NCBI GenBank assembly: GCA_005503065.1
Contig: SCOE01000025.1
Coordinates: 1-64,000 of the forward strand
Direction: 5' to 3'
Length of the DNA stretch: 64,000 bases
From: Comamonadaceae bacterium ALPHA2B
GTDB taxonomy: Bacteria; Pseudomonadota; Gammaproteobacteria; Burkholderiales; Burkholderiaceae_C
Position numbers and translations under genes: made by a program. Under the pieces are notes generated by a model that did not search any database, was not told the origin of the DNA, and saw only the letters and a list, made by a program, of their open reading frames with translations. Shown piece after piece: positions 1-64,000 of this stretch; within the stretch, counting starts at the first letter, position 1, and the number at the start of each line of letters is the position of its first letter.

Positions 1-56
1 CGCTGCAGAGGCAGACAGTGCTCGACGCGTGCGAACTGCTCGGGGGTGATCTCCAT
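1..56 (-). CDS. IS5-family transposase, N-terminal fragment
   Basis: The first 18 codons of a minus-strand reading frame that leaves the window (MEITPEQFARVEHCLPLQ) match, from memory, the N-terminus of a widespread IS5-family transposase group whose members begin MEITPEQ(F/Y)ARIEHCLP. Only the start lies here, so the DDE catalytic residues cannot be checked. It sits inside the element end described separately. No convincing ribosome binding site precedes the ATG, which is common for transposases. The identification rests on a short stretch and is moderately sure. Confidence 0.65.
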   Translation of the reverse strand, partial: MEITPEQFARVEHCLPLQ

Positions 57-108
57 GCCGAGCAGTATCAAGCATGATGGCGGGCATTGCAATTAGTGTT
101 AACAGGCC
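1..108 (-). mobile_element. End of an IS5-type insertion sequence
   Basis: The minus strand reads GGCCTGTTAACACTAATTGC from about 108 inward, which looks like a terminal inverted repeat of an IS5-family (IS427-like) element, followed after about 50 bases by the transposase start. The outer boundary abuts CTAG at 109-112, matching the YTAR-type target used by that subgroup. The insertion lies exactly where yejE breaks off, so the element is the likely cause of the truncation. The other end and the target duplication are outside the window. Confidence 0.65.
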
Positions 109-465
109 CTAGTTCAGCGTGCGCGGGCCATACGGGTTGGGCGCATAGACGGCCCAGTTGGCGCCCTCGGCGATGCGCTGGCGGATGAAGGGGTCGAGGT
201 AGTCGGCCGGCGTCTCGAAGTCGCCGCCGAAGGCCTTCTCGGAATAGTCCTTGAAAACCGGGAAGTAGGTCCGGCCCTCGTAGTGCACGACCAGCGGCTT
301 GTCGGTGGACAGCACCTCTGCGAAGAGGCTCAGCACCACCATGGCGACAAAGAGCACCAGGCTGTAGAAGCCCAGCCGGTTGCGGCGGAAGCGCCGCCAG
401 GCGCGGCGTCCGGGCGACAGGCGGGCTGGCGAGGCCGCGGGCAGCGGATGGACAGGCTCAGTCAA
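109..465 (-). pseudogene. yejE: yejE, ABC importer permease, truncated by IS insertion
   Basis: 118 residues corresponding to the N-terminus of YejE, the second permease of the YejABEF peptide (microcin C type) importer; full-length members are about 340 residues. Seen: an arginine-rich cytoplasmic start, one membrane segment at about residues 33-50, then the start of the large periplasmic loop (YAPNPYGPRTLN) before a TAG stop made at the insertion junction. All later membrane segments and the EAA loop that contacts the ATPase are lost. The start is a TTG overlapping the end of yejB by eight bases (TTTGACTGA), the only in-frame option that includes the conserved N-terminus. A functional permease is very unlikely. 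Confidence 0.85.
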
Positions 466-1492
466 ACTTCACCCTCGGGTCCACCCAGACGTAACAGAGA
501 TCGGAAATCAGCTTGGTCACCAGCCCGATCAGCGTGAACAGGTAGAGCGTGCCCAGCACCACCGGGTAGTCGCGCCGGATCACGCTCTCGTAGCTCAGCA
601 GGCCCAGACCGTCGAGCGAGAACAGCGTCTCGATGAGCAGGGAGCCGGTGAAGAAGGCGCCGATGAAGGCGGCCGGGAAGCCCGTGATGATGGGAATGAG
701 CGCGTTGCGGAACACGTGCTTCCACAGCACCTGCTTCTCCTTCAGGCCCTTGGCGCGCGCCGTCAAGACGTACTGCTTGCGGATCTCTTCGAGGAAGGCG
801 TTCTTGGTCAGCATGGCCGTCACCGCGAAGCTGCCCAGCACCATGGCCGTGACCGGCAGCGCGATGTGCCAGAGGTAGTCGACGATGCGCGCGCCCCATG
901 ACAGCTGTTCCCAGTTGGACGACGTGAGCCCGCGCAGCGGGAACCACTGCAATTGCCCGCCGAAGATCACCAGCAGCGCCACGCCCAGCACGAAGCCCGG
1001 GATCGCATAACCCACCAGCACGAACAGCGTGGTGACGAAGTCGAAGCGCGTGCCGGCCCGCACCGCCTTGGCCACGCCCAGCGGCACCGCGATGAGGTAG
1101 CTGATGAAGAAGGTCCACAGGCCCAGGCTGATGGAGACGGGCAGTTTCTCCTTGACCAGTTCCCACACGCCCTTGCGCTGGTAGAAGCTCTGCCCCAGGT
1201 CGAGCTTCGCGAAGGACTTGAGCATCTGCCAGAAGCGCTCGTGCGCCGGCTTGTCGAAGCCGTAGAAGGCCTTGATCTCCTCGACGCGCTTCGGGTCCAG
1301 TCCCTGGCGGCCGCGGTAGCCCGAGCCCGACGCGGCAGCGCCCTCCCCGCCCGAATCGCGGCCCTGCAATTGGGCCACCATCTGCTCGACCGGTCCGCCT
1401 GGCACGAACTGGATGACGGTGAAGGTCACCAGCAGCACCCCGAGCAGCGTCGGGATCATCAGCAGCAGGCGCTTGAGGATGTAGCTGGCCAT
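458..1492 (-). CDS. yejB: YejB, peptide/microcin C type ABC importer permease
   Basis: 344-residue inner-membrane permease of the YejABEF family, which imports oligopeptides. Seen: N-terminal segment ILKRLLLMIPTLLGVLLV, the family-specific insertion before AFYGFDKP, several later hydrophobic segments, and the cytoplasmic loop KQYVLTARAKGLKEKQVLWKHVFRNA, here typical of the EAA motif docking the ATPase. The C-terminus WVDPRVKFD is typical. It lies 7 bases after yejA and overlaps yejE, so the three form one operon. Because yejE is broken and yejF is not in the window, the transporter is probably inactive unless another permease substitutes. The gene itself looks intact. Confidence 0.93.
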   Translation of the reverse strand: MASYILKRLLLMIPTLLGVLLVTFTVIQFVPGGPVEQMVAQLQGRDSGGEGAAASGSGYRGRQGLDPKRVEEIKAFYGFDKPAHERFWQMLKSFAKLDLGQSFYQRKGVWELVKEKLPVSISLGLWTFFISYLIAVPLGVAKAVRAGTRFDFVTTLFVLVGYAIPGFVLGVALLVIFGGQLQWFPLRGLTSSNWEQLSWGARIVDYLWHIALPVTAMVLGSFAVTAMLTKNAFLEEIRKQYVLTARAKGLKEKQVLWKHVFRNALIPIITGFPAAFIGAFFTGSLLIETLFSLDGLGLLSYESVIRRDYPVVLGTLYLFTLIGLVTKLISDLCYVWVDPRVKFD

Positions 1493-1499
1493 CGTGCGG

Positions 1500-3386
1500 C
1501 TACTTGTTCGCGGGCGATGCCCACCAGGTGGAGATGGCCCAGGCGTGCGCGTCGTAGTACGGCGGGATGGTCCTGGGCAGCACGAAAGGCGCGGGCCGGT
1601 AGCCGATCAGGAAGGCATCGCCGTAGTACTGGGGCACGCCGTAGTAGCCGTGCGAGAGCAGCCGGTCGAGCACGCGCATCGCCGTCACCAGCTCGGGCCG
1701 GGTGCGGGCCGACACCACCTTGCCGACGATCGCGTCCACGGCCGGATCGGCGATGCCCCAGATGTTGGACGAGCCGGTGGTCTCCGCGGCCTTGGAGCCG
1801 AAGCGCTCGAAGAGCTCGCTGCCCGGCGCATTGCTGCCCGGCAGGCGCACGGTCGTCATCTCGAAGTCGAAGTTGTCCATGCGCTGCTGCGCGAGCGAGA
1901 AGTCCACGCTGCGAAAGCTCATGTCGATGCCCAGCTTGCGCAGTGCGCCCTGCATCGGCGCCATCACCCGCAGGCTGGACGGCTGGTCGTTCAGCACCTC
2001 GATGGTGAAGGGCTCGCCCTTGGCGTTGCGCAGCGCGCCGTCGCGGTAGGTCCAGCCCGCTTCGGCCAGGAGCTTCTGCGCCTGGCGCAGGTTCTCGCGC
2101 AGGCTGTGCGGCGGCGTGGTCACGGGCGAGACGACGGCCGGGCCGAAGACCTCGGGCCGCAGCTTGTCGCGCAGCGGCTCCATCAGCGCCAGCTCGTCGG
2201 GCTTGGGCAGGCCTTCGGCGTGGAACTCGCTGTTCGGGAACCAGCCCTCGACCCGCTTGTACAGCCCGTAGAACATCTGCCGGTTGAGCCATTCGAAGTC
2301 GAAGGCCAGGCCAATGGCCTGGCGCACCCGCACGTCCTTGAACTTGTCCTTGCGCAGGTTGAAGACCCAGCCCTGGTAGTCGCCCGGGTTGCCGTTGGGA
2401 AAGGCGCGCTTGACCACCTCGCCGCGATCGAACACGCGGCCCGTGTACTGCCGGGCCCAGTTGCGGGAGATGAACTCGCGCATGAAGTCGTACTCGCCCG
2501 CCTTCAGGCCCTCGAAGCGGCTGGTCTCGTCGAGGTAGATCTTGTAGCTGACCCGGTCGAAGTTGAACTGGCCCCTGCGCACGGGCAGATCGGCGCCCCA
2601 GTACTTCGGATCGCGCACGTAGGTGATGTCGCGGCCCAGGCGACCGCTCGGCAGCTTGTATGGGCCCGAGGCGATGGGCAGCTCGGTCGTCACCTGGTCG
2701 AAGGGCTTGCCCTTGCCCCACGCGCGGCTGAACACCGGCATGCCGCCCACCACCAGCGGCAGCTCGGGGTTGGGCGTCGCGAAGTCGAAGCGCACCGTGC
2801 GCTCGGCGGTGGCGGTGGCCTTCTTCACCTCGGCGTAGATGGTGCGGAACTGCGGCGCCGCCTCCTTGCTCATGAGCGTGTCGAAGGAATGCACCACATC
2901 CGCCGCGAGCACCGGCGTGCCGTCGTTGAAACGGGCCTTGGGGTTGAGCCGGAAGGTCGCCGAGAGGCCGTCGGGTGCCGCTTCGACATCCTCGGCCAGC
3001 AGCCCGTAGGCGGTGGTCGGCTCCTCGCTGTTGCCGGTGAGCAGGCTCTCGAACATCAGCGTGCCCAGGCCCGCCGGCGCGGTGCCCTTGAGCGTGAAGG
3101 GATTGAACTTGTCGAAATTGGTGGGCCGCGTGGGCGGCACGAGCCGGATCTCGCCGCCCTTGGGCGCTTCGGGGTTCACGTAGTCGAAATGCGTGAAGCC
3201 CGGCGGGTACTTGATGTCGCCGAACTGGGCGTAGGCGTGCGCGGCCCATGCGCCGCCCGAGGAGACTGCGCAGAGCGCCAGCACCGAAAGCAGCCCAAGA
3301 GAACGCCGGGCCGCCCCAAGTTCTCTTGCTCCCCTCGGGGGACGGGCTGGGCTCTGCCCCGCCCTGGGGGCCGTCAATACACGCAT
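1500..3386 (-). CDS. yejA: YejA-type periplasmic peptide-binding protein
   Basis: Family 5 extracellular solute-binding protein of the YejA type, about 628 residues with the ATG at 3386 (another ATG lies nine codons upstream). The mature part begins near [16 protein letters not shown], the usual YejA start after signal cleavage; [21 protein letters not shown] and the C-terminal [15 protein letters not shown] are typical. The N-terminus is odd: about 25 extra residues rich in R, A and P precede the hydrophobic core [11 protein letters not shown], and they are encoded by a palindromic repeat-like stretch (3293-3380). The true start might therefore be different, or the leader was lengthened by the repeat. 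It is divergent from fabI and heads the yejABE operon. Confidence 0.9.
3293..3380. repeat. Interspersed GC-rich repeat at the yejA start
   Basis: The stretch holds GGGCCGCCCCAAG, then CCCCTCGGGGG and CCCTGGGGGCCGTC, a pattern I recall as a common interspersed repeat in Comamonadaceae genomes. It has short internal palindromes (CCCCTCGGGG). Only one copy is present here, so membership rests on memory. It overlaps the predicted N-terminal codons of yejA and the yejA-fabI promoter region. Confidence 0.45.
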
Positions 3387-3436
3387 GCGAGAATTCTGCC
3401 CCAGACTTTTCACGAGACACGTTGAAGGACATTCCC

Positions 3437-4228
3437 ATGGGTTTTCTCGCCGGCAAAAAGCTCCTGATCACCGGTGTGCTGAGCAACCGCTCCATCGCCT
3501 ACGGCATCGCCAAGGCCTGCCACCAGCAAGGCGCCGAGCTGGCCTTCAGCTACGTGGGAGAGCGCTTCAAGGACCGCATCACGGAGTTCGCCGCCGAGTT
3601 CGGCTCCAAGCTGGTGTTCGATTGCGACGTGGCCGACGATGCGCAGATCGACAAGCTCTTTGCCGACCTGTCGCAGACCTGGCCGAAGTTCGACGGCTTC
3701 GTGCACAGCATCGGCTTCGCGCCGCGCGAGGCGATCGCGGGCGACTTCCTCGACGGCCTCTCGCGCGAAGGCTTCAAGATCGCGCACGACATCAGCGCCT
3801 ACAGCTTTCCGGCCATGGCCAAGGCGGCCCTCCCCTACCTCAACGACAAGTCGGCCCTGCTCACGCTGACCTACCTGGGCGCCGTGCGCGCGCTGCCCAA
3901 CTACAACACCATGGGCCTGGCCAAGGCCAGCCTCGAAGCCTCGGTGCGCTACCTGGCCGGCTCGCTCGGCCCGCGCGGCATGCGCGTCAACGGCATCAGC
4001 GCCGGCCCGGTGAAGACGCTGGCCGCCAGCGGCATCAAGGGCTTCGGCAAGATCCTCTCGACGGTGGCCGAGGTCTCGCCCATCCGCCGCAACATCACGA
4101 TCGAGGACGTGGGCAACGTCGCCGCCTTCCTGCTGTCGGACCTCGCGGCAGGCGTGACGGCCGAGATCACCTACGTCGACGGCGGCTTCAGCAACGTCGT
4201 GGGCGGCATCGACGAGCCGGCCGCCTGA
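3437..4228 (+). CDS. fabI: FabI, enoyl-[acyl-carrier-protein] reductase (NADH)
   Basis: 263-residue enoyl-ACP reductase, which carries out the last reduction of each fatty acid elongation cycle in the cytosol. Length fits FabI (262 in E. coli). Seen: the atypical SDR nucleotide motif [13 protein letters not shown] near the N-terminus, [11 protein letters not shown], and the active-site arrangement Y-x6-K as [23 protein letters not shown], where the second tyrosine (in NYNTMG) and the lysine (MGLAK) are catalytic. C-terminal YVDGGFSNV is typical. The start is the ATG followed by [12 protein letters not shown]; reading frames extending further upstream add non-homologous sequence. It is divergent from yejA and followed by a palindromic repeat. 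Confidence 0.97.
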
Positions 4229-4247
4229 GCTGCAATCTTCCAAGCCG

Positions 4248-4300
4248 AAAGTGCCCGCAGCGCCCGTCCAGCGGGCGCCAGTAGCTATCGATTCCATAGC
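4248..4300 (+). repeat. Paired-palindrome repeat, family A, copy 1
   Basis: Contains GCGCCCG (4260-4266) facing CGGGCGC (4272-4278), then GCTAT (4284-4288) facing ATAGC (4296-4300), preceded by AAAGTG. The same two-hairpin order occurs at 31274-31328, 50478-50525, 52596-52652 and 62903-62957. This copy ends directly at the ATG of the DNA ligase gene, so it occupies the leader and the place where a ribosome binding site would be. Confidence 0.85.
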
Positions 4301-5143
4301 ATGACGATCGCGCGCCGTGCCCTGCTGATCGCCCCTGCCGCCCTGCTGGCGTGGCCCGCCGCGGGCTGGGCGGCCCCGGCCCTCATGCTGGCCGAGCGCT
4401 ACCGCGCCGGCCTGCCGCTGGCCGGATGGTGGGTCAGCGAGAAGTACGACGGCCTGCGCGGCTACTGGGACGGCAAGCGCCTGTGGACGCGCGGCGGCGA
4501 GCCGATCGCCGCGCCGGCGTGGTTCACCGCGCCGCTGCCGGCCACGCCGATGGATGGCGAACTGTGGGCCGGCCGGGGACGCTTCGAGCAGGCCGTGTCC
4601 ACCGTGCGCAACCGCACACCCGACGACAAGGCCTGGCGCGAAATCCGTTTCATGGTCTTCGACCTGCCCGCGCAGCCCGGCGACTTCGACGCCCGGCTGG
4701 CAGCGCTGCGCAAGCTGCTGCCGATCACCGACGCGCCCTGGGTGGTGCCCGTGGCGCAGGCGCGCGCCACCACGCATGCCGAACTCATGGCGCTGCTCGA
4801 CAAGACGATCCGTCTGGGCGGAGAAGGCCTGATGCTGCACCGGGGCGCTTCGCTCTACCGCGGCGAACGCAGTGGCGACCTGCTCAAGGTCAAGCCGCAT
4901 GACGATGCCGAGGCGCGGGTCGTCGCCCACCTGCCTGGCCAGGGCCGCCATGCGGGCCGCATGGGCGCGCTGCTGGTGCGCACGCCCGAGGGTGTGACCT
5001 TCCGCCTTGGCGGCGGCTTCACCGACGCGCAGCGCGCCGACCCGCCTCCCGTCGGCAGCACCGTGACCTACCGCTTCAACGGCACCAGCGCGGCCGGGGT
5101 GCCGCGCTTTGCGCGCTTCGTGCGCGTGCGGGACGACGGCTGA
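4301..5143 (+). CDS. ATP-dependent DNA ligase with signal peptide (LigE-like)
   Basis: 280 residues with the minimal nucleotidyltransferase plus OB-fold layout of small bacterial ATP-dependent DNA ligases. Seen: an N-terminal twin-arginine-containing hydrophobic leader (ARRALLIAPAALLAWPAAGWAAPA) suggesting export; motif I EKYDGLRG with the adenylated lysine at about residue 48; MDGELW; motif III FMVFDLP; motif IV EGLMLHR; motif V LLKVKPHDD; and a C-terminal OB-fold region ending VTYRFNGTSAAGVPRFARFVRVR. Such ligases (LigE/LigB-type) are thought to act on extracytoplasmic DNA, for instance in uptake or biofilm; the role here is inferred. The start codon directly abuts a palindromic repeat. The next gene follows after about 90 bases. 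Confidence 0.92.
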   Translation: MTIARRALLIAPAALLAWPAAGWAAPALMLAERYRAGLPLAGWWVSEKYDGLRGYWDGKRLWTRGGEPIAAPAWFTAPLPATPMDGELWAGRGRFEQAVSTVRNRTPDDKAWREIRFMVFDLPAQPGDFDARLAALRKLLPITDAPWVVPVAQARATTHAELMALLDKTIRLGGEGLMLHRGASLYRGERSGDLLKVKPHDDAEARVVAHLPGQGRHAGRMGALLVRTPEGVTFRLGGGFTDAQRADPPPVGSTVTYRFNGTSAAGVPRFARFVRVRDDG

Positions 5144-5232
5144 GCGCGCCGGACACGCCCGACTCGCAGGGGCAGGACGATCCGCCCCCGCCTCCGCCAT
5201 CGACCGCACGTGGCCCGCTGCGTTGGGCCTTC

Positions 5233-5571
5233 ATGGCGCTGGCCGTCCTGAGCCTGGCCCTCGCGGTCCTGGGCGTGCTGCTGCCGGGCCTGCCGACCAC
5301 GCCCTTCGTGCTGCTGGCCGCGTGGGCGGCGGCGCGCAGTTCGCCGCGCCTGGCGGCCTGGCTCGAATCGCATCGCCTTTTCGGCCCGCTGATCCGCGAC
5401 TGGCGCGCAGGCGGCCGCGTGAGCCGGCGCGCCAAGTGGAGCGCCGCGTTCGCCATGGCCGTGTGCGCCGGCATGCTGCTGTGGCTGGTGCGGCCGCGCG
5501 CCGCCGCGGCCGGCGGCATCGTGGTGATGGCCGCGGTGCTCGTGTGGCTGTGGCGCCGGCCCGAACCCTGA
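5233..5571 (+). CDS. DUF454 (YbaN-like) membrane protein
   Basis: 112-residue inner-membrane protein of the DUF454/YbaN family, whose function is not established. Seen: hydrophobic segment LAVLSLALAVLGVLLPGLPTTPF, where GVLLPGLPTTPF is the family signature; ARSSPRLAAWL; FGPLIRDWRAGG; and a C-terminal hydrophobic hairpin ending LVWLWRRPEP. The frame is open upstream to the ligase stop but has no ATG or GTG there, so the ATG at 5233 is the best start. It is probably co-transcribed with the ligase gene and is followed by a repeat of family B. Confidence 0.88.
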   Translation: MALAVLSLALAVLGVLLPGLPTTPFVLLAAWAAARSSPRLAAWLESHRLFGPLIRDWRAGGRVSRRAKWSAAFAMAVCAGMLLWLVRPRAAAAGGIVVMAAVLVWLWRRPEP

Positions 5572-5583
5572 AAGCCGCCTTTT

Positions 5584-5656
5584 CTGCAAAGTGCAATCGG
5601 CCTGCAGCGCCCGCCAGTCGGGCGCTGCAGCCGAATTCGTCACGAACGTGACGATC
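5584..5656 (+). repeat. Palindromic repeat, family B, copy 1
   Basis: Reads GTGCAATC-GGCCTGCAG then GCGCCCG...CGGGCGC, then TCGTCACG-AA-CGTGACGA, a near-perfect palindrome at 5638-5655. The stretch at 34555-34627 shares the same blocks in the same order (GTGCAATCcGGCTGCAGC, ACTCGTaAC, ACGTGACGATC). It lies between two convergent genes (DUF454 and phnX), where its hairpins could end transcription from both sides. Confidence 0.75.
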
Positions 5657-6475
5657 TCAAGGCAAGGGCTTCTCGCCGGCCGCCAGGCGGGCGTCGATCG
5701 CGTCCAGCACCGGCAGCAGGTCGGCCACGCTGTCGATCACGTAGTGCGCACCGGACGCCTTCAGTTCGGCCGTGGCGCGCTGGCGGACGACCTCCTGCGC
5801 ATCGGCATCCAGCGCCTGCCACTCGGCCAGCGTCAGCCCGGCGGCGTTGCCGCTGATGGCCAGGCCCACCGTCCAGGTGCCGGCGTTCAGGCCCTCCTGC
5901 ACGCCGACGCCGGTGTCGTCCACCTTCACGACCGTGCCCGCGGGCCAGACGCCGAGGTCGGCGAAGGTGCGGTACATCATGAGCGGCGATGGGCGCCCGG
6001 CAGCCAGGTCGCCGGCGCACACGAGGTTGTCGGGCACGTAGCCGCCTTGGGCCGCGATGGCCGTGACGACCTCCATGATCGGCCGGTTGTAGCCCGTGGT
6101 GGATCCGACCTTGAGCCCGCGCGCACGCACGGCGGCCACGGTGTCGAGCGCACCGGGGATGAAGTCGGCAAAGTCGGGCACCACCGCCGCGTTCATGGGT
6201 GTGAAGACCTCGTAGAGGTGGTCGATGTCGGCATCGGTGAAGGGGCGGCCGTGTTTCGCCTCCCATTGCGCGGCGATGCGCGGCAGCCGGCTCAGGGCCT
6301 GGATGTGGTCCCACTTGGCCATGCCCATGGGGCCGCGCGCCTCGGCGATGGACAGGTCGATGCCGAAGCGCTCGAACAGGCGCACGAAGGCGCCCATCGG
6401 TGCGCAGGAGCCGAAGTCGATGATGGTGCCGGCCCAGTCGAAGACGACGGCCTGGAGCTTGTCGGGAGTGTTCAT
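5657..6475 (-). CDS. phnX: PhnX, phosphonoacetaldehyde hydrolase (phosphonatase)
   Basis: 272-residue HAD-superfamily enzyme that splits phosphonoacetaldehyde into acetaldehyde and phosphate. Seen: nucleophile motif VVFDWAGTIIDFGS with Asp13; the cap-domain lysine that forms the Schiff base in MGMAKWDHI (Lys54, matching Lys53 of the Bacillus cereus enzyme); GSTTGYNRPIM; and the acidic Mg motif VKVDDTGVGVQEG. Length and motif spacing fit the family. The start is the ATG at 6475; the reading frame runs on upstream through the oxidase gene only as an out-of-frame extension. It lies 26 bases after the FAD oxidase gene and closes the minus-strand phosphonate operon. No PhnW transaminase, the usual source of its substrate, is in the window. 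Confidence 0.95.
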   Translation of the reverse strand: MNTPDKLQAVVFDWAGTIIDFGSCAPMGAFVRLFERFGIDLSIAEARGPMGMAKWDHIQALSRLPRIAAQWEAKHGRPFTDADIDHLYEVFTPMNAAVVPDFADFIPGALDTVAAVRARGLKVGSTTGYNRPIMEVVTAIAAQGGYVPDNLVCAGDLAAGRPSPLMMYRTFADLGVWPAGTVVKVDDTGVGVQEGLNAGTWTVGLAISGNAAGLTLAEWQALDADAQEVVRQRATAELKASGAHYVIDSVADLLPVLDAIDARLAAGEKPLP

Positions 6476-6501
6476 GGAAGGAATCGGTACGGGGATGGCG
6501 C

Positions 6502-7638
6502 TCACCAGGCCGCAAAAACGTCTTCGGCGATGCCGAAGGCGGTGCTCGCGCCGGTGCCGCTGGTGACGAGCACCAGGCGCGTGGCGTCGTCCGGTGCGTC
6601 GATGAGGCAGTCCGTCACCGGTGAGGAGGGGTAGGTGCCGACCCAGCGCTCGGTCACCGTGGCCTCGGTGAGATTCAGGGTCTCGTGCAGGTGCCGCAGG
6701 ATCAGCGCGTCCACCCGCTGGTCGGCGAAGGGTTCGAGCACCGGGCCATAGTGGTGCGAGTCGCCGACGACCAGCGTGCCGTCGGCGCTCTGCACCACGA
6801 TCAGGTGGATGCCGTGGGCCAGGGATTCGCCCTCCTCCGCCTCGATCTGCGTGCGCAGCACCTGCGCCGCCGGCAGCTTGCTGTAGCCGTGGTAGCGCAC
6901 CAGGCTGAGGTCGGCCATGACCGAGCCGGGCAGACGGAAGCCCGGCTGCGGCCGCACGCGCATCATGTGCAGCTGGCACAGCCGCAGGACGTGCGGCGAC
7001 AGGCGCTCGGCGAACAGGCCGTTGAGCTCGCTGTTCGTGCACACGGCCACCCGGTCGGCATGCAGCACGGCGCGCGAGGTGCGCACGCGCGGGGTGGCCA
7101 CCTCGAGCACCGCCTCGCCGAAGCGAAAGTGCACGCCCAGCGCATCCGACAGCCAGCGCGCGAGCTGGCCGATGGCGGTGCGCGACTCGACGCGCATCTC
7201 GTGCGGGCTGTAGAGCACGCCCTGGGCCGGGCCGTGCGGCCCTTCTAGGCGCAGCGCGGGTGCACGGTGCGCGGCCTCGCCCGCGGGCAGCAGCTCGCAG
7301 CCGACGGCCATCTCGGTGGCCATGAACTCCTCCAGCACCTTCAGCGACTGCGCACGGAAGGCGGTGAGGTACAGCCCGTGGTGCACGGCCGGGATGCCGG
7401 CCTGCGGCGCCACCGTGCCCCAGACCTCGCGCGCGCGCCGCGCCCGCCGCCACGTGTCGCCGGCGCCCTGGCCGGTGACGGTGATGAAGCCGAAGTTGCG
7501 GATCGACGCGCCCACGCAGGCGGCATCCTTGTCGACCACGCACACCCGCAGCCCGCGCCGCGCGGCCGTGTAGGCATGCGCCAGGCCGACGATGCCGGCG
7601 CCGACGACGATGAGATCAAAGTGGTCGTTGGAGGTCAT
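6502..7638 (-). CDS. PbfD-type FAD-dependent oxidoreductase of AEP catabolism
   Basis: 378-residue DAO-type flavoenzyme. Seen: N-terminal FAD-binding motif DLIVVGAGIVGLAHAY, the acidic end of the second strand (VVDKD), the family stretch ASIRNFGFITVTGQ, and a C-terminal TSGTGASTAFGIAED. This matches the phosphonate-cluster family described by TIGR03364, one member of which is reported (PbfD) to oxidise AEP derivatives such as N-methyl-AEP to phosphonoacetaldehyde. Placed directly before phnX, it is the likely supplier of the PhnX substrate in a cluster without PhnW; this last step is inference. The reported substrates of relatives differ, so the real substrate here is open. Confidence 0.88.
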   Translation of the reverse strand: MTSNDHFDLIVVGAGIVGLAHAYTAARRGLRVCVVDKDAACVGASIRNFGFITVTGQGAGDTWRRARRAREVWGTVAPQAGIPAVHHGLYLTAFRAQSLKVLEEFMATEMAVGCELLPAGEAAHRAPALRLEGPHGPAQGVLYSPHEMRVESRTAIGQLARWLSDALGVHFRFGEAVLEVATPRVRTSRAVLHADRVAVCTNSELNGLFAERLSPHVLRLCQLHMMRVRPQPGFRLPGSVMADLSLVRYHGYSKLPAAQVLRTQIEAEEGESLAHGIHLIVVQSADGTLVVGDSHHYGPVLEPFADQRVDALILRHLHETLNLTEATVTERWVGTYPSSPVTDCLIDAPDDATRLVLVTSGTGASTAFGIAEDVFAAW

Positions 7639-7657
7639 GGAAGCTCAGTGAAATCGG

Positions 7658-7792
7658 GATCGGGCAGCCGAACGCAGAAGGAAGACAAAAGTGACGCAGA
7701 GGGCGCAGGGAGGAACATCATTCTTTCTTGCTTCTGCGCCCTTCGCGAATCCTTTGCGTCCTCTGCGTTCGGCTGTCCGTACCCGTATTCGG
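7658..7792. repeat. MITE-like inverted repeat (CGCAGAGG family), copy 1
   Basis: About 135 bases with terminal inverted repeats: GGGCAGCCGAACGCAGA on the left and TCTGCGTTCGGCTGTCC on the right. The interior carries short near-repeats of CGCAGAGGGCGCAG and TTTGCGTCCTCTGCG. A second element with the same ends lies at 51526-51694. This copy fills the gap between the permease gene and the FAD oxidase gene of the phosphonate operon, so any transcript running through it would form a long hairpin. Confidence 0.8.
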
Positions 7793-7794
7793 CT

Positions 7795-9497
<1,703 letters not shown>

Positions 9498-9501
<4 letters not shown>

Positions 9502-10652
9502 TCCTGGTCTGCCGGAAAGACGCGCAGCCGGTCCGTGCGCAGCGCGAAGCGCAGACGGCCGCCCTCTCGCACCGAGAACTCGTCCATCTGGTTGAGCGAG
9601 AACTGCAGCTGAAGGGACTGGCCGCCCAAGGCCTCGACCTCCACCTGCGCCAGGCAGTTGCCGCCGAGGAATTCGACGTGGCGCACCGTGCCTTCGCAGC
9701 GGCCGGGATGGTCTTCTGGCACGTCGATCATCAGCCGGTCCTCGGGACGCAGGTAGAGCATCACGGGGCGGCCGGGGCGGAAGTCGGCGCCCTGCCCCTC
9801 CTCGCAGCGCAACCGAAGTTCGCCGCAGCGGAACCGGTGATCGCCTTCGGCCACGGCCTGCAGGCGGTTCACCTTGCCGACGAAGTCGGCCACGAAGGGC
9901 GAGGCCGGCGTACGGTACACCTCGCGCGGCGTGCCGACCTGCTCGATCACGCCGTGGTTCATGACCACGATGCGGTCGGCGACGGACAGGGCCTCCTCTT
10001 GGTCGTGCGTGACCATGATGGTGGTCACGCCCAGTTGGCGCTGCAGCGCGCGGATCTCGTTGCGCAGGTGCACGCGCACGATGGCGTCGAGGGCCGACAG
10101 CGGCTCGTCCAGCAGCAGCAGGCCCGGCGAGGTGGCCAGGGCGCGCGCGAGCGCGATGCGCTGCTGCTGGCCGCCCGACATCTGCGCCGGGTACTTGGCG
10201 CCGCTGCCCGGCAGGCCCACGAGCGCCAGCAGTTCGTCGACCCGGGCCGTCACCTGTGCGCGCGGCTGCTTGCGGTTGACCAGCCCGTAGGCCACGTTCT
10301 CGGCGATGCTCAGGTTGGGGAACAGCGCATAGGACTGGAACACGATGCCGTAGTCGCGCTGCGCGGGCGGCAGCACAGACACGTCGCGCCCGGCCTGCAC
10401 GATGCGCCCGGCCGTCTGCGTCTCCAGGCCCGCGATGATCCGCAGCAGCGTGGTCTTGCCGCAACCCGAGGGACCGAGAAAGCAGACGAACTCGCCACGC
10501 GCGATGGCGAGATCGATCTGCGAGAGCGCGGTGAAGCTGCCGAAGCGCTTGCTCACGCCCAGCAGGCGCAGGTAACTCTCATCCTGCGCCGCAAGGCCGG
10601 TGGGCGGGGAGACAGCGGCGTCCATCGCATCGTGGCCGCGCCGGGCCCACAT
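9498..10652 (-). CDS. phnT: 2-aminoethylphosphonate ABC importer ATPase (PhnT type)
   Basis: About 384-residue ATPase powering AEP uptake. Seen: Walker A GPSGCGKTT, Q-loop FQSYALFPNLS, signature MSGGQQQRIALARAL, Walker B LLLLDEPLSALD, switch HDQEEA, then a C-terminal TOBE-like regulatory region (PVMLYLRPEDRL, AQVEVEALGG). The start at 10652 is chosen because it forms TAATG with the stop of the binding-protein gene and has AGGA just before it; an internal ATG at 10625 is the alternative and would remove nine residues. The stop overlaps the permease start. Family assignment as phosphonate rather than putrescine or iron transport rests on the neighbours. Confidence 0.92.
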
Positions 10653-11686
10653 TACTTCCTGGCCTCGCTCTTGGCGTCGTAGCGCTTCGACCATTCGGCG
10701 AGGATGCGCTCGCGATTCACGGCCGACTGCTCGAAGTTCATCTTGATCAGGCGCGACTCGTAGTCGGCGGGGATGTTCGCCAGCTTCGGCGCGACACCCG
10801 GCTGCGCGGTGATGGCGAAGTTCTTGCCGTACAGCAGCATGGCGTCCTTGGACGAGGCCCAGTCGGCCAGCTTCTTCGCCGCGTCCAGCTTCTTGGTGCC
10901 CTTGTAGATGGCGAAGCCCTCCAGGTCCCAGCCCAGGCCTTCCTTGGGGAAGACCAGTTCGATCGGCGCGCCCTTGGCCTTGTTGGTGTGGCCGCGGTAC
11001 TCGAAGGAGATCCCGGCCACGTACTCGCCGGCCGCCGCCATGTTGCAGGGCTTGGAGCCGGAATGCGTGTACTGCCCGATGTTCTCGTGCAGCGCATCCA
11101 TGTACTTCCAGCCGCCGCCCTTGCCGTTGTCGTCGCCCCAGAGCTGCAGCCAGGCCGCGACGTCGAAGTAGCCCGTGCCCGAGGACGCCGGGTTGGGCAT
11201 CACGACCTGGCCCTTGAACTCGGGCTTGAGCAGGTCCTTCCAGGCGGTGGGCACGGGGATGTTCTTCTTCTTGGCCTCGACGGTGTTGAAGCACACCACG
11301 GCGCCGAACACGTCCATGCCGAACCAGGCCGGCGGCGACTTCTTGTCGCGGTACTGCGGCATGATCGCGTCGAGGTTCAGCGGCGCATAGGGCTCGAGCA
11401 TGCCGTTCTTGTCGAACAGGGCCAGGCTCGAGGCGGCCACGCCCCAGATCACATCGGCCTGCGGATTCGCCTTCTCGGCCAGCAGCTTGGCGGTGATGAC
11501 GCCAGTCGAATCGCGCACCCACTTGATGTCGATCGTCGGATTCACCTTGTTGAAAGCCTCCTGGTAGGCCTTGAGCTGGTCGGTCTCCAGCGCGGTATAG
11601 ACCGTCAGCTGCGTCTTCTGCGCCAGCGCCGACGCTGCGCAAGCCAGGCCGATGAACGCGGCCACGATGTGTTTGGCGTACTGCAT
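10652..11686 (-). CDS. phnS: 2-aminoethylphosphonate-binding periplasmic protein
   Basis: 344-residue periplasmic binding protein. Seen: signal peptide at residues 1-22 (HIVAAFIGLACAASALAQ) and then KTQLTVYTALETDQLKAYQEAF, the typical opening of the iron/AEP family of binding proteins (TIGR03261-like, AepX). The ATG at 11686 is chosen because it has GAGGAG seven bases upstream and begins the signal peptide; a longer frame to 11752 adds a leader of unlikely character. It is the first gene of the minus-strand operon, divergent from the GntR gene with about 160 bases between. It delivers substrate to the fused permease. Confidence 0.92.
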   Translation of the reverse strand: MQYAKHIVAAFIGLACAASALAQKTQLTVYTALETDQLKAYQEAFNKVNPTIDIKWVRDSTGVITAKLLAEKANPQADVIWGVAASSLALFDKNGMLEPYAPLNLDAIMPQYRDKKSPPAWFGMDVFGAVVCFNTVEAKKKNIPVPTAWKDLLKPEFKGQVVMPNPASSGTGYFDVAAWLQLWGDDNGKGGGWKYMDALHENIGQYTHSGSKPCNMAAAGEYVAGISFEYRGHTNKAKGAPIELVFPKEGLGWDLEGFAIYKGTKKLDAAKKLADWASSKDAMLLYGKNFAITAQPGVAPKLANIPADYESRLIKMNFEQSAVNRERILAEWSKRYDAKSEARK

Positions 11687-11790
11687 GAGCAACTCCTCAT
11701 CGAAAAGTGAAAGGCGAATGTGCGGGCGGGACAAGACATCCTCGTGACACATGCGCCAAGCAAAATCGGGGCCCGCTCCGACTTATCGTC

Positions 11791-11823
11791 AATTGTCTTT
11801 TGCAGATCGTAGACAATCTGCAA
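11791..11823. promoter_or_regulatory. Candidate operator for the phosphonate GntR regulator
   Basis: In the divergent promoter region an inverted repeat TTGCAGA (11800-11806) faces TCTGCAA (11817-11823), and ATTGTC (11792-11797) faces GACAAT (11812-11817). Overlapping palindromes of this size between a FadR-type regulator and its target operon are the usual place for the operator. No binding data are available; this is inferred from position and symmetry. Confidence 0.5.
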
Positions 11824-11844
11824 TCCGGCCCGTAGCATCTCGCC

Positions 11845-12579
11845 ATGCCTGTCAAGAAGATCTCGCCCCACCCTGTCATCGCACAGCTTCAGTGCAATTC
11901 GCTGGCAAACGTGGTGCAGGCAGAGATCGAACGCATGATCCTGGACGGCGAACTGGCTTCGGGCGCCAAGCTCACCGAGTCCACCCTCGCCGACCAGTTG
12001 GGCGTGTCGCGGGGCCCGGTGCGCGAGGCCTTCCGCATGCTCGAGGAAGCCGGGCTGGTGCGCACCGAGAAGAACCGGGGCGTGTTCGTGCGCGACGTGC
12101 CGATCGACGAAGCCCTCGAGATCTTCGAGGTGCGTGCGGCGATGGACCTGTATGTCGGCCGCAAGGTGGCGCTGTCTGCATCGGCGGCCCAGGTGCGCGA
12201 GTTGCGCCAGTTGGTCGATGCGATGGATCAGGCCGTCAAGGCCGGCAACGCGCGCGACTACCACCGCTTCAACCTCTCGTTCCATGACCGGCTGCTCGAA
12301 CTGGCCGGCAATGCCAAGCTGCTGGCCACCTACCGCAAGCTGGTCAACGAGCTGTCGCTGTTCCGGCGCCAGAACCTCACCGGCGAATCGATGGCGGTGT
12401 ACTCGCGCGAACACCGGCAGATCGTGAAGGCCATTGCCGCTGGCGACGCCGACGCCGCCGGCCAGGCGATGTTCCAGCATGTGATGAACAGCCGGGAGCG
12501 CACGCTGCGCAACCACGCGGCGCGGCAGTCGGACGTGCCCGGCGCGGCCGGGGCCGTGGCGCACGCGGTCGCGGCCTGA
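11845..12579 (+). CDS. GntR/FadR-type regulator (FCD domain) of the phosphonate cluster
   Basis: 244-residue regulator. Seen: N-terminal winged helix-turn-helix (residues about 20-85) with IERMILDGELASGAKLTESTLADQLGVSRGPVREAFRMLEEAGLV, split here as the GntR hallmark LGVSRGPVREA; then an all-helical FCD ligand domain with the metal-type residues D-x3-H in FHDRLLELAG and HRQIVKAIAAGD. Divergent from the AEP importer operon and upstream of the HD oxygenase, it most likely represses both; the ligand is probably AEP or a breakdown product. The C-terminal 20 residues are alanine-rich and look unstructured. Confidence 0.92.
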   Translation: MPVKKISPHPVIAQLQCNSLANVVQAEIERMILDGELASGAKLTESTLADQLGVSRGPVREAFRMLEEAGLVRTEKNRGVFVRDVPIDEALEIFEVRAAMDLYVGRKVALSASAAQVRELRQLVDAMDQAVKAGNARDYHRFNLSFHDRLLELAGNAKLLATYRKLVNELSLFRRQNLTGESMAVYSREHRQIVKAIAAGDADAAGQAMFQHVMNSRERTLRNHAARQSDVPGAAGAVAHAVAA

Positions 12580-12592
12580 GGCGGGCGGTGCC

Positions 12593-13150
12593 ATGGCCCT
12601 GACCCTGGACGACATCGCCGCGCTGTTCGTGCGCAAGGGATCGGCGCAATACAGCGGCGAGCCGGTCACCCAGCTCGAACACGCCCTTCAATGCGCGCTG
12701 CACGCCGAACTGGCCGGCGCGGACGACGAGCTGGTCACGGCAGCCCTGCTGCACGACCTCGGCCACCTGCTCAACGACCAGGGCGAATCGCCGACCCTGC
12801 GCGGCATCGACGACCTGCACCAGTTCTACGCCCTGCCCTTCCTGCGCGGGCTGTTCTCCGACCGGGTGCTCGATGCCATCCGCTGGCACGTCGATGCCAA
12901 GCGCTATCTCTGTGCATCGCGGCCGGACTACGAGGCCTCGCTCTCGGAGGATTCGAGGCGGAGCCTGGCCTTGCAGGGCGGCGTCTTCTCCCCGGCCGAA
13001 GCACGCGCCTTCCTCGACCGGCCCCATGCGCGGGATGCCGTGCGCGTGCGGCTGTGGGACGACGCGGCCAAGCAGGCCGGCCTGCCCACGCCGCCGCTGG
13101 CGCACTTCCTGGCACGGGCCCGCCGCTGCGGCACGGACGCACCGGCGTGA
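12593..13150 (+). CDS. PhnZ-like HD-domain phosphonate oxygenase
   Basis: 185-residue HD-domain protein of the family associated with phosphonate operons (TIGR03276). PhnZ is a diiron oxygenase cleaving the C-P bond of 1-hydroxy-AEP to glycine and phosphate. Residues that match its known metal and substrate ligands can be seen at a nearly constant offset: Tyr20 and Glu23 (SAQYSGEPV), His30 (LEHALQ), His54-Asp55 (LLHDLGH), His58, His76 (DDLHQF), His99 (IRWHVD) and Asp157 (LWDDAA). This supports a real oxygenase and not merely an HD relative. The partner hydroxylase PhnY is absent from the window, so the hydroxylated substrate must come from elsewhere or the substrate differs. The stop overlaps the next gene (GTGA). 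Confidence 0.87.
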   Translation: MALTLDDIAALFVRKGSAQYSGEPVTQLEHALQCALHAELAGADDELVTAALLHDLGHLLNDQGESPTLRGIDDLHQFYALPFLRGLFSDRVLDAIRWHVDAKRYLCASRPDYEASLSEDSRRSLALQGGVFSPAEARAFLDRPHARDAVRVRLWDDAAKQAGLPTPPLAHFLARARRCGTDAPA

Positions 13151-14016
13151 CGCTGACCGGACCGGTCGCGCTCGCGGTGCTCTTCGGCGCGCTGCTCCAT
13201 GCGAGCTGGAATGCGCTCATCAAGTCGGCCGCGGACAAGGAGCTGGACACCGCGCTGATCCACAGCATCGGCTTCTTCCTCGCCTTTCCGCTCCTGCTGT
13301 TCACCGGGTTGCCGGCGGCGGCCTCCTGGCCCTACCTGCTGGCTTCGATGATGGTGCACATCGGCTACTACGTTGCGCTGGCCGGCGCCTACCGGCACGG
13401 CGAGCTCGGGTTGACCTATCCGGTGATGCGCGGCTGCGCGCCGCTGCTGGTCGCGTTGAGCAGCCATGCGCTGATCGGTGAATCCATTTCGCCGACAGCC
13501 TGGGCGGGCGTGGCCGCCGTGTGCGCCGGCGTGGTGCTGCTGGGCCTGTCGCCCGCCAGCCTGCACGCGGCCGAGGGCCAGCGCGGCAAGGCGCTGCGCT
13601 TCGCGCTGTGCAACGCGGCCATCATCGCGGTCTACACCGTGGTCGATGGCCTGGGTGTGCGCGCCTCGGGCGATGCCGCGGCGTATGTGGCGGCGCTTTT
13701 CCTTTTCGACGGCGTGCCCTACCTGCTGCTGGTGCTCTGGCGCCGCGGACCGCAGGGGCGCCCCGCCGCGTGGCGCTACATGGCGAGCCGCTGGCGCATC
13801 GCGTGCCTCGGCACCGCCGCCTCGCTGGGCAGCTACGGCATCGCGCTGTGGGCCATGACGCGTGCCCCGGTGGCCGTGGTGGCCGCGCTGCGCGAGACCT
13901 CGGTGCTCTTCGCGGCGCTCATCGGCACGCTGTGGCTCAAGGAACGCTTCGGCATGCAGCGCGCACTGGGCACCGGCGTAGTGGTCGCCGGCGTCATGGC
14001 GCTGCGCTTCGGCTGA
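13147..14016 (+). CDS. EamA/DMT-type membrane protein of the phosphonate cluster
   Basis: 289-residue integral membrane protein with about ten hydrophobic segments in two EamA-like halves. Seen: the typical opening ALLHASWNALIKS, then YHG-like loop AYRHGELGLTYPVMRGCAPLLVA and a C-terminal half with APVAVVAALRETSVLFAALIGTLWLKERFG. It resembles the putative membrane protein family linked to phosphonate use (TIGR03340). The GTG at 13147 overlaps the stop of the HD oxygenase gene and is chosen for that coupling. A role as exporter or second transporter for a pathway product is possible; the substrate is unknown. Confidence 0.85.
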   Translation: MTLTGPVALAVLFGALLHASWNALIKSAADKELDTALIHSIGFFLAFPLLLFTGLPAAASWPYLLASMMVHIGYYVALAGAYRHGELGLTYPVMRGCAPLLVALSSHALIGESISPTAWAGVAAVCAGVVLLGLSPASLHAAEGQRGKALRFALCNAAIIAVYTVVDGLGVRASGDAAAYVAALFLFDGVPYLLLVLWRRGPQGRPAAWRYMASRWRIACLGTAASLGSYGIALWAMTRAPVAVVAALRETSVLFAALIGTLWLKERFGMQRALGTGVVVAGVMALRFG

Positions 14017-14025
14017 GGCCGGCGT

Positions 14026-16380
14026 TCAGACCGTCCGGCCGAAGGGGCCGTCGGCACCGACCTGCACGAGGTTGTCCTCGCTGGCCAGCGGCTGGGGCGT
14101 CCGCTCGCCCTGGCCGGTGGCCACGCAGTCGGCGTAGTAGCGCACGTTGCCGTCCACGTCCTCAAGCTCGACCAGGCCATGGATGTCGGTCTCGAAGCCC
14201 GGGCATTTGGTGTTGAACTCGCGCGAGAACTTGAGGTAGTCGACGATCTTCTTGTTGAACACCTCGCCCGGGATCAGCAGCGGGATGCCCGGGGGATACG
14301 GCGTGATGAGGCTGGTGGTGATGCGGCCTTCGAGGTGGTCGATCTCGACGCGCTCGGTCTTGCGGTGGGCGATGTGCGCATACGCGTCGCTGGGCTTCAT
14401 TGCGGGCGTGAGGTCCGACAGGTACATCTCGGTGGTCAGCCGGGCGATGTCGTACTCGGCGTACATCTTGTGCACGTGCTGGCACAGGTCGCGCAGACCC
14501 ATCCGCTCGTAGCGCTTGTGCTGCTGGCAGAACTCCGGGAGGATGCGCCACATGGGCTGGTTGCGCTCGTAGTCGTCCTTGAACTGCTGCAAAGCCGTGA
14601 GCAGCGTGTTCCAGCGGCCCTTGGTGATGCCGATGGTGAACATGATGAAGAAGCTGTAGAGGCCGGTCTTCTCCACGATCACGCCATGCTCGGCCAGGAA
14701 CTTGGTGACGATGCTTGCGGGAATGCCGCTCTCCGCGAAGTTGCCGTCCATGTCCAGACCGGGCGTCACGATGGTCGACTTGATCGGGTCGAGCATGTTG
14801 AAGCCGTCCGCCAGTGCGCCGAAGCCGTGCCACTTCGCGTCGCGGTCGTCGCCCTTGATGACCCAGTCGTCGGCCCGGCCGATGCCCTCCTCGGCGAGCT
14901 TCTCGGGCCCCCAGACCTTGAACCACCAGTCGTTCTCGCCGAACTCGGCCTCGACCTGGCGCATCGCGCGACGGAAGTCGAGCGCCTCGAGGATGCTCTC
15001 CTCGACCAGCGCCGTGCCGCCGGGCGGTTCCATCATCGCGGCCGCCACGTCGCAGCTGGCGATGATCGCGTACTGCGGCGAGGTGCTGGTGTGCATCAGG
15101 AAGGCCTCGTTGAAGAGGTGCCGGTCCAGCTTGCGGTGCTGCGAATCCTGGACCAGCACGTGGCTGGCCTGGCTGATGCCTGCCAGCAGCTTGTGTGTGG
15201 ACTGGGTCGAGAACACCAGCGTTTCCTGCGGCCGCGCCCGCTTCTTGCCCATGGCGTGGTAAGGCCCGTAGAAGGGATGGAAGGCCGCGTGCGGCAGCCA
15301 GGCCTCGTCGAAGTGCAGCGTGTCGACGTAGCCGTCCACCGCCTTCTTGATCGTCTCGGTGTTGTAGACCACGCCGTCGTAGGTCGACTGCGTGAGCGTG
15401 AGGATGCGCGGCTTGACCGTGTCCGCGTCCACACCCTTCAGGAGCGGATTCGCGCGGATCTTCGCCTTGATCGACTCCACGTCGAACTCCTGGCGCGGGA
15501 TGGGGCCGATGATGCCGAAATGGTTGCGCGTGGGCTTGAGGAAGACCGGGATCGCGCCGGTCATGATGATGGCGTGCAGGTTGGATTTGTGGCAGTTGCG
15601 GTCCACGACCACCACGTCGCCCGGCGCCACCGTGTGATGCCACACCATCTTGTTGCTGGTGCTGGTGCCGTTGGTGACGAAGAAGCAGTGGTCGGCGTTG
15701 AAGATGCGCGCGGCATTGCGCTCGCTCTCGGCCACCGGGCCGGTGTGGTCGAGCAGTTGCCCGAGCTCCTCCACCGCATTGCACACGTCGGCACGCAGCA
15801 TGTTCTCGCCGAAGAACTGGTGGAACATCTGGCCCACGGGGCTTTTCAGGAACGCCACGCCGCCCGAATGGCCCGGGCAATGCCAGGAATAGGAGCCGTC
15901 CTCCGCGTAGTCGAGCAGCGCCTTGAAGAACGGCGGCTGCACACCCTCGAGGTAGCTCTTGGCCTCGCGGATGATGTGGCGGGCCACGAATTCCGGCGTG
16001 TCCTCGAACATGTGGATGAAGCCGTGCAGCTCGCGCAGGATATCGTTGGGCAGATGGCGCGAGGTCTTCGTCTCGCCGTAGATGTAGATCGGGACGTCGG
16101 TGTTCTTGCGGCGCACCTCGTCGATGAAGGTGCGCAGGTTGAGCACGGCCGGGTCCATGTCGGGGCCGCCGCTGAACTCCTCGTCGTCGATCGACAGGAT
16201 GAAGGCGCTGGCCCGGCTCTGCTGCTGGGCGAACTGCGACAGGTCACCGTAGCTGGTCACGCCGAGCACCTCGAACCCTTCCGACTCGATGGCCTGCGCC
16301 AGGGCACGGATGCCCAGGCCCGAGGTGTTCTCGGAGCGGAAGTCCTCGTCGATGATGACGATGGGGAAGCGGAATTTCAT
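14026..16380 (-). CDS. Arginine/lysine/ornithine decarboxylase (PLP, wing-domain type)
   Basis: 784-residue decarboxylase of the large bacterial basic amino acid family (AdiA/CadA/SpeC fold III group). Seen: N-terminal receiver-like wing domain with FPIVIIDEDF (residues 1-145); PGHSGGVAFLKSPVG; TNGTSTSNK and CHKS; LHFDEAW with the PLP-contacting aspartate; and FSTQSTHKLLAG, whose Lys397 should form the Schiff base (Lys386 in AdiA). A C-terminal domain carries PPGIPLLIPGE. It uses one proton per turnover, so acid resistance or polyamine supply is the expected role. Whether arginine, lysine or ornithine is used cannot be decided by eye. Convergent with the EamA gene (9 bases) and divergent from nfeD. 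Confidence 0.95.
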   Translation of the reverse strand: MKFRFPIVIIDEDFRSENTSGLGIRALAQAIESEGFEVLGVTSYGDLSQFAQQQSRASAFILSIDDEEFSGGPDMDPAVLNLRTFIDEVRRKNTDVPIYIYGETKTSRHLPNDILRELHGFIHMFEDTPEFVARHIIREAKSYLEGVQPPFFKALLDYAEDGSYSWHCPGHSGGVAFLKSPVGQMFHQFFGENMLRADVCNAVEELGQLLDHTGPVAESERNAARIFNADHCFFVTNGTSTSNKMVWHHTVAPGDVVVVDRNCHKSNLHAIIMTGAIPVFLKPTRNHFGIIGPIPRQEFDVESIKAKIRANPLLKGVDADTVKPRILTLTQSTYDGVVYNTETIKKAVDGYVDTLHFDEAWLPHAAFHPFYGPYHAMGKKRARPQETLVFSTQSTHKLLAGISQASHVLVQDSQHRKLDRHLFNEAFLMHTSTSPQYAIIASCDVAAAMMEPPGGTALVEESILEALDFRRAMRQVEAEFGENDWWFKVWGPEKLAEEGIGRADDWVIKGDDRDAKWHGFGALADGFNMLDPIKSTIVTPGLDMDGNFAESGIPASIVTKFLAEHGVIVEKTGLYSFFIMFTIGITKGRWNTLLTALQQFKDDYERNQPMWRILPEFCQQHKRYERMGLRDLCQHVHKMYAEYDIARLTTEMYLSDLTPAMKPSDAYAHIAHRKTERVEIDHLEGRITTSLITPYPPGIPLLIPGEVFNKKIVDYLKFSREFNTKCPGFETDIHGLVELEDVDGNVRYYADCVATGQGERTPQPLASEDNLVQVGADGPFGRTV

Positions 16381-16496
16381 GGGCGCTGGCTCCGGTCGGG
16401 CGTGCGAATAAAGGCGCGAAGTGTAAGGAATTCAAATGAACGGGGCGTGGTGCCGATGCTCCAGAATCGGGGCCCGTCCGAGAGAGAGGAGATGAG

Positions 16497-16919
16497 ATGG
16501 CAAATTCAACCCTGTGGTGGCTGATGGCCGGTGCGGCCGTGGCGCTCGAACTGCTGTCGGGCACCGTCTACCTGCTGTTGATCGGCATCGCCTTTGCGGC
16601 GGCCGCAGTGTCTGCCCACCTGGGCTTCGCCATCACGGTACAGCTTGTGGTGGCGGCTGTCGTCGGCGTGGGCGCCGTGCTGGCGTGGTACCTCACCCAC
16701 CGGGGCGCGCCCGTCGTGCCCAGCGAAGCCAGCCGCGACCTCAACCTGGACGTGGGCGAAAGCGTGCACGTGGAGGTCTGGGGGCCCGACGGCACCGCCA
16801 CCGTGCGACACCGTGGCGCCCAGTGGACGGTGGTCGTTCGGCCCGGCGCCATGCCCGTGGCAGGCCTGAACCGAATCGTCGAAGTGGTGGGCAACCGCCT
16901 TGTCGTCGAGAAGATCTGA
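16497..16919 (+). CDS. NfeD family membrane protein
   Basis: 140-residue protein with two or three membrane segments in the first 65 residues and a soluble C-terminal OB-fold-like beta domain (LNLDVGESVHVEVW to RIVEVVGNRLVVEKI), the layout of short NfeD proteins. These partner SPFH proteins in membrane microdomain or quality-control complexes. The ATG has GAGGAG a few bases upstream. The SPFH gene follows after 24 bases, so the two form an operon, the standard pairing for this family. Confidence 0.93.
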   Translation: MANSTLWWLMAGAAVALELLSGTVYLLLIGIAFAAAAVSAHLGFAITVQLVVAAVVGVGAVLAWYLTHRGAPVVPSEASRDLNLDVGESVHVEVWGPDGTATVRHRGAQWTVVVRPGAMPVAGLNRIVEVVGNRLVVEKI

Positions 16920-16943
16920 ATTCAACGAAGTAAAGGAAGAGTC

Positions 16944-17870
16944 ATGGAAGTCGCAGCCGTCATCCTCGTCATCGCGGTGATCTTCATCTGGCAATCGATC
17001 AAGTTCGTGCCGCAGCAGAACGCCTGGGTGCGCGAGCGCCTGGGCAAGTACCACGGCACCATGACGCCGGGCCCGAACTTCCTCATCCCCTTCATCGACA
17101 AGGTGGCCTACAAGCACAGCCTGAAGGAAATCCCGCTCGATGTGCCCAGCCAGATCTGCATCACGCGCGACAACACGCAGCTGCAGGTGGACGGCATCCT
17201 GTACTTCCAGGTCACCGATCCGATGCGGGCCAGCTACGGCTCCTCCAACTACATCGTGGCCGTGACGCAACTGGCGCAGACCTCGCTGCGCAGCGTGATC
17301 GGCAAGTTGGAGCTGGACAAGACCTTCGAGGAGCGAGACATCATCAATGCCCAGGTGGTGGCGGCCATCGACGAGGCGGCGCTCAACTGGGGCGTGAAGG
17401 TGCTGCGCTACGAGATCAAGGACCTGACGCCGCCCAAGGAGATCCTCCAGGCCATGCAGCGCCAGATCACGGCCGAACGGGAGAAGCGCGCCCTGATTGC
17501 CGCCTCCGAAGGGCGCCGCCAGGAGCAGATCAACATCGCCACCGGCGAGCGCGAGGCCTTCATTGCGCGCTCCGAGGGCGAGAAGCAGGCCGCCATCAAC
17601 AACGCGCAGGGTGAGGCGGCCGCGATCACTGCGGTGGCCGAAGCGACGGCCGGTGCCATCGAGCGCGTGGCGGCGGCCATCCGCCAGCCGGGTGGCGAAC
17701 AGGCGGTGCAGCTGAAGGTGGCAGAACGCGCCGTGGATGCCTACGGCAAGGTGGCGGCCGACGCCACCACCACGCTCATCGTGCCCAGCACCATGACCGA
17801 AACCGCCTCACTGATCGCCTCGGCCATGCGCATGGTGCAGGCCGGCAAAACGGGCCCTTCGGCAGGCTAG
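16944..17870 (+). CDS. SPFH/stomatin-like protein (QmcA type)
   Basis: 308-residue SPFH-domain protein. Seen: a single N-terminal membrane anchor (AAVILVIAVIFIW), then FVPQQNAWVRERLGKYHGTMTPGPNF and ICITRDNTQLQVDGILYFQVTDP, the stomatin signature, a long charged coiled region at about residues 170-245 (AEREKRALIAASEGRRQEQINIATGE), and a C-terminal tail. Such proteins form oligomeric cages around membrane proteases or transporters. SD AGGAAG lies six bases before the ATG. It is co-transcribed with nfeD; a tRNA gene starts 16 bases after its stop. Confidence 0.95.
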   Translation: MEVAAVILVIAVIFIWQSIKFVPQQNAWVRERLGKYHGTMTPGPNFLIPFIDKVAYKHSLKEIPLDVPSQICITRDNTQLQVDGILYFQVTDPMRASYGSSNYIVAVTQLAQTSLRSVIGKLELDKTFEERDIINAQVVAAIDEAALNWGVKVLRYEIKDLTPPKEILQAMQRQITAEREKRALIAASEGRRQEQINIATGEREAFIARSEGEKQAAINNAQGEAAAITAVAEATAGAIERVAAAIRQPGGEQAVQLKVAERAVDAYGKVAADATTTLIVPSTMTETASLIASAMRMVQAGKTGPSAG

Positions 17871-17886
17871 AATAGCGGGCTCACCT

Positions 17887-17977
17887 GGAGCGGTGGATGA
17901 GTGGTTTAAGTCGCACGCCTGGAAAGCGTGTGTGGGTTAATAGCCCACCGCGGGTTCGAATCCCGCCTGCTCCGCCA
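17887..17977 (+). tRNA. tRNA-Ser (anticodon GGA)
   Basis: 91 bases including an encoded CCA. Acceptor stem GGAGCGG pairs with CTGCTCC (one G-U); the anticodon loop CTGGAAA gives GGA, reading UCC/UCU serine codons; the long variable arm (TGTGGG...CCCAC) marks a type II tRNA; the T arm CGGGTTCGAATCCCG is perfect. Confidence 0.97.
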
Positions 17978-17992
17978 GGACATTGGCAAAAC

Positions 17993-18020
17993 ACGGGCCT
18001 TCGGGGCCCGTTTTTCATTT
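17993..18020 (+). terminator. Rho-independent terminator after tRNA-Ser
   Basis: CGGGCC-TTCG-GGCCCG type stem (CGGGCCTTCGGGGCCCG) with a stable UUCG-like loop followed by TTTTTC, about 16 bases after the tRNA. Confidence 0.85.
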
Positions 18021-18206
18021 CTGCGCCCTCTCTACCCTGCCCGATCGCCTGAGTTTGACTGTAATTCCAGACAGTTCTGCGCCCGATCCGCAGGATAGCC
18101 GCTGGAACAATGACCTGTGGGCTGCCCTTCGCCTGCCGTCGCCCACGACCATCGTTGATTTTCGATGGCAGTGCAGCCTTCCGGCTGCGTGCCAGAAGGC
18201 TGACAG
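18016..18206. other. Gene-free stretch between tRNA-Ser and the AraC gene
   Basis: About 190 bases after the tRNA terminator. No frame here has a ribosome binding site or recognisable protein. No direct repeat of the tRNA 3' end is visible, so no attachment site can be claimed. Confidence 0.5.
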
Positions 18207-19097
18207 TCAGATTGCGCCGATACCGTGCGAACGCCTGTCGACACCGGGTGGACGGCCGAACAGCCGCCGGTATTCGCGACTGAATTGTGACGGGCTGCTG
18301 TAGCCCACCGAGTAGCAGACTTCCTCTGCGCTCAAGGCGCCCGATGAGAGCCTCGTGCGCGCTTCCTGCAGCCGGATCTGCTTCTGAAACTGCAAGGGCG
18401 TCAGGGACGTCACACGCAGGAAGTGCCGGTGGAACGAGGTCACGCTCATCCCCGCGATGCCGGCCAACTCGGCAATGCGGAGCTTGCGGTCGAAGTTCGA
18501 GCGTATCCAGCGAATGACACGGCTCAGCTGCGTGAACCGCCCGTCAGCGAGTCCGATCTGCCGCACGATCGCGCCCTGTTCACCTGTCATGAGTCGCCAC
18601 AGCAGCTCGCGCTCGATGGCGGGGCCAAGTATGGGAATGTCGCGAGGACGATCTGCCAGTTTCAAAAGTCGAATGAGTGGTTCGATCAGGTCCTGGGACA
18701 GCGGACTGACCGCGAGCCCCGGCGGGACGTGCGATGTGGCAGGTGCCGCCGGATCCGACTCCAGGATGAGCGCGGCGATGGCCGCCGGATCCAGTCTGAG
18801 CCCGACACCCAGGAACGGCCGGTGCGAGTCTGCCTGGGTCACATAGGCAGTGAGCGGCAAGTCCACGGGAACCACGAGATATTGGCCCGCGCTGCATCCG
18901 ATACGCCGCTGGCCCAGCATGACGGCGCTGCTTCCCTGAGCGACCAGAGCGAACATCGGCTCGCAGACCTGCGAGTACGAAAGAGCGGGCTGCTCCGAAC
19001 AGCTGACATGCAGTCTCGGGAGCGCTCCCCATGACTCAGCCGCCTCGTGGTGGCGAAGGATAAGAGCAGAGAGTTCGTCCAGGAGAAGTTGGATCAA
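18207..19097 (-). CDS. AraC-family transcriptional regulator (AraC_N type)
   Basis: 296-residue regulator. Seen: an N-terminal ligand/oligomerisation domain (EPMFALVAQGSSAVMLGQRRI, GQYLVVPVDLPLTAYV) of the AraC_N type, followed by a C-terminal double helix-turn-helix (residues about 195-290) with LRIAELAGIAGMSVTSFHRHFLRVTSLTPLQFQKQ shortened here to its marks SVTSFHRHF and TPLQFQK, and GYSSPSQFSREYRRLFG. It is divergent from the metallo-hydrolase gene with 77 bases between, so it most likely controls it. Downstream, towards tRNA-Ser, about 190 bases hold no gene. Confidence 0.92.
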   Translation of the reverse strand: MIQLLLDELSALILRHHEAAESWGALPRLHVSCSEQPALSYSQVCEPMFALVAQGSSAVMLGQRRIGCSAGQYLVVPVDLPLTAYVTQADSHRPFLGVGLRLDPAAIAALILESDPAAPATSHVPPGLAVSPLSQDLIEPLIRLLKLADRPRDIPILGPAIERELLWRLMTGEQGAIVRQIGLADGRFTQLSRVIRWIRSNFDRKLRIAELAGIAGMSVTSFHRHFLRVTSLTPLQFQKQIRLQEARTRLSSGALSAEEVCYSVGYSSPSQFSREYRRLFGRPPGVDRRSHGIGAI

Positions 19098-19174
19098 CGT
19101 CTTTTTCCCTACCCATGGTTGGCAGGATTGTGCAATACATCGGCAGATTCTGACTGGTTAAGCAGGAAGGCGGC

Positions 19175-20200
19175 GTGATCGAATTGCCATCAATCTGCAA
19201 GCGCAGAGGATTGGCAAAGGTGCTCCGCATGACTCGTCCGAACCGTACTTCCGCCGTGAAGAAGACCCTCACGAGGGCCTTGATGGTCCTCATCGCCTGC
19301 ATGGCTGCGGCCTTCGTCGTGGCGTGGCAGTCTTTCGCTCCCGCCGCTCTCAAGCTTGACGATCCTGATGTCGGGATGCTCCCACCGGCCTCGCCACCCG
19401 CGTCGATGTCCATCAGTTCGCTGCCGACAGGCACGTACGAGACCATGGCCGCGCTCACGTTCCGGGGAGGCGCCTGGAGCGAAACCCGTCACCTGGCAAT
19501 GACTGCCGTGCTCATCCGGCATCCCAAGGGAAACCTGTTGGTCGACGCCGGCGCGGGCACCCATGTGGATGCACACGTGCTGACGTTGCCTGCGATGCAA
19601 CGCACGCCTTACCGGCGCGGCACGCCAGCGATTGCGCAGTTGGCAGCACTCGGCATGAAAGCCAGCGACCTGGCCGGTGTGATTCCCACCCACTCGCACT
19701 GGGACCATATCAGCGGCGTCCAGGACTTGCAGAACGTACCCGTGCTGATCAGCGATCAGGCGAAGAGGTTCATCGCCTCTGACGCCGAGGACTCGAAGCT
19801 GTTGCGCAGCTTTCCCAACATCCAGTTCAAGGAATACGCGTTCGATGGAGGCCCGTACCTTGGCTTCCCCCGCAGCCATGATGTCTGGGGCGATGGATCG
19901 GTCGTCATCGTGCCGGCACCCGGGCATACCCCCGATTCCGTGGTCGTTTTCATCACCCTGCCGTCGGCCAAGCGTTTCGCGTTGCTCGGCGACCTCGTGT
20001 TCCAGATGGAAGGGATCGATCGGCCCGCTGAAAAGCCGTGGATGATGCGGCGCCTCATTGGCGAGCAGGACAGTGAGGTGCGCCACAACATCGCACTCAT
20101 TCGCGCAGCGCGCGAAAAGTATCCGCAGATCACTGCGATTCCGGCTCATGACGGGAGGGCGTTCGACGCGATTCCGGTCGCGCCATTCGCGCTGCAATGA
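19175..20200 (+). CDS. Metallo-beta-lactamase-fold hydrolase, membrane-anchored or exported
   Basis: 341 residues from the GTG at 19175, which has AGGAAGG just upstream; an ATG at 19229 is an alternative and would give 323 residues. Seen: a hydrophobic segment ALMVLIACMAAAFVVAW (signal or anchor), then the metal motif PTHSHWDHISG (HxHxDH), the later histidine in APGHTPDS, the bridging aspartate in LLGDLVFQ and the last histidine in PAHDGRAF. This is the layout of MBL-fold hydrolases including lactonases and arylsulfatase relatives. Substrate unknown. Its divergent AraC regulator suggests an inducible role, perhaps in detoxification or signal quenching. Confidence 0.85.
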   Translation: MIELPSICKRRGLAKVLRMTRPNRTSAVKKTLTRALMVLIACMAAAFVVAWQSFAPAALKLDDPDVGMLPPASPPASMSISSLPTGTYETMAALTFRGGAWSETRHLAMTAVLIRHPKGNLLVDAGAGTHVDAHVLTLPAMQRTPYRRGTPAIAQLAALGMKASDLAGVIPTHSHWDHISGVQDLQNVPVLISDQAKRFIASDAEDSKLLRSFPNIQFKEYAFDGGPYLGFPRSHDVWGDGSVVIVPAPGHTPDSVVVFITLPSAKRFALLGDLVFQMEGIDRPAEKPWMMRRLIGEQDSEVRHNIALIRAAREKYPQITAIPAHDGRAFDAIPVAPFALQ

Positions 20201-20480
20201 TCGGGGTCGAGCGTGTTGCGGGATAGCGCGATGCACACGCTCTTGGTTGGCTGCTTTTGGTCGAATCTGGCGCAGGGCCGCCGAGCTCCGAGCCCGTATG
20301 CCCTCTGCGCTCTTACGGCATGTTGTCAGTTCGACTCCAAGTCAACCTTGCATCCTGCGACCTGGACTCGACTCGGCCAGCTTGGATCAAACAAACGGCC
20401 AACGCAAAGGCAACATCCTTAGCCATGGTCGATGCTGTTGAAAAGTGGCGTCCCGCCGGCTCTGAGCCCGTGACACGCAC
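20201..20480. other. Intergenic stretch without a supported gene
   Basis: Between the metallo-hydrolase gene and the terminator at 20481 several short frames exist on both strands, but none has a ribosome binding site, a recognisable domain or high-GC codon bias. I see no RNA gene or clear repeat here. Confidence 0.5.
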
Positions 20481-20510
20481 AAAAAAACGGGCACCCCGGC
20501 CCGTTCTCTT
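20481..20510 (-). terminator. Minus-strand terminator below the small membrane ORF
   Basis: AACGGGC (20486-20492) and GCCCGTT (20499-20505) form a stem; on the minus strand it is followed by seven T residues (seven A residues at 20481-20487 on the plus strand). Confidence 0.75.
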
Positions 20511-20547
20511 CTTATGGCTCGCGACGGCGCGGCGCCGCCAACTTTGC

Positions 20548-20736
20548 TCAGTACAGCGTCTCGGCGCCGACCGCCGGGCGCAGTGGTCCTTCTTGACGCT
20601 GGACGCCCGGCCCCTGAACCGACACGAGGAGTGTCAGCAGGCACAGCCCGAAAAAGGCCACCCAACCCAGCGGGCCAACGCTCAGCAGGATCCCGAGGGA
20701 CAACAAGGCACTGGAAAGCAGCAGGAGGGATCGCAT
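20548..20736 (-). CDS. Small hydrophobic protein, possible
   Basis: 62 residues. The first 42 are almost wholly hydrophobic (SLLLLSSALLSLGILLSVG and GWVAFFGLCLLTLLVSVQG), giving two membrane segments, and the tail is polar. I do not recognise a family. It is supported by position: it lies alone on the minus strand between two minus-strand terminators (20871-20894 upstream, 20481-20510 downstream), which makes an independent transcript plausible. Against it, there is no clear ribosome binding site before the ATG. Expression is uncertain. Confidence 0.45.
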   Translation of the reverse strand: MRSLLLLSSALLSLGILLSVGPLGWVAFFGLCLLTLLVSVQGPGVQRQEGPLRPAVGAETLY

Positions 20737-20870
20737 GGCACGGCAGCAGAAGTGTTGAACTTACGTTCAGCATAAGGAGCCGGCGGCAAGCGCGCAATTC
20801 ATCAAAAGTATTCAACGGGTTTTCCCTCCAAGGGTATTCCCACGTACGGAAAGCAAAGCGACGACCAAAG

Positions 20871-20894
20871 AAAAAGGGACCCGGAGGTCCCTTT
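20871..20894 (-). terminator. Terminator of the branched-chain amino acid binding protein gene
   Basis: AAAGGGACC-CGGA-GGTCCCTTT forms a perfect nine-pair stem; on the minus strand it runs into TTTTTCTTT. It lies about 20 bases after the gene stop. Confidence 0.88.
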
Positions 20895-20914
20895 GGAGGC
20901 CTTGTCGCGGTCGA

Positions 20915-22126
20915 TCAGCGGACAACGGCAATCTGCGTACGCTGACCACCCTTGTAGGTGTACAGCGTCAGGGCACCGTTCTTGATGTCGCCCTTCTCGT
21001 CGAAGGCGATGGGGCCGGTCACGCCCTTGTAGTTGGTCTTGCCGACTTCCGGCAGGTACTTGGCCGGATCGGACGAGCCGGCACGCACCATCGAGTCGGC
21101 CAGGACGTTGACTGCGTCGTAGACATACGGTGCATAGATCTGGACGTCAACGCCGTTCTTGGTCTTGAAGTCGGCCTTGAACTTGTCGAGCGGAGCCTTG
21201 AAGTCGCCGTCCACGCCGCCGGCCTCGGCACACACCACCATGTCCTCGCCGATGGCATCGCCTGCCAGCTTGGCCAGTTCGCCGGTGCACAGGCCGTCGC
21301 CGCCCATGAACTTGACGTTCAGGCCCAGTTGCTTGACCTGCTTGAGCATCGGGCCACCGACCGCGTCCATGCCGCCGAAGAACAGGATGTCGGGCTTGGC
21401 GCCCTTGAGCTTGGTCAGGATGGCGTTGAAGTCGGTCGACTTGTCGGTCGTGAATTCGTGGCCGACGATCGTGCCGCCTGCCGCCTTGGCGGCCTTCTCG
21501 AATTCCTCGGCGACGCCCTGGCCGTAGGCCGTACGGTCATCGATCACCGCGATGTTCTTGCCCTTGAGGGTTTCGACGGCGTACTTGCCCAGCGTACCGC
21601 CCAGCTGAGTGTCGTCAGCCACCACGCGGAATGCGGTCTTGAAGCCCTGGCGGGTGTACTTGGGATTGGTGGCCGAAGGCGAAATCTGGGGAATGCCGGC
21701 ATCGCTGTACAGCTTGGATGCCGGGATGGTCGTGCCCGAGTTCAGGTGGCCGACCACGCCGTTGACCTTTTCGTCGACCAGCTTCTGGGCGACAGCGGTG
21801 CCCTGCTTCGGATCGCCGGCATCGTCTTCCGCCACCAGTTCGAACTTGGCAACCTTGTCACCGATCTTCAGCTGCTTGGCATTGAGGTCCTCGATGGCCA
21901 TCTTGGCACCGAGTTCGTTGTCCTTGCCGAGGTGGGCGATGGCGCCGCTGGTCGGGCCGACGTGGCCGATCTTCACGACGAGGGTTTCGGCAGCCGGAGG
22001 CGCGGCGGGAGCAGGTGCTGCGGCAGTGGGCGCGGGAGCCGCAGCGGGAGCGGCGGCTTCTTCTTTCTTGCCGCAAGCCACCACCGAGAGAGCAGCCAGT
22101 GCGACCGCAGTCCATTTCAATTGCAT
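20915..22126 (-). CDS. Branched-chain amino acid type ABC substrate-binding lipoprotein
   Basis: 403-residue type I periplasmic binding protein of the LivK group. Seen: a signal ending in VVAC with Cys24 as likely lipidation site, an alanine/proline linker of about 30 residues, then VVKIGHVGPTSGAIAHLGKDNELGAKMAIEDLN, typical of Leu/Ile/Val-binding proteins. The start at 22126 is chosen because GGAGG lies upstream and it begins the signal peptide; the frame extends further without homology. No permease or ATPase gene is adjacent, so it is an orphan binding component that must work with a transporter encoded elsewhere. It ends in a strong terminator. Confidence 0.92.
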   Translation of the reverse strand: MQLKWTAVALAALSVVACGKKEEAAAPAAAPAPTAAAPAPAAPPAAETLVVKIGHVGPTSGAIAHLGKDNELGAKMAIEDLNAKQLKIGDKVAKFELVAEDDAGDPKQGTAVAQKLVDEKVNGVVGHLNSGTTIPASKLYSDAGIPQISPSATNPKYTRQGFKTAFRVVADDTQLGGTLGKYAVETLKGKNIAVIDDRTAYGQGVAEEFEKAAKAAGGTIVGHEFTTDKSTDFNAILTKLKGAKPDILFFGGMDAVGGPMLKQVKQLGLNVKFMGGDGLCTGELAKLAGDAIGEDMVVCAEAGGVDGDFKAPLDKFKADFKTKNGVDVQIYAPYVYDAVNVLADSMVRAGSSDPAKYLPEVGKTNYKGVTGPIAFDEKGDIKNGALTLYTYKGGQRTQIAVVR

Positions 22127-22254
22127 GGGAAACCTCCAGAACATGAGGAATAGAGTTGATAAACCGGTCGTTCGAATCCGGGTGCGTCCACGGAGCAAAA
22201 ACCGCGCCGGCAACCGGATCGCAGCACCCTCGCGCCATCGACCCGCGGCGCAGT

Positions 22255-22722
22255 TTAGCCCAAGGCTGGTGCACCGGAACCCGGCGCAGACCCTGTGTTT
22301 TCCGAAAGTTCACGGGCCAGCGCTTCGACGACAAGGGAGCGCAGAACGGTCTCTATTTCGCTGCGCAATCGAGGCACCATGGCGTCGAGTTGCTGCTGCA
22401 CGGCCGCAGAGACCGCCTCCGTCAAGCGCTCCTCGAGCGACAGGTCGACGCGTTGCAACACGCGGTGCAGCAACTCCTCTTCGATGCGGAAGGCGTCCGC
22501 ATCGGTGAGCGCCACGAAGGCAGGCGATGCCGGCAACGCGAGCGCGTCGGCCGCTGGCGATGCGGTGGGCGCCGCGGCGGGCAAGGGCTCGCCCGCACTC
22601 GCAGGCGCCGCTTCCACGGGCGCAGATGACTCCGAGACCGATTCCGGCCGTGGCGCGGACAGGTCCACCACCGTCGTCAAGGTCGGGACGAAACGGGGCG
22701 GTGTGCGCTGGCCGGAGTTCAT
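22255..22722 (-). CDS. DUF2486-like hypothetical protein
   Basis: 155 residues in two parts: an N-terminal low-complexity region rich in Ala, Pro and Ser (about residues 15-65) and a C-terminal helical region with EEELLHRVLQRVDLSLEERLTEAVSAAVQQQLD shortened to its mark VQQQLDAMVPRLRSEIE. This matches proteins annotated DUF2486 that sit next to holC in Burkholderiales. Function unknown. It follows holC by 32 bases on the same strand and is probably co-transcribed with pepA and holC. Confidence 0.8.
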   Translation of the reverse strand: MNSGQRTPPRFVPTLTTVVDLSAPRPESVSESSAPVEAAPASAGEPLPAAAPTASPAADALALPASPAFVALTDADAFRIEEELLHRVLQRVDLSLEERLTEAVSAAVQQQLDAMVPRLRSEIETVLRSLVVEALARELSENTGSAPGSGAPALG

Positions 22723-22754
22723 GAAGAACGATGCGTGGACGTCAGCGGGCCATT

Positions 22755-23192
22755 TCAGCGCCCACTGCCAATGTCGTGTCGCGTGATCGCATAGCCGCGC
22801 TCGGCGTAGTGCCGCCAGCGCTGCCGGCCGGACTGCCGCTCCGCCTCGTCGGTACCGACCACGTCGATCAATCGCTCGAAGCGCTCGAAGCCCATTGGCA
22901 GTTCGCAGCCGAGGTTGACCAGGACATGACGATGTGCCGGCGCCCCCTGCGACGGTCCGTCGAGCAACACCACCGGCGACCGGGCCAGGACCTCCGCATC
23001 CGCGTCGGCACGGCAGTGTGCGATGAAGTCGGTGGCGGAGAACTGCCAGAGCGACGCGTCCAGGCTGTCCAGCGTGGCCCTGTCGCCGGCGACGGCGACC
23101 TTCGCACCCGCGGCCACGACCGCCTTGCGCAGCAGCCGGCAGGCATGGTGCACCTTGTCCGGTGCGTTGAAATGGACGTCGATTTCCGTCAC
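22755..23192 (-). CDS. holC: HolC, DNA polymerase III chi subunit
   Basis: About 145 residues. Chi belongs to the clamp loader and binds SSB, linking it to the replicase. Seen: [21 protein letters not shown] at the start, [19 protein letters not shown], the stretch SPVVLLDG and [18 protein letters not shown] near the end, the typical chi layout. The GTG start at 23192 overlaps the pepA stop (GTGA), and the pepA-holC order is conserved in proteobacteria. A longer frame to 23318 only shadows pepA. Confidence 0.93.
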
Positions 23193-24676
23193 GACGGCTT
23201 GCGGACGCGCTTGGCTGACGGGGCTGGCGACGCGGCTGTCCCCTGCCGGCCCAGCAGGTAGGTCAGGAGCAAGGGCACGGGCCGCCCGGTCGAGCCCTTC
23301 GCCGCGCCGCTCTTCCACGCCGTTCCGGCGATGTCGAGGTGCGCCCAGGCAAAGTCGGACGTGAAACGCTGCAGGAACTTAGCGGCCGTGATAGCCCCGC
23401 CCGCACGGCCCGCCACGTTGGCCACGTCGGCGAACTGGGTCTTGAGGCCCTCGGCGTATTCGTCATCCAGCGGGAGCCGCCAGCAGCGGTCCTGGGAGGC
23501 CTCGCCCGCCGAATGCAGCGCCTCGGCCAGGGCATCGTCGGTCGAGAAGAGGCCACTGCGCACACCGCCCAGGGCGATCACACAGGCCCCGGTCAGCGTG
23601 GCGATGTCGATCACGGCCTCGGGCGCGAAGCGCTTTGCGTAGTCCAGCGCGTCGCAGAGGATCAGCCGGCCCTCGGCGTCGGTGTTCAGTATCTCGATGG
23701 TCTGGCCGCTCATGCTCGTCACGACATCGCCCGGCTTGATCGCACGGCCGTCGTTCATGTTCTCGCAGGCCGGGATCAGGCCGATGACGTTGATCGCAGG
23801 CTGCAGTTCGCCCAACGCGCGGAACACGCCCAGCACGCTGGCCGCGCCGCACATGTCGAACTTCATCTCGTCCATCTCGGCCGCGGGCTTGAGCGACACG
23901 CCGCCCGTGTCGAAGGTGATGCCCTTGCCGACGAGCACCTGCGGCGCCACGCCCTTCGGGGCGCCCTGGTAGCGCAGCACGACGAAGCGCAGCGGCTCGG
24001 CCGACCCTTGCGCGACCGCCATGAAAGCCCCCATGCCGAGCGCCGCGACCTCCTTTGGACCCAGCACCTCGCATTTCAGACGCGGCGCCTTGGCCAACGA
24101 TCGCGCGGCCTCCGCCAACTGCGAGGGTGTGCAATGGTTGCCCGGACGGTTGCCCCATTCCTTGGCGAATTCGACGCCGTGCACCATCGCGACGGCGGTG
24201 TCGAAAGCCGTCTTCAGCGGGGCCGGCTTGTCGACCCCGATGACGCACTGCCGCAGGCTTCGCGGCTCCGGCTTGGACTTGGTGGTGGTGTAGACATAGC
24301 TGGCATCGGCCGCCGCCGACACCGCCGCAGCGATGGCCGCAGCATCCGCCGTGCCGGCAAAGAGCACGACGATGCGCTTGGGTGCGGCGGCCTTGAGCGC
24401 CTGCACGGCCGCCAGGACGGCACTGCGTACCGCGGCGGCGTCGCCCTGCCCGACCGCTGCCAGCACGAGGCGCGTGGCGGCAATTCCCTCGGGCCGGTAC
24501 GCGGCCAGCTGCTTGCCCGGCTTGTCGCCGAGGTCGCCCGATTTGCGCGCGGCGGCGATGAGGGAGGCGAGGCGGTCCTTGCCGTCGGTGCCGGCGGCCG
24601 GCACCAGCACCACGAGTGCGTCGGCCTTTTCGGTGGCGGCCTGCACGAGGCCGAGGGGCTTGAGTTGAAAGTCCAT
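23189..24676 (-). CDS. pepA: PepA, leucyl aminopeptidase (M17)
   Basis: 495-residue cytosolic aminopeptidase of family M17, a hexameric two-metal enzyme releasing N-terminal residues. Seen: N-terminal macro-like domain to about residue 160; [17 protein letters not shown]; metal and catalytic motif [27 protein letters not shown] shortened to [10 protein letters not shown] with the lysine and aspartate; and the signature [14 protein letters not shown]. It is divergent from lptF with only 21 bases between, the conserved proteobacterial arrangement, and translationally coupled to holC. PepA homologues also bind DNA in some species; nothing here shows that. Confidence 0.97.
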
Positions 24677-24697
24677 AATCCGCTTTTTTCCGCGACG

Positions 24698-25798
24698 ATG
24701 TTATTCCATTCCTCTCTACGCAAGGAGCTGTCGCGCAGCTTCGGGGCGACCCTGGTGGTGCTGGTCACGATCGTCATGACGATCATCCTGATCCGCACCC
24801 TGGGCCTGGCGTCCAAGGGCAGCGTCAATCCGTCCGAAGTCTTCCTGGTGATGGCTTACACGGTGCTCGGCTACATGCCGACCATCCTCAGTCTGAGCCT
24901 GTTCATTGCGATCGTCGGCACGCTCTCGCGCATGTACCGCGACAGCGAGATGGTGATCTGGCTTGCAGCCGGGCGCGGCATTGCCGATTTTGTGCGCCCC
25001 CTGTTCCAGTTCTCCTGGCCGGTGCTCCTGCTGATCGGCGCACTGGCCTTCGTCGGTTGGCCCTGGGCGAACTCTCAGACCCAGGGCATGCGCGACCAGT
25101 ACGAGCGGCGCAGCGACCTGGACAGGGTCACTCCCGGGCAGTTCCAGGAGTCCTCGGGGCGCAATCGTGTGTTCTTCATCGACAAGGACACGGCCGACGG
25201 CACGACGGCGTCCAACGTCTTCATTTCTTCCATCGAGCGCAACCTGCAGATCATCACCACGGCCCGCAGCGGGCAGGTTGAAACGATCGGCAAGGGGCGC
25301 TACCTCGTGCTCAGCGACGGGCAGCGCCTGGAACGCCCCCTCGCCAATACCGGATTGAAGATCAGCGAGTTCACCACCTATGGCGCCAAGGTCGGATCCG
25401 ACGTGGCCGCCAGTGGCGACGCCATCCCGCCCCGGGCGCGGTCGACGATGAGCCTGCTGGGAGACCCCACGCCGCCCAATCTGGGCGAACTGGCCTGGCG
25501 GCTCGGGATGATCCTGGCGGCCATCAACTTCGTGCTCATGGCGCTGGTCATCTCCAGTGTGAATCCGCGCGTCAGTCGAAGCGGCAACCTGCTCTTCGCC
25601 TTGTTCGCCTTCGTCGTCTACTACAACATGCTCAACCTGGGCAACAGCTGGGTGAGTTCCGGCCGCTACGGCGTCGCCACCTTCGTGCTGGTGCTGCATG
25701 GCGGCGCTGCGCTCTTCGCATTGGCATGGCTGCTGAAGCGTCACAACAACTGGAGCCTGCGCTCCGCCCGGCGGCACCGACTCCCGTCCACCGCATGA
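24698..25798 (+). CDS. lptF: LptF, lipopolysaccharide export permease
   Basis: 366-residue inner-membrane subunit of the LptB2FG transporter, which extracts LPS from the inner membrane. Seen: [27 protein letters not shown] start, six membrane segments (three before and three after a periplasmic beta-jellyroll, about residues 130-270) and SMSLLGDP-like linker. The ATG at 24698 is the first in frame after the pepA promoter region; the frame upstream runs antisense through pepA. Its stop overlaps the lptG start. Confidence 0.96.
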
Positions 25799-26904
25799 AG
25801 ACCATTCGACGTCTGATCTACCTGGAAGCGGTCAAGGCCGTGGCCTTCGTGACTTTCGGGTTCCTTTGCCTTTTCTTCTTCTTCGATTTCGTCGACGAAT
25901 TGCAGGCGGTATCGAAATCATCGGCCCTCGGGTATGGCGTGCCCCAAGCGCTGCTCTACGTCACCTTGCTGGTGCCCAGCCATCTGTACGAGTTGCTGCC
26001 CATCACCGTGCTCATCGGCACGATCTTCGTGATGGCACGGTTCGCCCAGAGTTCCGAATACACCATTCTCCGCACGAGCGGCCTCGGCCCGTGGCGGGCA
26101 TTGCGGATGCTGCTGGTATTCGGTGCTGCATTCGCCTTGCTGACGTTCACGGTGGGCGACTATCTGACGCCGGTGTCCGACCGCGCGGCGCAGCTTCTCA
26201 AGACCCGATACCAAGGCACCTGGGCAATGACCGGCAACACGGGAGCCTGGCTGCGTGAGAAGCAGGGTGCCATGTCCTATGCCGTCAACGTGGTGTCCAT
26301 GGATCGCGATGGCACGCTGAAGAACCCGCGCATCTTCGAGTTCGACGATCGCGGCTTCGTCGCGTCGCAGACCGCCGCCGCGTCGGCTCGCATCGGCGAC
26401 GGCGCCTGGACACTCTACGGCGTGGAGAAGCAAGACTACGAAACCCGGTCGTCGGGCGATCGCGCCCGGATAGCCTTCAGCTCACAGCCCGAACTGCGTT
26501 GGCCGAGCTCGCTGACCAGCGACATGGTGTCGGTCGCGCTGCTGAGGCCGGACAAGATGAGCACCATCGACCTGTTCGAATACACGCGGCACCTCAACGC
26601 CAACGGGCAGGTCACCCAACGCTACGAGATCGAGTTCTGGCGCAAGGTCTTCTATCCGCTGTCGTGCCTGGTCATGGTGGTGCTGGCCCTGCCCTTCGCC
26701 TACCTGCATTTCCGCCAGAGCGGCATCACCAGCTACGTGTTCGGCGGCGTGATGATCGGCATCAGCTTCTTCCTGCTGAACAACGTCTTCGGCTACATCG
26801 GCAACCTGCGCAACTGGTGGCCCTGGATCACGGCCGCGGCGCCGGGAATGATCTATTCGCTGCTCTCGCTGGGGGCTTTCGGGTGGCTGGTGCTGCGGCG
26901 CTGA
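25795..26904 (+). CDS. lptG: LptG, lipopolysaccharide export permease
   Basis: 369-residue partner of LptF. Seen: [36 protein letters not shown] start, ELLPITVLIGTIFVMARFAQSSEYTILRTSGLGPWR (LptG signature around SSEYTILRTSG), a periplasmic jellyroll, and C-terminal membrane segments with FWRKVFYPLSCLVMVVLALPFAY. The ATG overlaps the lptF stop (ATGA), so the two are made together. Confidence 0.96.
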   Translation: MKTIRRLIYLEAVKAVAFVTFGFLCLFFFFDFVDELQAVSKSSALGYGVPQALLYVTLLVPSHLYELLPITVLIGTIFVMARFAQSSEYTILRTSGLGPWRALRMLLVFGAAFALLTFTVGDYLTPVSDRAAQLLKTRYQGTWAMTGNTGAWLREKQGAMSYAVNVVSMDRDGTLKNPRIFEFDDRGFVASQTAAASARIGDGAWTLYGVEKQDYETRSSGDRARIAFSSQPELRWPSSLTSDMVSVALLRPDKMSTIDLFEYTRHLNANGQVTQRYEIEFWRKVFYPLSCLVMVVLALPFAYLHFRQSGITSYVFGGVMIGISFFLLNNVFGYIGNLRNWWPWITAAAPGMIYSLLSLGAFGWLVLRR

Positions 26905-26905
26905 C

Positions 26906-27289
26906 ATGAAACAGGGCATCGTTCTCTTTGCCCATGGGTCGAGGGATCCGCGCTGGCGCGAGCCCATCGAGGCCGTGGCCCGGGCTGTCGAGGCCCGAGC
27001 GCCGGGCGCGGCGGTGCGCTGCGCCTACCTCGAATTGGCTGAGCCCGAGTTCCCCACGGCCGTGCGCGATCTCGTCGGAGCCGGTGTGCAGAGCGTGCGT
27101 GTGGTGCCGATGTTCCTGGGCATGGGCAAGCATGCGCGCGAAGACCTGCCCAAGCTGGTGGGCGCTGCGCGGCTGGACCACCCCGGCCTGCACATCGAGG
27201 TGTCCGGTCCCGTCGGCGAGGCGCCCGAAGTCATCAGCCTCCTTGCCGAACTGGCGCTTCGGCCAACGGCGCTGGCGGACAATCTTTAG
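26906..27289 (+). CDS. cbiX: CbiX/SirB-type sirohydrochlorin chelatase
   Basis: 127-residue short chelatase of the CbiX (small) type, inserting Co2+ or Fe2+ into sirohydrochlorin. Seen: VLFAHGSRDPRWREP, where His10 is a metal ligand, CAYLELAEPEFP, and VRVVPMFLGMGKHAREDLP with the second metal histidine. It begins two bases after lptG. The next gene is a CysB-type regulator, and siroheme is the cofactor of sulfite reductase, so a role in sulfur assimilation is a reasonable inference; cobalamin synthesis is the alternative. Confidence 0.92.
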   Translation: MKQGIVLFAHGSRDPRWREPIEAVARAVEARAPGAAVRCAYLELAEPEFPTAVRDLVGAGVQSVRVVPMFLGMGKHAREDLPKLVGAARLDHPGLHIEVSGPVGEAPEVISLLAELALRPTALADNL

Positions 27290-27305
27290 ACATTGAAGGC
27301 ATAAT

Positions 27306-27329
27306 AAATTCCTGAATAAGACGGAATTT
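27306..27329. promoter_or_regulatory. Candidate operator upstream of the CysB-type regulator
   Basis: AAATTCC (27306-27312) and GGAATTT (27323-27329) form an interrupted palindrome with a ten-base AT-rich spacer, four bases before the regulator start. It is the only AT-rich stretch for some distance and lies where a LysR-type regulator would act on its own gene; overlap with the ribosome binding region suggests self-repression. Confidence 0.5.
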
Positions 27330-27332
27330 GTT

Positions 27333-28274
27333 ATGAATCTTCACCAGTTCAAGTTCGTTCAGGAAGCCGTCCGTCGCAACCTGAATCTCACCGAAGCGGC
27401 CAAGGCGCTGCATACCTCGCAGCCGGGCGTGTCCAAGGCCATCATCGAACTGGAAGAGGAACTGGGGGTGGAAATCTTCGCCCGCCACGGCAAGCGCCTG
27501 AAGCGCATCACCGAGCCTGGGCAGCACGTCATCGCCAGCATCGAGCTCATCATGCGCGAGGTCGGCAACCTCAAGCGGATCGGCGAACAGTTCAGCGCCC
27601 AGGACAGCGGCACCCTGTCCATCGCCACCACCCACACCCAGGCGCGCTACGTGCTGCCGGTGCCGGTGGCGAAGCTGCGCGAGGCGTACCCCAAGGTCAA
27701 CGTGAGCCTGCACCAGGGCTCGCCCGACCAGGTAGCGCGCATGGTGCTCGACGAGATCGCCGAGATCGGCATCGCGACCGAATCGCTGGCCGACTACGCC
27801 GACCTCGTCACCCTGCCCTGCTACGAATGGCAGCACGTTCTGGTGCTGCCCAAGGACCACCCGCTGGCGGCCAAGGAGCGCGTGTCGCTCGACGATCTGG
27901 CGCACGAGCCGATCATCACCTACCACCCCTCGTTCACCGGCCGCACGCGCATCGACCATGCCTTCGCGCAAAGGAAGCTGATGCCGCGCATTGCGCTGGA
28001 GGCGATCGACTCCGATGTCATCAAGACCTACGTACGCCTGGGCCTGGGCGTGGGCATCGTGGCCGAGATGGCGGTGCGCGACGACTCGAACGCCGACCTG
28101 GTCGTGCGACCGATGGGCCACCTGTTCGGCCAGAACATCGCGAGGGTGGCATTCAAGCGCAGCGCCTACCTGCGCAATTTCGTGTTCAAGTTCGCCGAGC
28201 TGCTTTCCGACCGTCTCGACCGCAACCTGATCGCCAAGGCCCTGGCCGGCCACGCGAACGACTACGACTTGTGA
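27333..28274 (+). CDS. cysB: CysB/Cbl-type LysR regulator
   Basis: 313-residue regulator of sulfur assimilation. Seen: N-terminal HTH MNLHQFKFVQEAVRRNLNLTEAAKALHTSQPGVSKAIIELEEELG shortened to its mark LHTSQPGVSKAI, the CysB signature FARHGKRLKRITEPGQ, ligand-domain TTHTQARYVLP with the threonines contacting sulfate or acetylserine, and DSDVIKTYVRLGLGVGIVAEMA. The length is near CysB (324) and Cbl. It follows cbiX by 43 bases and precedes an aminotransferase gene by 25 bases. Confidence 0.92.
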   Translation: MNLHQFKFVQEAVRRNLNLTEAAKALHTSQPGVSKAIIELEEELGVEIFARHGKRLKRITEPGQHVIASIELIMREVGNLKRIGEQFSAQDSGTLSIATTHTQARYVLPVPVAKLREAYPKVNVSLHQGSPDQVARMVLDEIAEIGIATESLADYADLVTLPCYEWQHVLVLPKDHPLAAKERVSLDDLAHEPIITYHPSFTGRTRIDHAFAQRKLMPRIALEAIDSDVIKTYVRLGLGVGIVAEMAVRDDSNADLVVRPMGHLFGQNIARVAFKRSAYLRNFVFKFAELLSDRLDRNLIAKALAGHANDYDL

Positions 28275-28299
28275 TTCCTTCCCACCGCTGCTGCGCCCC

Positions 28300-29460
28300 A
28301 TGACCGCTCCCCGCACTCCCCTGCCCGGCACCAAGCTGCCTGCCGTCGGAACCACCATCTTCACCGTCATGTCGGCGCTGGCCGCCGAGAAGAACGCCGT
28401 CAACCTCGGCCAGGGCTTCCCCGACTTCGGCTGCGACCCGCAACTGCTCGACGACGTGACCGCCGCCATGGCCGCCGGCCACAACCAGTACCCGCCGATG
28501 CCGGGCATCCCGGCGCTGCGCGACGCCATCGCGGGCAAGCTCGAGGCGATGTACGGCCACCGCTACGACCCGGGGGCCGAGATCACCGTGACGGCCGGCG
28601 CCACCCAGGCCATCATCACGGCCATCCTCGCCATCGTGCGGCCCGGCGACGAGGTGATCGTGCTGGAGCCGTGCTACGACAGCTACGTGCCCAACATCGA
28701 GCTGGCAGGCGGCACCGTGGTGCGCGTGCCGCTGGTGCCCGGCAGCTTCCGCCCCGACTTCGACCGCATCGCCGCCGCCATCACGCCGAAGACCCGCGCC
28801 ATCCTGGTCAACACGCCGCACAACCCCAGCGCGACGGTCTGGACGGCGGCCGAGATGCGCCAGCTGGAAGAGCTGCTCGCCCCCACCGACATCTTCGTCA
28901 TCGCCGACGAGGTCTACGAGCACATGGTCTACGACGGCGCGCAGCACGAGAGCGTGGCGCGCTTTCCCGGCCTGGCGGCGCGCAGCTTCATCGTCAGCAG
29001 CTTCGGCAAGACCTACCACGTCACGGGCTGGAAGGTCGGCTACGTCGCAGCGCCGGCGCCGCTGATGGCGGAGTTCCGCAAGGTCCACCAGTTCAACGTG
29101 TTCACGGTCAACACGCCGATGCAGCACGCCCTGGCGGCCTACATGGCCGACCCTGCGCCCTACCTGCAGCTGCCCGCCTTCTACCAGCGCAAGCGCGACC
29201 TCTTCGCGGCCGGCCTGGCAAAGACCCGATTCAGGCTGCTGCGCAGCGAGGGCAGCTATTTCCAGTGCGTCGACATTTCCGGCGTGAGCGACCTGGGGGA
29301 GGCCGACTTCTGCCAATGGCTCACGACGGAGATCGGCGTGGCGGCGATCCCGCTGTCGGCCTTCTACGGCGACGGCTTCGACCAACGCGTGGTGCGCTTC
29401 TGCTTCGCCAAGCGGGACGAGACGCTGCAGACCGCCCTCGGTCGCCTGGCGCGGCTCTGA
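28300..29460 (+). CDS. Methionine-type aminotransferase (YbdL/MtnE-like)
   Basis: 386-residue class I/II aminotransferase. Seen: GQGFPDF, YPPMPGIPALRDAIA, AGATQAIITAI, EPCYDSYVPN, NTPHNPSAT, ADEVYEHMVYDG and SSFGKTYHVTGWKVGY, where Lys237 should bind PLP. The set matches the YbdL methionine aminotransferases, which act on methionine and aromatic residues; kynurenine aminotransferases are close relatives. Placed after a CysB-type regulator, a role in sulfur amino acid metabolism is consistent but not proven. Confidence 0.88.
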   Translation: MTAPRTPLPGTKLPAVGTTIFTVMSALAAEKNAVNLGQGFPDFGCDPQLLDDVTAAMAAGHNQYPPMPGIPALRDAIAGKLEAMYGHRYDPGAEITVTAGATQAIITAILAIVRPGDEVIVLEPCYDSYVPNIELAGGTVVRVPLVPGSFRPDFDRIAAAITPKTRAILVNTPHNPSATVWTAAEMRQLEELLAPTDIFVIADEVYEHMVYDGAQHESVARFPGLAARSFIVSSFGKTYHVTGWKVGYVAAPAPLMAEFRKVHQFNVFTVNTPMQHALAAYMADPAPYLQLPAFYQRKRDLFAAGLAKTRFRLLRSEGSYFQCVDISGVSDLGEADFCQWLTTEIGVAAIPLSAFYGDGFDQRVVRFCFAKRDETLQTALGRLARL

Positions 29461-29614
29461 GCCGCGCGCCTGGCTGCTCTTGCTCCTGCATCAGCCAGCG
29501 GGCGCGCTGACAGGGTCGCAGGACCGCCCTGACACGAGAAGTCGCCGCGCACCGGCCGCCCGGACGCCGCCGGCGCCGCAACATCAAGCCTCTTCGAACT
29601 GCTGGAGAAGCAAA

Positions 29615-29770
29615 ATGTTGTCGACTGTCCTGCTGATCGTGTTGATCCTGTTGTTGATCGGCGCCCTGCCGAGCTGGGGCTACAGTCGCAGCTGGGGCTA
29701 CGGCCCGAGCGGCGGCCTGGGCCTCGTGGTCATCGTGGTCATCGTGCTGCTGCTCATGGGCCGCATATAG
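29615..29770 (+). CDS. DUF3309 mini-protein
   Basis: 51 residues: hydrophobic start LSTVLLIVLILLLIGALP, then a tyrosine/tryptophan/glycine-rich middle WGYSRSWGYGPSGG, then LGLVVIVVIVLLLMGR. This is the DUF3309 layout (two short membrane segments with a WGYS/GWGYGPSGG loop). Function unknown; such proteins are frequent in stress-induced transcripts. GGAGAAG lies a few bases before the ATG and a strong terminator follows. Confidence 0.9.
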   Translation: MLSTVLLIVLILLLIGALPSWGYSRSWGYGPSGGLGLVVIVVIVLLLMGRI

Positions 29771-29787
29771 AGCCCCGCGCATCCACA

Positions 29788-29811
29788 GCCCGCCCACCGG
29801 CGGGCTTTTTT
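29788..29811 (+). terminator. Terminator after the DUF3309 gene
   Basis: GCCCGCC-CACC-GGCGGGC followed by TTTTTT. Confidence 0.92.
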
Positions 29812-29877
29812 ACGCGTGCGCGGTGCCGACGCCGGGTCACATCGGTTAGGGTTGCCATCTTCGCATCCGCTGCACCG

Positions 29878-30378
29878 ATGAAGTCCGCCCCCTTGCTTTG
29901 GCTCTGCCTCGGTGCCGCACTGGCTGGCCCCGCCTTCGCCATGTACCGCTGCGAGGCAGCCGACGGCACGATCAGTTTTCAGGACAAGCGTTGCCCCGAG
30001 GGCAGCAAGGAACAGACGATGGGCGCGACGGCGCCGCCACCGTTGGTCAGCGGCCCGGACGACGGGCAGCGAGGCCAGCAGATCCGGCGCAACCAGGAAG
30101 CGAGCACCCGGGCGCTGCGAAAGACGCAGCTCGAAAGCACCCTGCTGCCGGCCGCCCGATCCGCGCTGGCGACGCATCGCCAGGCCTGCGAACAGGAACT
30201 GTCGGCCCTGCGCGCGCACAGCGATGGCACCAGCGGGCGCTTCCCGGGCCAGCAGCAGACGCTCGATGAATCCCTGGCCGCCGCCCAGGCTCGCTGCGAC
30301 CGCCAGGGCCGCGAGCTGGCCGACCGGGTGGAGACGCTGCGCTCCGAATGCAGCGCGTTGCAATGCACGGCGCGCTGA
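29878..30378 (+). CDS. DUF4124 domain protein, exported
   Basis: 166 residues: signal peptide (LLWLCLGAALAGPAFA) followed by MYRCEAADGTISFQDKRCPEGSKEQ, the DUF4124 signature with its two cysteines (YRC...RCP), then a helical, glutamine- and arginine-rich C-terminal part with further cysteines (QACEQEL, ARCDRQG, SECSALQC). Periplasmic; function unknown. It ends 22 bases before the end of the convergent hrpA. Confidence 0.88.
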   Translation: MKSAPLLWLCLGAALAGPAFAMYRCEAADGTISFQDKRCPEGSKEQTMGATAPPPLVSGPDDGQRGQQIRRNQEASTRALRKTQLESTLLPAARSALATHRQACEQELSALRAHSDGTSGRFPGQQQTLDESLAAAQARCDRQGRELADRVETLRSECSALQCTAR

Positions 30379-30399
30379 AGCTGGGCAAGGCCACCGCGC

Positions 30400-33300
30400 T
30401 CAGTGCGCGATCTGCAGCCAGGCCTTGTCCAGGCGCTTGAGGCTGACCGGCTGCGGCGTGCGCAGCTCCTGCGCGAAGAAGCTCACCCGCAGCTCTTCCA
30501 GCAGCCAGCGGAACTCCAGCATGCGCTCGTCGGTCGCGCCCTTGCGCTCGGCCACGAGACGCCAGTAGCGCTGCTCCTGCGGCTTCAGCTCGGCCAGGCG
30601 CGAGGCGTCGCGCGCCGGATCGGCGCGCAGCTTGTCCAGCCGCAGAACGATGGCCTTCAGGTAGCGCGCGAAGTGCTGGAGCTGCGCCCACGGCGTGTCG
30701 GCCAGGAAGCGCTTGCCGACGAGCCGCTGCAATTGCTCGGCCGCGTCCTTCACGGCCTCGGGCTGGACCTTGGTGTCCTTGATCTTGCGCGCCGCCGCCG
30801 CATGCTCCGCCAGGATCGTCCCCGCCAGCCGCGCGACCTCGTTGGCGATCAGCGTCAGGCGGCCGCGCCCCTCGTCCACGCGACGCTGAAAGGCGGCCGC
30901 ATCCGCGGGCAGCGGGTCCTGCAGGAAGGCGCGGTCCAGCGCCACGTCGATGATCTGTGCGCGCAATTCTTCGAGCGTGCCGAGCGGCAGGTAGGCAACC
31001 GCCATCTTCTGCAGGTCGGGGATGTTCTTCTCCAGGTACTTCAGGGCGTCCTTGAGCTGCAGCGCCACCAGCCGGCGCAGGCCGGCGCGGTGCTTCGCCG
31101 CGGCCACCTCCGGCTCGTCGAACACCTCGATGGTCACGGCGTCGCCGCCGTCGATCAATGCCGGGAAGCCGATCAGCGTCTGCGGCCCGCGCCGCACCTC
31201 CATCAATTCGGGCAGTTCGCCGAAGGTCCAGGCCGTGTGGCGCCGGGTCGTCGCCGGTGCAGCCGCCTGGTCCGCTACGTTTTTGATAGCTGGCTGCACC
31301 CGTCCCACGGGCGTTTCAGGCACTTTTTCCTCTGAACTCGCGGACGGCCGCGCCCGCAGGCCTGCCAGCGCCTGGAAGGCGCCGCGCGCCTGGGCGCCCA
31401 GCTCGCCCTTCAGCGCACCGAGGTTGCGCCCCATGCCCAACTGCCGGCCATGCTCGTCGACCACCCGCAGGTTCATGAACAGGTGCGCCGGCAGCATGTC
31501 GAGCTTGAAGTCGGCCCGCTTGACGTCCAGGCTGGTCTCGTCGCGCACCCGCTTGAGCAGCGCGTCGGTCAGCGACCCGTGGCCGAAGGCTTCCGGCGCC
31601 GAGAGTGCGTCGTTCAGCCGCGCCGCCGATTCCGGCAGCGGCACGAAGCGCGAACGCGGCCGCTGCGGCAGGCTCTTGAGCAGCGCCTGGATCTTGTCCT
31701 TGAGCATGCCGGGCACCAGCCATTCGCAGCGCTCCTCGCTCACCTGGTTGAGCACGAAGAGCGGCACCGTCACCGTGAGGCCATCCTTCGGGTCGCCGGG
31801 CTCGTGCAGGTAGGTGGCCGCGCAGTCCACGCCGCCCAGCTTGACGGTCGGCGGGAAGGCCTGCGTCGTGATGCCCGCCGCCTGGTGGCGCATCAGCTCC
31901 TCGCGCGTGAGGAAGAGCAGGCGTGGCTGGGCCTTTGCGGCGTCGCGGTACCAATGCTCGAAGGCCTGGCCGTTGGCGAGTTCGGCCGGCACGTGTGCGT
32001 CGTAGAAGGCGTAGATCAGCGCGTCGTCCACCAGCACGTCCTGCCGGCGCGACTTGTGCTCCAGGCCTTCGACCTCGCGCACCAGCCTGCGGTTGGCGGC
32101 CAGGAAGGGCAGCTTCGTCTCCCAGTCGCCCGCCACCAGCGCCTCGCGCAGGAAGATCTCGCGCGCCGCCGGCAGGTCGACCTTCGCGAAGTCCACCCGC
32201 CGGCCGCTGTAGACCACCAGGCCGTACAGCGTGGCGCGCTCGAACGCGGCCACGCGCGCGTCCTTCTTCTCCCAGTGGGGGTCGAGCAGCTGCTTCTTGA
32301 GCAGGTGGCCCGCGACCTCCTCGATCCATTGCGGCTCGATGTTGGCGATGCCGCGGCCGAAGAGGCGCGTGGTCTCGACCAGCTCGGCGCACACGATCCA
32401 GCGGCCCGGCCGCTTGCGCAGGTGGGCGCCGGGATGGCGGTGGAACTTGATGCCGCGTGCGCCCAGGTACTCGCCGGAGGACGAGCCCGCCTCCTCGTCC
32501 ATCTTCCAGCCGATGTTGCCCAGCAGGCCGGCGAGCATGGACTTGTGGACCGCCTCGTACCCGGCAGGCGCGGCGTTCAGCTTCCACTTGTGCTCGGTCA
32601 CCACCGTGAGCAATTGCGAGTGGATGTCGCGCCACTCGCGCACGCGGCGCACGCTGATGAAGTTCTGGCGCAGCAGCTGTTCGTACTGGCGGTTGCTGAG
32701 CTTGTGGGTGGGCGTCGCCAGTTCGGGTGCCGGCGCCGGCGCGGCCGCAGCCAGCCGTTGCGCCACGGGCAGCACCGCCGCACTCGCCTTCTTCGGCCCC
32801 TGCACGCGAGCCTGCATCTCGCGCCGCGTCTGCGCCACGGGCGCGCCGCCACGCGCATCGTGCAGCCACTTCCACAGCGTCAAATAGCCGCTGAACTCGC
32901 TCTTCTCGTCGTCGAACTTGGCATGGGCCTGGTCGGCCTGCTGCTGGGCCTCCAGCGGGCGGTCGCGCACGTCCTGCACGCTCATCGCGGCGGCGATCAC
33001 CAGCACTTCCTGCAGCGCGCCGCGGCTGCGCGCCTCCAGGATCATGCGGCCCACGCGCGGATCGAGTGGCAGCTTGGCCAGCTCGGCGCCGATGGGCGTG
33101 AGCTCGTTGGCCTCGTCCACCGCGCCCAGCTCGTGGAGCAATTGGTAGCCGTCGGCGATCGCGCGGCCCGAGGGCGATTCGAGGAACGGAAAGCGCCCGA
33201 CGTCGCCCAGGTGCAGCGACTTCATCCGCAGGATGACGCCCGCCAGCGACGAGCGCAGGATCTCCGGGTCGGTGAAGCGCGGCCGGCTGTTGAAGTCCTT

Positions 33301-34419
33301 CTCGTCGTACAGGCGGATGCAGATGCCGTTGGCCACCCGGCCGCAGCGGCCGGCACGCTGGTTGGCCGCCGCCTGGCTGATGGGCTCGACCATCAGCTGC
33401 TCGACCTTGCTGCGGAAGGCGTAGCGCTTCACGCGCGCCGTGCCGGCGTCGATCACGTAGCGGATGCCCGGCACCGTCAGCGAGGTCTCGGCCACGTTGG
33501 TCGCCAGCACGATGCGCCGGCCCGTGTGGCCGTCGAAGATGCGGTCCTGTTCGGCCTGCGACAGGCGGGCGAAGAGCGGCAGCACCTCGGCGTTGCGCAG
33601 CACCGGGCTGTGCGCGAGGTGCTTGCGCAGGTGGTCGGCCGCGTCGCGGATCTCGCGCTCGCCCGGCAGGAAGACGAGGATGTCGCCCCCCACGCCACCC
33701 GCCCACAACTCTTCGACGCCGTCGGCGATCGCGTCGTTGAGGTCGAAGTCGCGCGATTCCTCGAAGGGCCGCCAGCGCATCTCCACCGGGAAGGTGCGCC
33801 CGGACACATAGATGACCGGCGCCTTGCCCTTCGCCGAGGCGAAATGCTCGGCGAAGCGGTCCGCATCGATCGTGGCCGAAGTCACGATCACCTTCAGGTC
33901 CGGCCGGCGCGGCAGGATCTCCTTCAGGTAGCCCAGCAGGAAGTCGATGTTCAGCGAGCGCTCGTGCGCCTCGTCGATGATCAGCGTGTCGTAGGCCTTG
34001 AGCAGCGGATCGGTCTGCGTCTCGGCCAGCAGGATGCCATCGGTCATCAGCTTGACCGAGGCGTCCCGCGAGAGGCGGTCCTGGAAGCGGACCTTGTAGC
34101 CCACCACCTCCCCGAGCGGCGTCTTCAGCTCCTCGGCGATGCGCTTGGCGACCGAGCTGGCGGCGATGCGCCGCGGCTGGGTGTGGCCGATGAGGCGACC
34201 GCGGCCGGGTGCGGCATGGGGCTGGCCGCGGCCGTCCTGCAATACGGGGCGCTGGCCGCGCCCCATGGCCAGCGCGATCTTCGGCAATTGCGTCGTCTTG
34301 CCCGAGCCCGTCTCGCCGCACACGATCACCACCTGGTGGGCCGCGATGGCGGCCGCGATCTCGTCGCGCCTGGCGCTGACGGGAAGCGATTCGGGGAACT
34401 GGATGTCGAGCGCGGGCAT
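30400..34419 (-). CDS. hrpA: HrpA, ATP-dependent RNA helicase (DEAH family)
   Basis: About 1339 residues, close to E. coli HrpA (1300). Seen: Walker A GETGSGKTT (residues 35-43), DEAH at 149-152, SATIDADRF, the RecA2 motifs (ATNVAETSLTVPGI, QRAGRCGR), the ratchet and OB regions, and the long bacterial C-terminal domain. HrpA helps resolve stalled or collided ribosomes. Two oddities: an insertion of about 19 residues right after motif I (QRPVLQDGRGQPHAAPGRG region, about residues 56-74), and a family A repeat at 31274-31328 translated in frame as a linker near residue 1035. The start is the ATG at 34419; upstream frame is low-quality. Confidence 0.95.
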   Translation of the reverse strand: MPALDIQFPESLPVSARRDEIAAAIAAHQVVIVCGETGSGKTTQLPKIALAMGRGQRPVLQDGRGQPHAAPGRGRLIGHTQPRRIAASSVAKRIAEELKTPLGEVVGYKVRFQDRLSRDASVKLMTDGILLAETQTDPLLKAYDTLIIDEAHERSLNIDFLLGYLKEILPRRPDLKVIVTSATIDADRFAEHFASAKGKAPVIYVSGRTFPVEMRWRPFEESRDFDLNDAIADGVEELWAGGVGGDILVFLPGEREIRDAADHLRKHLAHSPVLRNAEVLPLFARLSQAEQDRIFDGHTGRRIVLATNVAETSLTVPGIRYVIDAGTARVKRYAFRSKVEQLMVEPISQAAANQRAGRCGRVANGICIRLYDEKDFNSRPRFTDPEILRSSLAGVILRMKSLHLGDVGRFPFLESPSGRAIADGYQLLHELGAVDEANELTPIGAELAKLPLDPRVGRMILEARSRGALQEVLVIAAAMSVQDVRDRPLEAQQQADQAHAKFDDEKSEFSGYLTLWKWLHDARGGAPVAQTRREMQARVQGPKKASAAVLPVAQRLAAAAPAPAPELATPTHKLSNRQYEQLLRQNFISVRRVREWRDIHSQLLTVVTEHKWKLNAAPAGYEAVHKSMLAGLLGNIGWKMDEEAGSSSGEYLGARGIKFHRHPGAHLRKRPGRWIVCAELVETTRLFGRGIANIEPQWIEEVAGHLLKKQLLDPHWEKKDARVAAFERATLYGLVVYSGRRVDFAKVDLPAAREIFLREALVAGDWETKLPFLAANRRLVREVEGLEHKSRRQDVLVDDALIYAFYDAHVPAELANGQAFEHWYRDAAKAQPRLLFLTREELMRHQAAGITTQAFPPTVKLGGVDCAATYLHEPGDPKDGLTVTVPLFVLNQVSEERCEWLVPGMLKDKIQALLKSLPQRPRSRFVPLPESAARLNDALSAPEAFGHGSLTDALLKRVRDETSLDVKRADFKLDMLPAHLFMNLRVVDEHGRQLGMGRNLGALKGELGAQARGAFQALAGLRARPSASSEEKVPETPVGRVQPAIKNVADQAAAPATTRRHTAWTFGELPELMEVRRGPQTLIGFPALIDGGDAVTIEVFDEPEVAAAKHRAGLRRLVALQLKDALKYLEKNIPDLQKMAVAYLPLGTLEELRAQIIDVALDRAFLQDPLPADAAAFQRRVDEGRGRLTLIANEVARLAGTILAEHAAAARKIKDTKVQPEAVKDAAEQLQRLVGKRFLADTPWAQLQHFARYLKAIVLRLDKLRADPARDASRLAELKPQEQRYWRLVAERKGATDERMLEFRWLLEELRVSFFAQELRTPQPVSLKRLDKAWLQIAH
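31274..31328 (-). repeat. Paired-palindrome repeat, family A, inside hrpA
   Basis: On the minus strand it reads AAAAAGTGCCTG, CGCCCGTGGGACGGG, then CAGCTATCAAAAACGTAGC, the family A order. It lies in frame in hrpA without a stop and encodes the linker VPETPVGRVQPAIKNVA. This copy has diverged slightly (GCTAC in place of GCTAT on one arm). Confidence 0.78.
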
Positions 34420-34774
34420 TCGGGAAAGGATCAGGTGGGGCCGGCAGGCGCGGCCGCAAGCGAACCGGCGATTATCTTTGGCCGGGCGCACCGCTCGTGG
34501 CACCGCGCCGATGGGAGGCGCGCCGCGCGGACCGAGCCCGTCCGCCGTCCCGTTCGCAAAAGTGCAATCCGGCTGCAGCCCCCGTTCCGCCTGGGTTGGC
34601 GCCAAACTCGTAACAGACGTGACGATCGCCTGTGAGTGGGCCACGCGTGTGCCGCGACCTGCGTCCCGGGCGTCGTGGCGCGCGGCCCTGGACGCGCGCC
34701 CGCGCCGGTCAGGCGCTTCATGGACAATCCGCGCTTCGTTTCGCCGTCCTGCCCTGCCAGCCTCGTTCGCCGTC
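34420..34774. promoter_or_regulatory. Divergent region between hrpA and argA
   Basis: 355 bases that must hold the promoters for both genes. No consensus promoter is obvious by eye. A family B repeat occupies 34555-34627; the rest is GC-rich without a credible short gene. Confidence 0.5.
34555..34627 (+). repeat. Palindromic repeat, family B, copy 2
   Basis: GCAAAAGTGCAATCCGGCTGCAGC then CTCGTAACAGACGTGACGATC, sharing blocks and order with 5584-5656. The central GCGCCCG/CGGGCGC stem is degraded here, and the last palindrome (TCGTAAC...GTGACGA) is imperfect, which suggests an older copy. Confidence 0.65.
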
Positions 34775-36124
34775 ATGTCCGCCGTCTTCAACTTCACCTT
34801 CGTCCCCTGGTTCCGCTCGGTGGCGCCCTACATCCACACGCACCGGGGCAAGACCTTCGTGGTGGCCGTGGCGGGCGAAGCCATCGCCGCGGGCAAGCTG
34901 CCGTCGATCGCGCAGGACCTGGCGCTGATCCAGTCGATGGGCGTGAAGATCGTGCTGGTGCACGGCTTCCGTCCGCAGGTGAACGAACAACTGCGCGCCA
35001 AGGGCCACGAGGCGAAGTACTCGCATGGCATCCGCATCACCGACGAGGTGGCGCTCGACTGCGCCCAGGAGGCGGCCGGCCAGTTGCGTTACGAGATCGA
35101 GGCCGCTTTCAGCCAGGGGCTGCCCAACACGCCGATGGCAGGTTCGACGGTGCGCATGATCTCGGGCAACTTCATCACCGCGCGCCCGGTGGGCGTGGTC
35201 GACGGCGTGGACTTCCAGCATTCGGGCCTGGTGCGCAAGGTCGATGTGGCAGGCATCCGCCGCACCCTGGACTTCGGCGCCATGGTGCTGATGTCGCCCT
35301 TCGGCTTCTCGCCGACCGGCGAGGCTTTCAACCTGACGATGGAAGAGGTCGCCACCAGCGTGGCCATCTCCATTCAGGCCGACAAGCTGATCTTCCTGAC
35401 CGAGATTCCCGGCATTCCGCTGGACGTGAATCAGCCGGTGAGCGAAGACAACCCCATCGACACCGAGCTGCCGCTGGACACCGCCCGCCAACTGCTCACC
35501 CAGCTGGCCCCGGCACAGCGGCCCACCGACACGGCCTTCTACCTGCAGCACTGCGTCAAGGCCTGCGAGGCCGGGGTGGAGCGCAACCACATCCTGCCCT
35601 TCGCCGTCGACGGCTCGCTGCTGCTCGAGATCTACGTCCACGACGGCATCGGTACCATGGTGATCGACGAGAAGCTCGAGTCGGTGCGCGAGGCCGAGGT
35701 CGACGACATCGGCGGCATCCTGCAGCTGATCGAGCCCTTCGAGCGCGACGGCACCCTGGTCAAGCGCAGCCGCACCGAGATCGAGCGCGACATCCACCAG
35801 TACACGGTGGTCGAGCACGACGGCGTGATCTTCGGCTGCGCCGCGCTGTACCCCTACCCCGAGGCGAAGACGGCGGAGATGGCAGCCCTCACCGTGTCGC
35901 CGCAGTCGCAGGGCCAGGGCGACGGCGAGAAGCTGCTCAAGCGCATCGAGCACCGCGCCCGCGCGATGGAGCTGGACAGCATCTTCGTGCTGACCACGCG
36001 CACCATGCACTGGTTCATCAAGCGCGGCTTCCAGCAGGTCAACCCCGACTGGCTGCCCGAGGCGCGCAAGAAGAAATACAACTGGGACCGCAAGAGCCAG
36101 GTGCTGGTCAAGAAGCTGCGCTGA
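34775..36124 (+). CDS. argA: ArgA, amino-acid N-acetyltransferase (N-acetylglutamate synthase)
   Basis: 449-residue first enzyme of arginine synthesis, making N-acetylglutamate. Seen: amino acid kinase-like domain at about residues 1-290 (FVVAVAGEAIAAGKLPSIAQDLALIQSMGVKIVLVHGFRPQV, abbreviated mark LVHGFRPQVN) that binds arginine for feedback inhibition, then a C-terminal GNAT domain with AALTVSPQSQGQGDGEKLLKRIE as the acetyl-CoA loop and FVLTTRTMHWFIKRGF. Length matches the E. coli enzyme (443). The start is the ATG followed by SAVFNFTFVPWFRSVAPYI; a longer upstream frame has no homology. Confidence 0.96.
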   Translation: MSAVFNFTFVPWFRSVAPYIHTHRGKTFVVAVAGEAIAAGKLPSIAQDLALIQSMGVKIVLVHGFRPQVNEQLRAKGHEAKYSHGIRITDEVALDCAQEAAGQLRYEIEAAFSQGLPNTPMAGSTVRMISGNFITARPVGVVDGVDFQHSGLVRKVDVAGIRRTLDFGAMVLMSPFGFSPTGEAFNLTMEEVATSVAISIQADKLIFLTEIPGIPLDVNQPVSEDNPIDTELPLDTARQLLTQLAPAQRPTDTAFYLQHCVKACEAGVERNHILPFAVDGSLLLEIYVHDGIGTMVIDEKLESVREAEVDDIGGILQLIEPFERDGTLVKRSRTEIERDIHQYTVVEHDGVIFGCAALYPYPEAKTAEMAALTVSPQSQGQGDGEKLLKRIEHRARAMELDSIFVLTTRTMHWFIKRGFQQVNPDWLPEARKKKYNWDRKSQVLVKKLR

Positions 36125-36223
36125 ACGCACCGGCGCCCCCGGCCGATCCATCGAATGGCGGATGGCGGGATCGCGCGCCGCGCGCCACCATCGGATTCCC
36201 GATCCACGCCACAGGAGCGTCCG

Positions 36224-36526
36224 ATGTTTCCCTTGTTCTGGAATGTGTCCTATGCCCCCGTCTACCGCTGGCCGGGCGGCGGCGACTGGCAGCAGGCGGT
36301 GGACACCCGCACCATCGTCAAGGCCATCGCCGGCCCGGGCTCCTCGGATGTGGAGGTGGAGTGCCGCGCGGTGGAGCGCTACAGCTATGGCCGACAGATC
36401 GGCTGGCTGACGGAGGTGCTCATGGGCTTGCAGGAAGACGCCGGACCGCAGCAGAAGCAGCGGGCGCGCGATGCATTGGTCAAGCTCCGCAAGGCGGCGG
36501 CATGGATCGACAGCATCAAGCCGTAG
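36224..36526 (+). CDS. Conserved-looking hypothetical protein, about 100 residues
   Basis: 100 residues, opening MFPLFWNVSYAPVYRWPGGG and ending KLRKAAAWIDSIKP. No signal, membrane segment or domain that I recognise. The ATG has AGGAG seven bases upstream, and the codon use is like its neighbours, so it is probably a real gene. It lies between argA and the SDR gene, 99 bases after argA. Confidence 0.7.
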   Translation: MFPLFWNVSYAPVYRWPGGGDWQQAVDTRTIVKAIAGPGSSDVEVECRAVERYSYGRQIGWLTEVLMGLQEDAGPQQKQRARDALVKLRKAAAWIDSIKP

Positions 36527-36607
36527 CCGGCGGCCACCCGCGCGGCGCGGCGCGTGCGCGGCACGCCGTCGCTGGGGTCGTGCGAGGTCCGGCCGACCTC
36601 GCCTCTC

Positions 36608-37402
36608 TCACATCCTGGGCTGCCCATTCGACGCCGTCAGCCCGCCATCCACGGGCACCAGCGCACCATTGACGAAGCTGGCATCGTCGCTGGCCAGGAA
36701 GGCGACCACCGACGCCACCTCGGCCGGATCGGCACCGCGGCCCAGCGGGATCCGGTCCTTGAAGCGTGCCATGGTGTCCGGGTCGTCCTGCATGTCGGCC
36801 GTCATCGGTGTGAAGGTCAGGCTGGGGCAGACCGCGTTCACCCGCACGCCCTTGCCGCCATGGTCCAGCGCCATCGCGCGGGTCAGGTTGACCACGGCGC
36901 CCTTCGAGGCGTTGTAGGCCACCAGGCCCCAGTCGCCGCCCAGCCCCGACACGGACGCGGTGTTGACGATGCAGCCGCCGCTGCGCTCCAGGTGTGGCAT
37001 CGCCGCCTTGGCCCCGTTGAAGACGCCGCCGGCATTCACCGCCAGCGTGCGGTGGAAATCCTCGGCCGACGCCTTGATCGCATCGCCTTCGGGTGCGATG
37101 CCGGCGTTGCTGACCAGCACGTGCAGGCTGCCGAAGCGGTCGACCGCTGCGGCGACGAGCGCTTCGACCTGGGCCAGGTCCGCCACGTCGGCCTGGTGCA
37201 CCAGCGTACGCTCGGGCGGCAGGTCTCCGGCCACCTTGTCGAGTTTGCCGGCATGGTCGCCGGCCAGCACCACGTTGGCGCCTTCGGCCGAGAAGCGGCG
37301 CGCGATGGCTTCACCGATGCCGGAGCCCGCTCCGGTGACGATGACGACGCGGCCATGGAAACGGTCACGTCCCTGGGAAGAAGAAAGTTGGAGTGCAGTC
37401 AT
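36608..37402 (-). CDS. Short-chain dehydrogenase/reductase
   Basis: 264-residue classical SDR. Seen: cofactor motif VTGAGSGIGEA, NNAG-type motif VSNAGIAPEG, serine in NTASVSG, catalytic YNASK, then NAVCPSLTFTPM and VDGG near the end. All four tetrad residues are present. The residue after the second strand is Asp (LAGDHAGK), favouring NAD over NADP; the substrate is unknown. The ATG at 37402 is used; a longer frame to 37471 adds a poor leader. It lies at the end of the minus-strand azl/amidase/ABC group but 139 bases away. Confidence 0.9.
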   Translation of the reverse strand: MTALQLSSSQGRDRFHGRVVIVTGAGSGIGEAIARRFSAEGANVVLAGDHAGKLDKVAGDLPPERTLVHQADVADLAQVEALVAAAVDRFGSLHVLVSNAGIAPEGDAIKASAEDFHRTLAVNAGGVFNGAKAAMPHLERSGGCIVNTASVSGLGGDWGLVAYNASKGAVVNLTRAMALDHGGKGVRVNAVCPSLTFTPMTADMQDDPDTMARFKDRIPLGRGADPAEVASVVAFLASDDASFVNGALVPVDGGLTASNGQPRM

Positions 37403-37540
37403 GCTTTCATGAACGCACGCAGCGGCGAGGAAGCGCGTCGGAGAAGCGCGCGTCGGCGCGTCACGAAGCACGTACGCCTCCGATCACGAGCTCGGCCGTC
37501 GGCGCGCTGAACGCCAGCGCCACCGGCCCCCCCACGGCAT

Positions 37541-37879
37541 TCAACCGGCCATGCCCAGGCTGCGCAGCAACAGCAACGCCGCAGTACCCACGACCACCGG
37601 CCCGGTCACACCACGCCGCCAGCAGAACCAAGCCACGGAGACGGCCACGGCCAGCCATCGCGGATCGTGCCAGCCTGCACCGACGGCCGTGTTCGACGTG
37701 CCTCGCATCACCTCCGGCACCACGACCGCCATGAGCGCCGCCAGCGGCGCGTGCCGCAGCCCGGACGCCAACCAGCCGGGCAGACGCGGCTCGCGCCGCG
37801 GCAGCAGGAACACGCCGCGCGTGAGCACGGTGACCCCCGCCAGCGCGAGGATGGCGATCCACAGGTGCAGGTCAATCAT
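37541..37879 (-). CDS. azlD: AzlD family branched-chain amino acid export subunit
   Basis: 112-residue protein with three or four membrane segments, the AzlD layout (LWIAILALAGVTVLTRGVFLLPRREPRLP, LRHAPLAALMAVVVPEVM). It forms the small subunit of the AzlCD exporter of branched-chain amino acids or analogues. The ATG overlaps the azlC stop (ATGA), typical of the pair. Confidence 0.92.
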   Translation of the reverse strand: MIDLHLWIAILALAGVTVLTRGVFLLPRREPRLPGWLASGLRHAPLAALMAVVVPEVMRGTSNTAVGAGWHDPRWLAVAVSVAWFCWRRGVTGPVVVGTAALLLLRSLGMAG

Positions 37880-38601
37880 GGCGTGGAGATGCGGGGGCGG
37901 CGCCGCTCGGCCCAGTGGCCTGCCGCCATGGCGGCGCCGATGGCTGCAATGACCTGCAGGCCGAAGGGCCATCCCTGCCCCATCCAGCCGATGGCGCCGG
38001 CCACGGCCGCGACCAACCAGCTCGGCCGGTCCGCGATCATGGGCATGGCCAGGCCCAGCAGGGCCAGCACACCAATGAAGCGCAGGTCCCAGTCCGGCGG
38101 AATGGCATCGGCCAGGAAGATGCCCGCCAGCGAAGCCGCCTGCCACGCCGCCCAGTTGAAAAGCGCCAGGCCCAGGAAGTAAGCCAACTGATCGGGCGCA
38201 CGCCGCGGGTAGCGCTGCATGAAGCGCACGTACACCGGGTCGCCCGCCAGATAGGCCAATCCCAGCCGCTGCGGCCGCGGCAGCAGGCCGAAGTAGCGCC
38301 GCCAGTGCGCACTGAAGACCACGAAGCGTACGTTGAGCATCAGCGCCGTCAGCACGATCACCCACAGCGGCGCACCGGCCAGGATCATCGGCAGGCAGGC
38401 CAGTTGCGAGGCGCTGGCGAACACCAGCAGCGACATGGCGACCACCGCCCCCATCGGCAGCCCGCTGCGCGCCATGGCCACGCCGGTCACCAGGCCCAGA
38501 GCCACCGTGCCCAGCGCCGGGCCGGCGATGGCCCGCACGCCCTCGGCAAAGCCGGGGTGCCTGAGGAGCGAGCGCAGCGATCGCGGGACGAAAAGCACCA
38601 T
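37876..38601 (-). CDS. azlC: AzlC family branched-chain amino acid export subunit
   Basis: 241-residue membrane protein. Seen: FAEGVRAIAGPALGTVALGLVTGVAMARSGLPM near the start, abbreviated to its mark FAEGVRAI; FASASQLACLPMILAGAPLWVIVLTALMLNVRFVVFSAHW, the AzlC core with NVRFV; and about seven segments. It is the large subunit of the AzlCD exporter and is followed directly by azlD. Its neighbours (amidase and peptide-type importer) suggest it exports amino acids released from imported compounds; this is inference. Confidence 0.92.
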   Translation of the reverse strand: MVLFVPRSLRSLLRHPGFAEGVRAIAGPALGTVALGLVTGVAMARSGLPMGAVVAMSLLVFASASQLACLPMILAGAPLWVIVLTALMLNVRFVVFSAHWRRYFGLLPRPQRLGLAYLAGDPVYVRFMQRYPRRAPDQLAYFLGLALFNWAAWQAASLAGIFLADAIPPDWDLRFIGVLALLGLAMPMIADRPSWLVAAVAGAIGWMGQGWPFGLQVIAAIGAAMAAGHWAERRRPRISTP

Positions 38602-38628
38602 GTCGTGTGAGTCTTGCGCCGGGCCCGC

Positions 38629-40104
38629 TCAAGCGGCAGTGACGTGCACGCCCGGGCGGCGGCCGTCGTTCCAGCGGCCGCCGAGGGCGCGCTCGATCTG
38701 CGCCGCCAGTTGCAGCAGCAGGCCGTCGTTGGCCTGGCGCGCCTGGGCATGGATGCCGAAGGGCAGCCCGTTGCCCTGCTGCGCCATGGGCAGCGAGATG
38801 GCCGGGATGCCGCACAGGTTGGACAACGGCGTGTACGAGAAGAACTTCCAGAGGTTGTCGAACCAGTCCAGCACGTCCGGGTTGTCGCTGGTCGTCAGGT
38901 ACTCGGTGGTGCCGATGCGCGGCGTCGGCAGCGCGGTGATGGGGGTGAGGATGATGTCCCAGTCCTCGAAGAAGGCGCCGAAGGCCCGTGCCGTGCTGTT
39001 GAACACGGCCTGCATCCTGTAGCGCTCGGCGTACGACAGGTCCTTGCCGGCCTCCCAGATGCGGATGTTGATCGGCTCGATCCGATCCGCAGGCGGGCGC
39101 TCCAGTCCGGCCTTGGCCAGCAGGCCGTTGATGACCTGGGCGAAGTTGCTGATGTAGCAGGTGGTCTGCGCGCGGAAGGCCTCGCGCAGGTCGGCCTGCG
39201 GCAGCGCCCATTCGACATGGTGGCCCAGGCCTTCGAGGAAGCGCGCGGCCTTCTCCAGCTCGGCCACGATCTCGGGCGTGGCGCGGTAGTCGCCCCATTC
39301 GTGCGACAGCGCGATGCGCAGCCGGCCCGGGTCCTTCCGGATCAGCTGGGTGTAGGGTTCGGGCGCGGTCCAGTAAGGCATGAACTCGCCGGGCGCGCCG
39401 CCACGGCAGGCATCGACGAAGGCCGCCGTATCACGCACCGTGCGGCTGTGGCAGCCCTGGATGGAGACATAGCCCGTGATGTCCGACAGGTTGGGGCCGA
39501 TGCTGAACACGCCGCGCGAGGGCTTGAGACCGATGTTGCCGTTGAAGCCGGCCGGGATGCGGATCGACCCGCCGCCGTCCGTCGCATGCGACATGGGCAC
39601 CACGCCCGCCGCCACCATGGCCGAGGTTCCCGCTGAGGAGCCGCAGGTGGTGAAGTCGGTGTTCCAGGGATTGCGCGTGACGTAGACGGCCGGGTTCTCG
39701 GCGGAGCTGCAGACGCCGAACTCCGGCGTGGTGGTGCGGCCCATCAGGTTGAGGCCGGCCTTGCGCATCTGCTTCGTGAGCCAGGCGTCCTCGGTCGGGC
39801 GATTGCCGCGCATGAAGAGCGAGCCCTGCTCCTGCAGCCGGCCCTTGAGCGTGGGGCCCAGGTCCTTCATGAGGAAGGGCACGCCGGCGAAGGAGCCTTG
39901 CGGATTCAGCCCGTCCTTGAGCGGGTCGGCCACCACGTCCTCGAAGACCTCGACCACGGCCGACAGCGCCGGGTTGGTCTTTGCGATGCCGGCCGCGGCC
40001 TGCTGCGCGAGTTCGGCGGCCGTCAGCTCGCCCTGCCGCACCTTCTCGGCCAGGGCCGTCGCGTCCTGCGCGGCCCATTCGTCCCAGCTCATTGCCAATG
40101 TCAT
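38629..40104 (-). CDS. Amidase (amidase signature family)
   Basis: 491-residue amidase-signature hydrolase. Seen: catalytic lysine in PFLMKDLGP, the cis-serine region CGSSAGTSAMVAAGVVPMSHATDGGGSIRIPAG with the nucleophilic serine in GGGSIRIPA, and GLKPSRG. This triad (Lys, cis-Ser, Ser) releases ammonia from amides. ATGs at 40104 and 40092 are both possible. It sits 67 bases after the ABC ATPase gene and before azlC, so it probably acts on the compound taken up by that importer; the substrate is unknown. Confidence 0.93.
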   Translation of the reverse strand: MTLAMSWDEWAAQDATALAEKVRQGELTAAELAQQAAAGIAKTNPALSAVVEVFEDVVADPLKDGLNPQGSFAGVPFLMKDLGPTLKGRLQEQGSLFMRGNRPTEDAWLTKQMRKAGLNLMGRTTTPEFGVCSSAENPAVYVTRNPWNTDFTTCGSSAGTSAMVAAGVVPMSHATDGGGSIRIPAGFNGNIGLKPSRGVFSIGPNLSDITGYVSIQGCHSRTVRDTAAFVDACRGGAPGEFMPYWTAPEPYTQLIRKDPGRLRIALSHEWGDYRATPEIVAELEKAARFLEGLGHHVEWALPQADLREAFRAQTTCYISNFAQVINGLLAKAGLERPPADRIEPINIRIWEAGKDLSYAERYRMQAVFNSTARAFGAFFEDWDIILTPITALPTPRIGTTEYLTTSDNPDVLDWFDNLWKFFSYTPLSNLCGIPAISLPMAQQGNGLPFGIHAQARQANDGLLLQLAAQIERALGGRWNDGRRPGVHVTAA

Positions 40105-40171
40105 GTCGTGTGTTCCAGGCGTTCGGATGTCGATCGAAGCGAAAATTCTGCCCGCTCGTGCCTGGGCCTGC

Positions 40172-41845
40172 TCAGGCCGTCAGTCCCAGCTCGGTGCGCG
40201 GCGCGGCGGCGAGCAGCTTGCGGGTGTAGGCATGGGCCGGCGCGCCGAAGACCTCGGCGGTCAGGCCCTCCTCCACGATGCGGCCCTGGTGCATCACGAT
40301 CACGCGGTCGCACAGCTGCGCCGCCACCCGAAGGTCATGCGTGATGAACAGGATGCCCAGACCGAAGTCGCGTTGCACCTCCCGCAGCAGGTCGAGGATC
40401 TGCGCCTGCACCGATACGTCGAGCGCCGACACCGCCTCGTCCGCCACCAGCACCTGCGGCTGGCAGGCGACGGCGCGGGCGATGGCCAGGCGCTGACGCT
40501 GCCCGCCCGAGAACTGGTGCGGGTAGCGCGACAGCGCAGCGCGCGGCAGCTGGATGCGGTCCATCAGCTCCTCGGCGAGCTTGCGCGCCGCCGGCACGTC
40601 CGCCCCGAAGTTGACCGCACCCTCGATCATCGAGGAGCCCACGGTGCGCCGCGGATTGAGCGAGCGGTTCGGATCCTGGAACACCACCTGCACCCGCGAG
40701 CGCAGCGGCCGCAGCCGCGATTCCGACAACGACTGCACTTCGCGATCGCCCCAGGTGACGGTGCCTTCGCTCGGGTCGATCAGCCGGATCATGCAGCGCG
40801 CGAAGGTGGACTTGCCCGAACCCGATTCGCCCACCACCCCCACCGTCTCCCCGCGGTGCACGGCCACGCTCGCGTCCTTGAGCGCGGTGTTGGGCTTGGC
40901 ACGGCCCAGCCAGTCGCGGCGCACATAGGTCTTGCCGACGGCGCGGCCGGCCAGCAGGGCCGGGCCGCCGGGCAGCGCGCGCGCTGGTGGCGGCACCATG
41001 CCAGGCACGGCGGCCAGCAGCATGCGGGTGTAGTCCTCGCGCGGCGTGCGCAGCACCTGCTCGCGCGGGCCCTGCTCCACCACCGTGCCGCGGTGCATCA
41101 CCATCACCTCGTCGGCGATTTCGGCCACCACGCCCATGTCGTGCGTGATGAACAGCACCGCGCTGCCCTGCTCCTGCTGCAGCTCGGCGATGAGCTTGAG
41201 GATCTCGGCCTGTGTGGTCACGTCCAGCGCCGTGGTCGGCTCGTCGCAGATCAGGAGGCGCGGCTTGAGGATGATCGCCATCGCGATGACGATGCGCTGG
41301 CGCTGCCCGCCCGACAGCTGGTGCGGGTAGCTCGAGAAGATGCGCTGCGGATCGGGCAGGCGCACGCGCTCGAACACCTCCAGGATGCGCGCCTTGCGCT
41401 CGGCCGGCGTCAGGGTCGTGTGGTTGCGCAGCAGCTCGTCGACCTGCTCCCCGCAGCTGAGCACCGGGTTGAGCGCGGTCATCGGCTCCTGGAAGACCAT
41501 GCCCATCACCCGGCCGCGCAGGGCGCGCAGGCGCTTTTCGGGCAGGTAGCGGCCGCCACTCAGCAGCGGCTCGCCGGCCAGCGCGATGTCGCCACCCGTG
41601 ATCGTGAGGCCCCTGGCCAGCAGCGCCATCACGGTGGTGGCCAGCACCGACTTGCCGGAGCCGGACTCGCCCACGATGCACAGCGTGCGGCCAGCCTCGA
41701 TGCGCACGTCCAGCCGCTCGATGGCGTGGGGCCGGTCGGCGTCGGCAGGCAGCGCGACCTGCAGGCCACGCACCTCCAGCACGGGGCTGCCGGCAGGCAT
41801 GGACGGCGCTTCGCCAGCGGCGATGCGGGTGGGAAGGGGTTTCAT
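40172..41845 (-). CDS. Dipeptide-type ABC importer, fused double ATPase
   Basis: 557-residue ATPase made of two DppD/DppF-like modules. Seen: first Walker A GESGSGKSV, signature [15 protein letters not shown], Walker B LLICDEPTTALD; second Walker [26 protein letters not shown], Walker B VLVADEAVSALD. The DppF-type C-terminal segment is present after each. Double-ATPase proteins of this kind serve GsiA-type glutathione and peptide importers. The ATG at 41845 is preferred over the one at 41893. It is 13 bases after the second permease gene. Confidence 0.93.
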   Translation of the reverse strand: MKPLPTRIAAGEAPSMPAGSPVLEVRGLQVALPADADRPHAIERLDVRIEAGRTLCIVGESGSGKSVLATTVMALLARGLTITGGDIALAGEPLLSGGRYLPEKRLRALRGRVMGMVFQEPMTALNPVLSCGEQVDELLRNHTTLTPAERKARILEVFERVRLPDPQRIFSSYPHQLSGGQRQRIVIAMAIILKPRLLICDEPTTALDVTTQAEILKLIAELQQEQGSAVLFITHDMGVVAEIADEVMVMHRGTVVEQGPREQVLRTPREDYTRMLLAAVPGMVPPPARALPGGPALLAGRAVGKTYVRRDWLGRAKPNTALKDASVAVHRGETVGVVGESGSGKSTFARCMIRLIDPSEGTVTWGDREVQSLSESRLRPLRSRVQVVFQDPNRSLNPRRTVGSSMIEGAVNFGADVPAARKLAEELMDRIQLPRAALSRYPHQFSGGQRQRLAIARAVACQPQVLVADEAVSALDVSVQAQILDLLREVQRDFGLGILFITHDLRVAAQLCDRVIVMHQGRIVEEGLTAEVFGAPAHAYTRKLLAAAPRTELGLTA

Positions 41846-41858
41846 GGTCGCACCTCGC

Positions 41859-42731
41859 TCAGCTGCGCTTGGAGAACTTGGGATCGAGCACATCGCGCAG
41901 CCCGTCGCCCAGCAGGTTGATGGCCAGCACGGTGGGCACCAGGAAGAGCGCGGGCCACAGCACGTTGCCTGGCGCCTGCGAGAAGAGCACGCGGCCTTCG
42001 GCCATGATGTTTCCCCAGGTGGGCACCTCGGCCGGCAGGCCCAGGCCCAGGAAGCTCAGGATGGCCTCCGTCAGCACGGCTGAAGCGGCGATGAAGGTGC
42101 CCTGCACGATCAGCGGTGCGAGGGCGTTGGGCAGGATGTCACGCCACAGGATCACGGCATTGGACGTGGCCAGCGCACGGGCCGCCTCGACGAAGGGCTC
42201 GTCGCGCAGACCGATCACCAGGGCCCGCACCAGGCGCGTCACCCGCGGCACCTCGGGCACGGCGATGGCCAGGATCACCGTTGGCAGGCTCGCGCCCAGC
42301 ATGGCCACCAGCGTGATGGCCAGCAGCACGGCCGGAATGGCCATGAGCCCGTCCATCACCCGCATCAGCACGGCGTCGGCGGCGCGGAAGTAGCCGGCCA
42401 CCATGCCCAGCGTGCAGCCCAGCGCGATGGCGAGGAAGGCGGTGAGCACGCCCACCAGCAGCGAGATGCGGGTGCCGTAGAGCACACGGCTCCACACGTC
42501 GCGGCCGACGCTGTCGCTGCCCATCCAGAAGGTGTGCTGCACCATCGATCCATCGGGCAGCGTGACCTGGCCTGCGGTGCCCGCGGGCACGGTGATGAAG
42601 CTGGCGTCCATGGCCGAGGGGTCGAAGGTGCCCAGCCAGGGCGCCATCAGCCCCAGCAGCGTGAGCACCAGCAGCACCAGGGTGCCGCCGCGCACGGCGC
42701 CATGGCGCCAGAGTTTATGGAAGGTGCCCAT
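41859..42731 (-). CDS. Dipeptide-type ABC importer permease (DppC-like)
   Basis: 290-residue permease. Seen: N-terminal cytoplasmic segment then a membrane segment (GGTLVLLVLTLLGLMAPWLG), WMGSDSVGRDVWSRVLYGTRISLLVG, the DppC hallmark GTDxxGRD variant, and the EAA loop EAARALATSNAVILWRDILPNALAP. The ATG at 42731 lies four bases after the dppB-like stop. With its partner it makes the membrane pore of the importer. Confidence 0.93.
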   Translation of the reverse strand: MGTFHKLWRHGAVRGGTLVLLVLTLLGLMAPWLGTFDPSAMDASFITVPAGTAGQVTLPDGSMVQHTFWMGSDSVGRDVWSRVLYGTRISLLVGVLTAFLAIALGCTLGMVAGYFRAADAVLMRVMDGLMAIPAVLLAITLVAMLGASLPTVILAIAVPEVPRVTRLVRALVIGLRDEPFVEAARALATSNAVILWRDILPNALAPLIVQGTFIAASAVLTEAILSFLGLGLPAEVPTWGNIMAEGRVLFSQAPGNVLWPALFLVPTVLAINLLGDGLRDVLDPKFSKRS

Positions 42732-42735
42732 GGCT

Positions 42736-43677
<942 letters not shown>

Positions 43678-43690
43678 GGCCGCCCTACCC

Positions 43691-45310
43691 TCACTGCTTG
43701 CGGATGTTCCAGTAGACCTGGGCGCCCGCCGGAACCAGGCCGCTCACGCCCTTGCGCACGGCGGCCGGCTGGTTGTACTGGCCCACGGGCACATGGGTAA
43801 CGGTCTGGAAGGCCTGCAGTTGCGCGGCCTCGGCCAGCTTCTTCTTCTCGGCGTCGGTGGTGGCGGCGACGAACTGCTTCTTGATGGCTTCGAGCTTGGG
43901 GTCGTCCTGCCAGCCGAACCAGCCCTTGTCGCCGGTGGCGTTCATCATGGCCATGGTCAGCGGATTGAGGATGTCCGAGGCCGTCCAGGAGGTCATGAAG
44001 ATGCTCCAGCCGCCGGCCGAGGGCGCGTCCTTCTTGGCGCGGCGGGCCACCAGGGTCTGCCAGTCCATGTTCTGCAGGTCGACCTTGAAGCCGGCCTGCT
44101 CCAGCTGCTGTTTGGCCACCAGCGGCAGCTTGCCGATGGTGCCGTTGTCGGAGGGGCGCATCAGCACCACGGGCTCGCCCTTGTAGCCGGCCTCGGCCAG
44201 CAGGGCCTTGGCCTTCTCCGGGCTGGCGATGCCGGTGTACTCGCCCGTGTTGGCCGACTCATAGGGCGTGCCGCAGGGGAACATGCTCTTGCAGTAGCGC
44301 GTCAGGCCCGGCGTCCCCACCTGCGTGCGCAGGAAGGCTTCCTGTCCGAGGGCCAGCATGGCGGCACGGCGGATCTTCTCGTTGTTGAAGGGCGCGTGCA
44401 GGAAATTGAAGCGCAGGATGAATTGGTTGCCTGCCGGTTGGGCATCCACCAGTTCCACGTTCGGGTTGCTGCGCAGCGTGGCGTACTGCTCGAAGGCCGG
44501 CTGCTCCAGGATGTCGGCCTCGCCGTTGAGCAGCGCATTGAGCTGCGTCTGCGCGTCGCGGATGAAGAGCCATTCCACGCGGTCCACGTACACGTTCTTG
44601 CCGCCGGCCGTGCCCGAGGGCGCCTCGGCGCGCGGCTTGTACTTGGTGTTCTTGAGGAAAACGGCCTTCTCGCCGGGACGGAACTCCTCGGCCTTGAAGA
44701 TGTAGGGGCCGGAGCCGATCGTCTCCTTGATCTGCACGTCGCCGGACGTGTCGGCCACGCGCTTGGGCATGATGAATGGCACGTTGGACGAAGGCTTGCC
44801 CAGCGCCTCGGTCACCAGGCCAAAGGGCTCCTTGAGCTGGATGACGAAGGTCTTGGCGTCGGGCGTCTCGTACTTGTCGATGGCCTTGGCCAGCTGGCCG
44901 CCGAAGGTGTCGCGGCTGGCCCAGCGCTTGAGCGAGGCAACCACGTCCTCGCTGGTGACCGGCTTGCCGTCATGGAACTCCAGGCCGTCGCGCAGTTGGA
45001 AGGTCCAGGTCTTGTTGTCCTTGGAGACGCTCCACTTGCCCACCATCTGCGGCTGGATCTTGCCCTGGGCGTCGGTGCCGAACAGGGTGTCGTAGATCAT
45101 GTAGCCGAAGTTGCGCGAGATGTAGGCCGTGGTCCAGATCGGGTCCAGCACCGTCATGTTGGTGGTGGGGATGATCTTGAGCGTGCTGCCCTGCGCCGCC
45201 GCGGGCAGCGCCGTGCCGGCGGTCACGGCCAGCATGGCGGCGCACGCCGCCCACTTCGTCAGGGCACGGCGGCTCACGGGGCGGGCGGCGGAAGGATTCG
45301 AGGTGTGCAT
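43691..45310 (-). CDS. Dipeptide-type ABC importer substrate-binding protein
   Basis: 539-residue family 5 binding protein. Seen: signal peptide RRALTKWAACAAMLAVTAGTALPAAAQ with twin arginines close to the start, then LKIIPTTNMTVLDPIWTTAYISRNFGYMIYDTLF, KWSVSKDNKTWTFQLRDGLEFHDGKPVTSEDV (family mark LRDGLEFHDG). It is the first gene of a six-gene minus-strand group with the permeases, ATPase, amidase and azlCD. Relatives bind peptides, glutathione or nickel; the ligand here is not evident. It is divergent from a MocR-type regulator. Confidence 0.93.
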   Translation of the reverse strand: MHTSNPSAARPVSRRALTKWAACAAMLAVTAGTALPAAAQGSTLKIIPTTNMTVLDPIWTTAYISRNFGYMIYDTLFGTDAQGKIQPQMVGKWSVSKDNKTWTFQLRDGLEFHDGKPVTSEDVVASLKRWASRDTFGGQLAKAIDKYETPDAKTFVIQLKEPFGLVTEALGKPSSNVPFIMPKRVADTSGDVQIKETIGSGPYIFKAEEFRPGEKAVFLKNTKYKPRAEAPSGTAGGKNVYVDRVEWLFIRDAQTQLNALLNGEADILEQPAFEQYATLRSNPNVELVDAQPAGNQFILRFNFLHAPFNNEKIRRAAMLALGQEAFLRTQVGTPGLTRYCKSMFPCGTPYESANTGEYTGIASPEKAKALLAEAGYKGEPVVLMRPSDNGTIGKLPLVAKQQLEQAGFKVDLQNMDWQTLVARRAKKDAPSAGGWSIFMTSWTASDILNPLTMAMMNATGDKGWFGWQDDPKLEAIKKQFVAATTDAEKKKLAEAAQLQAFQTVTHVPVGQYNQPAAVRKGVSGLVPAGAQVYWNIRKQ

Positions 45311-45384
45311 GAGGATTCCGAAGTAGGCGGTGGGAAGTCAGGAAAGATCCGGCTTGCCGGTGGGGGTGGATTGGGACAAAAATC

Positions 45385-45426
45385 GCTGCAATTGAATATG
45401 TACAGTTTGAAAGAGCTGCACTAGAA
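45385..45426. promoter_or_regulatory. Direct repeats in the transporter/MocR divergent promoter region
   Basis: GCTGCAATTGAA (45385-45396) and GCTGCACTAGAA (45415-45426) are direct repeats, ten of twelve bases equal, spaced 30 bases apart. MocR-type regulators usually bind pairs of direct repeats between themselves and the divergent target, so this is a candidate site. No binding data. Confidence 0.45.
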
Positions 45427-45513
45427 CAGTCAGACTGCGCGATCACAGACAGGTGCATCACATGCACCCATTCAGTGCCACAGCTGCCGCCCTCATCCCC
45501 ACCCGGACCGTCC

Positions 45514-46932
45514 ATGATTTCGCTCGACCCCCACTCCGACGTGCCGCTGGTGCGTCAGATTCGCGATGCCCTGGCTCTGCGGATCGACCGCGGCACGCTC
45601 GCCGTAGGTGCGCGCCTGCCGTCGGTGCGCGAGCTGGCACGCGAGTCGGGCGTGAGCACCATGACCGCCACCAATGCCTACCAGCGCCTGGTGGCCGACG
45701 GCTACGTGGAGGCCCGGCCTGCCAGCGGCTACTACGTCGCGGCGCATGGCGACGCCACCGGCCAGGCCGCGCGGCGCAAGCCGTTCGTCGGCCGCACCTC
45801 GGTCGATTCGCTGTGGCTGATCCGCCGCGTCTACGAGGACGATGCCTCGCTGCTCAACGCCGGCTGCGGCTGGATCCCGCCCGAGTGGCTGCAATCCGAC
45901 GCCGTGCGCCGAGCCCTCTCGGGCCTGGCCCGCAAGCAGGGCGCCGCCCTCGCCCGCTACGGCTCGCCCCACGGCTACCTGCCGCTGCGCCAGCAGATCG
46001 AGGCGCAACTGGCCGCCCGCGCCATCCAGGCGCCGCCGCACCAGATCGTCCTGACCCACGGCGCCACGCAGGCTCTGGCGCTGGCCGGCCGCTGTCTGCT
46101 GCAGCCTGGCGACGCCGTGCTGGTGGACGACCCCGGCTCCACCAACCTTTTCGAGACACTGCGGCAGCTCGGTGCACGCCTCGTCGGCGTGCCGCGCCTG
46201 CAGGACGGCCCCGACCTCATCGCGCTGCAGGCCCTGGCCCAGCGCCATCGGCCCAAGGCCTTCTTCATCCAGACGCACCTGCACAACCCCACCGGCTCGT
46301 CCTGTGCACCGGCCAAGGCCTACCAGCTGCTGCGCCTGGCCGAGCAGTCGGGCTTCGCCATCGTCGAGAACGACGTCATGGCCGGCCTGGAGCCGCCCGG
46401 CGCCACCTCGCTCGCCAGCCTGGACCAGCTGCGGCGGGTGATCCACGTGGGCGGCTTCTCCAAGCTGCTGTCACCCAGCCTGCGCGTGGGCTTCGTCACC
46501 GCGAACGAGGAAATGGTCGACAAGCTCATCCACGCCAAGATGGGCGACAGCCTGACCAGTTCCGAGATGAACGAGAGGCTGGTACATGCCGTGCTGACCG
46601 AGGGCAAGCACCGCGCCCACGTGGGCCGCCTGGCGCAGCGGCTGGCCGCCGCGCAGGCCGCCGTCTGCGCCGGGCTGGCCAGGGCCGGGCTGCAGGTGTT
46701 CGGGCAGCCGGCGGGGGGCCCGTTCCTGTGGGCCCGCCTGCCATCGGACGGCGCGGACTCGGCCGCGGTCGCGCAGCGGGCCGTTGCGGCAGGCCTGCTG
46801 CTGGCGCCGGGGCATCTGTTCCACCCCCACCCGCAACCCACGCCGTGGATGCGCTTCAATGCCGCGTACGCCGACGACGCGCGCGTCTATGGATTCCTGG
46901 CGCGCGAGGCCAGGGCGTCGCGGGCCGCATGA
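45514..46932 (+). CDS. MocR-type regulator (GntR HTH fused to aminotransferase fold)
   Basis: 472 residues from the ATG at 45514; a GTG at 45475 would add 13. Seen: N-terminal winged HTH with VPLVRQIRDALALRIDRGTLAVGARLPSVRELARESGVS shortened to RLPSVRELARESGVS, TATNAYQRLVADGYVEARPASGYYV, then a class I aminotransferase domain with GSPHGYLPLRQQI, HNPTG, ENDVMAGL and GGFSKLLSPSLRVG, where Lys317 should bind PLP. Such proteins sense amino compounds through PLP. It is divergent from the ABC/amidase group and likely regulates it. It precedes dapC by 26 bases but is probably a separate unit. Confidence 0.93.
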   Translation: MISLDPHSDVPLVRQIRDALALRIDRGTLAVGARLPSVRELARESGVSTMTATNAYQRLVADGYVEARPASGYYVAAHGDATGQAARRKPFVGRTSVDSLWLIRRVYEDDASLLNAGCGWIPPEWLQSDAVRRALSGLARKQGAALARYGSPHGYLPLRQQIEAQLAARAIQAPPHQIVLTHGATQALALAGRCLLQPGDAVLVDDPGSTNLFETLRQLGARLVGVPRLQDGPDLIALQALAQRHRPKAFFIQTHLHNPTGSSCAPAKAYQLLRLAEQSGFAIVENDVMAGLEPPGATSLASLDQLRRVIHVGGFSKLLSPSLRVGFVTANEEMVDKLIHAKMGDSLTSSEMNERLVHAVLTEGKHRAHVGRLAQRLAAAQAAVCAGLARAGLQVFGQPAGGPFLWARLPSDGADSAAVAQRAVAAGLLLAPGHLFHPHPQPTPWMRFNAAYADDARVYGFLAREARASRAA

Positions 46933-46958
46933 GTTGCATCGGCGGATAATTCGCCCCC

Positions 46959-48170
46959 ATGAATCCCCTGCTCGCCAAGCTGCAGCCCTACCCCTTCGAG
47001 CGGCTGCGGCAGCTCTTCGCCGGCGTGACGCCCGATGCCGCGCACCGCCCCATCAGCCTGGGCATCGGCGAACCCAAGCACCCCACTCCCCCCTTCATCA
47101 GGGATGCGCTCGTGCAGGGCCTCGGCGCGCTGGCCGGCTACCCGGCCACGGCGGGCGAGCCGGCGCTGCGCGCCGCCTTCACCGGCTGGCTCAGCACGCG
47201 CTACGGCCTCGAACTCGACCCGGCCACGCAGGTGCTGCCGGTCAACGGGTCGCGCGAGGCGCTGTTCGCGCTGGCGCAAACGGTGGTCGACGCCAGCGTG
47301 AGCCCGGCGCCCGTCGTGGTCTCGCCCAATCCCTTCTATCAGATCTACGAAGGCGCGGCCCTGCTCGCGGGCGCAGACACCTGGTACGCGCCGAGCGATC
47401 CGGCGCGCAACTTCGCCGTCGACTGGGACAGCGTGCCCGAAGATGTCTGGGCGCGCACACAGCTGGTCTACGTGTGCTCGCCCGGCAACCCGACCGGTGC
47501 GGTCATGCCCCTGGACGAGTGGAAGAAGCTCTTCGCCCTGTCGGACCGGCACGGCTTCGTCATCGCCTCGGACGAGTGCTACAGCGAGATCTACTTCCGC
47601 GACGAGCCGCCCTTGGGCGGACTGGAGGCCGCGGCGAAGCTGGGCCGCGGCGATTTCCGCCGGCTGATCGCACTCACCTCCCTGTCCAAGCGCAGCAACG
47701 TGCCGGGTCTTCGCAGCGGTTTCGTGGCCGGCGACGCGTCCATCATCAAGAACTTCCTGCTGTATCGCACCTACCACGGCAGCGCCATGAGCGGCGCCGT
47801 CGCGGCCGCGAGCATCGCCGCCTGGGGGGACGAGACGCACGTGGTCGACAACCGCGCGCAGTACCGGGCCAAGTTCGCGGCCGTCACCCCTTTGCTCGAG
47901 CCGGTGCTCGACGTGCGGCTGCCCGATGCCAGCTTCTACCTCTGGGCCGGCGTGCCGCCGGGGTGGCGCGGTGACGACGCCGCCTTCGCGCGCGCCCTGT
48001 ACGCTCAATACAATGTGACAGTGCTGCCGGGCAGCTACCTCGCCCGAGCGTGGCAGGGCCAGAACCCCGGCCGCGGCCGCATCCGGATGGCGCTGGTGGC
48101 CGATACCGCCGAGTGCACCGAAGCCGCCCGGCGCATCGTCCGCTTCTGCCAGTCGAACCCCGGCGCCTGA
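46959..48170 (+). CDS. dapC: DapC, succinyldiaminopimelate transaminase
   Basis: 403-residue class I aminotransferase of lysine and peptidoglycan precursor synthesis, acting on N-succinyl-2-amino-6-oxopimelate. Seen: [20 protein letters not shown] start typical of Dap[40 protein letters not shown], and [17 protein letters not shown] with Lys244 as PLP lysine. It starts the run dapC-dapD-(pilU)-dapE, consistent with the succinylase branch. Distinguishing it from related AlaA/ArgD types rests on that context. Confidence 0.94.
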
Positions 48171-48201
48171 AGCCTCTTCCTGTTCCTCCGACCCGTTTGC
48201 C

Positions 48202-49035
48202 ATGACCCAACAACTGCAACAGACCATCGACGCCGCGTGGGAGAACCGCGCCAACCTCTCGCCCGCGCAGGCGCCCAAGGAGGTCGTCGATGCGGTCGAG
48301 CACGTGATCGCCGAGCTCAACAACGGCCACCTGCGCGTGGCCACGCGCGAAGCCGTCGGGAAGTGGACCGTGCACCAGTGGATCAAGAAGGCGGTGCTGC
48401 TGTCCTTCCGCCTGAAGGACAACGAGCAGATCCAGGCCGGCTCGCTGGGCTTCTACGACAAGGTGCCGACCAAGTTCTCGCACCTGTCGGCCGGCGAGCT
48501 CAAGGAATCGGGCGTGCGCATCGTGCCGCCGGCGGTGGCACGCCGCGGCAGCTTCATCGCCAAGGGCGCGATCCTGATGCCCAGCTACGTGAACATCGGC
48601 GCCTACGTGGGCGAGGGCTCGATGGTGGACACCTGGGCCACCGTCGGCTCCTGCGCGCAGGTCGGTGCCAACGTGCACCTGTCGGGCGGCGTGGGCCTGG
48701 GCGGCGTGCTCGAACCCTTGCAGGCCAATCCGACCATCATCGAGGACAACTGCTTCATCGGCGCCCGCTCCGAGGTGGTCGAAGGCGTGATCGTCGAAGA
48801 GAACTCGGTGCTCGGCATGGGCGTGTACATCGGCCAGAGCACGCCGATCTTCAATCGCGACACCGGCGAGATCAGCTACGGCCGCGTGCCCTCGGGCAGC
48901 GTGGTCATCAGCGGCAGCCTGCCCAAGAAGACCAAGTCGGGCCAGGACTACAGCACCTACGCCGCGATCATCGTGAAGACGGTCGATGCGCAGACGCGCT
49001 CCAAGACCAGCCTCAACGACCTGCTGCGCGACTGA
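48202..49035 (+). CDS. dapD: DapD, tetrahydrodipicolinate N-succinyltransferase
   Basis: 277-residue trimeric left-handed beta-helix enzyme that succinylates tetrahydrodipicolinate. Seen: N-terminal helical domain ([20 protein letters not shown]), [29 protein letters not shown] with the hexapeptide pattern, and [35 protein letters not shown]. The length equals E. coli DapD (274) closely. It is followed by a terminator-like hairpin before the PilU-like gene. Confidence 0.97.
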
Positions 49036-49040
49036 ACGAG

Positions 49041-49062
49041 AAGGCCGCTGAAAAGCGGCCTT
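49041..49062 (+). terminator. Hairpin after dapD
   Basis: AAGGCCGCT-GAAA-AGCGGCCTT stem, followed by CCTGCTT, a weak T-run, so termination may be partial. Confidence 0.6.
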
Positions 49063-49099
49063 CCTGCTTGAACGCATACACCACCACCTGGAGGGCACG

Positions 49100-50251
49100 A
49101 TGGGAACGATGGACCGCATTCTTCGGCTGATGGCCGAGCGCAAGGCTTCGGACGTGTACCTGTCGGCCCACGCGCCGGCGCAGATCCGCATCAACGGCAA
49201 TTGCGTGCCGATCAACTCGCAGATCCTGCCGCCCGACGCGCCGCTGGAGCTGCTGCGCGAGGTGGTGGACCCGCTGCGCATCGGCGAGCTGGAACGCACC
49301 GGCGAGCTGAACATGGCGGTGGCCATCGAAGCCGTGGGCAATTTCCGAATCAGCGCGATGCGCCAGCGCGGCACCTACGCGGTGGTGGTGCGCTACATCG
49401 CCAACATCATCCCGGCCCTGGACCAGCTGAACCTGCCCGAGGTGCTCAAGTCGCTCATCATGGACAAGCGCGGGCTGATCCTGATGGTGGGCGCCACCGG
49501 AGCGGGCAAGACGACCACGCTGGCCTCGATGATCGACTACCGCAACGAGAACGCCTCGGGCCACATCCTGACGGTGGAGGAGCCGATCGAGTTCACCTAC
49601 GTGAACAAGATGTCGCTCATCAACCAGCGCGACGTGGGCAGCGACACGCAGTCGCTGTCCGTGGCATTGAAGAACGCGCTGCGCCAGGCGCCCGACGTGA
49701 TCCAGATCGGCGAGATCCGCGACCGCGAGACCATGACCGCGGCCATCGCCTATGCGCAGTCGGGCCACCTGTGCCTGGCCACGCTGCACGCCAACAACGC
49801 CTACCGTGCGCTCAACCGCATCCTCAGCTTCTACCCGGTCGAGGTGCGTCCGACCCTGCTGGGCGACCTGGCCGGCGCACTGCGCGCGGTGGTGGCGCAG
49901 CGCCTGCTGCGCACGCCGCGCGGCTCGCGCCTGCCGGCGGTGGAGGTGATGCTCAACACCGCGCTCGTGGCGGACCTGATCGAGAAGGGCGACTTCTCGG
50001 GCGTCAAGGAAGCCATGAACAACTCCATGGCCGAGGGCTCCCAGACCTTCGAGGAAGCCATCGCCAAGCTCATCCTTGACGGCCGCATCAGCCGCGAGGA
50101 AGGCCTGGCCCACGCCGACTCGCCCACCAACCTGATGTGGCGCCTGCAGAACCACAACGCCGCCCCCACCCGGCCCGACGCCGACCGCGCGCTGATGGAC
50201 CAGGTCGAGGCACCCACCTTCACCGAGATCACGCTGGACGTGCACCACTGA
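49100..50251 (+). CDS. PilU-like twitching motility ATPase
   Basis: 383-residue type IV pilus retraction ATPase of the PilT/PilU group. Seen: N-terminal PAS-like domain with [20 protein letters not shown], Walker [10 protein letters not shown] (residues about 132-140), Asp-box region VEEPIEF, Walker [12 protein letters not shown], and His-box [19 protein letters not shown]. The features resemble PilU more than PilT: a glutamate in VEEPIEF and a long C-terminus. It lies between dapD and dapE without other pilus genes around; PilT/PilU accessory function is inferred. SD GGAGGG lies upstream of the ATG. Confidence 0.9.
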
Positions 50252-50277
50252 GCACCGATCCAGCCACCACGTCCAGC

Positions 50278-51522
50278 ATGTCCCGCACGCTCCAGCTCGC
50301 CGAACAACTCATCTCCCGCCCGTCCGTCACGCCCGAGGACGCGGGCTGCCAACAACTGATCGGCGAGCGGCTCGCGAAACTGGGCTTCGCGCTCGAAACC
50401 ATCGAGAGCGGTCCGGCGAGCTTCCGCGTGACCAACCTCTGGGCGGTGCGGCGCCCCTCGAGTTCGAAGCCGAATCGGGATGCAGCGCCCGCGCCGCTTG
50501 CGCAGAGCGCTACCGAAACCATAGCGGACGCCGCACGTGCGACGCGCACCCTGGTGTTCGCCGGCCACACCGACGTGGTGCCCACCGGCCCGCTGGACCA
50601 GTGGACCAGCCACCCCTTCACGCCAACGCACCGCGACGGCCGCCTGTACGGCCGAGGCGCCTGCGACATGAAGAGCTCGCTGGCGGCCTTCGTGGTCGCC
50701 ATCGAGGAGTTCCTGGCCGCGAACCCGGACCCGGCCATCACGCTGGCCCTGCTGCTCACCAGCGACGAGGAAGGCCCCGCTCTCGATGGCACGGTCGTCG
50801 TCTGCAACGCGCTGGCCGCGCGCGGCGAGGTGCTCGACTGGTGCATCGTCGGCGAGCCGACCTCGGTCGAGCGCTGCGGCGACATGATCAAGAACGGCCG
50901 CCGCGGCACGATGAGCGGCAAGCTCACCGTGCATGGCGTGCAGGGCCACATCGCCTACCCGCACCTGGCGAAGAACCCGGTGCACGCCGTGGCGCCGGCG
51001 CTGGCCGAACTGGTGGCCATCAACGCCGCGGGCGGCTGGGACGCGGGCAACCGCTACTTCCAGCCCACCAGCTGGCAGATCAGCAACTTCCATGCGGGCA
51101 CCGGCGCGAGCAACGTCATCCCCGGCAGCGCGGTGATCGATTTCAACTTCCGCTTCTCGACGGAGTCCACGCCCGAATCGCTGAAGGCGCGCGTGACGGA
51201 GGTGCTGGACCGCCACGGCGTCGAGCACGACCTGACGTGGACCATCGGCGGCCTGCCCTTCCTGACCCACCCCGGCGCGCTGGTGGCTGCCGTGCAGGGC
51301 GCCGTCCGCAGCGAAACCGGCATCGAGACCGAGCTGTCCACCAGCGGCGGCACGAGCGACGCCCGCTTCATCGCCAAGGTGTGCGAACAAGTGGTCGAGC
51401 TCGGCCCGGTGAACGCCAGCATCCACAAGATCGACGAACACATCGAGGTGGATGCGATCGACACGCTCAAGAACATCTACCGGCGGACGATCGAGGCGCT
51501 GGAGGGGACGTTGGCGCGCTGA
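50278..51522 (+). CDS. dapE: DapE, succinyl-diaminopimelate desuccinylase
   Basis: 414-residue M20 metallohydrolase of lysine synthesis; E. coli DapE has 375. Seen: [25 protein letters not shown] start, metal motif [27 protein letters not shown] with the second aspartate, [11 protein letters not shown] with the catalytic glutamate, IVGEPTS, and the C-terminal [13 protein letters not shown]. The extra length lies in a roughly 25-residue stretch between NLWAVRR and TRTLVFAGH ([21 protein letters not shown] region), encoded by a family A repeat, a clear in-frame insertion. It ends 181 bases before prmB. Confidence 0.95.
50478..50525 (+). repeat. Paired-palindrome repeat, family A, inside dapE
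   Basis: GATGCAGCGCCCGCGCCGCTTGC followed by GCTACCGAAACCATAGC, the family A order. It lies in frame in dapE and adds about 16 codons without a stop. The G/C hairpin is partly decayed (GCGCCCG faces a diverged arm), but the last palindrome (GCTA...ATAGC) is clear. Confidence 0.7.
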
Positions 51523-51525
51523 ATG

Positions 51526-51694
51526 CGGACAGCCGAACGCAGAGGTTCCGCAGAAGTCGCAGAAGAAGACATGGAAGCTGGCCTGCGCGTCCAGCGTTGG
51601 AGCGGGTCCCACGATCTCTCCCCACACCTTTTCGATTCTTGAATTTTTTGCGTCCTCTGCGAAACCTCTGCGCCCTCTGCGTTCGGCTGTCCGT
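51526..51694. repeat. MITE-like inverted repeat (CGCAGAGG family), copy 2
   Basis: GGACAGCCGAACGCAGAGG at the left end (51527-51545) and its exact inverse CCTCTGCGTTCGGCTGTCC at the right end (51675-51693). Inside each arm, further CGCAGA/TCTGCG units recur at roughly 9-12 base spacing. It occupies the dapE-prmB gap. The same ends flank 7658-7792. Confidence 0.85.
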
Positions 51695-51703
51695 CTTCCA
51701 TCC

Positions 51704-52582
51704 ATGCCCACCGTCCTGAACCTGATCGAACAATCCGCCGCCCGCCTCGATGCGGCCGGCGTGGGCTACGGCCACGGCACCACCAACGGCTTCGACGAGG
51801 CGGCCTGGCTGGTGCTGTGGCGGCTGCGGCTGCCGCTGGATGCGCTGGACGCGGTGGCCGAGCGCGAGGTATCGCCCGGCACGCAGGCGCAGGTCGAGGC
51901 CCTGGTCGACGAACGCATCGCGACGCGCAAGCCCGCGGCCTATCTCACGAAGGAGGCCTGGCTGCAGGGCGTGTCCTTCTACGTGGACGAGCGCGCCATC
52001 GTGCCGCGCAGCTTCATCGCCGAATTGATCGCCGACGGCAGCGTCGACCCGTGGCTGAACGACCGAACGCGGGCGGTGCTGGACCTGTGCACCGGCAACG
52101 GCAGCCTGGCCGTGCTCGCCGCCATGGCGTGGCCGGAGGTACACGTCGATGCCGCGGACATCTCGCCGCCCGCGCTGGAAGTCGCGGCGATCAACGTGGC
52201 ACGGCACGCGCTCGACGCGCGCATCACGCTGCGCGAGAGCGACGGCCTGGCCGCCCTGCCCGGCCCCTACGACCTGATCCTGTGCAACCCGCCCTACGTC
52301 AATGCGCAGAGCATGGCGGCGCTGCCGGCGGAGTACCGGGCCGAGCCCGAACTCGCGCTGGCCGGCGGCGAGGACGGCATGGACTTCGTGCGCCGGCTCT
52401 TCGCCGACGCGCCGGCGCGCATGACCGACGAGGCCGTGCTCGTGCTGGAGATCGGCAACGAACGCGCGCATTTCGAGGCGGCCTTTCCCGCCCTCGAAGT
52501 CGTCTGGCTCGAGACCAGCGCGGGCGACGAGCAGGTGCTGCTGCTCACACGCGAGGCGCTGGCCGCCATCGCACCGCCCTAA
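51704..52582 (+). CDS. prmB: PrmB, 50S ribosomal protein L3 glutamine methyltransferase
   Basis: 292-residue SAM-dependent methyltransferase modifying a glutamine of ribosomal protein L3. Seen: N-terminal helical domain with GVGYGHGTTNGFDEAAWLVLWRL, VPRSFIAELI, SAM motif VLDLCTGNGSLAVLAA, DISPPALEVA and the catalytic NPPYVNAQSM. The N-terminal HGTTNGFDEA sequence favours PrmB over the related PrmC. The start lies only 10 bases after the MITE-like repeat, so its leader is partly repeat sequence. Confidence 0.94.
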   Translation: MPTVLNLIEQSAARLDAAGVGYGHGTTNGFDEAAWLVLWRLRLPLDALDAVAEREVSPGTQAQVEALVDERIATRKPAAYLTKEAWLQGVSFYVDERAIVPRSFIAELIADGSVDPWLNDRTRAVLDLCTGNGSLAVLAAMAWPEVHVDAADISPPALEVAAINVARHALDARITLRESDGLAALPGPYDLILCNPPYVNAQSMAALPAEYRAEPELALAGGEDGMDFVRRLFADAPARMTDEAVLVLEIGNERAHFEAAFPALEVVWLETSAGDEQVLLLTREALAAIAPP

Positions 52583-52595
52583 CGGCCTGCCAAAA

Positions 52596-52652
52596 CGCTA
52601 TCGAACTCATAGCTGCTCGCGCCCGCTGGGCGGGCGCTGCAGCCACTTTTCC
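52596..52652 (-). repeat. Paired-palindrome repeat, family A, copy after prmB
   Basis: GCTATC-GAACTC-ATAGC followed by GCGCCCGC-TGG-GCGGGCGC and CTGCAGCC-ACTTTT. On the minus strand this is the same order as the other family A copies. It lies 14 bases after the prmB stop and could end its transcript. Confidence 0.85.
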
Positions 52653-52729
52653 CTTGGAATTCCTGCGCGACACGCAGGGCCCTGCCGCGCGCCCGGACAA
52701 AGCCGCGCCGGGATAATCGGACCCAGTCC

Positions 52730-54733
52730 ATGATCACCCTCAAGAACGTCATCCTGCGCCGCAGCGCCAAAGTGCTGCTCGACGGCGCCACCGTCACCAT
52801 CAACCCCGGCGAAAAGGTCGGCCTGGTCGGGCGCAACGGCGCCGGCAAGTCGACCCTGTTCGCGCTGCTCAACGGCGGCCTGCACGAGGACGGCGGCGAT
52901 TTCTCGATGCCCAGGCAATGGCGCCTGGCGCAAGTCGCGCAGAACATGCCCGAGACCAGCGAGTCGGCCACCGACTTCGTGGTGGCCGGAGACACGCGCC
53001 TGGCGGAGCTGCGCGAGCAGCTCGCCGCCGCGGAAATGGCACATGCCGCCAATCCGGACGATGCCGGCATGGCCCTGGCGCATGCCTACACCGACCTGGC
53101 CGACGCCGGCGAGCACGACGCGGTACCGCGCGCGCAGGCGCTCATCCTCGGCCTGGGCTTCAAGGTGCACGAGCTGGACCAGCCGGTCGACAGCTTCTCA
53201 GGCGGCTGGCGCATGCGCCTGCAGCTGGCGCGGGCGCTGATGTGCCCGAGCGACCTGCTGCTGCTCGACGAACCGACCAACCACCTGGACCTGGACGCGC
53301 TGGTGTGGCTCGAGGCCTGGCTGCAGCGCTATGCGGGCACCATGATCGTCATCAGCCACGACCGCGAGTTCCTCGACGCCGTGACCGACGTGACGCTGCA
53401 CATCGAGCACGCGAAGCTCACGCGCTACGGCGGCAACTACAGCAAGTTCGAAGAGATGCGCGCGCTGCAGATGGAGCAGCAGCAGGCTGCCTTCGCCAAG
53501 CAGCAGGAAAAGATCGCGCACCTGCAGAAGTTCATCGACCGCTTCAAGGCCAAGGCCAGCAAGGCCAAGCAGGCGCAAAGCCGGGTCAAGGCGCTGGAAC
53601 GCATGGAGAAGGTCGCACCCCTGCTGGCCGAGGCCGATTTCACATTCGAGTTCAAGGAGCCGGCGAACATCCCCAACCCGATGCTCACCATCGGCGACGC
53701 GAGCTTCGGATACGTGCAGGAGGATGCGCCGCCCAAGGTGATCCTCACGCACGTCAACCGCTCGGTGCTCGCGGGTCAGCGCATCGGCATCCTGGGCGCC
53801 AACGGCCAGGGCAAGTCGACGCTCGTGAAGACCATCGCGCGCGAGATGGGCGCGCTGGCCGGCACCGTGACCGAGGGCAAGGGCCTGAACATCGGCTATT
53901 TCGCGCAGCAGGAGCTCGACGTGCTGCACCCCGGCAGCAACCCGCTGGAGCACATGGTGCGGCTCGCGCGCGACCTCGGGCCCCAGTCGCGCGAGCGCAG
54001 CACCGAGCAGGACCTGCGCGGCTTCCTGGGCAGCTTCAACTTCAGCGGCGACATGGTCAAGCAGCCCGTGGGCACCATGAGCGGCGGCGAGAAGGCCCGG
54101 CTGGTGCTGGCGATGATGGTCTGGCAGCGACCCAACCTGCTGCTGCTGGACGAGCCGACCAACCACCTGGACCTGGCCACCCGCGAGGCGCTGGCCGTCG
54201 CGCTCAACGAATTCGAGGGCACGCTGATGCTGGTCAGCCACGACCGGGCGCTGCTGCGCTCGGTGTGCGACGAGTTCTGGCTGGTCGGCCGTGGCGCCGT
54301 GAAGGACTTCGACGGCGACCTCGACGACTACCAGCGCTACCTGCTCGACGAGGCCAAGCGCCAGCGCGAGCTGGCCAAGCAGGCCGCCGAGCCCCCCGCG
54401 CCCGCGCCAGCGCCCGTTGTGGCGGCTCCGACACCCGCACCGGCCCGGCCGTCCGAAGGCGACAGCCGCGCCCAACGCCAGCGCAGCGCGCAGGAGCGGC
54501 AGCAGCGTGCCGAGCAGACGCGCCCGCTGCGCAAGGAGCTGGCCGGCATCGACCAGCGGCTGGTCAGCGCCGGCGCCGAGAAGGCCGCGCTCGAGGCGCG
54601 GCTGGCGCAGCCCCTTCCCGCGCCCGAGATCGCCGATGCCGGCCGCCGCCTCAAGCTGCTGGGCGACGAGATCGAAGCCCTGGAGGAACGGTGGATGACG
54701 CTGTCGGAACAGATCGAGGCCCTTGCCGCCTGA
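52730..54733 (+). CDS. ABC-F family ATPase (YheS-like)
   Basis: 667-residue soluble protein with two ABC ATPase modules and no membrane part. Seen: Walker A GRNGAGKST (residues about 35-43), LDEPTNHLDLDALVWLE, a linker of about 80 residues with FAKQQEKIAHLQKFIDRFKAKASKAKQAQSRVKALERM abbreviated to KASKAKQAQSRVK (arm region), second Walker A GANGQGKST, SGGEKARLVLAMM, LDEPTNHLDLATREAL, then a C-terminal coiled coil from about residue 570. ABC-F proteins act on ribosomes. The layout matches YheS-type members (E. coli 637 residues). Confidence 0.93.
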   Translation: MITLKNVILRRSAKVLLDGATVTINPGEKVGLVGRNGAGKSTLFALLNGGLHEDGGDFSMPRQWRLAQVAQNMPETSESATDFVVAGDTRLAELREQLAAAEMAHAANPDDAGMALAHAYTDLADAGEHDAVPRAQALILGLGFKVHELDQPVDSFSGGWRMRLQLARALMCPSDLLLLDEPTNHLDLDALVWLEAWLQRYAGTMIVISHDREFLDAVTDVTLHIEHAKLTRYGGNYSKFEEMRALQMEQQQAAFAKQQEKIAHLQKFIDRFKAKASKAKQAQSRVKALERMEKVAPLLAEADFTFEFKEPANIPNPMLTIGDASFGYVQEDAPPKVILTHVNRSVLAGQRIGILGANGQGKSTLVKTIAREMGALAGTVTEGKGLNIGYFAQQELDVLHPGSNPLEHMVRLARDLGPQSRERSTEQDLRGFLGSFNFSGDMVKQPVGTMSGGEKARLVLAMMVWQRPNLLLLDEPTNHLDLATREALAVALNEFEGTLMLVSHDRALLRSVCDEFWLVGRGAVKDFDGDLDDYQRYLLDEAKRQRELAKQAAEPPAPAPAPVVAAPTPAPARPSEGDSRAQRQRSAQERQQRAEQTRPLRKELAGIDQRLVSAGAEKAALEARLAQPLPAPEIADAGRRLKLLGDEIEALEERWMTLSEQIEALAA

Positions 54734-54745
54734 GAAACCGCCACC

Positions 54746-55318
54746 ATGCCCTCCGCCACCGAACTTGCCCAGGGCGACCCGGCCCTGCTGGCCGCCATCC
54801 GCCGCAGCCGGCGCCTGCTGGGCCGCAAGGCGCTGATGGCCGCGGCAGCCAGCGCCGTGCCGGTGCCGGGCATCGACTTCGCTGCCGACGCCGCGCTGCT
54901 GGCTCGCCTGGTGCCGCAGATCAGCGCCGAGTTCGGCCTGGCCGCGCCGCAGATCGCGCACCTGTCGCCGCACCAGCGCGAACGGGTGATGCAGATGGCC
55001 GGCAGCCTGGGCACCGTGCTGGTCGGCAAACTCGTCACGCGCGACCTGCTCATGACGCTGGCACGGCACGCCGGCATGAAGCTCAGCGCCAAGCAGGCCG
55101 CGCGCTTCGTGCCGCTCGCGGGCCAGGTCGTATCGGCCGCGCTGGGCTACGCGGCGCTGCGCGCCATGGGCGAGCAGCACATCAAGGATTGCGTGCGCGT
55201 GGCGCGGGCGGCGCAGCTGGTGTTGCCCGCTCCAGCTGCCGGCACGGCCTCAGGAGCGGCGGCCGCCCTGCCCTCCGATGCCTCACGGCCCTTCTGGCGC
55301 CGGCTGGGCGCACGTTGA
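54746..55318 (+). CDS. Conserved hypothetical protein, glycine/alanine-rich, DUF697-like tail
   Basis: 190 residues. Seen: ALMAAAASAVPVPGIDFAADAALLARLVPQISAEFGL (mark VPVPGIDFAADAA), then a helical middle ending FVPLAGQVVSAALGYAALRAMGEQHIKDCV, which recalls the DUF697/EcsC type of membrane-associated hairpin, but the match is weak. The last 40 residues are disordered. Starts 12 bases after the ABC-F gene, so probably co-transcribed. Function unknown. Confidence 0.75.
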   Translation: MPSATELAQGDPALLAAIRRSRRLLGRKALMAAAASAVPVPGIDFAADAALLARLVPQISAEFGLAAPQIAHLSPHQRERVMQMAGSLGTVLVGKLVTRDLLMTLARHAGMKLSAKQAARFVPLAGQVVSAALGYAALRAMGEQHIKDCVRVARAAQLVLPAPAAGTASGAAAALPSDASRPFWRRLGAR

Positions 55319-55550
55319 GATCCAGCGATTGCGCGAAGGGCCATGCCCCGACAGCCGGGGTGGGCAAAGCATGGGCCGCCGCCAGGGTTTCACTTGATGG
55401 AATGAAATGAGTCTCAGTTTTCTGCGCGTCGCGTGGCATAGTGCGTTTTAGGGGAACGACACTAACATCGCCCGCCGCCGACGCGTTCACATGCCGGCGC
55501 CGGACCAGGAGAACGCAGGGTTCCCGCTTCGGAATCCGGGAGAACGAAGC

Positions 55551-55787
55551 ATGAACAACGACGAACTTGCAGCATCCGTGGAGCGGCTCATGAACTGGGT
55601 CGATTACTACCTGCACTGCGAACTCGACGACGAGTACCAGCACGAGAAGCCCCAGACCGCGCGCGTGCAGCTGGAGGCGGCCCTGAAAGAGGAACTGCTT
55701 CGCGCCCATGCGCACGGCGTGGTGGCCTCGGTCACTGCCGGCGCACGCGAGGCGCGCACCGGCACCGACAACGACTTGCTCGGCTGA
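55551..55787 (+). CDS. Small hypothetical acidic protein
   Basis: 78 residues beginning MNNDELAASVERLMNWVDYYLHCELDDEYQHEK, mostly helical and acidic, with no family I recognise. A GGGAGA stretch lies before the ATG. A longer frame from 55491 has a poor leader. It follows a 232-base gap in which I see no other gene. Confidence 0.65.
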   Translation: MNNDELAASVERLMNWVDYYLHCELDDEYQHEKPQTARVQLEAALKEELLRAHAHGVVASVTAGAREARTGTDNDLLG

Positions 55788-55828
55788 GTCCGGAGCAGGC
55801 AGGCGCGCGCCGCGATCCCGGGCGGCGC

Positions 55829-56266
55829 CTAATCAAACAGCGCGGTGTAGCGCCGCTGCATCTCCTGCGGGCTGACCTTCTCGATCTCGTGGCCGATCAG
55901 CCAGCGATGCCCAAAGGGGTCGCGCATGGTCCCCGAGCGCTCGCCATAGAAATGGTCTTCGGGCGCCCGCTCCAGCGTGCCGCCGGCGGAGACGGCCCGG
56001 GCCAACAGCGCGTCGGCATCGTCGACGTGCAGGTGCAGCGTCACCGGTGTCGCGCCCAGCCCTTCCGGGCTGCGCACGCCCATCTCGGGGTACTCCTCCG
56101 ACAGCATCAGTGTGTGGCCGTCCAGGTCCATCTCGGCATGGCCGACGCGGCCATCGGGCTCCGTCAGCCGGAACATTTCGGATGCACCGAAGGCGCGGGT
56201 GTAGAAGTCCATCGCTGCGCGCGCGTCTCGAACGCACAGGTAGGCATAGAGGGCGTGGATGGCCAT
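55829..56266 (-). CDS. VOC family (glyoxalase/PhnB-like) protein
   Basis: 145-residue vicinal-oxygen-chelate protein. Seen: ALYAYLCVRDARAAMDFYTRAFGASEMFRL, the VOC opening, HAEMDLDGHTLMLSEE with a metal-ligand type motif, and DPFGHRWLIGHEIEKVSPQEM at the end, similar to PhnB-like proteins. Function unknown; PhnB homologues are not phosphonate enzymes in general. It is followed by an AraC-type gene on the same strand at 56347. Confidence 0.88.
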   Translation of the reverse strand: MAIHALYAYLCVRDARAAMDFYTRAFGASEMFRLTEPDGRVGHAEMDLDGHTLMLSEEYPEMGVRSPEGLGATPVTLHLHVDDADALLARAVSAGGTLERAPEDHFYGERSGTMRDPFGHRWLIGHEIEKVSPQEMQRRYTALFD

Positions 56267-56346
56267 GCAAGCTCCATGTGGGTGGTGGGCGATGGCCGAA
56301 TTCTGGGGCCGCGCGCCGACGGCGTCTTGCAGGAATCTGACCTTGT

Positions 56347-57180
56347 TCATCGGCGCATCGGCACATGATTCGGTGCGGCCGGATCGACGCTTCTGCGCCA
56401 TTCGGACGGTGACACGCCCGCGACGGTGCGGAAGGTGTTCGCCAGATGCGCCTGGTCCGCAAACCCACTCGCAGCGGCCACATCCGCCCAGCCGAGCGAC
56501 GGCTGCGACGCCCATTCGATCGCCCGCGCGAAGCGCCGCAGGCGCAGCCACTCGCGAGGTAGCAGGCCGGTGGAATGACGGAACAGGGCGATCCAGTGCC
56601 GATGGCTCATCCCGCCTGCCTCCACCATGCCGCGCACACTTTCGGCACGCTGCACGGACCTCGACAGCGCCTCGGCCAGCGCGGGATGAAGCGCGGGCCC
56701 CCGACCGAGTGAGCGGGCCACGAGCCATTGCTCCACCAGCGCCAGGCGCTGCTGTGCGCAGGAGGCGGCGTGCAGGCGGCCCAACAGCGCATCGACCACG
56801 CCCTCGCCTACCAGGAGTTCCAGTGGCGTGTGGTGGCCTGCCAATGCACTCTCGGGAACACCGAGCAGCACCTGGCTCGCCCCGGGCCGCAGCACGACGC
56901 CGACCGAGGCGGCCGGCCCGGACAGCTCGCGCACGTGATAGGCCGAGCGCGCCCCGCCGACGACCGCATGGCCCAGCCGATGCCCGCGGAGGTCGGTGGC
57001 GTCGTCATAGGTCCGGATGGGCGGCCCGCCGATGCGCAGCACCACGTGGGTCGAACCGGTCGGGATCACGTGCTCCCTGGACGCGCATGCGCCCGGCACC
57101 TGCGGGGCCGCTTCGTGCGACCAGACCTGAGCAACCAGGCAGCGAAGCGCCGGCATCGCAGGTCCAACGATCGAAGTCAT
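56347..57180 (-). CDS. AraC-family regulator (DUF6597-type N-terminus)
   Basis: 277 residues. Seen: N-terminal domain with CASREHVIPTGSTHVVLRIGG and GVVLRPGASQVLLGVPESALAGHHTPLELL, as in AraC proteins with a DUF6597 domain, then a C-terminal double HTH with ARAIEWASQPSLGWADVAAASGFADQAHLANTFRTVAGVSPSEWRR (mark GFADQAHLANTFR). It is 80 bases upstream of the VOC gene on the same strand and likely regulates it. Confidence 0.9.
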   Translation of the reverse strand: MTSIVGPAMPALRCLVAQVWSHEAAPQVPGACASREHVIPTGSTHVVLRIGGPPIRTYDDATDLRGHRLGHAVVGGARSAYHVRELSGPAASVGVVLRPGASQVLLGVPESALAGHHTPLELLVGEGVVDALLGRLHAASCAQQRLALVEQWLVARSLGRGPALHPALAEALSRSVQRAESVRGMVEAGGMSHRHWIALFRHSTGLLPREWLRLRRFARAIEWASQPSLGWADVAAASGFADQAHLANTFRTVAGVSPSEWRRSVDPAAPNHVPMRR

Positions 57181-57250
57181 CGGCGCATGCTACGCCCTGC
57201 GCGCGTCGCGGGTCGAACCGCCAGGCTCGGCAGCGCGCGATCAACCGGCC

Positions 57251-57291
57251 CAAAAACAAAAGAGCGCGCTCGCCAAAAGCGAGCGCGCTCT
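57251..57291 (-). terminator. Terminator after tRNA-Lys
   Basis: AGAGCGCGCTCGC (57261-57273) and GCGAGCGCGCTCT (57279-57291) make a 13-pair stem with a five-base loop, followed on the minus strand by TTTTGTTTTT. Confidence 0.9.
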
Positions 57292-57298
57292 GCAGGGG

Positions 57299-57374
57299 TG
57301 GTAGGACGTGCGTGACTCGAACACGCGACCAACGGATTAAAAGTCCGCTGCTCTACCAACTGAGCTAACGTCCC
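57299..57374 (-). tRNA. tRNA-Lys (anticodon TTT)
   Basis: 76 bases with encoded CCA. On the minus strand the acceptor GGGACGT pairs with ACGTCCT (one G-U), the anticodon loop CTTTTAA gives TTT, and the D arm (GCTCAGTTGGTAGAGC) and T arm (CGTGTTCGAGTCACG) are regular. Confidence 0.97.
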
Positions 57375-57464
57375 CCGAAAGCTTGGCGATCGCCCTGTGC
57401 GGGCCATCGCGCTTTTCTTTATTTCTCGGTTCTTGCCTCTGCGGCAAAGCCCACGATTATAGCG

Positions 57465-58268
57465 TCAGCTTCCTCGGGCCAGACGGTCGAGAACCCATCC
57501 CGCCGCACACTGACCGAATGTCGCCGTGACGCTGACGACGGAGCCGTAGCCATGGCAGTTGAGCGAGCCGTCGCCATCGCCCTCGATGGCACATGACGCA
57601 TCCGGTGGCGCCACGCTCTCGCGGCTGAACACGCCCACGACGCCGACCTTTCGGCCGTCCTTGGGCGCCCCATGGTGCTTGCGAAGCCGCTGACGCAGCT
57701 GTGCCAGCAGCGGGTCATGCGTGGCCAGCGCGATGTCGTCGATCTCGACGCGGTGCGCAAGGCGCTTGCCGCCCGCTGCCCCTACGGTGACGAATTCGGC
57801 CGCGCGCTGCGCCCTGGCCCATGCCGCCATGGCGACCTTGGCCGCCATCTGGTCGCAGGCATCGATCACGGCGTCGACGGGGCCCGCAGCACGCTCAGCC
57901 GACCCGCGCAGTGCGTCCCAGTTGCCCGGCTCGACGAATTCGTCCAGGGGCAGGACGCGGCAATCCGGGTTGATGTGCAGCACACGCTCGCGCATCGCCT
58001 CGACCTTGGCCTGGCCGACGGTACTGTCAAGCGCGTGGATCTGGCGGTTGATGTTCGACTCGGCGATATGGTCGAGATCGATCAGCGTGAGTGCACCGAC
58101 ACCACTGCGCGCCAGCGCCTCGACCGCCCAGGAGCCCACGCCGCCAATGCCGGCAACCAGGACATGTGCGGCACGAATGCGCGCGGCGCCCGGCACGCCG
58201 TAGAGGCGCTCGAGGCCGCCGAAACGGCGCGCCGCATCTGCACCCAGCGCCTCTGCTGCCTGCATCAC
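57465..58268 (-). CDS. tcdA: TcdA, tRNA threonylcarbamoyladenosine dehydratase
   Basis: 267-residue E1-like ThiF/MoeB-fold enzyme that cyclises t6A in tRNAs, E. coli TcdA being 268 residues. Seen: RFGGLERLYGVPG, nucleotide motif VAGIGGVGSWAVEALARSGVG, DLDHIAESNINRQIHAL, DACDQMAAKVA and VGAAGGK. It sits beside tRNA-Lys(TTT), one of the tRNAs that carry t6A, which is probably a coincidence. It follows cpoB on the same strand by 34 bases. Confidence 0.94.
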   Translation of the reverse strand: MMQAAEALGADAARRFGGLERLYGVPGAARIRAAHVLVAGIGGVGSWAVEALARSGVGALTLIDLDHIAESNINRQIHALDSTVGQAKVEAMRERVLHINPDCRVLPLDEFVEPGNWDALRGSAERAAGPVDAVIDACDQMAAKVAMAAWARAQRAAEFVTVGAAGGKRLAHRVEIDDIALATHDPLLAQLRQRLRKHHGAPKDGRKVGVVGVFSRESVAPPDASCAIEGDGDGSLNCHGYGSVVSVTATFGQCAAGWVLDRLARGS

Positions 58269-58302
58269 GACACTCGCCCTTCGGCGGTAGAGCCCGGCGC
58301 GC

Positions 58303-59064
58303 TCAACGCAGGCGCGTGAGGCGCTCGCGCCCGGCCTGGGCTGCTTCCGATTGCGGATACGCCTTCACCAGATCTTCGAGGGTACGCCGCGCAGCGCGCG
58401 TGTCCTTCAACTCGATCTGGCAGTTGGCGATCGACAGCACCGCTTCGGGGGCCTTCACGTGGTCGGGGGCCATCGAGAGCATCGAGCGGAAGTTCGCAAT
58501 GGCCTCGGTGTAGTTGCGCGTGGCGTACTGTGCGTTGCCCAGCCAGAAGAGCGCCGAGGGGTTGTAGCCGCTGCGCGGATAGCGCTTGACGAACTCGGCG
58601 AAGGCCGTCTGTGCCTGCGCGAACTGGCCGGCACGGAAGACGCCCAGCGCGGCATCGAAATCCGCCTTCTCCTTCGGGTCGGCGGTGAACTCGCGGCCAT
58701 CGACCTGAACCTGAGAGGGCTCGCTCTGCTTGAGCTTGGTGTCCAGGTCGGTCTGGCGCTGCTGCATGTCGCTCAGCGTCTTGGACAGCTGCTCGTTCTG
58801 GCCGGTCATGCGCGCCATGTCGCCGCGCAGGCTGTCGATCTGCTGCTGCAGGTCGACCAGGCTGCGGCGCAACTGGCCGTTCTCGTCGGACAGGCGCTGC
58901 GTCGTGTTCTCGGACTGCGTGCGGATGGCCTCGACGCGCTGACGCAGGTCGAGAATGGCGCGGCGGGCCTCGTCATCCTCGAACAGCGCCGCCTGTGCAC
59001 TGGCCGCGCCACACAGCACGAAGGCGGCAAGCGCCGCCTGCCGCCAGGTAGCGTGGAGTCTCAT
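58303..59064 (-). CDS. cpoB: CpoB (YbgF), Tol-Pal system coordinator
   Basis: 253-residue periplasmic protein that links Tol-Pal with PBP1B. Seen: signal peptide LAAFVLCGAASAQA, an N-terminal coiled coil of about residues 35-115 (RQRVEAIRTQSENTTQRLSDENGQLRRSL) and C-terminal TPR repeats with ALFWLGNAQYATRNYTEAIANF. The ATG overlaps the pal stop by one base (TGATG), as in Tol-Pal operons. Confidence 0.95.
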   Translation of the reverse strand: MRLHATWRQAALAAFVLCGAASAQAALFEDDEARRAILDLRQRVEAIRTQSENTTQRLSDENGQLRRSLVDLQQQIDSLRGDMARMTGQNEQLSKTLSDMQQRQTDLDTKLKQSEPSQVQVDGREFTADPKEKADFDAALGVFRAGQFAQAQTAFAEFVKRYPRSGYNPSALFWLGNAQYATRNYTEAIANFRSMLSMAPDHVKAPEAVLSIANCQIELKDTRAARRTLEDLVKAYPQSEAAQAGRERLTRLR

Positions 59065-59588
59065 CAGCGGTAGACGATCTCGGCGCGGCGGTTCTGTGCC
59101 CAGGCGTCTTCACCCGTGCCCTGCACTGCCGGCTTTTCCTTGCCGAAGCTCACGGCTTCGATCTGCGCGTCGCTCACGCCCAGCAGCGTGAGCGCACGGC
59201 GCACGGCTTCGGAACGCTTCTGGCCCAGCGCCAGGTTGTACTCGCGGCCGCCGCGATCGTCGGTGTGGCCTTCGATCGAGATGCGGCGCGACGGGTTGGC
59301 CTTCAGGAAGCGGGCGTGGCCGTCGATCAGCGACTGGAACTCGGGCTTGATCGTGTAGCTGTCGAAATCGAAGTACACGATGCGTGCCACACCGACCGGG
59401 CCTTCGCGCGTCTGCGCGTTGGGATCGATGGTGACCGGCGCGACCCCACTGGCCGACCCGCCCGTGCCACCCGCACCTGCGCCCGCGTTGGCGACAGGCG
59501 CGTCGTTGAGCTTGGTGCCCGACGAGCAACCCGCGATCAATGCGGCGATGGCCAGCGATGCAATCGAAATCGAACTTCTACTCAGCAT
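59064..59588 (-). CDS. pal: Pal, peptidoglycan-associated lipoprotein
   Basis: 174-residue outer-membrane lipoprotein. Seen: signal with lipobox LIAGC (Cys21), a Gly/Ala/Pro linker, then an OmpA-like peptidoglycan-binding domain with IEGHTDDRGGREYNLALGQKRSEAVRRAL. SD GAGGAG lies upstream of the ATG. It follows tolB by 27 bases. Confidence 0.97.
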   Translation of the reverse strand: MLSRSSISIASLAIAALIAGCSSGTKLNDAPVANAGAGAGGTGGSASGVAPVTIDPNAQTREGPVGVARIVYFDFDSYTIKPEFQSLIDGHARFLKANPSRRISIEGHTDDRGGREYNLALGQKRSEAVRRALTLLGVSDAQIEAVSFGKEKPAVQGTGEDAWAQNRRAEIVYR

Positions 59589-59615
59589 ATGGAACTCCTC
59601 TAATTGATCCGATGA

Positions 59616-60938
59616 TCATTGCTTCTGAAATGGACCCCAGTCCGGCTCACGAATGTCCCCCGCCTTCCCCGCCAGCCGCGCCTTGATCTTTCCATCGAGG
59701 GTGGTGGTCATCAGGGCCTCACGCCCCTGCAGCTGCGTTGCATAGACGATCAGCTTGCTGTTGGGCGCGAAACTGGGGCTCTCGTCGGCGGAGGTGTCCG
59801 TCAGTGCCGTCACGGTGCCGCTGGCCAACTCCATCACATGGAGTTTGAACGCGCCGCCGATGCGCGAGATGTAGGCCAACCACCGTCCGTCGGGACTCAG
59901 CGCGGGCGAGATGTTGTAGGAGCCGGAGAAAGTCACGCGCGTCGGAGCTCCGCCGCTCGCTCCCATCTTGTAGATCTGCGGCGAGCCGCCGCGATCGCTG
60001 GTGAAGTAGATCGTGCTGCCGTCGGCCGCATAGGTGGGCTCGGTGTCGATGGCGCTGCTCTGGGTCAGGCGCCGCGGCTCGCCGCCGCTGGCCGGGATCG
60101 AATACAGCTGGGAGCCGCCATCGCGGCTGAGGGTCACGGCGAGCGTGTTGCCGTCGGGCGACCAGGCCGGCGCACTGTTCGAGCCCTTGAAGTTGGCCAC
60201 CAGCCGACGCTGCCCGCTGGCGACCGAATGCACGTAGACCACCGGCTTGCGCGACTCGAAGGACACGTAAGCCAGCTGGCCACCATTGGGCGACCACACG
60301 GGCGAGATGATCGGCTCTGGACTGGCCAGCGCGGCCTGCGCGTTCTCGCCGTCGGCATCGGCCACCCACAGCGTGTAGCGGCCGCCGGCCTTGGTGATGT
60401 AGGCGATGCGGGTCGAGAAGATGCCTTTGTCGCCCGTCAGCTTTTCGTACACATAGTCGGCGATCCGGTGCGAAGCCAGGCGCAGGTCGGCCTGCGGCAC
60501 GGTGTAGCTCTGGCCGCCGAGGTCCTGTCCGCGCACCACGTCCCACAGGCGGAAGCGCACGTCGTAGCGGCCATCGGCCAGCCGCGTCACGCTGCCGCCC
60601 ACGAGCGAGTCCGCAGTGCGCTGGCGCCACAGGGAAAGGTCCGGGCGAGAAGTTTCGTCCATGGCCTGGCCGGATGCATCCACACCCCGGAACTGGCCGC
60701 TACGCTCCAGGTCTGCCTTGACGATTTCGGAAATCTTCTGCGGCGAGGCGTCCTCGCCCTTGAAGGGCACGAGCGCGATCGGCAGCTGCGTCAACCCGAC
60801 GCCCGACACCTCGACGCGAAACTGCGCCAGCGCCGGCAACGCGGTGAGTGCGGGAGTCAGGGCGATGCCCGCGAGAAGGCTGCGGCGGGCCAAGGAAGAA
60901 ACTGTGAAAGGAAACGTCGGCAGCAACGGCTTGTTCAT
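59616..60938 (-). CDS. tolB: TolB, Tol-Pal periplasmic beta-propeller
   Basis: 440-residue periplasmic protein. Seen: leader with [22 protein letters not shown], then [20 protein letters not shown], the TolB N-domain, and six WSPDG-type beta-propeller blades ([54 protein letters not shown]). It interacts with Pal and TolA. It is divergent from msbA, so tolQRA are not directly upstream as in the common order. The start at 60938 has no clear ribosome binding site, though the leader fits. Confidence 0.96.
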
Positions 60939-61106
60939 GCAGTTCGGAGAAATTTCCCTGAAGGAAGTTTCCGTCAAGCGGAAAGATGTGAATGGTACAC
61001 ACTGCCTTGCATGTCTCGTCACAAACTGTTCGACGTTTCGACGAAGTCCTACAGCACGTGCTCGCCGCCAGAGCGGCCCGGATGCCCCCCGTAGAATCCG
61101 CCGCCT

Positions 61107-62888
61107 ATGCAGCCTTCCCCCGCCGACGCACCCGCGCGAGCACCTTTGACGCGCCGGCTCCAGCGGCTCATGGCCTGGTTCGGCGGGTCGCGGCGCTGGT
61201 GGGCCATCGGCATCGTCACCGCCATGGTGGCGGCGCTGACCGAGCCGCTGATGCCCGCGCTGATGAAGCCGTTGCTCGACCGCGGCTTCACCCAGGGCCA
61301 ACTGGCGCTGTGGATGGTGCCGGCCTTCATCATCCTGCTCTTCGCAGTCCGCGGCGTGGCGCAGTTCGTGTCGCAGTACGCGCTGGCGCGCATCGCCAAC
61401 GAGGGCATGCAGCGGCTGCGGCGCGTGCTCTTCGACCGGCTCCTGGTGGCCGAACTGGGCCTGTTCACGCGCCAGTCGGCCAGTGCGCTGTCGAACACGG
61501 TGGTGTACGAGGTGCAGACCGGCGGCGTGCTGCTGGTGCAGGCGCTGCTGGGACTCTCGCGCGACGGCTTCACGGTCATCGCCCTGCTCTTCTATTTGCT
61601 TTACCTGAACTGGAAGCTGACGCTGGTCGTGGCCCTGCTGGTGCCCGGCACCGCATGGATCATGAAGGTGCTGTCCAAGCGCCTGTACCGGCTCACCCGA
61701 CTCGGCCAGGAAGCGACCGATGAACTGGCCTATGTCGTGGAAGAGAACGTGCTGGCGCATCGCATGGTGCGCCTGCACGGCGCGCAGGCCGGCCAGTCGG
61801 AGCGCTTCGAGCGGCTGAGCCACAGCCTCAACCGGCTGGCCGTGAAGTCGACCATCGCCTCGGCCGCGATGACGCCGCTCACGCAGCTCTTCGCCGCCGT
61901 CGCCCTGTCGATCGTGGTGATGATCGCGCTCTGGCAGAGCGGCGAGCAGGGCCTGACCGTGGGCGGCTTCGTCGCCTACATCACGGCGATGCTGATGCTC
62001 ATCGCCCCCATCCGCCGCCTGGCCGACATGGCCAACCCGATCACGCGCGGGCTCGCCGCCCTGGAGCGCGGCCTGGGCCTGATCGACGACACCGCGTCGG
62101 AGACCGAAGGCGCCTTCGAGATCACCCGCGCCAACGGCCACATCGACCTGCGCAACGTGCGCGTGGCCTACCGCGAGGACGCGGCGCCGGCGCTCGACGG
62201 CCTGAACCTGACGGTGCGCCCCGGCGAAGTGGTCGCGCTGGTCGGCCCCTCCGGCTCGGGCAAGACGACACTGGTCAACCTGCTCCCCCGCTTCGTGCTG
62301 CCCACCTCGGGGCAGGTCCTGCTGGACGGGCAGGACGTGGCCGGCTGGAAGCTGTCCAGCCTGCGCGCGCAGTTCGCGCTGGTGAGCCAGGACGTGGTGA
62401 TGCTCAACGACACGCTGGCTGCCAACGTGGCGCTCGGCCAGGCCATCGACCGCGAGCGCGTGCAGCGCTGCGTGGAGGCCGCGAACCTGGCCGCCCACGT
62501 CGCGGGCCTGCCGCAGGGCATCGACACGGTGCTGGGCCACAACGCGACGCAGCTCTCGGGCGGCCAGCGCCAGCGCCTGGCCATCGCACGGGCCCTGTAC
62601 CGCGACGCGCCGGTGCTGCTGCTGGACGAAGCCACCTCGGCGCTGGACACCGAGTCCGAACGGCTGGTGCAGGAGGCGCTGCAGCGCCTGATGCAGGGCC
62701 GCACCACGCTGATCGTGGCGCACCGCCTGTCGACCATCCAGCATGCCGACCGCATCGTCGTGATGGACCACGGCCACATCGTCGAGCAGGGCAGTCACGC
62801 GCAACTGATGGCGGCGGACGGGCTCTATGCGCGGCTGCAGACGCACACGTCGGTACCGGCCGCCGAGGCGGAACCCGTGGACGCCTGA
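61107..62888 (+). CDS. msbA: MsbA, lipid A export ABC transporter
   Basis: 593-residue half-transporter that flips lipid A-core across the inner membrane, working as a homodimer. Seen: six membrane segments in about residues 30-310, then Walker [31 protein letters not shown], signature [19 protein letters not shown], Walker [21 protein letters not shown] and the H-loop AHRLSTIQ. Length fits MsbA (582 in E. coli). It is divergent from tolB with 168 bases between, and followed by a family A repeat. Confidence 0.95.
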
Positions 62889-62902
62889 GCGCCGTCATGA
62901 AG

Positions 62903-62957
62903 AAAAAAGGCCTGCAGCGCCCGCGGGACGGGCGCCCCCAGCTATCTTTTCGATAGC
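62903..62957 (+). repeat. Paired-palindrome repeat, family A, copy after msbA
   Basis: CCTGCAGCGCCCG-CGGGACGGGCGC then AGCTATC-TTTTC-GATAGC, the family A order. It lies between the convergent msbA and rng genes and could act as a two-way terminator. Confidence 0.85.
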
Positions 62958-62970
62958 ATGAGGCGTGGCG

Positions 62971-64000
<1,030 letters not shown>

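What the first reader, a model, noticed from the sequence alone, without database searches (positions are those of the whole stretch)
5657..14016. Phosphonate cluster pairs PhnX with a PbfD-type oxidase but has no PhnW or PhnY
The cluster has an AEP importer (fused permease), a PbfD-type FAD oxidase, PhnX, a PhnZ-like oxygenase, regulator and an EamA protein. The usual PhnW transaminase and PhnY hydroxylase are missing. The set could be a hybrid route in which the oxidase feeds PhnX from AEP or N-methyl-AEP, while the HD enzyme handles hydroxylated phosphonates, giving two ways from different substrates to phosphate. I know no description of exactly this gene set.
Basis: partly seen in the sequence, partly recalled or inferred. 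Interest (0 to 1): 0.75.

Follow-up and report, generated by a model that had tools for sequence, protein, structure and literature searches.

The report
Known phosphonate-eating gene cluster, oxidase version
This is a set of bacterial genes for extracting phosphate from natural phosphonates, in which an oxidase replaces the usual first enzyme; the set recurs in related bacteria and is largely described already, but the substrate of one enzyme is still untested.

Summary
Eight genes at 5657-14016 match phosphonate families; seven score over the curated cut-off (PhnX, TIGR03364 oxidase HpnW/PbfD, fused permease, ATPase, binding protein, GntR-type PhnR, HD oxygenase), the EamA protein does not. 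In the 6.0 Mb genome no PhnW, PbfA or C-P lyase PhnJ was found, and the one PhyH-family protein matches no curated phosphonate hydroxylase above cut-off. The claim that this set is undescribed is wrong: PbfD with PhnX and no PhnW was characterised in 2023 (PMC10590968), HpnW, PhnX and PhnHD without PhnW in the operon were reported in Achromobacter in 2024 (PMC11203657), and PhnZ as an alternative to PbfA was noted in 2021 (PMC8154272). Best reading: import, PbfD oxidation of AEP or N-methyl-AEP to phosphonoacetaldehyde, then PhnX; PhnHD separately cleaves an imported 1-hydroxy-aminophosphonate. I add a palindrome between the divergent arms, shared by phnX-type and phnA-type clusters (56 of 62 distinct loci); PhnW/HpnW complementarity by genus; and a same-genus locus lacking hpnW-phnX but keeping importer, PhnR and PhnHD. 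New member of a known kind; PhnHD's substrate remains open.

The parts
5657..6475 (-). phnX, phosphonoacetaldehyde hydrolase (272 aa)
   Evidence: TIGR01422 341 bits vs cut-off 220; aligns over 10-273 with 3iru and over 9-264 with PhnX structure 2iof
6502..7638 (-). hpnW/pbfD, FAD-dependent amine oxidase of TIGR03364 (378 aa)
   Evidence: TIGR03364 421 bits vs 285; DAO domain PF01266; lies in an 88-row clade (support 0.93) with PhnW at 4 rows, 3 distinct loci
7795..9501 (-). phnU2, fused two-domain ABC permease for AEP
   Evidence: TIGR03262 778 bits vs 593; two BPD_transp_1 stretches
9498..10625 (-). phnT2, ABC ATPase (start 10625 or 10652)
   Evidence: TIGR03265 512 bits vs 458
10652..11752 (-). 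phnS2, periplasmic AEP-binding protein
   Evidence: TIGR03261 497 bits vs 393
11802..11821 (.). palindrome GCAGATCGTAGACAATCTGC, predicted PhnR operator between the divergent arms
   Evidence: only site in 64 kb at up to 3 mismatches, 0 in 100 shuffles (the motif was derived from these loci, so this is descriptive); motif in the gap of 56 of 62 distinct related loci
11845..12579 (+). phnR, GntR/FCD regulator
   Evidence: TIGR03338 phnR_burk 296 bits vs 271.5; FCD and GntR domains
12593..13150 (+). phnHD (phnZ-like), HD-domain diiron oxygenase by sequence (185 aa)
   Evidence: TIGR03276 239 bits vs 215; PhnZ 4mlm E 4.4e-35 and TmpB 6npa E 2.5e-34; metal motif and YxxE loop conserved
13147..14016 (+). 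EamA-family membrane protein, phosphonate-associated; overlaps phnHD by 4 bases
   Evidence: TIGR03340 224 bits, below cut-off 288; PF00892

Best explanation
A two-armed phosphonate-scavenging module under one regulator. PhnS2T2U2 imports AEP-type aminophosphonates (inferred from family). HpnW, a PbfD-type oxidase, deaminates AEP and N-methyl-AEP with oxygen to phosphonoacetaldehyde, replacing the missing transaminase PhnW (shown for two other PbfD enzymes, inferred here). PhnX hydrolyses phosphonoacetaldehyde to acetaldehyde and phosphate (shown for homologues). PhnHD, a PhnZ/TmpB-type diiron oxygenase, works independently on an imported (R)-1-hydroxy-aminophosphonate, most likely (R)-HAEP, giving phosphate and glycine. 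It is the oxygen-dependent alternative to the lyase PbfA, and needs no PhnY* because the hydroxylated substrate comes from outside (inferred). PhnR probably binds the palindrome at 11802-11821 and controls both arms (inferred).
For: Family matches. No PhnW, PbfA or PhnJ found in the genome. Among 43 PhnX genomes of a 397-genome phylum sample, HpnW only 15, PhnW only 18, both 9, neither 1; by genus 13, 12, 3 and 0 of 28, Fisher p 1.5e-5. HpnW lies within 12 kb of PhnX in 12 of the 15 genomes without PhnW but in 1 of the 9 with PhnW (recounted). Of 29 PhnX loci among 141 PhnHD neighbourhoods, 22 have HpnW only, 4 both, 3 PhnW only, 0 neither. PbfD1 and PbfD2 make phosphonoacetaldehyde from M1AEP and AEP (PMC10590968, passages). 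PhnHD keeps H...HD...H...H...D and the YxxE loop that contacts the substrate amine (loop and motif from PMC8177086 passages). PMC8154272 survey: clusters with both pbfA and phnZ = 0 (passages). Here PbfA is in 1 of 22 PhnX genomes with PhnHD and 9 of 21 without. A same-genus locus keeps importer, PhnR, PhnHD and EamA without HpnW and PhnX. Shared palindrome.
Against: No experiment in this organism. No PbfD2 sequence was available, so membership of the PbfD2 subgroup was not tested. In 11 of 24 genomes with both, HpnW is not within 12 kb of PhnX. The PbfA-PhnHD exclusion is not significant by genus (p 0.33), and in G1060 an HD protein of 104.6 bits sits beside PbfA. PhnHD's substrate could instead be hydroxymethylphosphonate or an N-methylated HAEP; its best named-enzyme model is TmpB (158 bits, below the 300 cut-off). 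EamA is unexplained.
Confidence: 0.72

Rival explanations
1. HpnW and PhnHD act in series: HpnW deaminates hydroxy-AEP to 1-hydroxy-2-oxoethylphosphonate, which PhnHD cleaves to glyoxylate and phosphate; PhnX serves only AEP.
For: PhnHD tracks HpnW among 43 PhnX genomes: 19 of 24 with HpnW, 3 of 19 without (p 4.8e-5). In 5 genomes of one genus (G873, G938, G970, G994, G1107) HpnW and PhnHD lie next to each other, away from PhnX. The TIGR03364 description names HAEP as a possible substrate (quoted in PMC10590968).
Against: By genus p is 0.054. PhnHD also sits in 39 PhnA/PbfB/PbfC loci, 38 of them without HpnW in the stretch read, and in 3 PhnX loci with PhnW and no HpnW. The same-genus locus L074 has PhnHD but not HpnW. 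The passages I read on PbfD1 and PbfD2 report activity on M1AEP, AEP and (PbfD1) M2AEP, although (R)-HAEP and its N-methyl forms were synthesised for the specificity tests; I saw no explicit HAEP result.
Confidence: 0.08
2. PhnHD is not a HAEP oxygenase here but acts on another hydroxyphosphonate (hydroxymethylphosphonate, N-methyl- or trimethyl-HAEP).
For: NCBIfam scores rank TmpB (158) above the Gimesia HMP oxygenase (133), both far below their cut-offs of 300. PhnHD also occurs beside C-P lyase or PhnD-type importer genes (32 of 141 loci). PhnHD lineages follow gene context (8 label changes against a shuffled mean of 63), so specificity may differ between contexts.
Against: Association with AEP importers and PhnX/PhnA. 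The YxxE glutamate that contacts the amine is conserved in all 29 PhnX-context and all 39 PhnA-context proteins. Published pbfA/phnZ exclusion.
Confidence: 0.2
3. PhnHD is an HD phosphohydrolase accessory, as older automatic annotation had it.
For: HD domain PF01966; PMC11203657 says its PhnHD was first annotated as phosphohydrolase and notes that some phosphohydrolases share the bimetallic motif (passages).
Against: The H...HD...H...H...D motif and the YxxE loop of PhnZ and TmpB are present; the only solved structures matched are PhnZ and TmpB (4 distinct sequences).
Confidence: 0.03

Closest known systems
Achromobacter insolitus / A. aegrifaciens phosphonatase cluster hpnW-phnSXUT + phnHD (PMC11203657)
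   Same: HpnW (TIGR03364) instead of PhnW in the operon, PhnX, PhnSTU-type importer, nearby PhnHD (TIGR03276)
   Different: Achromobacter has a LysR regulator and a phnW elsewhere in the chromosome; here the regulator is GntR/FCD, no PhnW was found, and an EamA gene follows phnHD
PbfD2 + PhnX pathway (PMC10590968)
   Same: FAD oxidase plus PhnX with no PhnW found in the genome; Rhodoferax koreense is named there as having pbfD-phnX
   Different: A PhnZ-like oxygenase is part of the present set; the tested PbfD2 is from M. fucicola and its sequence was not compared here
phnWX or phnWAY clusters with phnZ (PMC8154272, Table 1)
   Same: PhnZ-like gene beside a hydrolytic AEP pathway, without PbfA
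   Different: Here PhnW is replaced by the oxidase
PhnY*/PhnZ and TmpA/TmpB oxidative pathways
   Same: HD oxygenase with the same metal motif and YxxE loop
   Different: No partner hydroxylase in the cluster and none matching a curated model above cut-off in the genome

Membership tests
PbfD / TIGR03364 oxidase | curated model score over cut-off | tested here: met
   421 vs 285 bits
PbfD / TIGR03364 oxidase | oxidation of M1AEP (and AEP) to phosphonoacetaldehyde | not testable with these tools
   needs purified enzyme
PbfD2 subgroup | phylogenetic placement with M. fucicola PbfD2, cluster without phnW | tested here: inconclusive
PhnX | TIGR01422 equivalog score | tested here: met
   341 vs 220 bits
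PhnZ/TmpB diiron oxygenases (TIGR03276 clade) | H...HD...H...H...D ligands and YxxE loop | tested here: met
   same residues as PhnZ and TmpB at these columns (motif, loop, Tyr24 and Glu27; the other residue numbers recalled)
PhnY*/PhnZ or TmpA/TmpB pathway | partner hydroxylase (PhnY*/TmpA) | tested here: not met
   none in cluster; the sole PhyH protein of the genome matches no curated phosphonate hydroxylase above cut-off. So it is not filed as a PhnY*Z or TmpAB pathway, though the enzyme looks PhnZ-like
PhnZ/TmpB diiron oxygenases (TIGR03276 clade) | oxidative cleavage of a 1-hydroxyphosphonate | not testable with these tools
   needs purified enzyme
AEP importer PhnS2T2U2 | curated model scores of all three parts | tested here: met
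   TIGR03261, TIGR03265, TIGR03262 all over cut-off
PhnR (phnR_burk) | TIGR03338 score and phosphonate neighbourhood | tested here: met
   296 vs 271.5 bits

The most novel reading that the evidence does not exclude
HpnW and PhnHD form one biochemical unit, a flavin oxidase handing a hydroxy-aldehyde phosphonate to a diiron oxygenase, so that hydroxy-AEP becomes glyoxylate and phosphate without PhnX, PbfA or PhnY*. This would be an unrecognised C-P cleavage route hidden inside phosphonatase clusters.
Probability: 0.07. Interest if true: 0.6.

Novelty: new member of a known kind. Interest (0 to 1): 0.3.

Why it matters
The cluster is a PhnW-less AEP pathway in a genome where no PhnW, PbfA or C-P lyase was found, so it makes a good model for testing how oxidase-based pathways work in vivo. 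It focuses an open question that PMC11203657 also names: what PhnHD does where its partner hydroxylase is missing. The palindrome shared by phnX-type and phnA-type clusters predicts that one regulator switches two different degradation chemistries on the same signal.

Tried and rejected
Considered and rejected: (1) PhnW or PbfA elsewhere in the genome: not found. (2) C-P lyase as a second route: PhnJ not found in G000. (3) PhnY* elsewhere: one PhyH-family protein on contig C18, beside a gene that I take by eye for a TctC-like binding protein, not a match to a curated phosphonate hydroxylase above cut-off. (4) HpnW genomes without PhnX as proof of an HpnW-PhnHD pathway: 6 of 30 HpnW genomes lack PhnX (taking both searches to have drawn the same 397 genomes). 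Two of the 6 have a PhnHD match, one over cut-off. Of the 6, four loci of 9 kb were read: PhnA, a dehydrogenase and PbfA (L182); PhnW (L183); a PhnX-like TIGR03351 hydrolase at 209 bits, just under its 219 cut-off (L181); HpnW with no labelled partner (L180). Not proof. (5) PhnHD as one uniform group: the low-scoring HD proteins beside cytochrome b561-like genes (18 loci) have Gln for PhnZ His62 in 17 of 18 and were kept apart. (6) Structure prediction was not run: PhnZ and TmpB are already close by sequence.

The 23 PhnHD rows without a recognised context were left out of the tree. 7 of the 80 named loci repeat stretches of L040-L179, so counts must not be added and the 112-row tree repeats some sequences; the 66 loci are 62 distinct ones. 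Gene contexts are limited to about 20 kb per locus and by contig ends; phmmer thresholds were mine. PhnW counts use over-cut-off matches; G949 and G1085 have weaker ones.
Full report
What is there. Eight genes occupy 5657-14016 in two divergent arms. The minus-strand arm runs phnS2, phnT2, phnU2 (fused permease), hpnW, phnX. The plus-strand arm runs phnR, phnHD, EamA, with phnHD and EamA overlapping by four bases. Seven of the eight score over the curated NCBIfam cut-off for a phosphonate-associated family; EamA is below it. The window is bases 1-64,000 of contig C17 of a 6.0 Mb assembly. The best HpnW match among named genomes is a 98% identical MAG called only Pseudomonadota; the next 14 are Pseudacidovorax, Rhodoferax, Variovorax, Acidovorax and others at 78-83%.

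The rest of the genome. PhnW: no match at E<=1e-40. PbfA: no match at E<=1e-100. PhnJ of C-P lyase: no match at E<=1e-30. PhnHD, PhnX and HpnW: one copy each at the thresholds used. One PhyH-family protein lies on contig C18. Against NCBIfam it reached only 46 bits to a methylphosphonate hydroxylase model whose cut-off is 500, and nothing else at E<=1e-10, so no PhnY* or TmpA is indicated. PhnA and phosphonoacetaldehyde dehydrogenase were not searched genome-wide.

Is the oxidase a PhnW substitute? In the family survey, TIGR03276 (PhnHD) matched in 134 of 397 genomes at E<=1e-20, 86 over cut-off. I fetched 140 of the 145 non-own places and added the window: 141 neighbourhoods. PhnX is in 29 of these: 22 with HpnW only, 4 with HpnW and PhnW, 3 with PhnW only, none with neither. 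In a phylum sample, PhnX was in 43 of 397 genomes. Of these 43, 15 have HpnW only, 18 PhnW only, 9 both and 1 (G198) neither. Counted by genus the complementarity holds (13, 12, 3 and 0 of 28 genera; Fisher p 1.5e-5). HpnW lies within 12 kb of PhnX in 12 of the 15 genomes without PhnW, but in 1 of the 9 with PhnW (recounted from the list). Of the 80 named HpnW loci kept, 66 have PhnX, 2 have PhnW, 35 have PhnHD and none has PbfA at my threshold. In a 112-row HpnW tree the enzymes of the phnW-bearing loci L265, L183, L096 and L106 lie outside an 88-row clade (support 0.93) that holds the window's HpnW; in that clade 4 rows have PhnW (L052, L248, and L056 and L219, which are copies of one locus). 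The next larger grouping has support 0.28 only.

The HD protein. Its solved relatives in the PDB search are PhnZ (4mlm, E 4.4e-35) and TmpB (6npa, E 2.5e-34). On an alignment it has the residues of PhnZ at Tyr24, Glu27, His34, His58, Asp59, His80, His104 and Asp161. These are invariant in all 29 PhnX-context and all 39 PhnA-context relatives. PMC8177086 (passages) gives H...HD...H...H...D as the diiron motif and YxxE (Tyr24, Glu27) as the loop whose glutamate contacts the substrate amine. An oxygenase on an amino-bearing hydroxyphosphonate is therefore the likeliest function. Within 141 loci PhnHD also occurs with PhnA, PbfB or PbfC (39 loci) and with C-P lyase or PhnD genes (32 loci). It is thus an accessory of several kinds of phosphonate cluster, not special to the PhnX-HpnW type. 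In a tree of 118 context-labelled PhnHD proteins plus PhnZ and TmpB, lineages follow context (8 changes; shuffled mean 63.1), and the window's PhnHD sits in an 18-row clade (96/80) of PhnX loci that includes the three with PhnW and no HpnW.

PhnHD and PbfA. In the phylum sample PbfA is over cut-off in 10 of 43 PhnX genomes. One of these (G1060) has a PhnHD match, of 104.6 bits, next to PbfA. 21 of the other 33 have PhnHD (p 0.0039; by genus p 0.33, not significant). In plasmid records, 14 with PbfA (E<=1e-110) and 27 with PhnHD (E<=1e-15) have no accession in common; other replicons of the same strains were not looked at. PMC8154272 had already reported that phnZ occurs in 15 of 1,186 phnWX and 24 of 75 phnWAY clusters, never together with pbfA, and reads this as separate processing of (R)-HAEP (passages). 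My counts agree and add nothing stronger.

PhnHD and HpnW. PhnHD is in 19 of 24 HpnW genomes and 3 of 19 others (p 4.8e-5; by genus p 0.054). In five genomes of one genus the two genes are adjacent and far from PhnX. This is the basis of the novel case. Against it: PhnHD with PhnX and PhnW but no HpnW in 3 loci, and the locus L074 of a same-genus genome. There FabI, DUF454, importer, PhnR, PhnHD, EamA and the decarboxylase match the window at 91-99% identity, but HpnW and PhnX give no match at E<=1e-5. That genome carries a second cluster with PhnW, PhnA, PbfC and PhnHD (L063). It shows that importer plus PhnHD can persist without HpnW and PhnX at the locus; PhnX elsewhere in that genome was not searched.

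Regulation. The 92-base gap between phnS2 and phnR holds GCAGATCGTAGACAATCTGC at 11802-11821. It is the only match to GCAGATTGTNNACAATCTGC at up to three mismatches in the window; 100 shuffles gave none. The pattern was derived from these same loci, so this describes rather than tests it. With up to two mismatches, GATTGTNNACAATC lies in the phnS2/phnR gap (with 250 bases either side) of 32 of 32 PhnX loci, 26 of 32 PhnA loci and 2 of 2 others; 61 of all 68 matches in about 1.25 Mb are there. Copies removed, that is 28 of 28, 26 of 32 and 2 of 2, or 56 of 62. Five of the six exceptions (L062, L063, L069, L070, L079; four of them PbfC loci) have AACTGTTGACAGTT, the sixth (L093) has neither. A shared operator implies that PhnR answers the same signal whichever degradation chemistry follows. 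A search for the model name and motif strings returned no paper. A broader one on GntR, regulon and aminoethylphosphonate found 1,238 papers, of which I saw 12 titles and abstract starts and nothing evidently on this regulator. Absence in print is therefore not shown.

What is known. PMC10590968 (passages): PbfD1 and PbfD2 oxidise M1AEP and AEP to phosphonoacetaldehyde; pbfD genes outside PbfD1 are most commonly with phnX alone; a PbfD2+PhnX pathway is named as one of four; Rhodoferax koreense has pbfD-phnX. PMC11203657 (discussion part 1 of 2 and passages): Achromobacter hpnW-phnSXUT with phnHD and lysR, phnW elsewhere in the chromosome; O. anthropi GPK 3 with a similar cluster and no phnW (stated there as data in preparation); PhnHD function left open, with HAEP favoured by modelling. 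PMC11356716 (passages): Delftia with phnX and apparently no phnW. An annotated plasmid of Comamonas endophytica has an EamA gene, the HD oxygenase, TIGR03364 oxidase and phnX side by side, without the importer and phnR in the stretch shown. The finding is therefore a new member of a known kind.

Verdict. Observation confirmed, mechanism plausible and mostly supported by inference, novelty claim not supported. What remains interesting is the untested substrate of PhnHD and the regulator-operator prediction.

Noticed in passing
window 11802-11821; also phnS2/phnR gaps of related loci: Conserved palindrome GATTGTNNACAATC between phnS2 and phnR, in phnX-type and phnA-type clusters alike (56 of 62 distinct loci); predicted PhnR operator.
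   Followed up: yes
L074 (G660:C144) 1-13300: Same-genus locus syntenic with the window in which hpnW and phnX are missing while importer, phnR, phnHD and EamA remain; the genome has a second cluster with phnW, phnA, pbfC and phnHD (L063).
   Followed up: partly
G1060:C7:143808-145660: An HD protein with a weak TIGR03276 score (104.6 bits) lies 45 bases from PbfA on the opposite strand, a possible exception to the published pbfA/phnZ exclusion.
   Followed up: no
L145, L153, L154, L156, L160, L165, L167-L172, L174-L179 (18 loci): A low-scoring TIGR03276-like HD group beside cytochrome b561-like genes (b561 and YceI-like neighbours named by eye; the one b561-like protein scanned matched no NCBIfam family), with PhnZ His62 replaced by Gln in 17 of 18; function unknown.
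   Followed up: partly
L085, L088, L098, L103 and others (23 loci): PhnHD in the same stretch as C-P lyase genes (PhnD, PhnJ, PhnM), suggesting it widens broad-specificity phosphonate clusters too.
   Followed up: no
L212, L214, L220 (Comamonas testosteroni JL40, a Delftia acidovorans MAG, an Acidovorax MAG): Importer-HpnW operons with no PhnX found in the stretch held; whether PhnX lies elsewhere was not checked.
   Followed up: no
G873:C41, G938:C22, G970:C1, G994:C1, G1107:C36: HpnW and PhnHD as an adjacent co-directional gene pair far from the PhnX gene.
   Followed up: partly
window 14026-16380: An Orn/Lys/Arg decarboxylase follows the cluster on the minus strand; no phosphonate link seen.
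   Followed up: no
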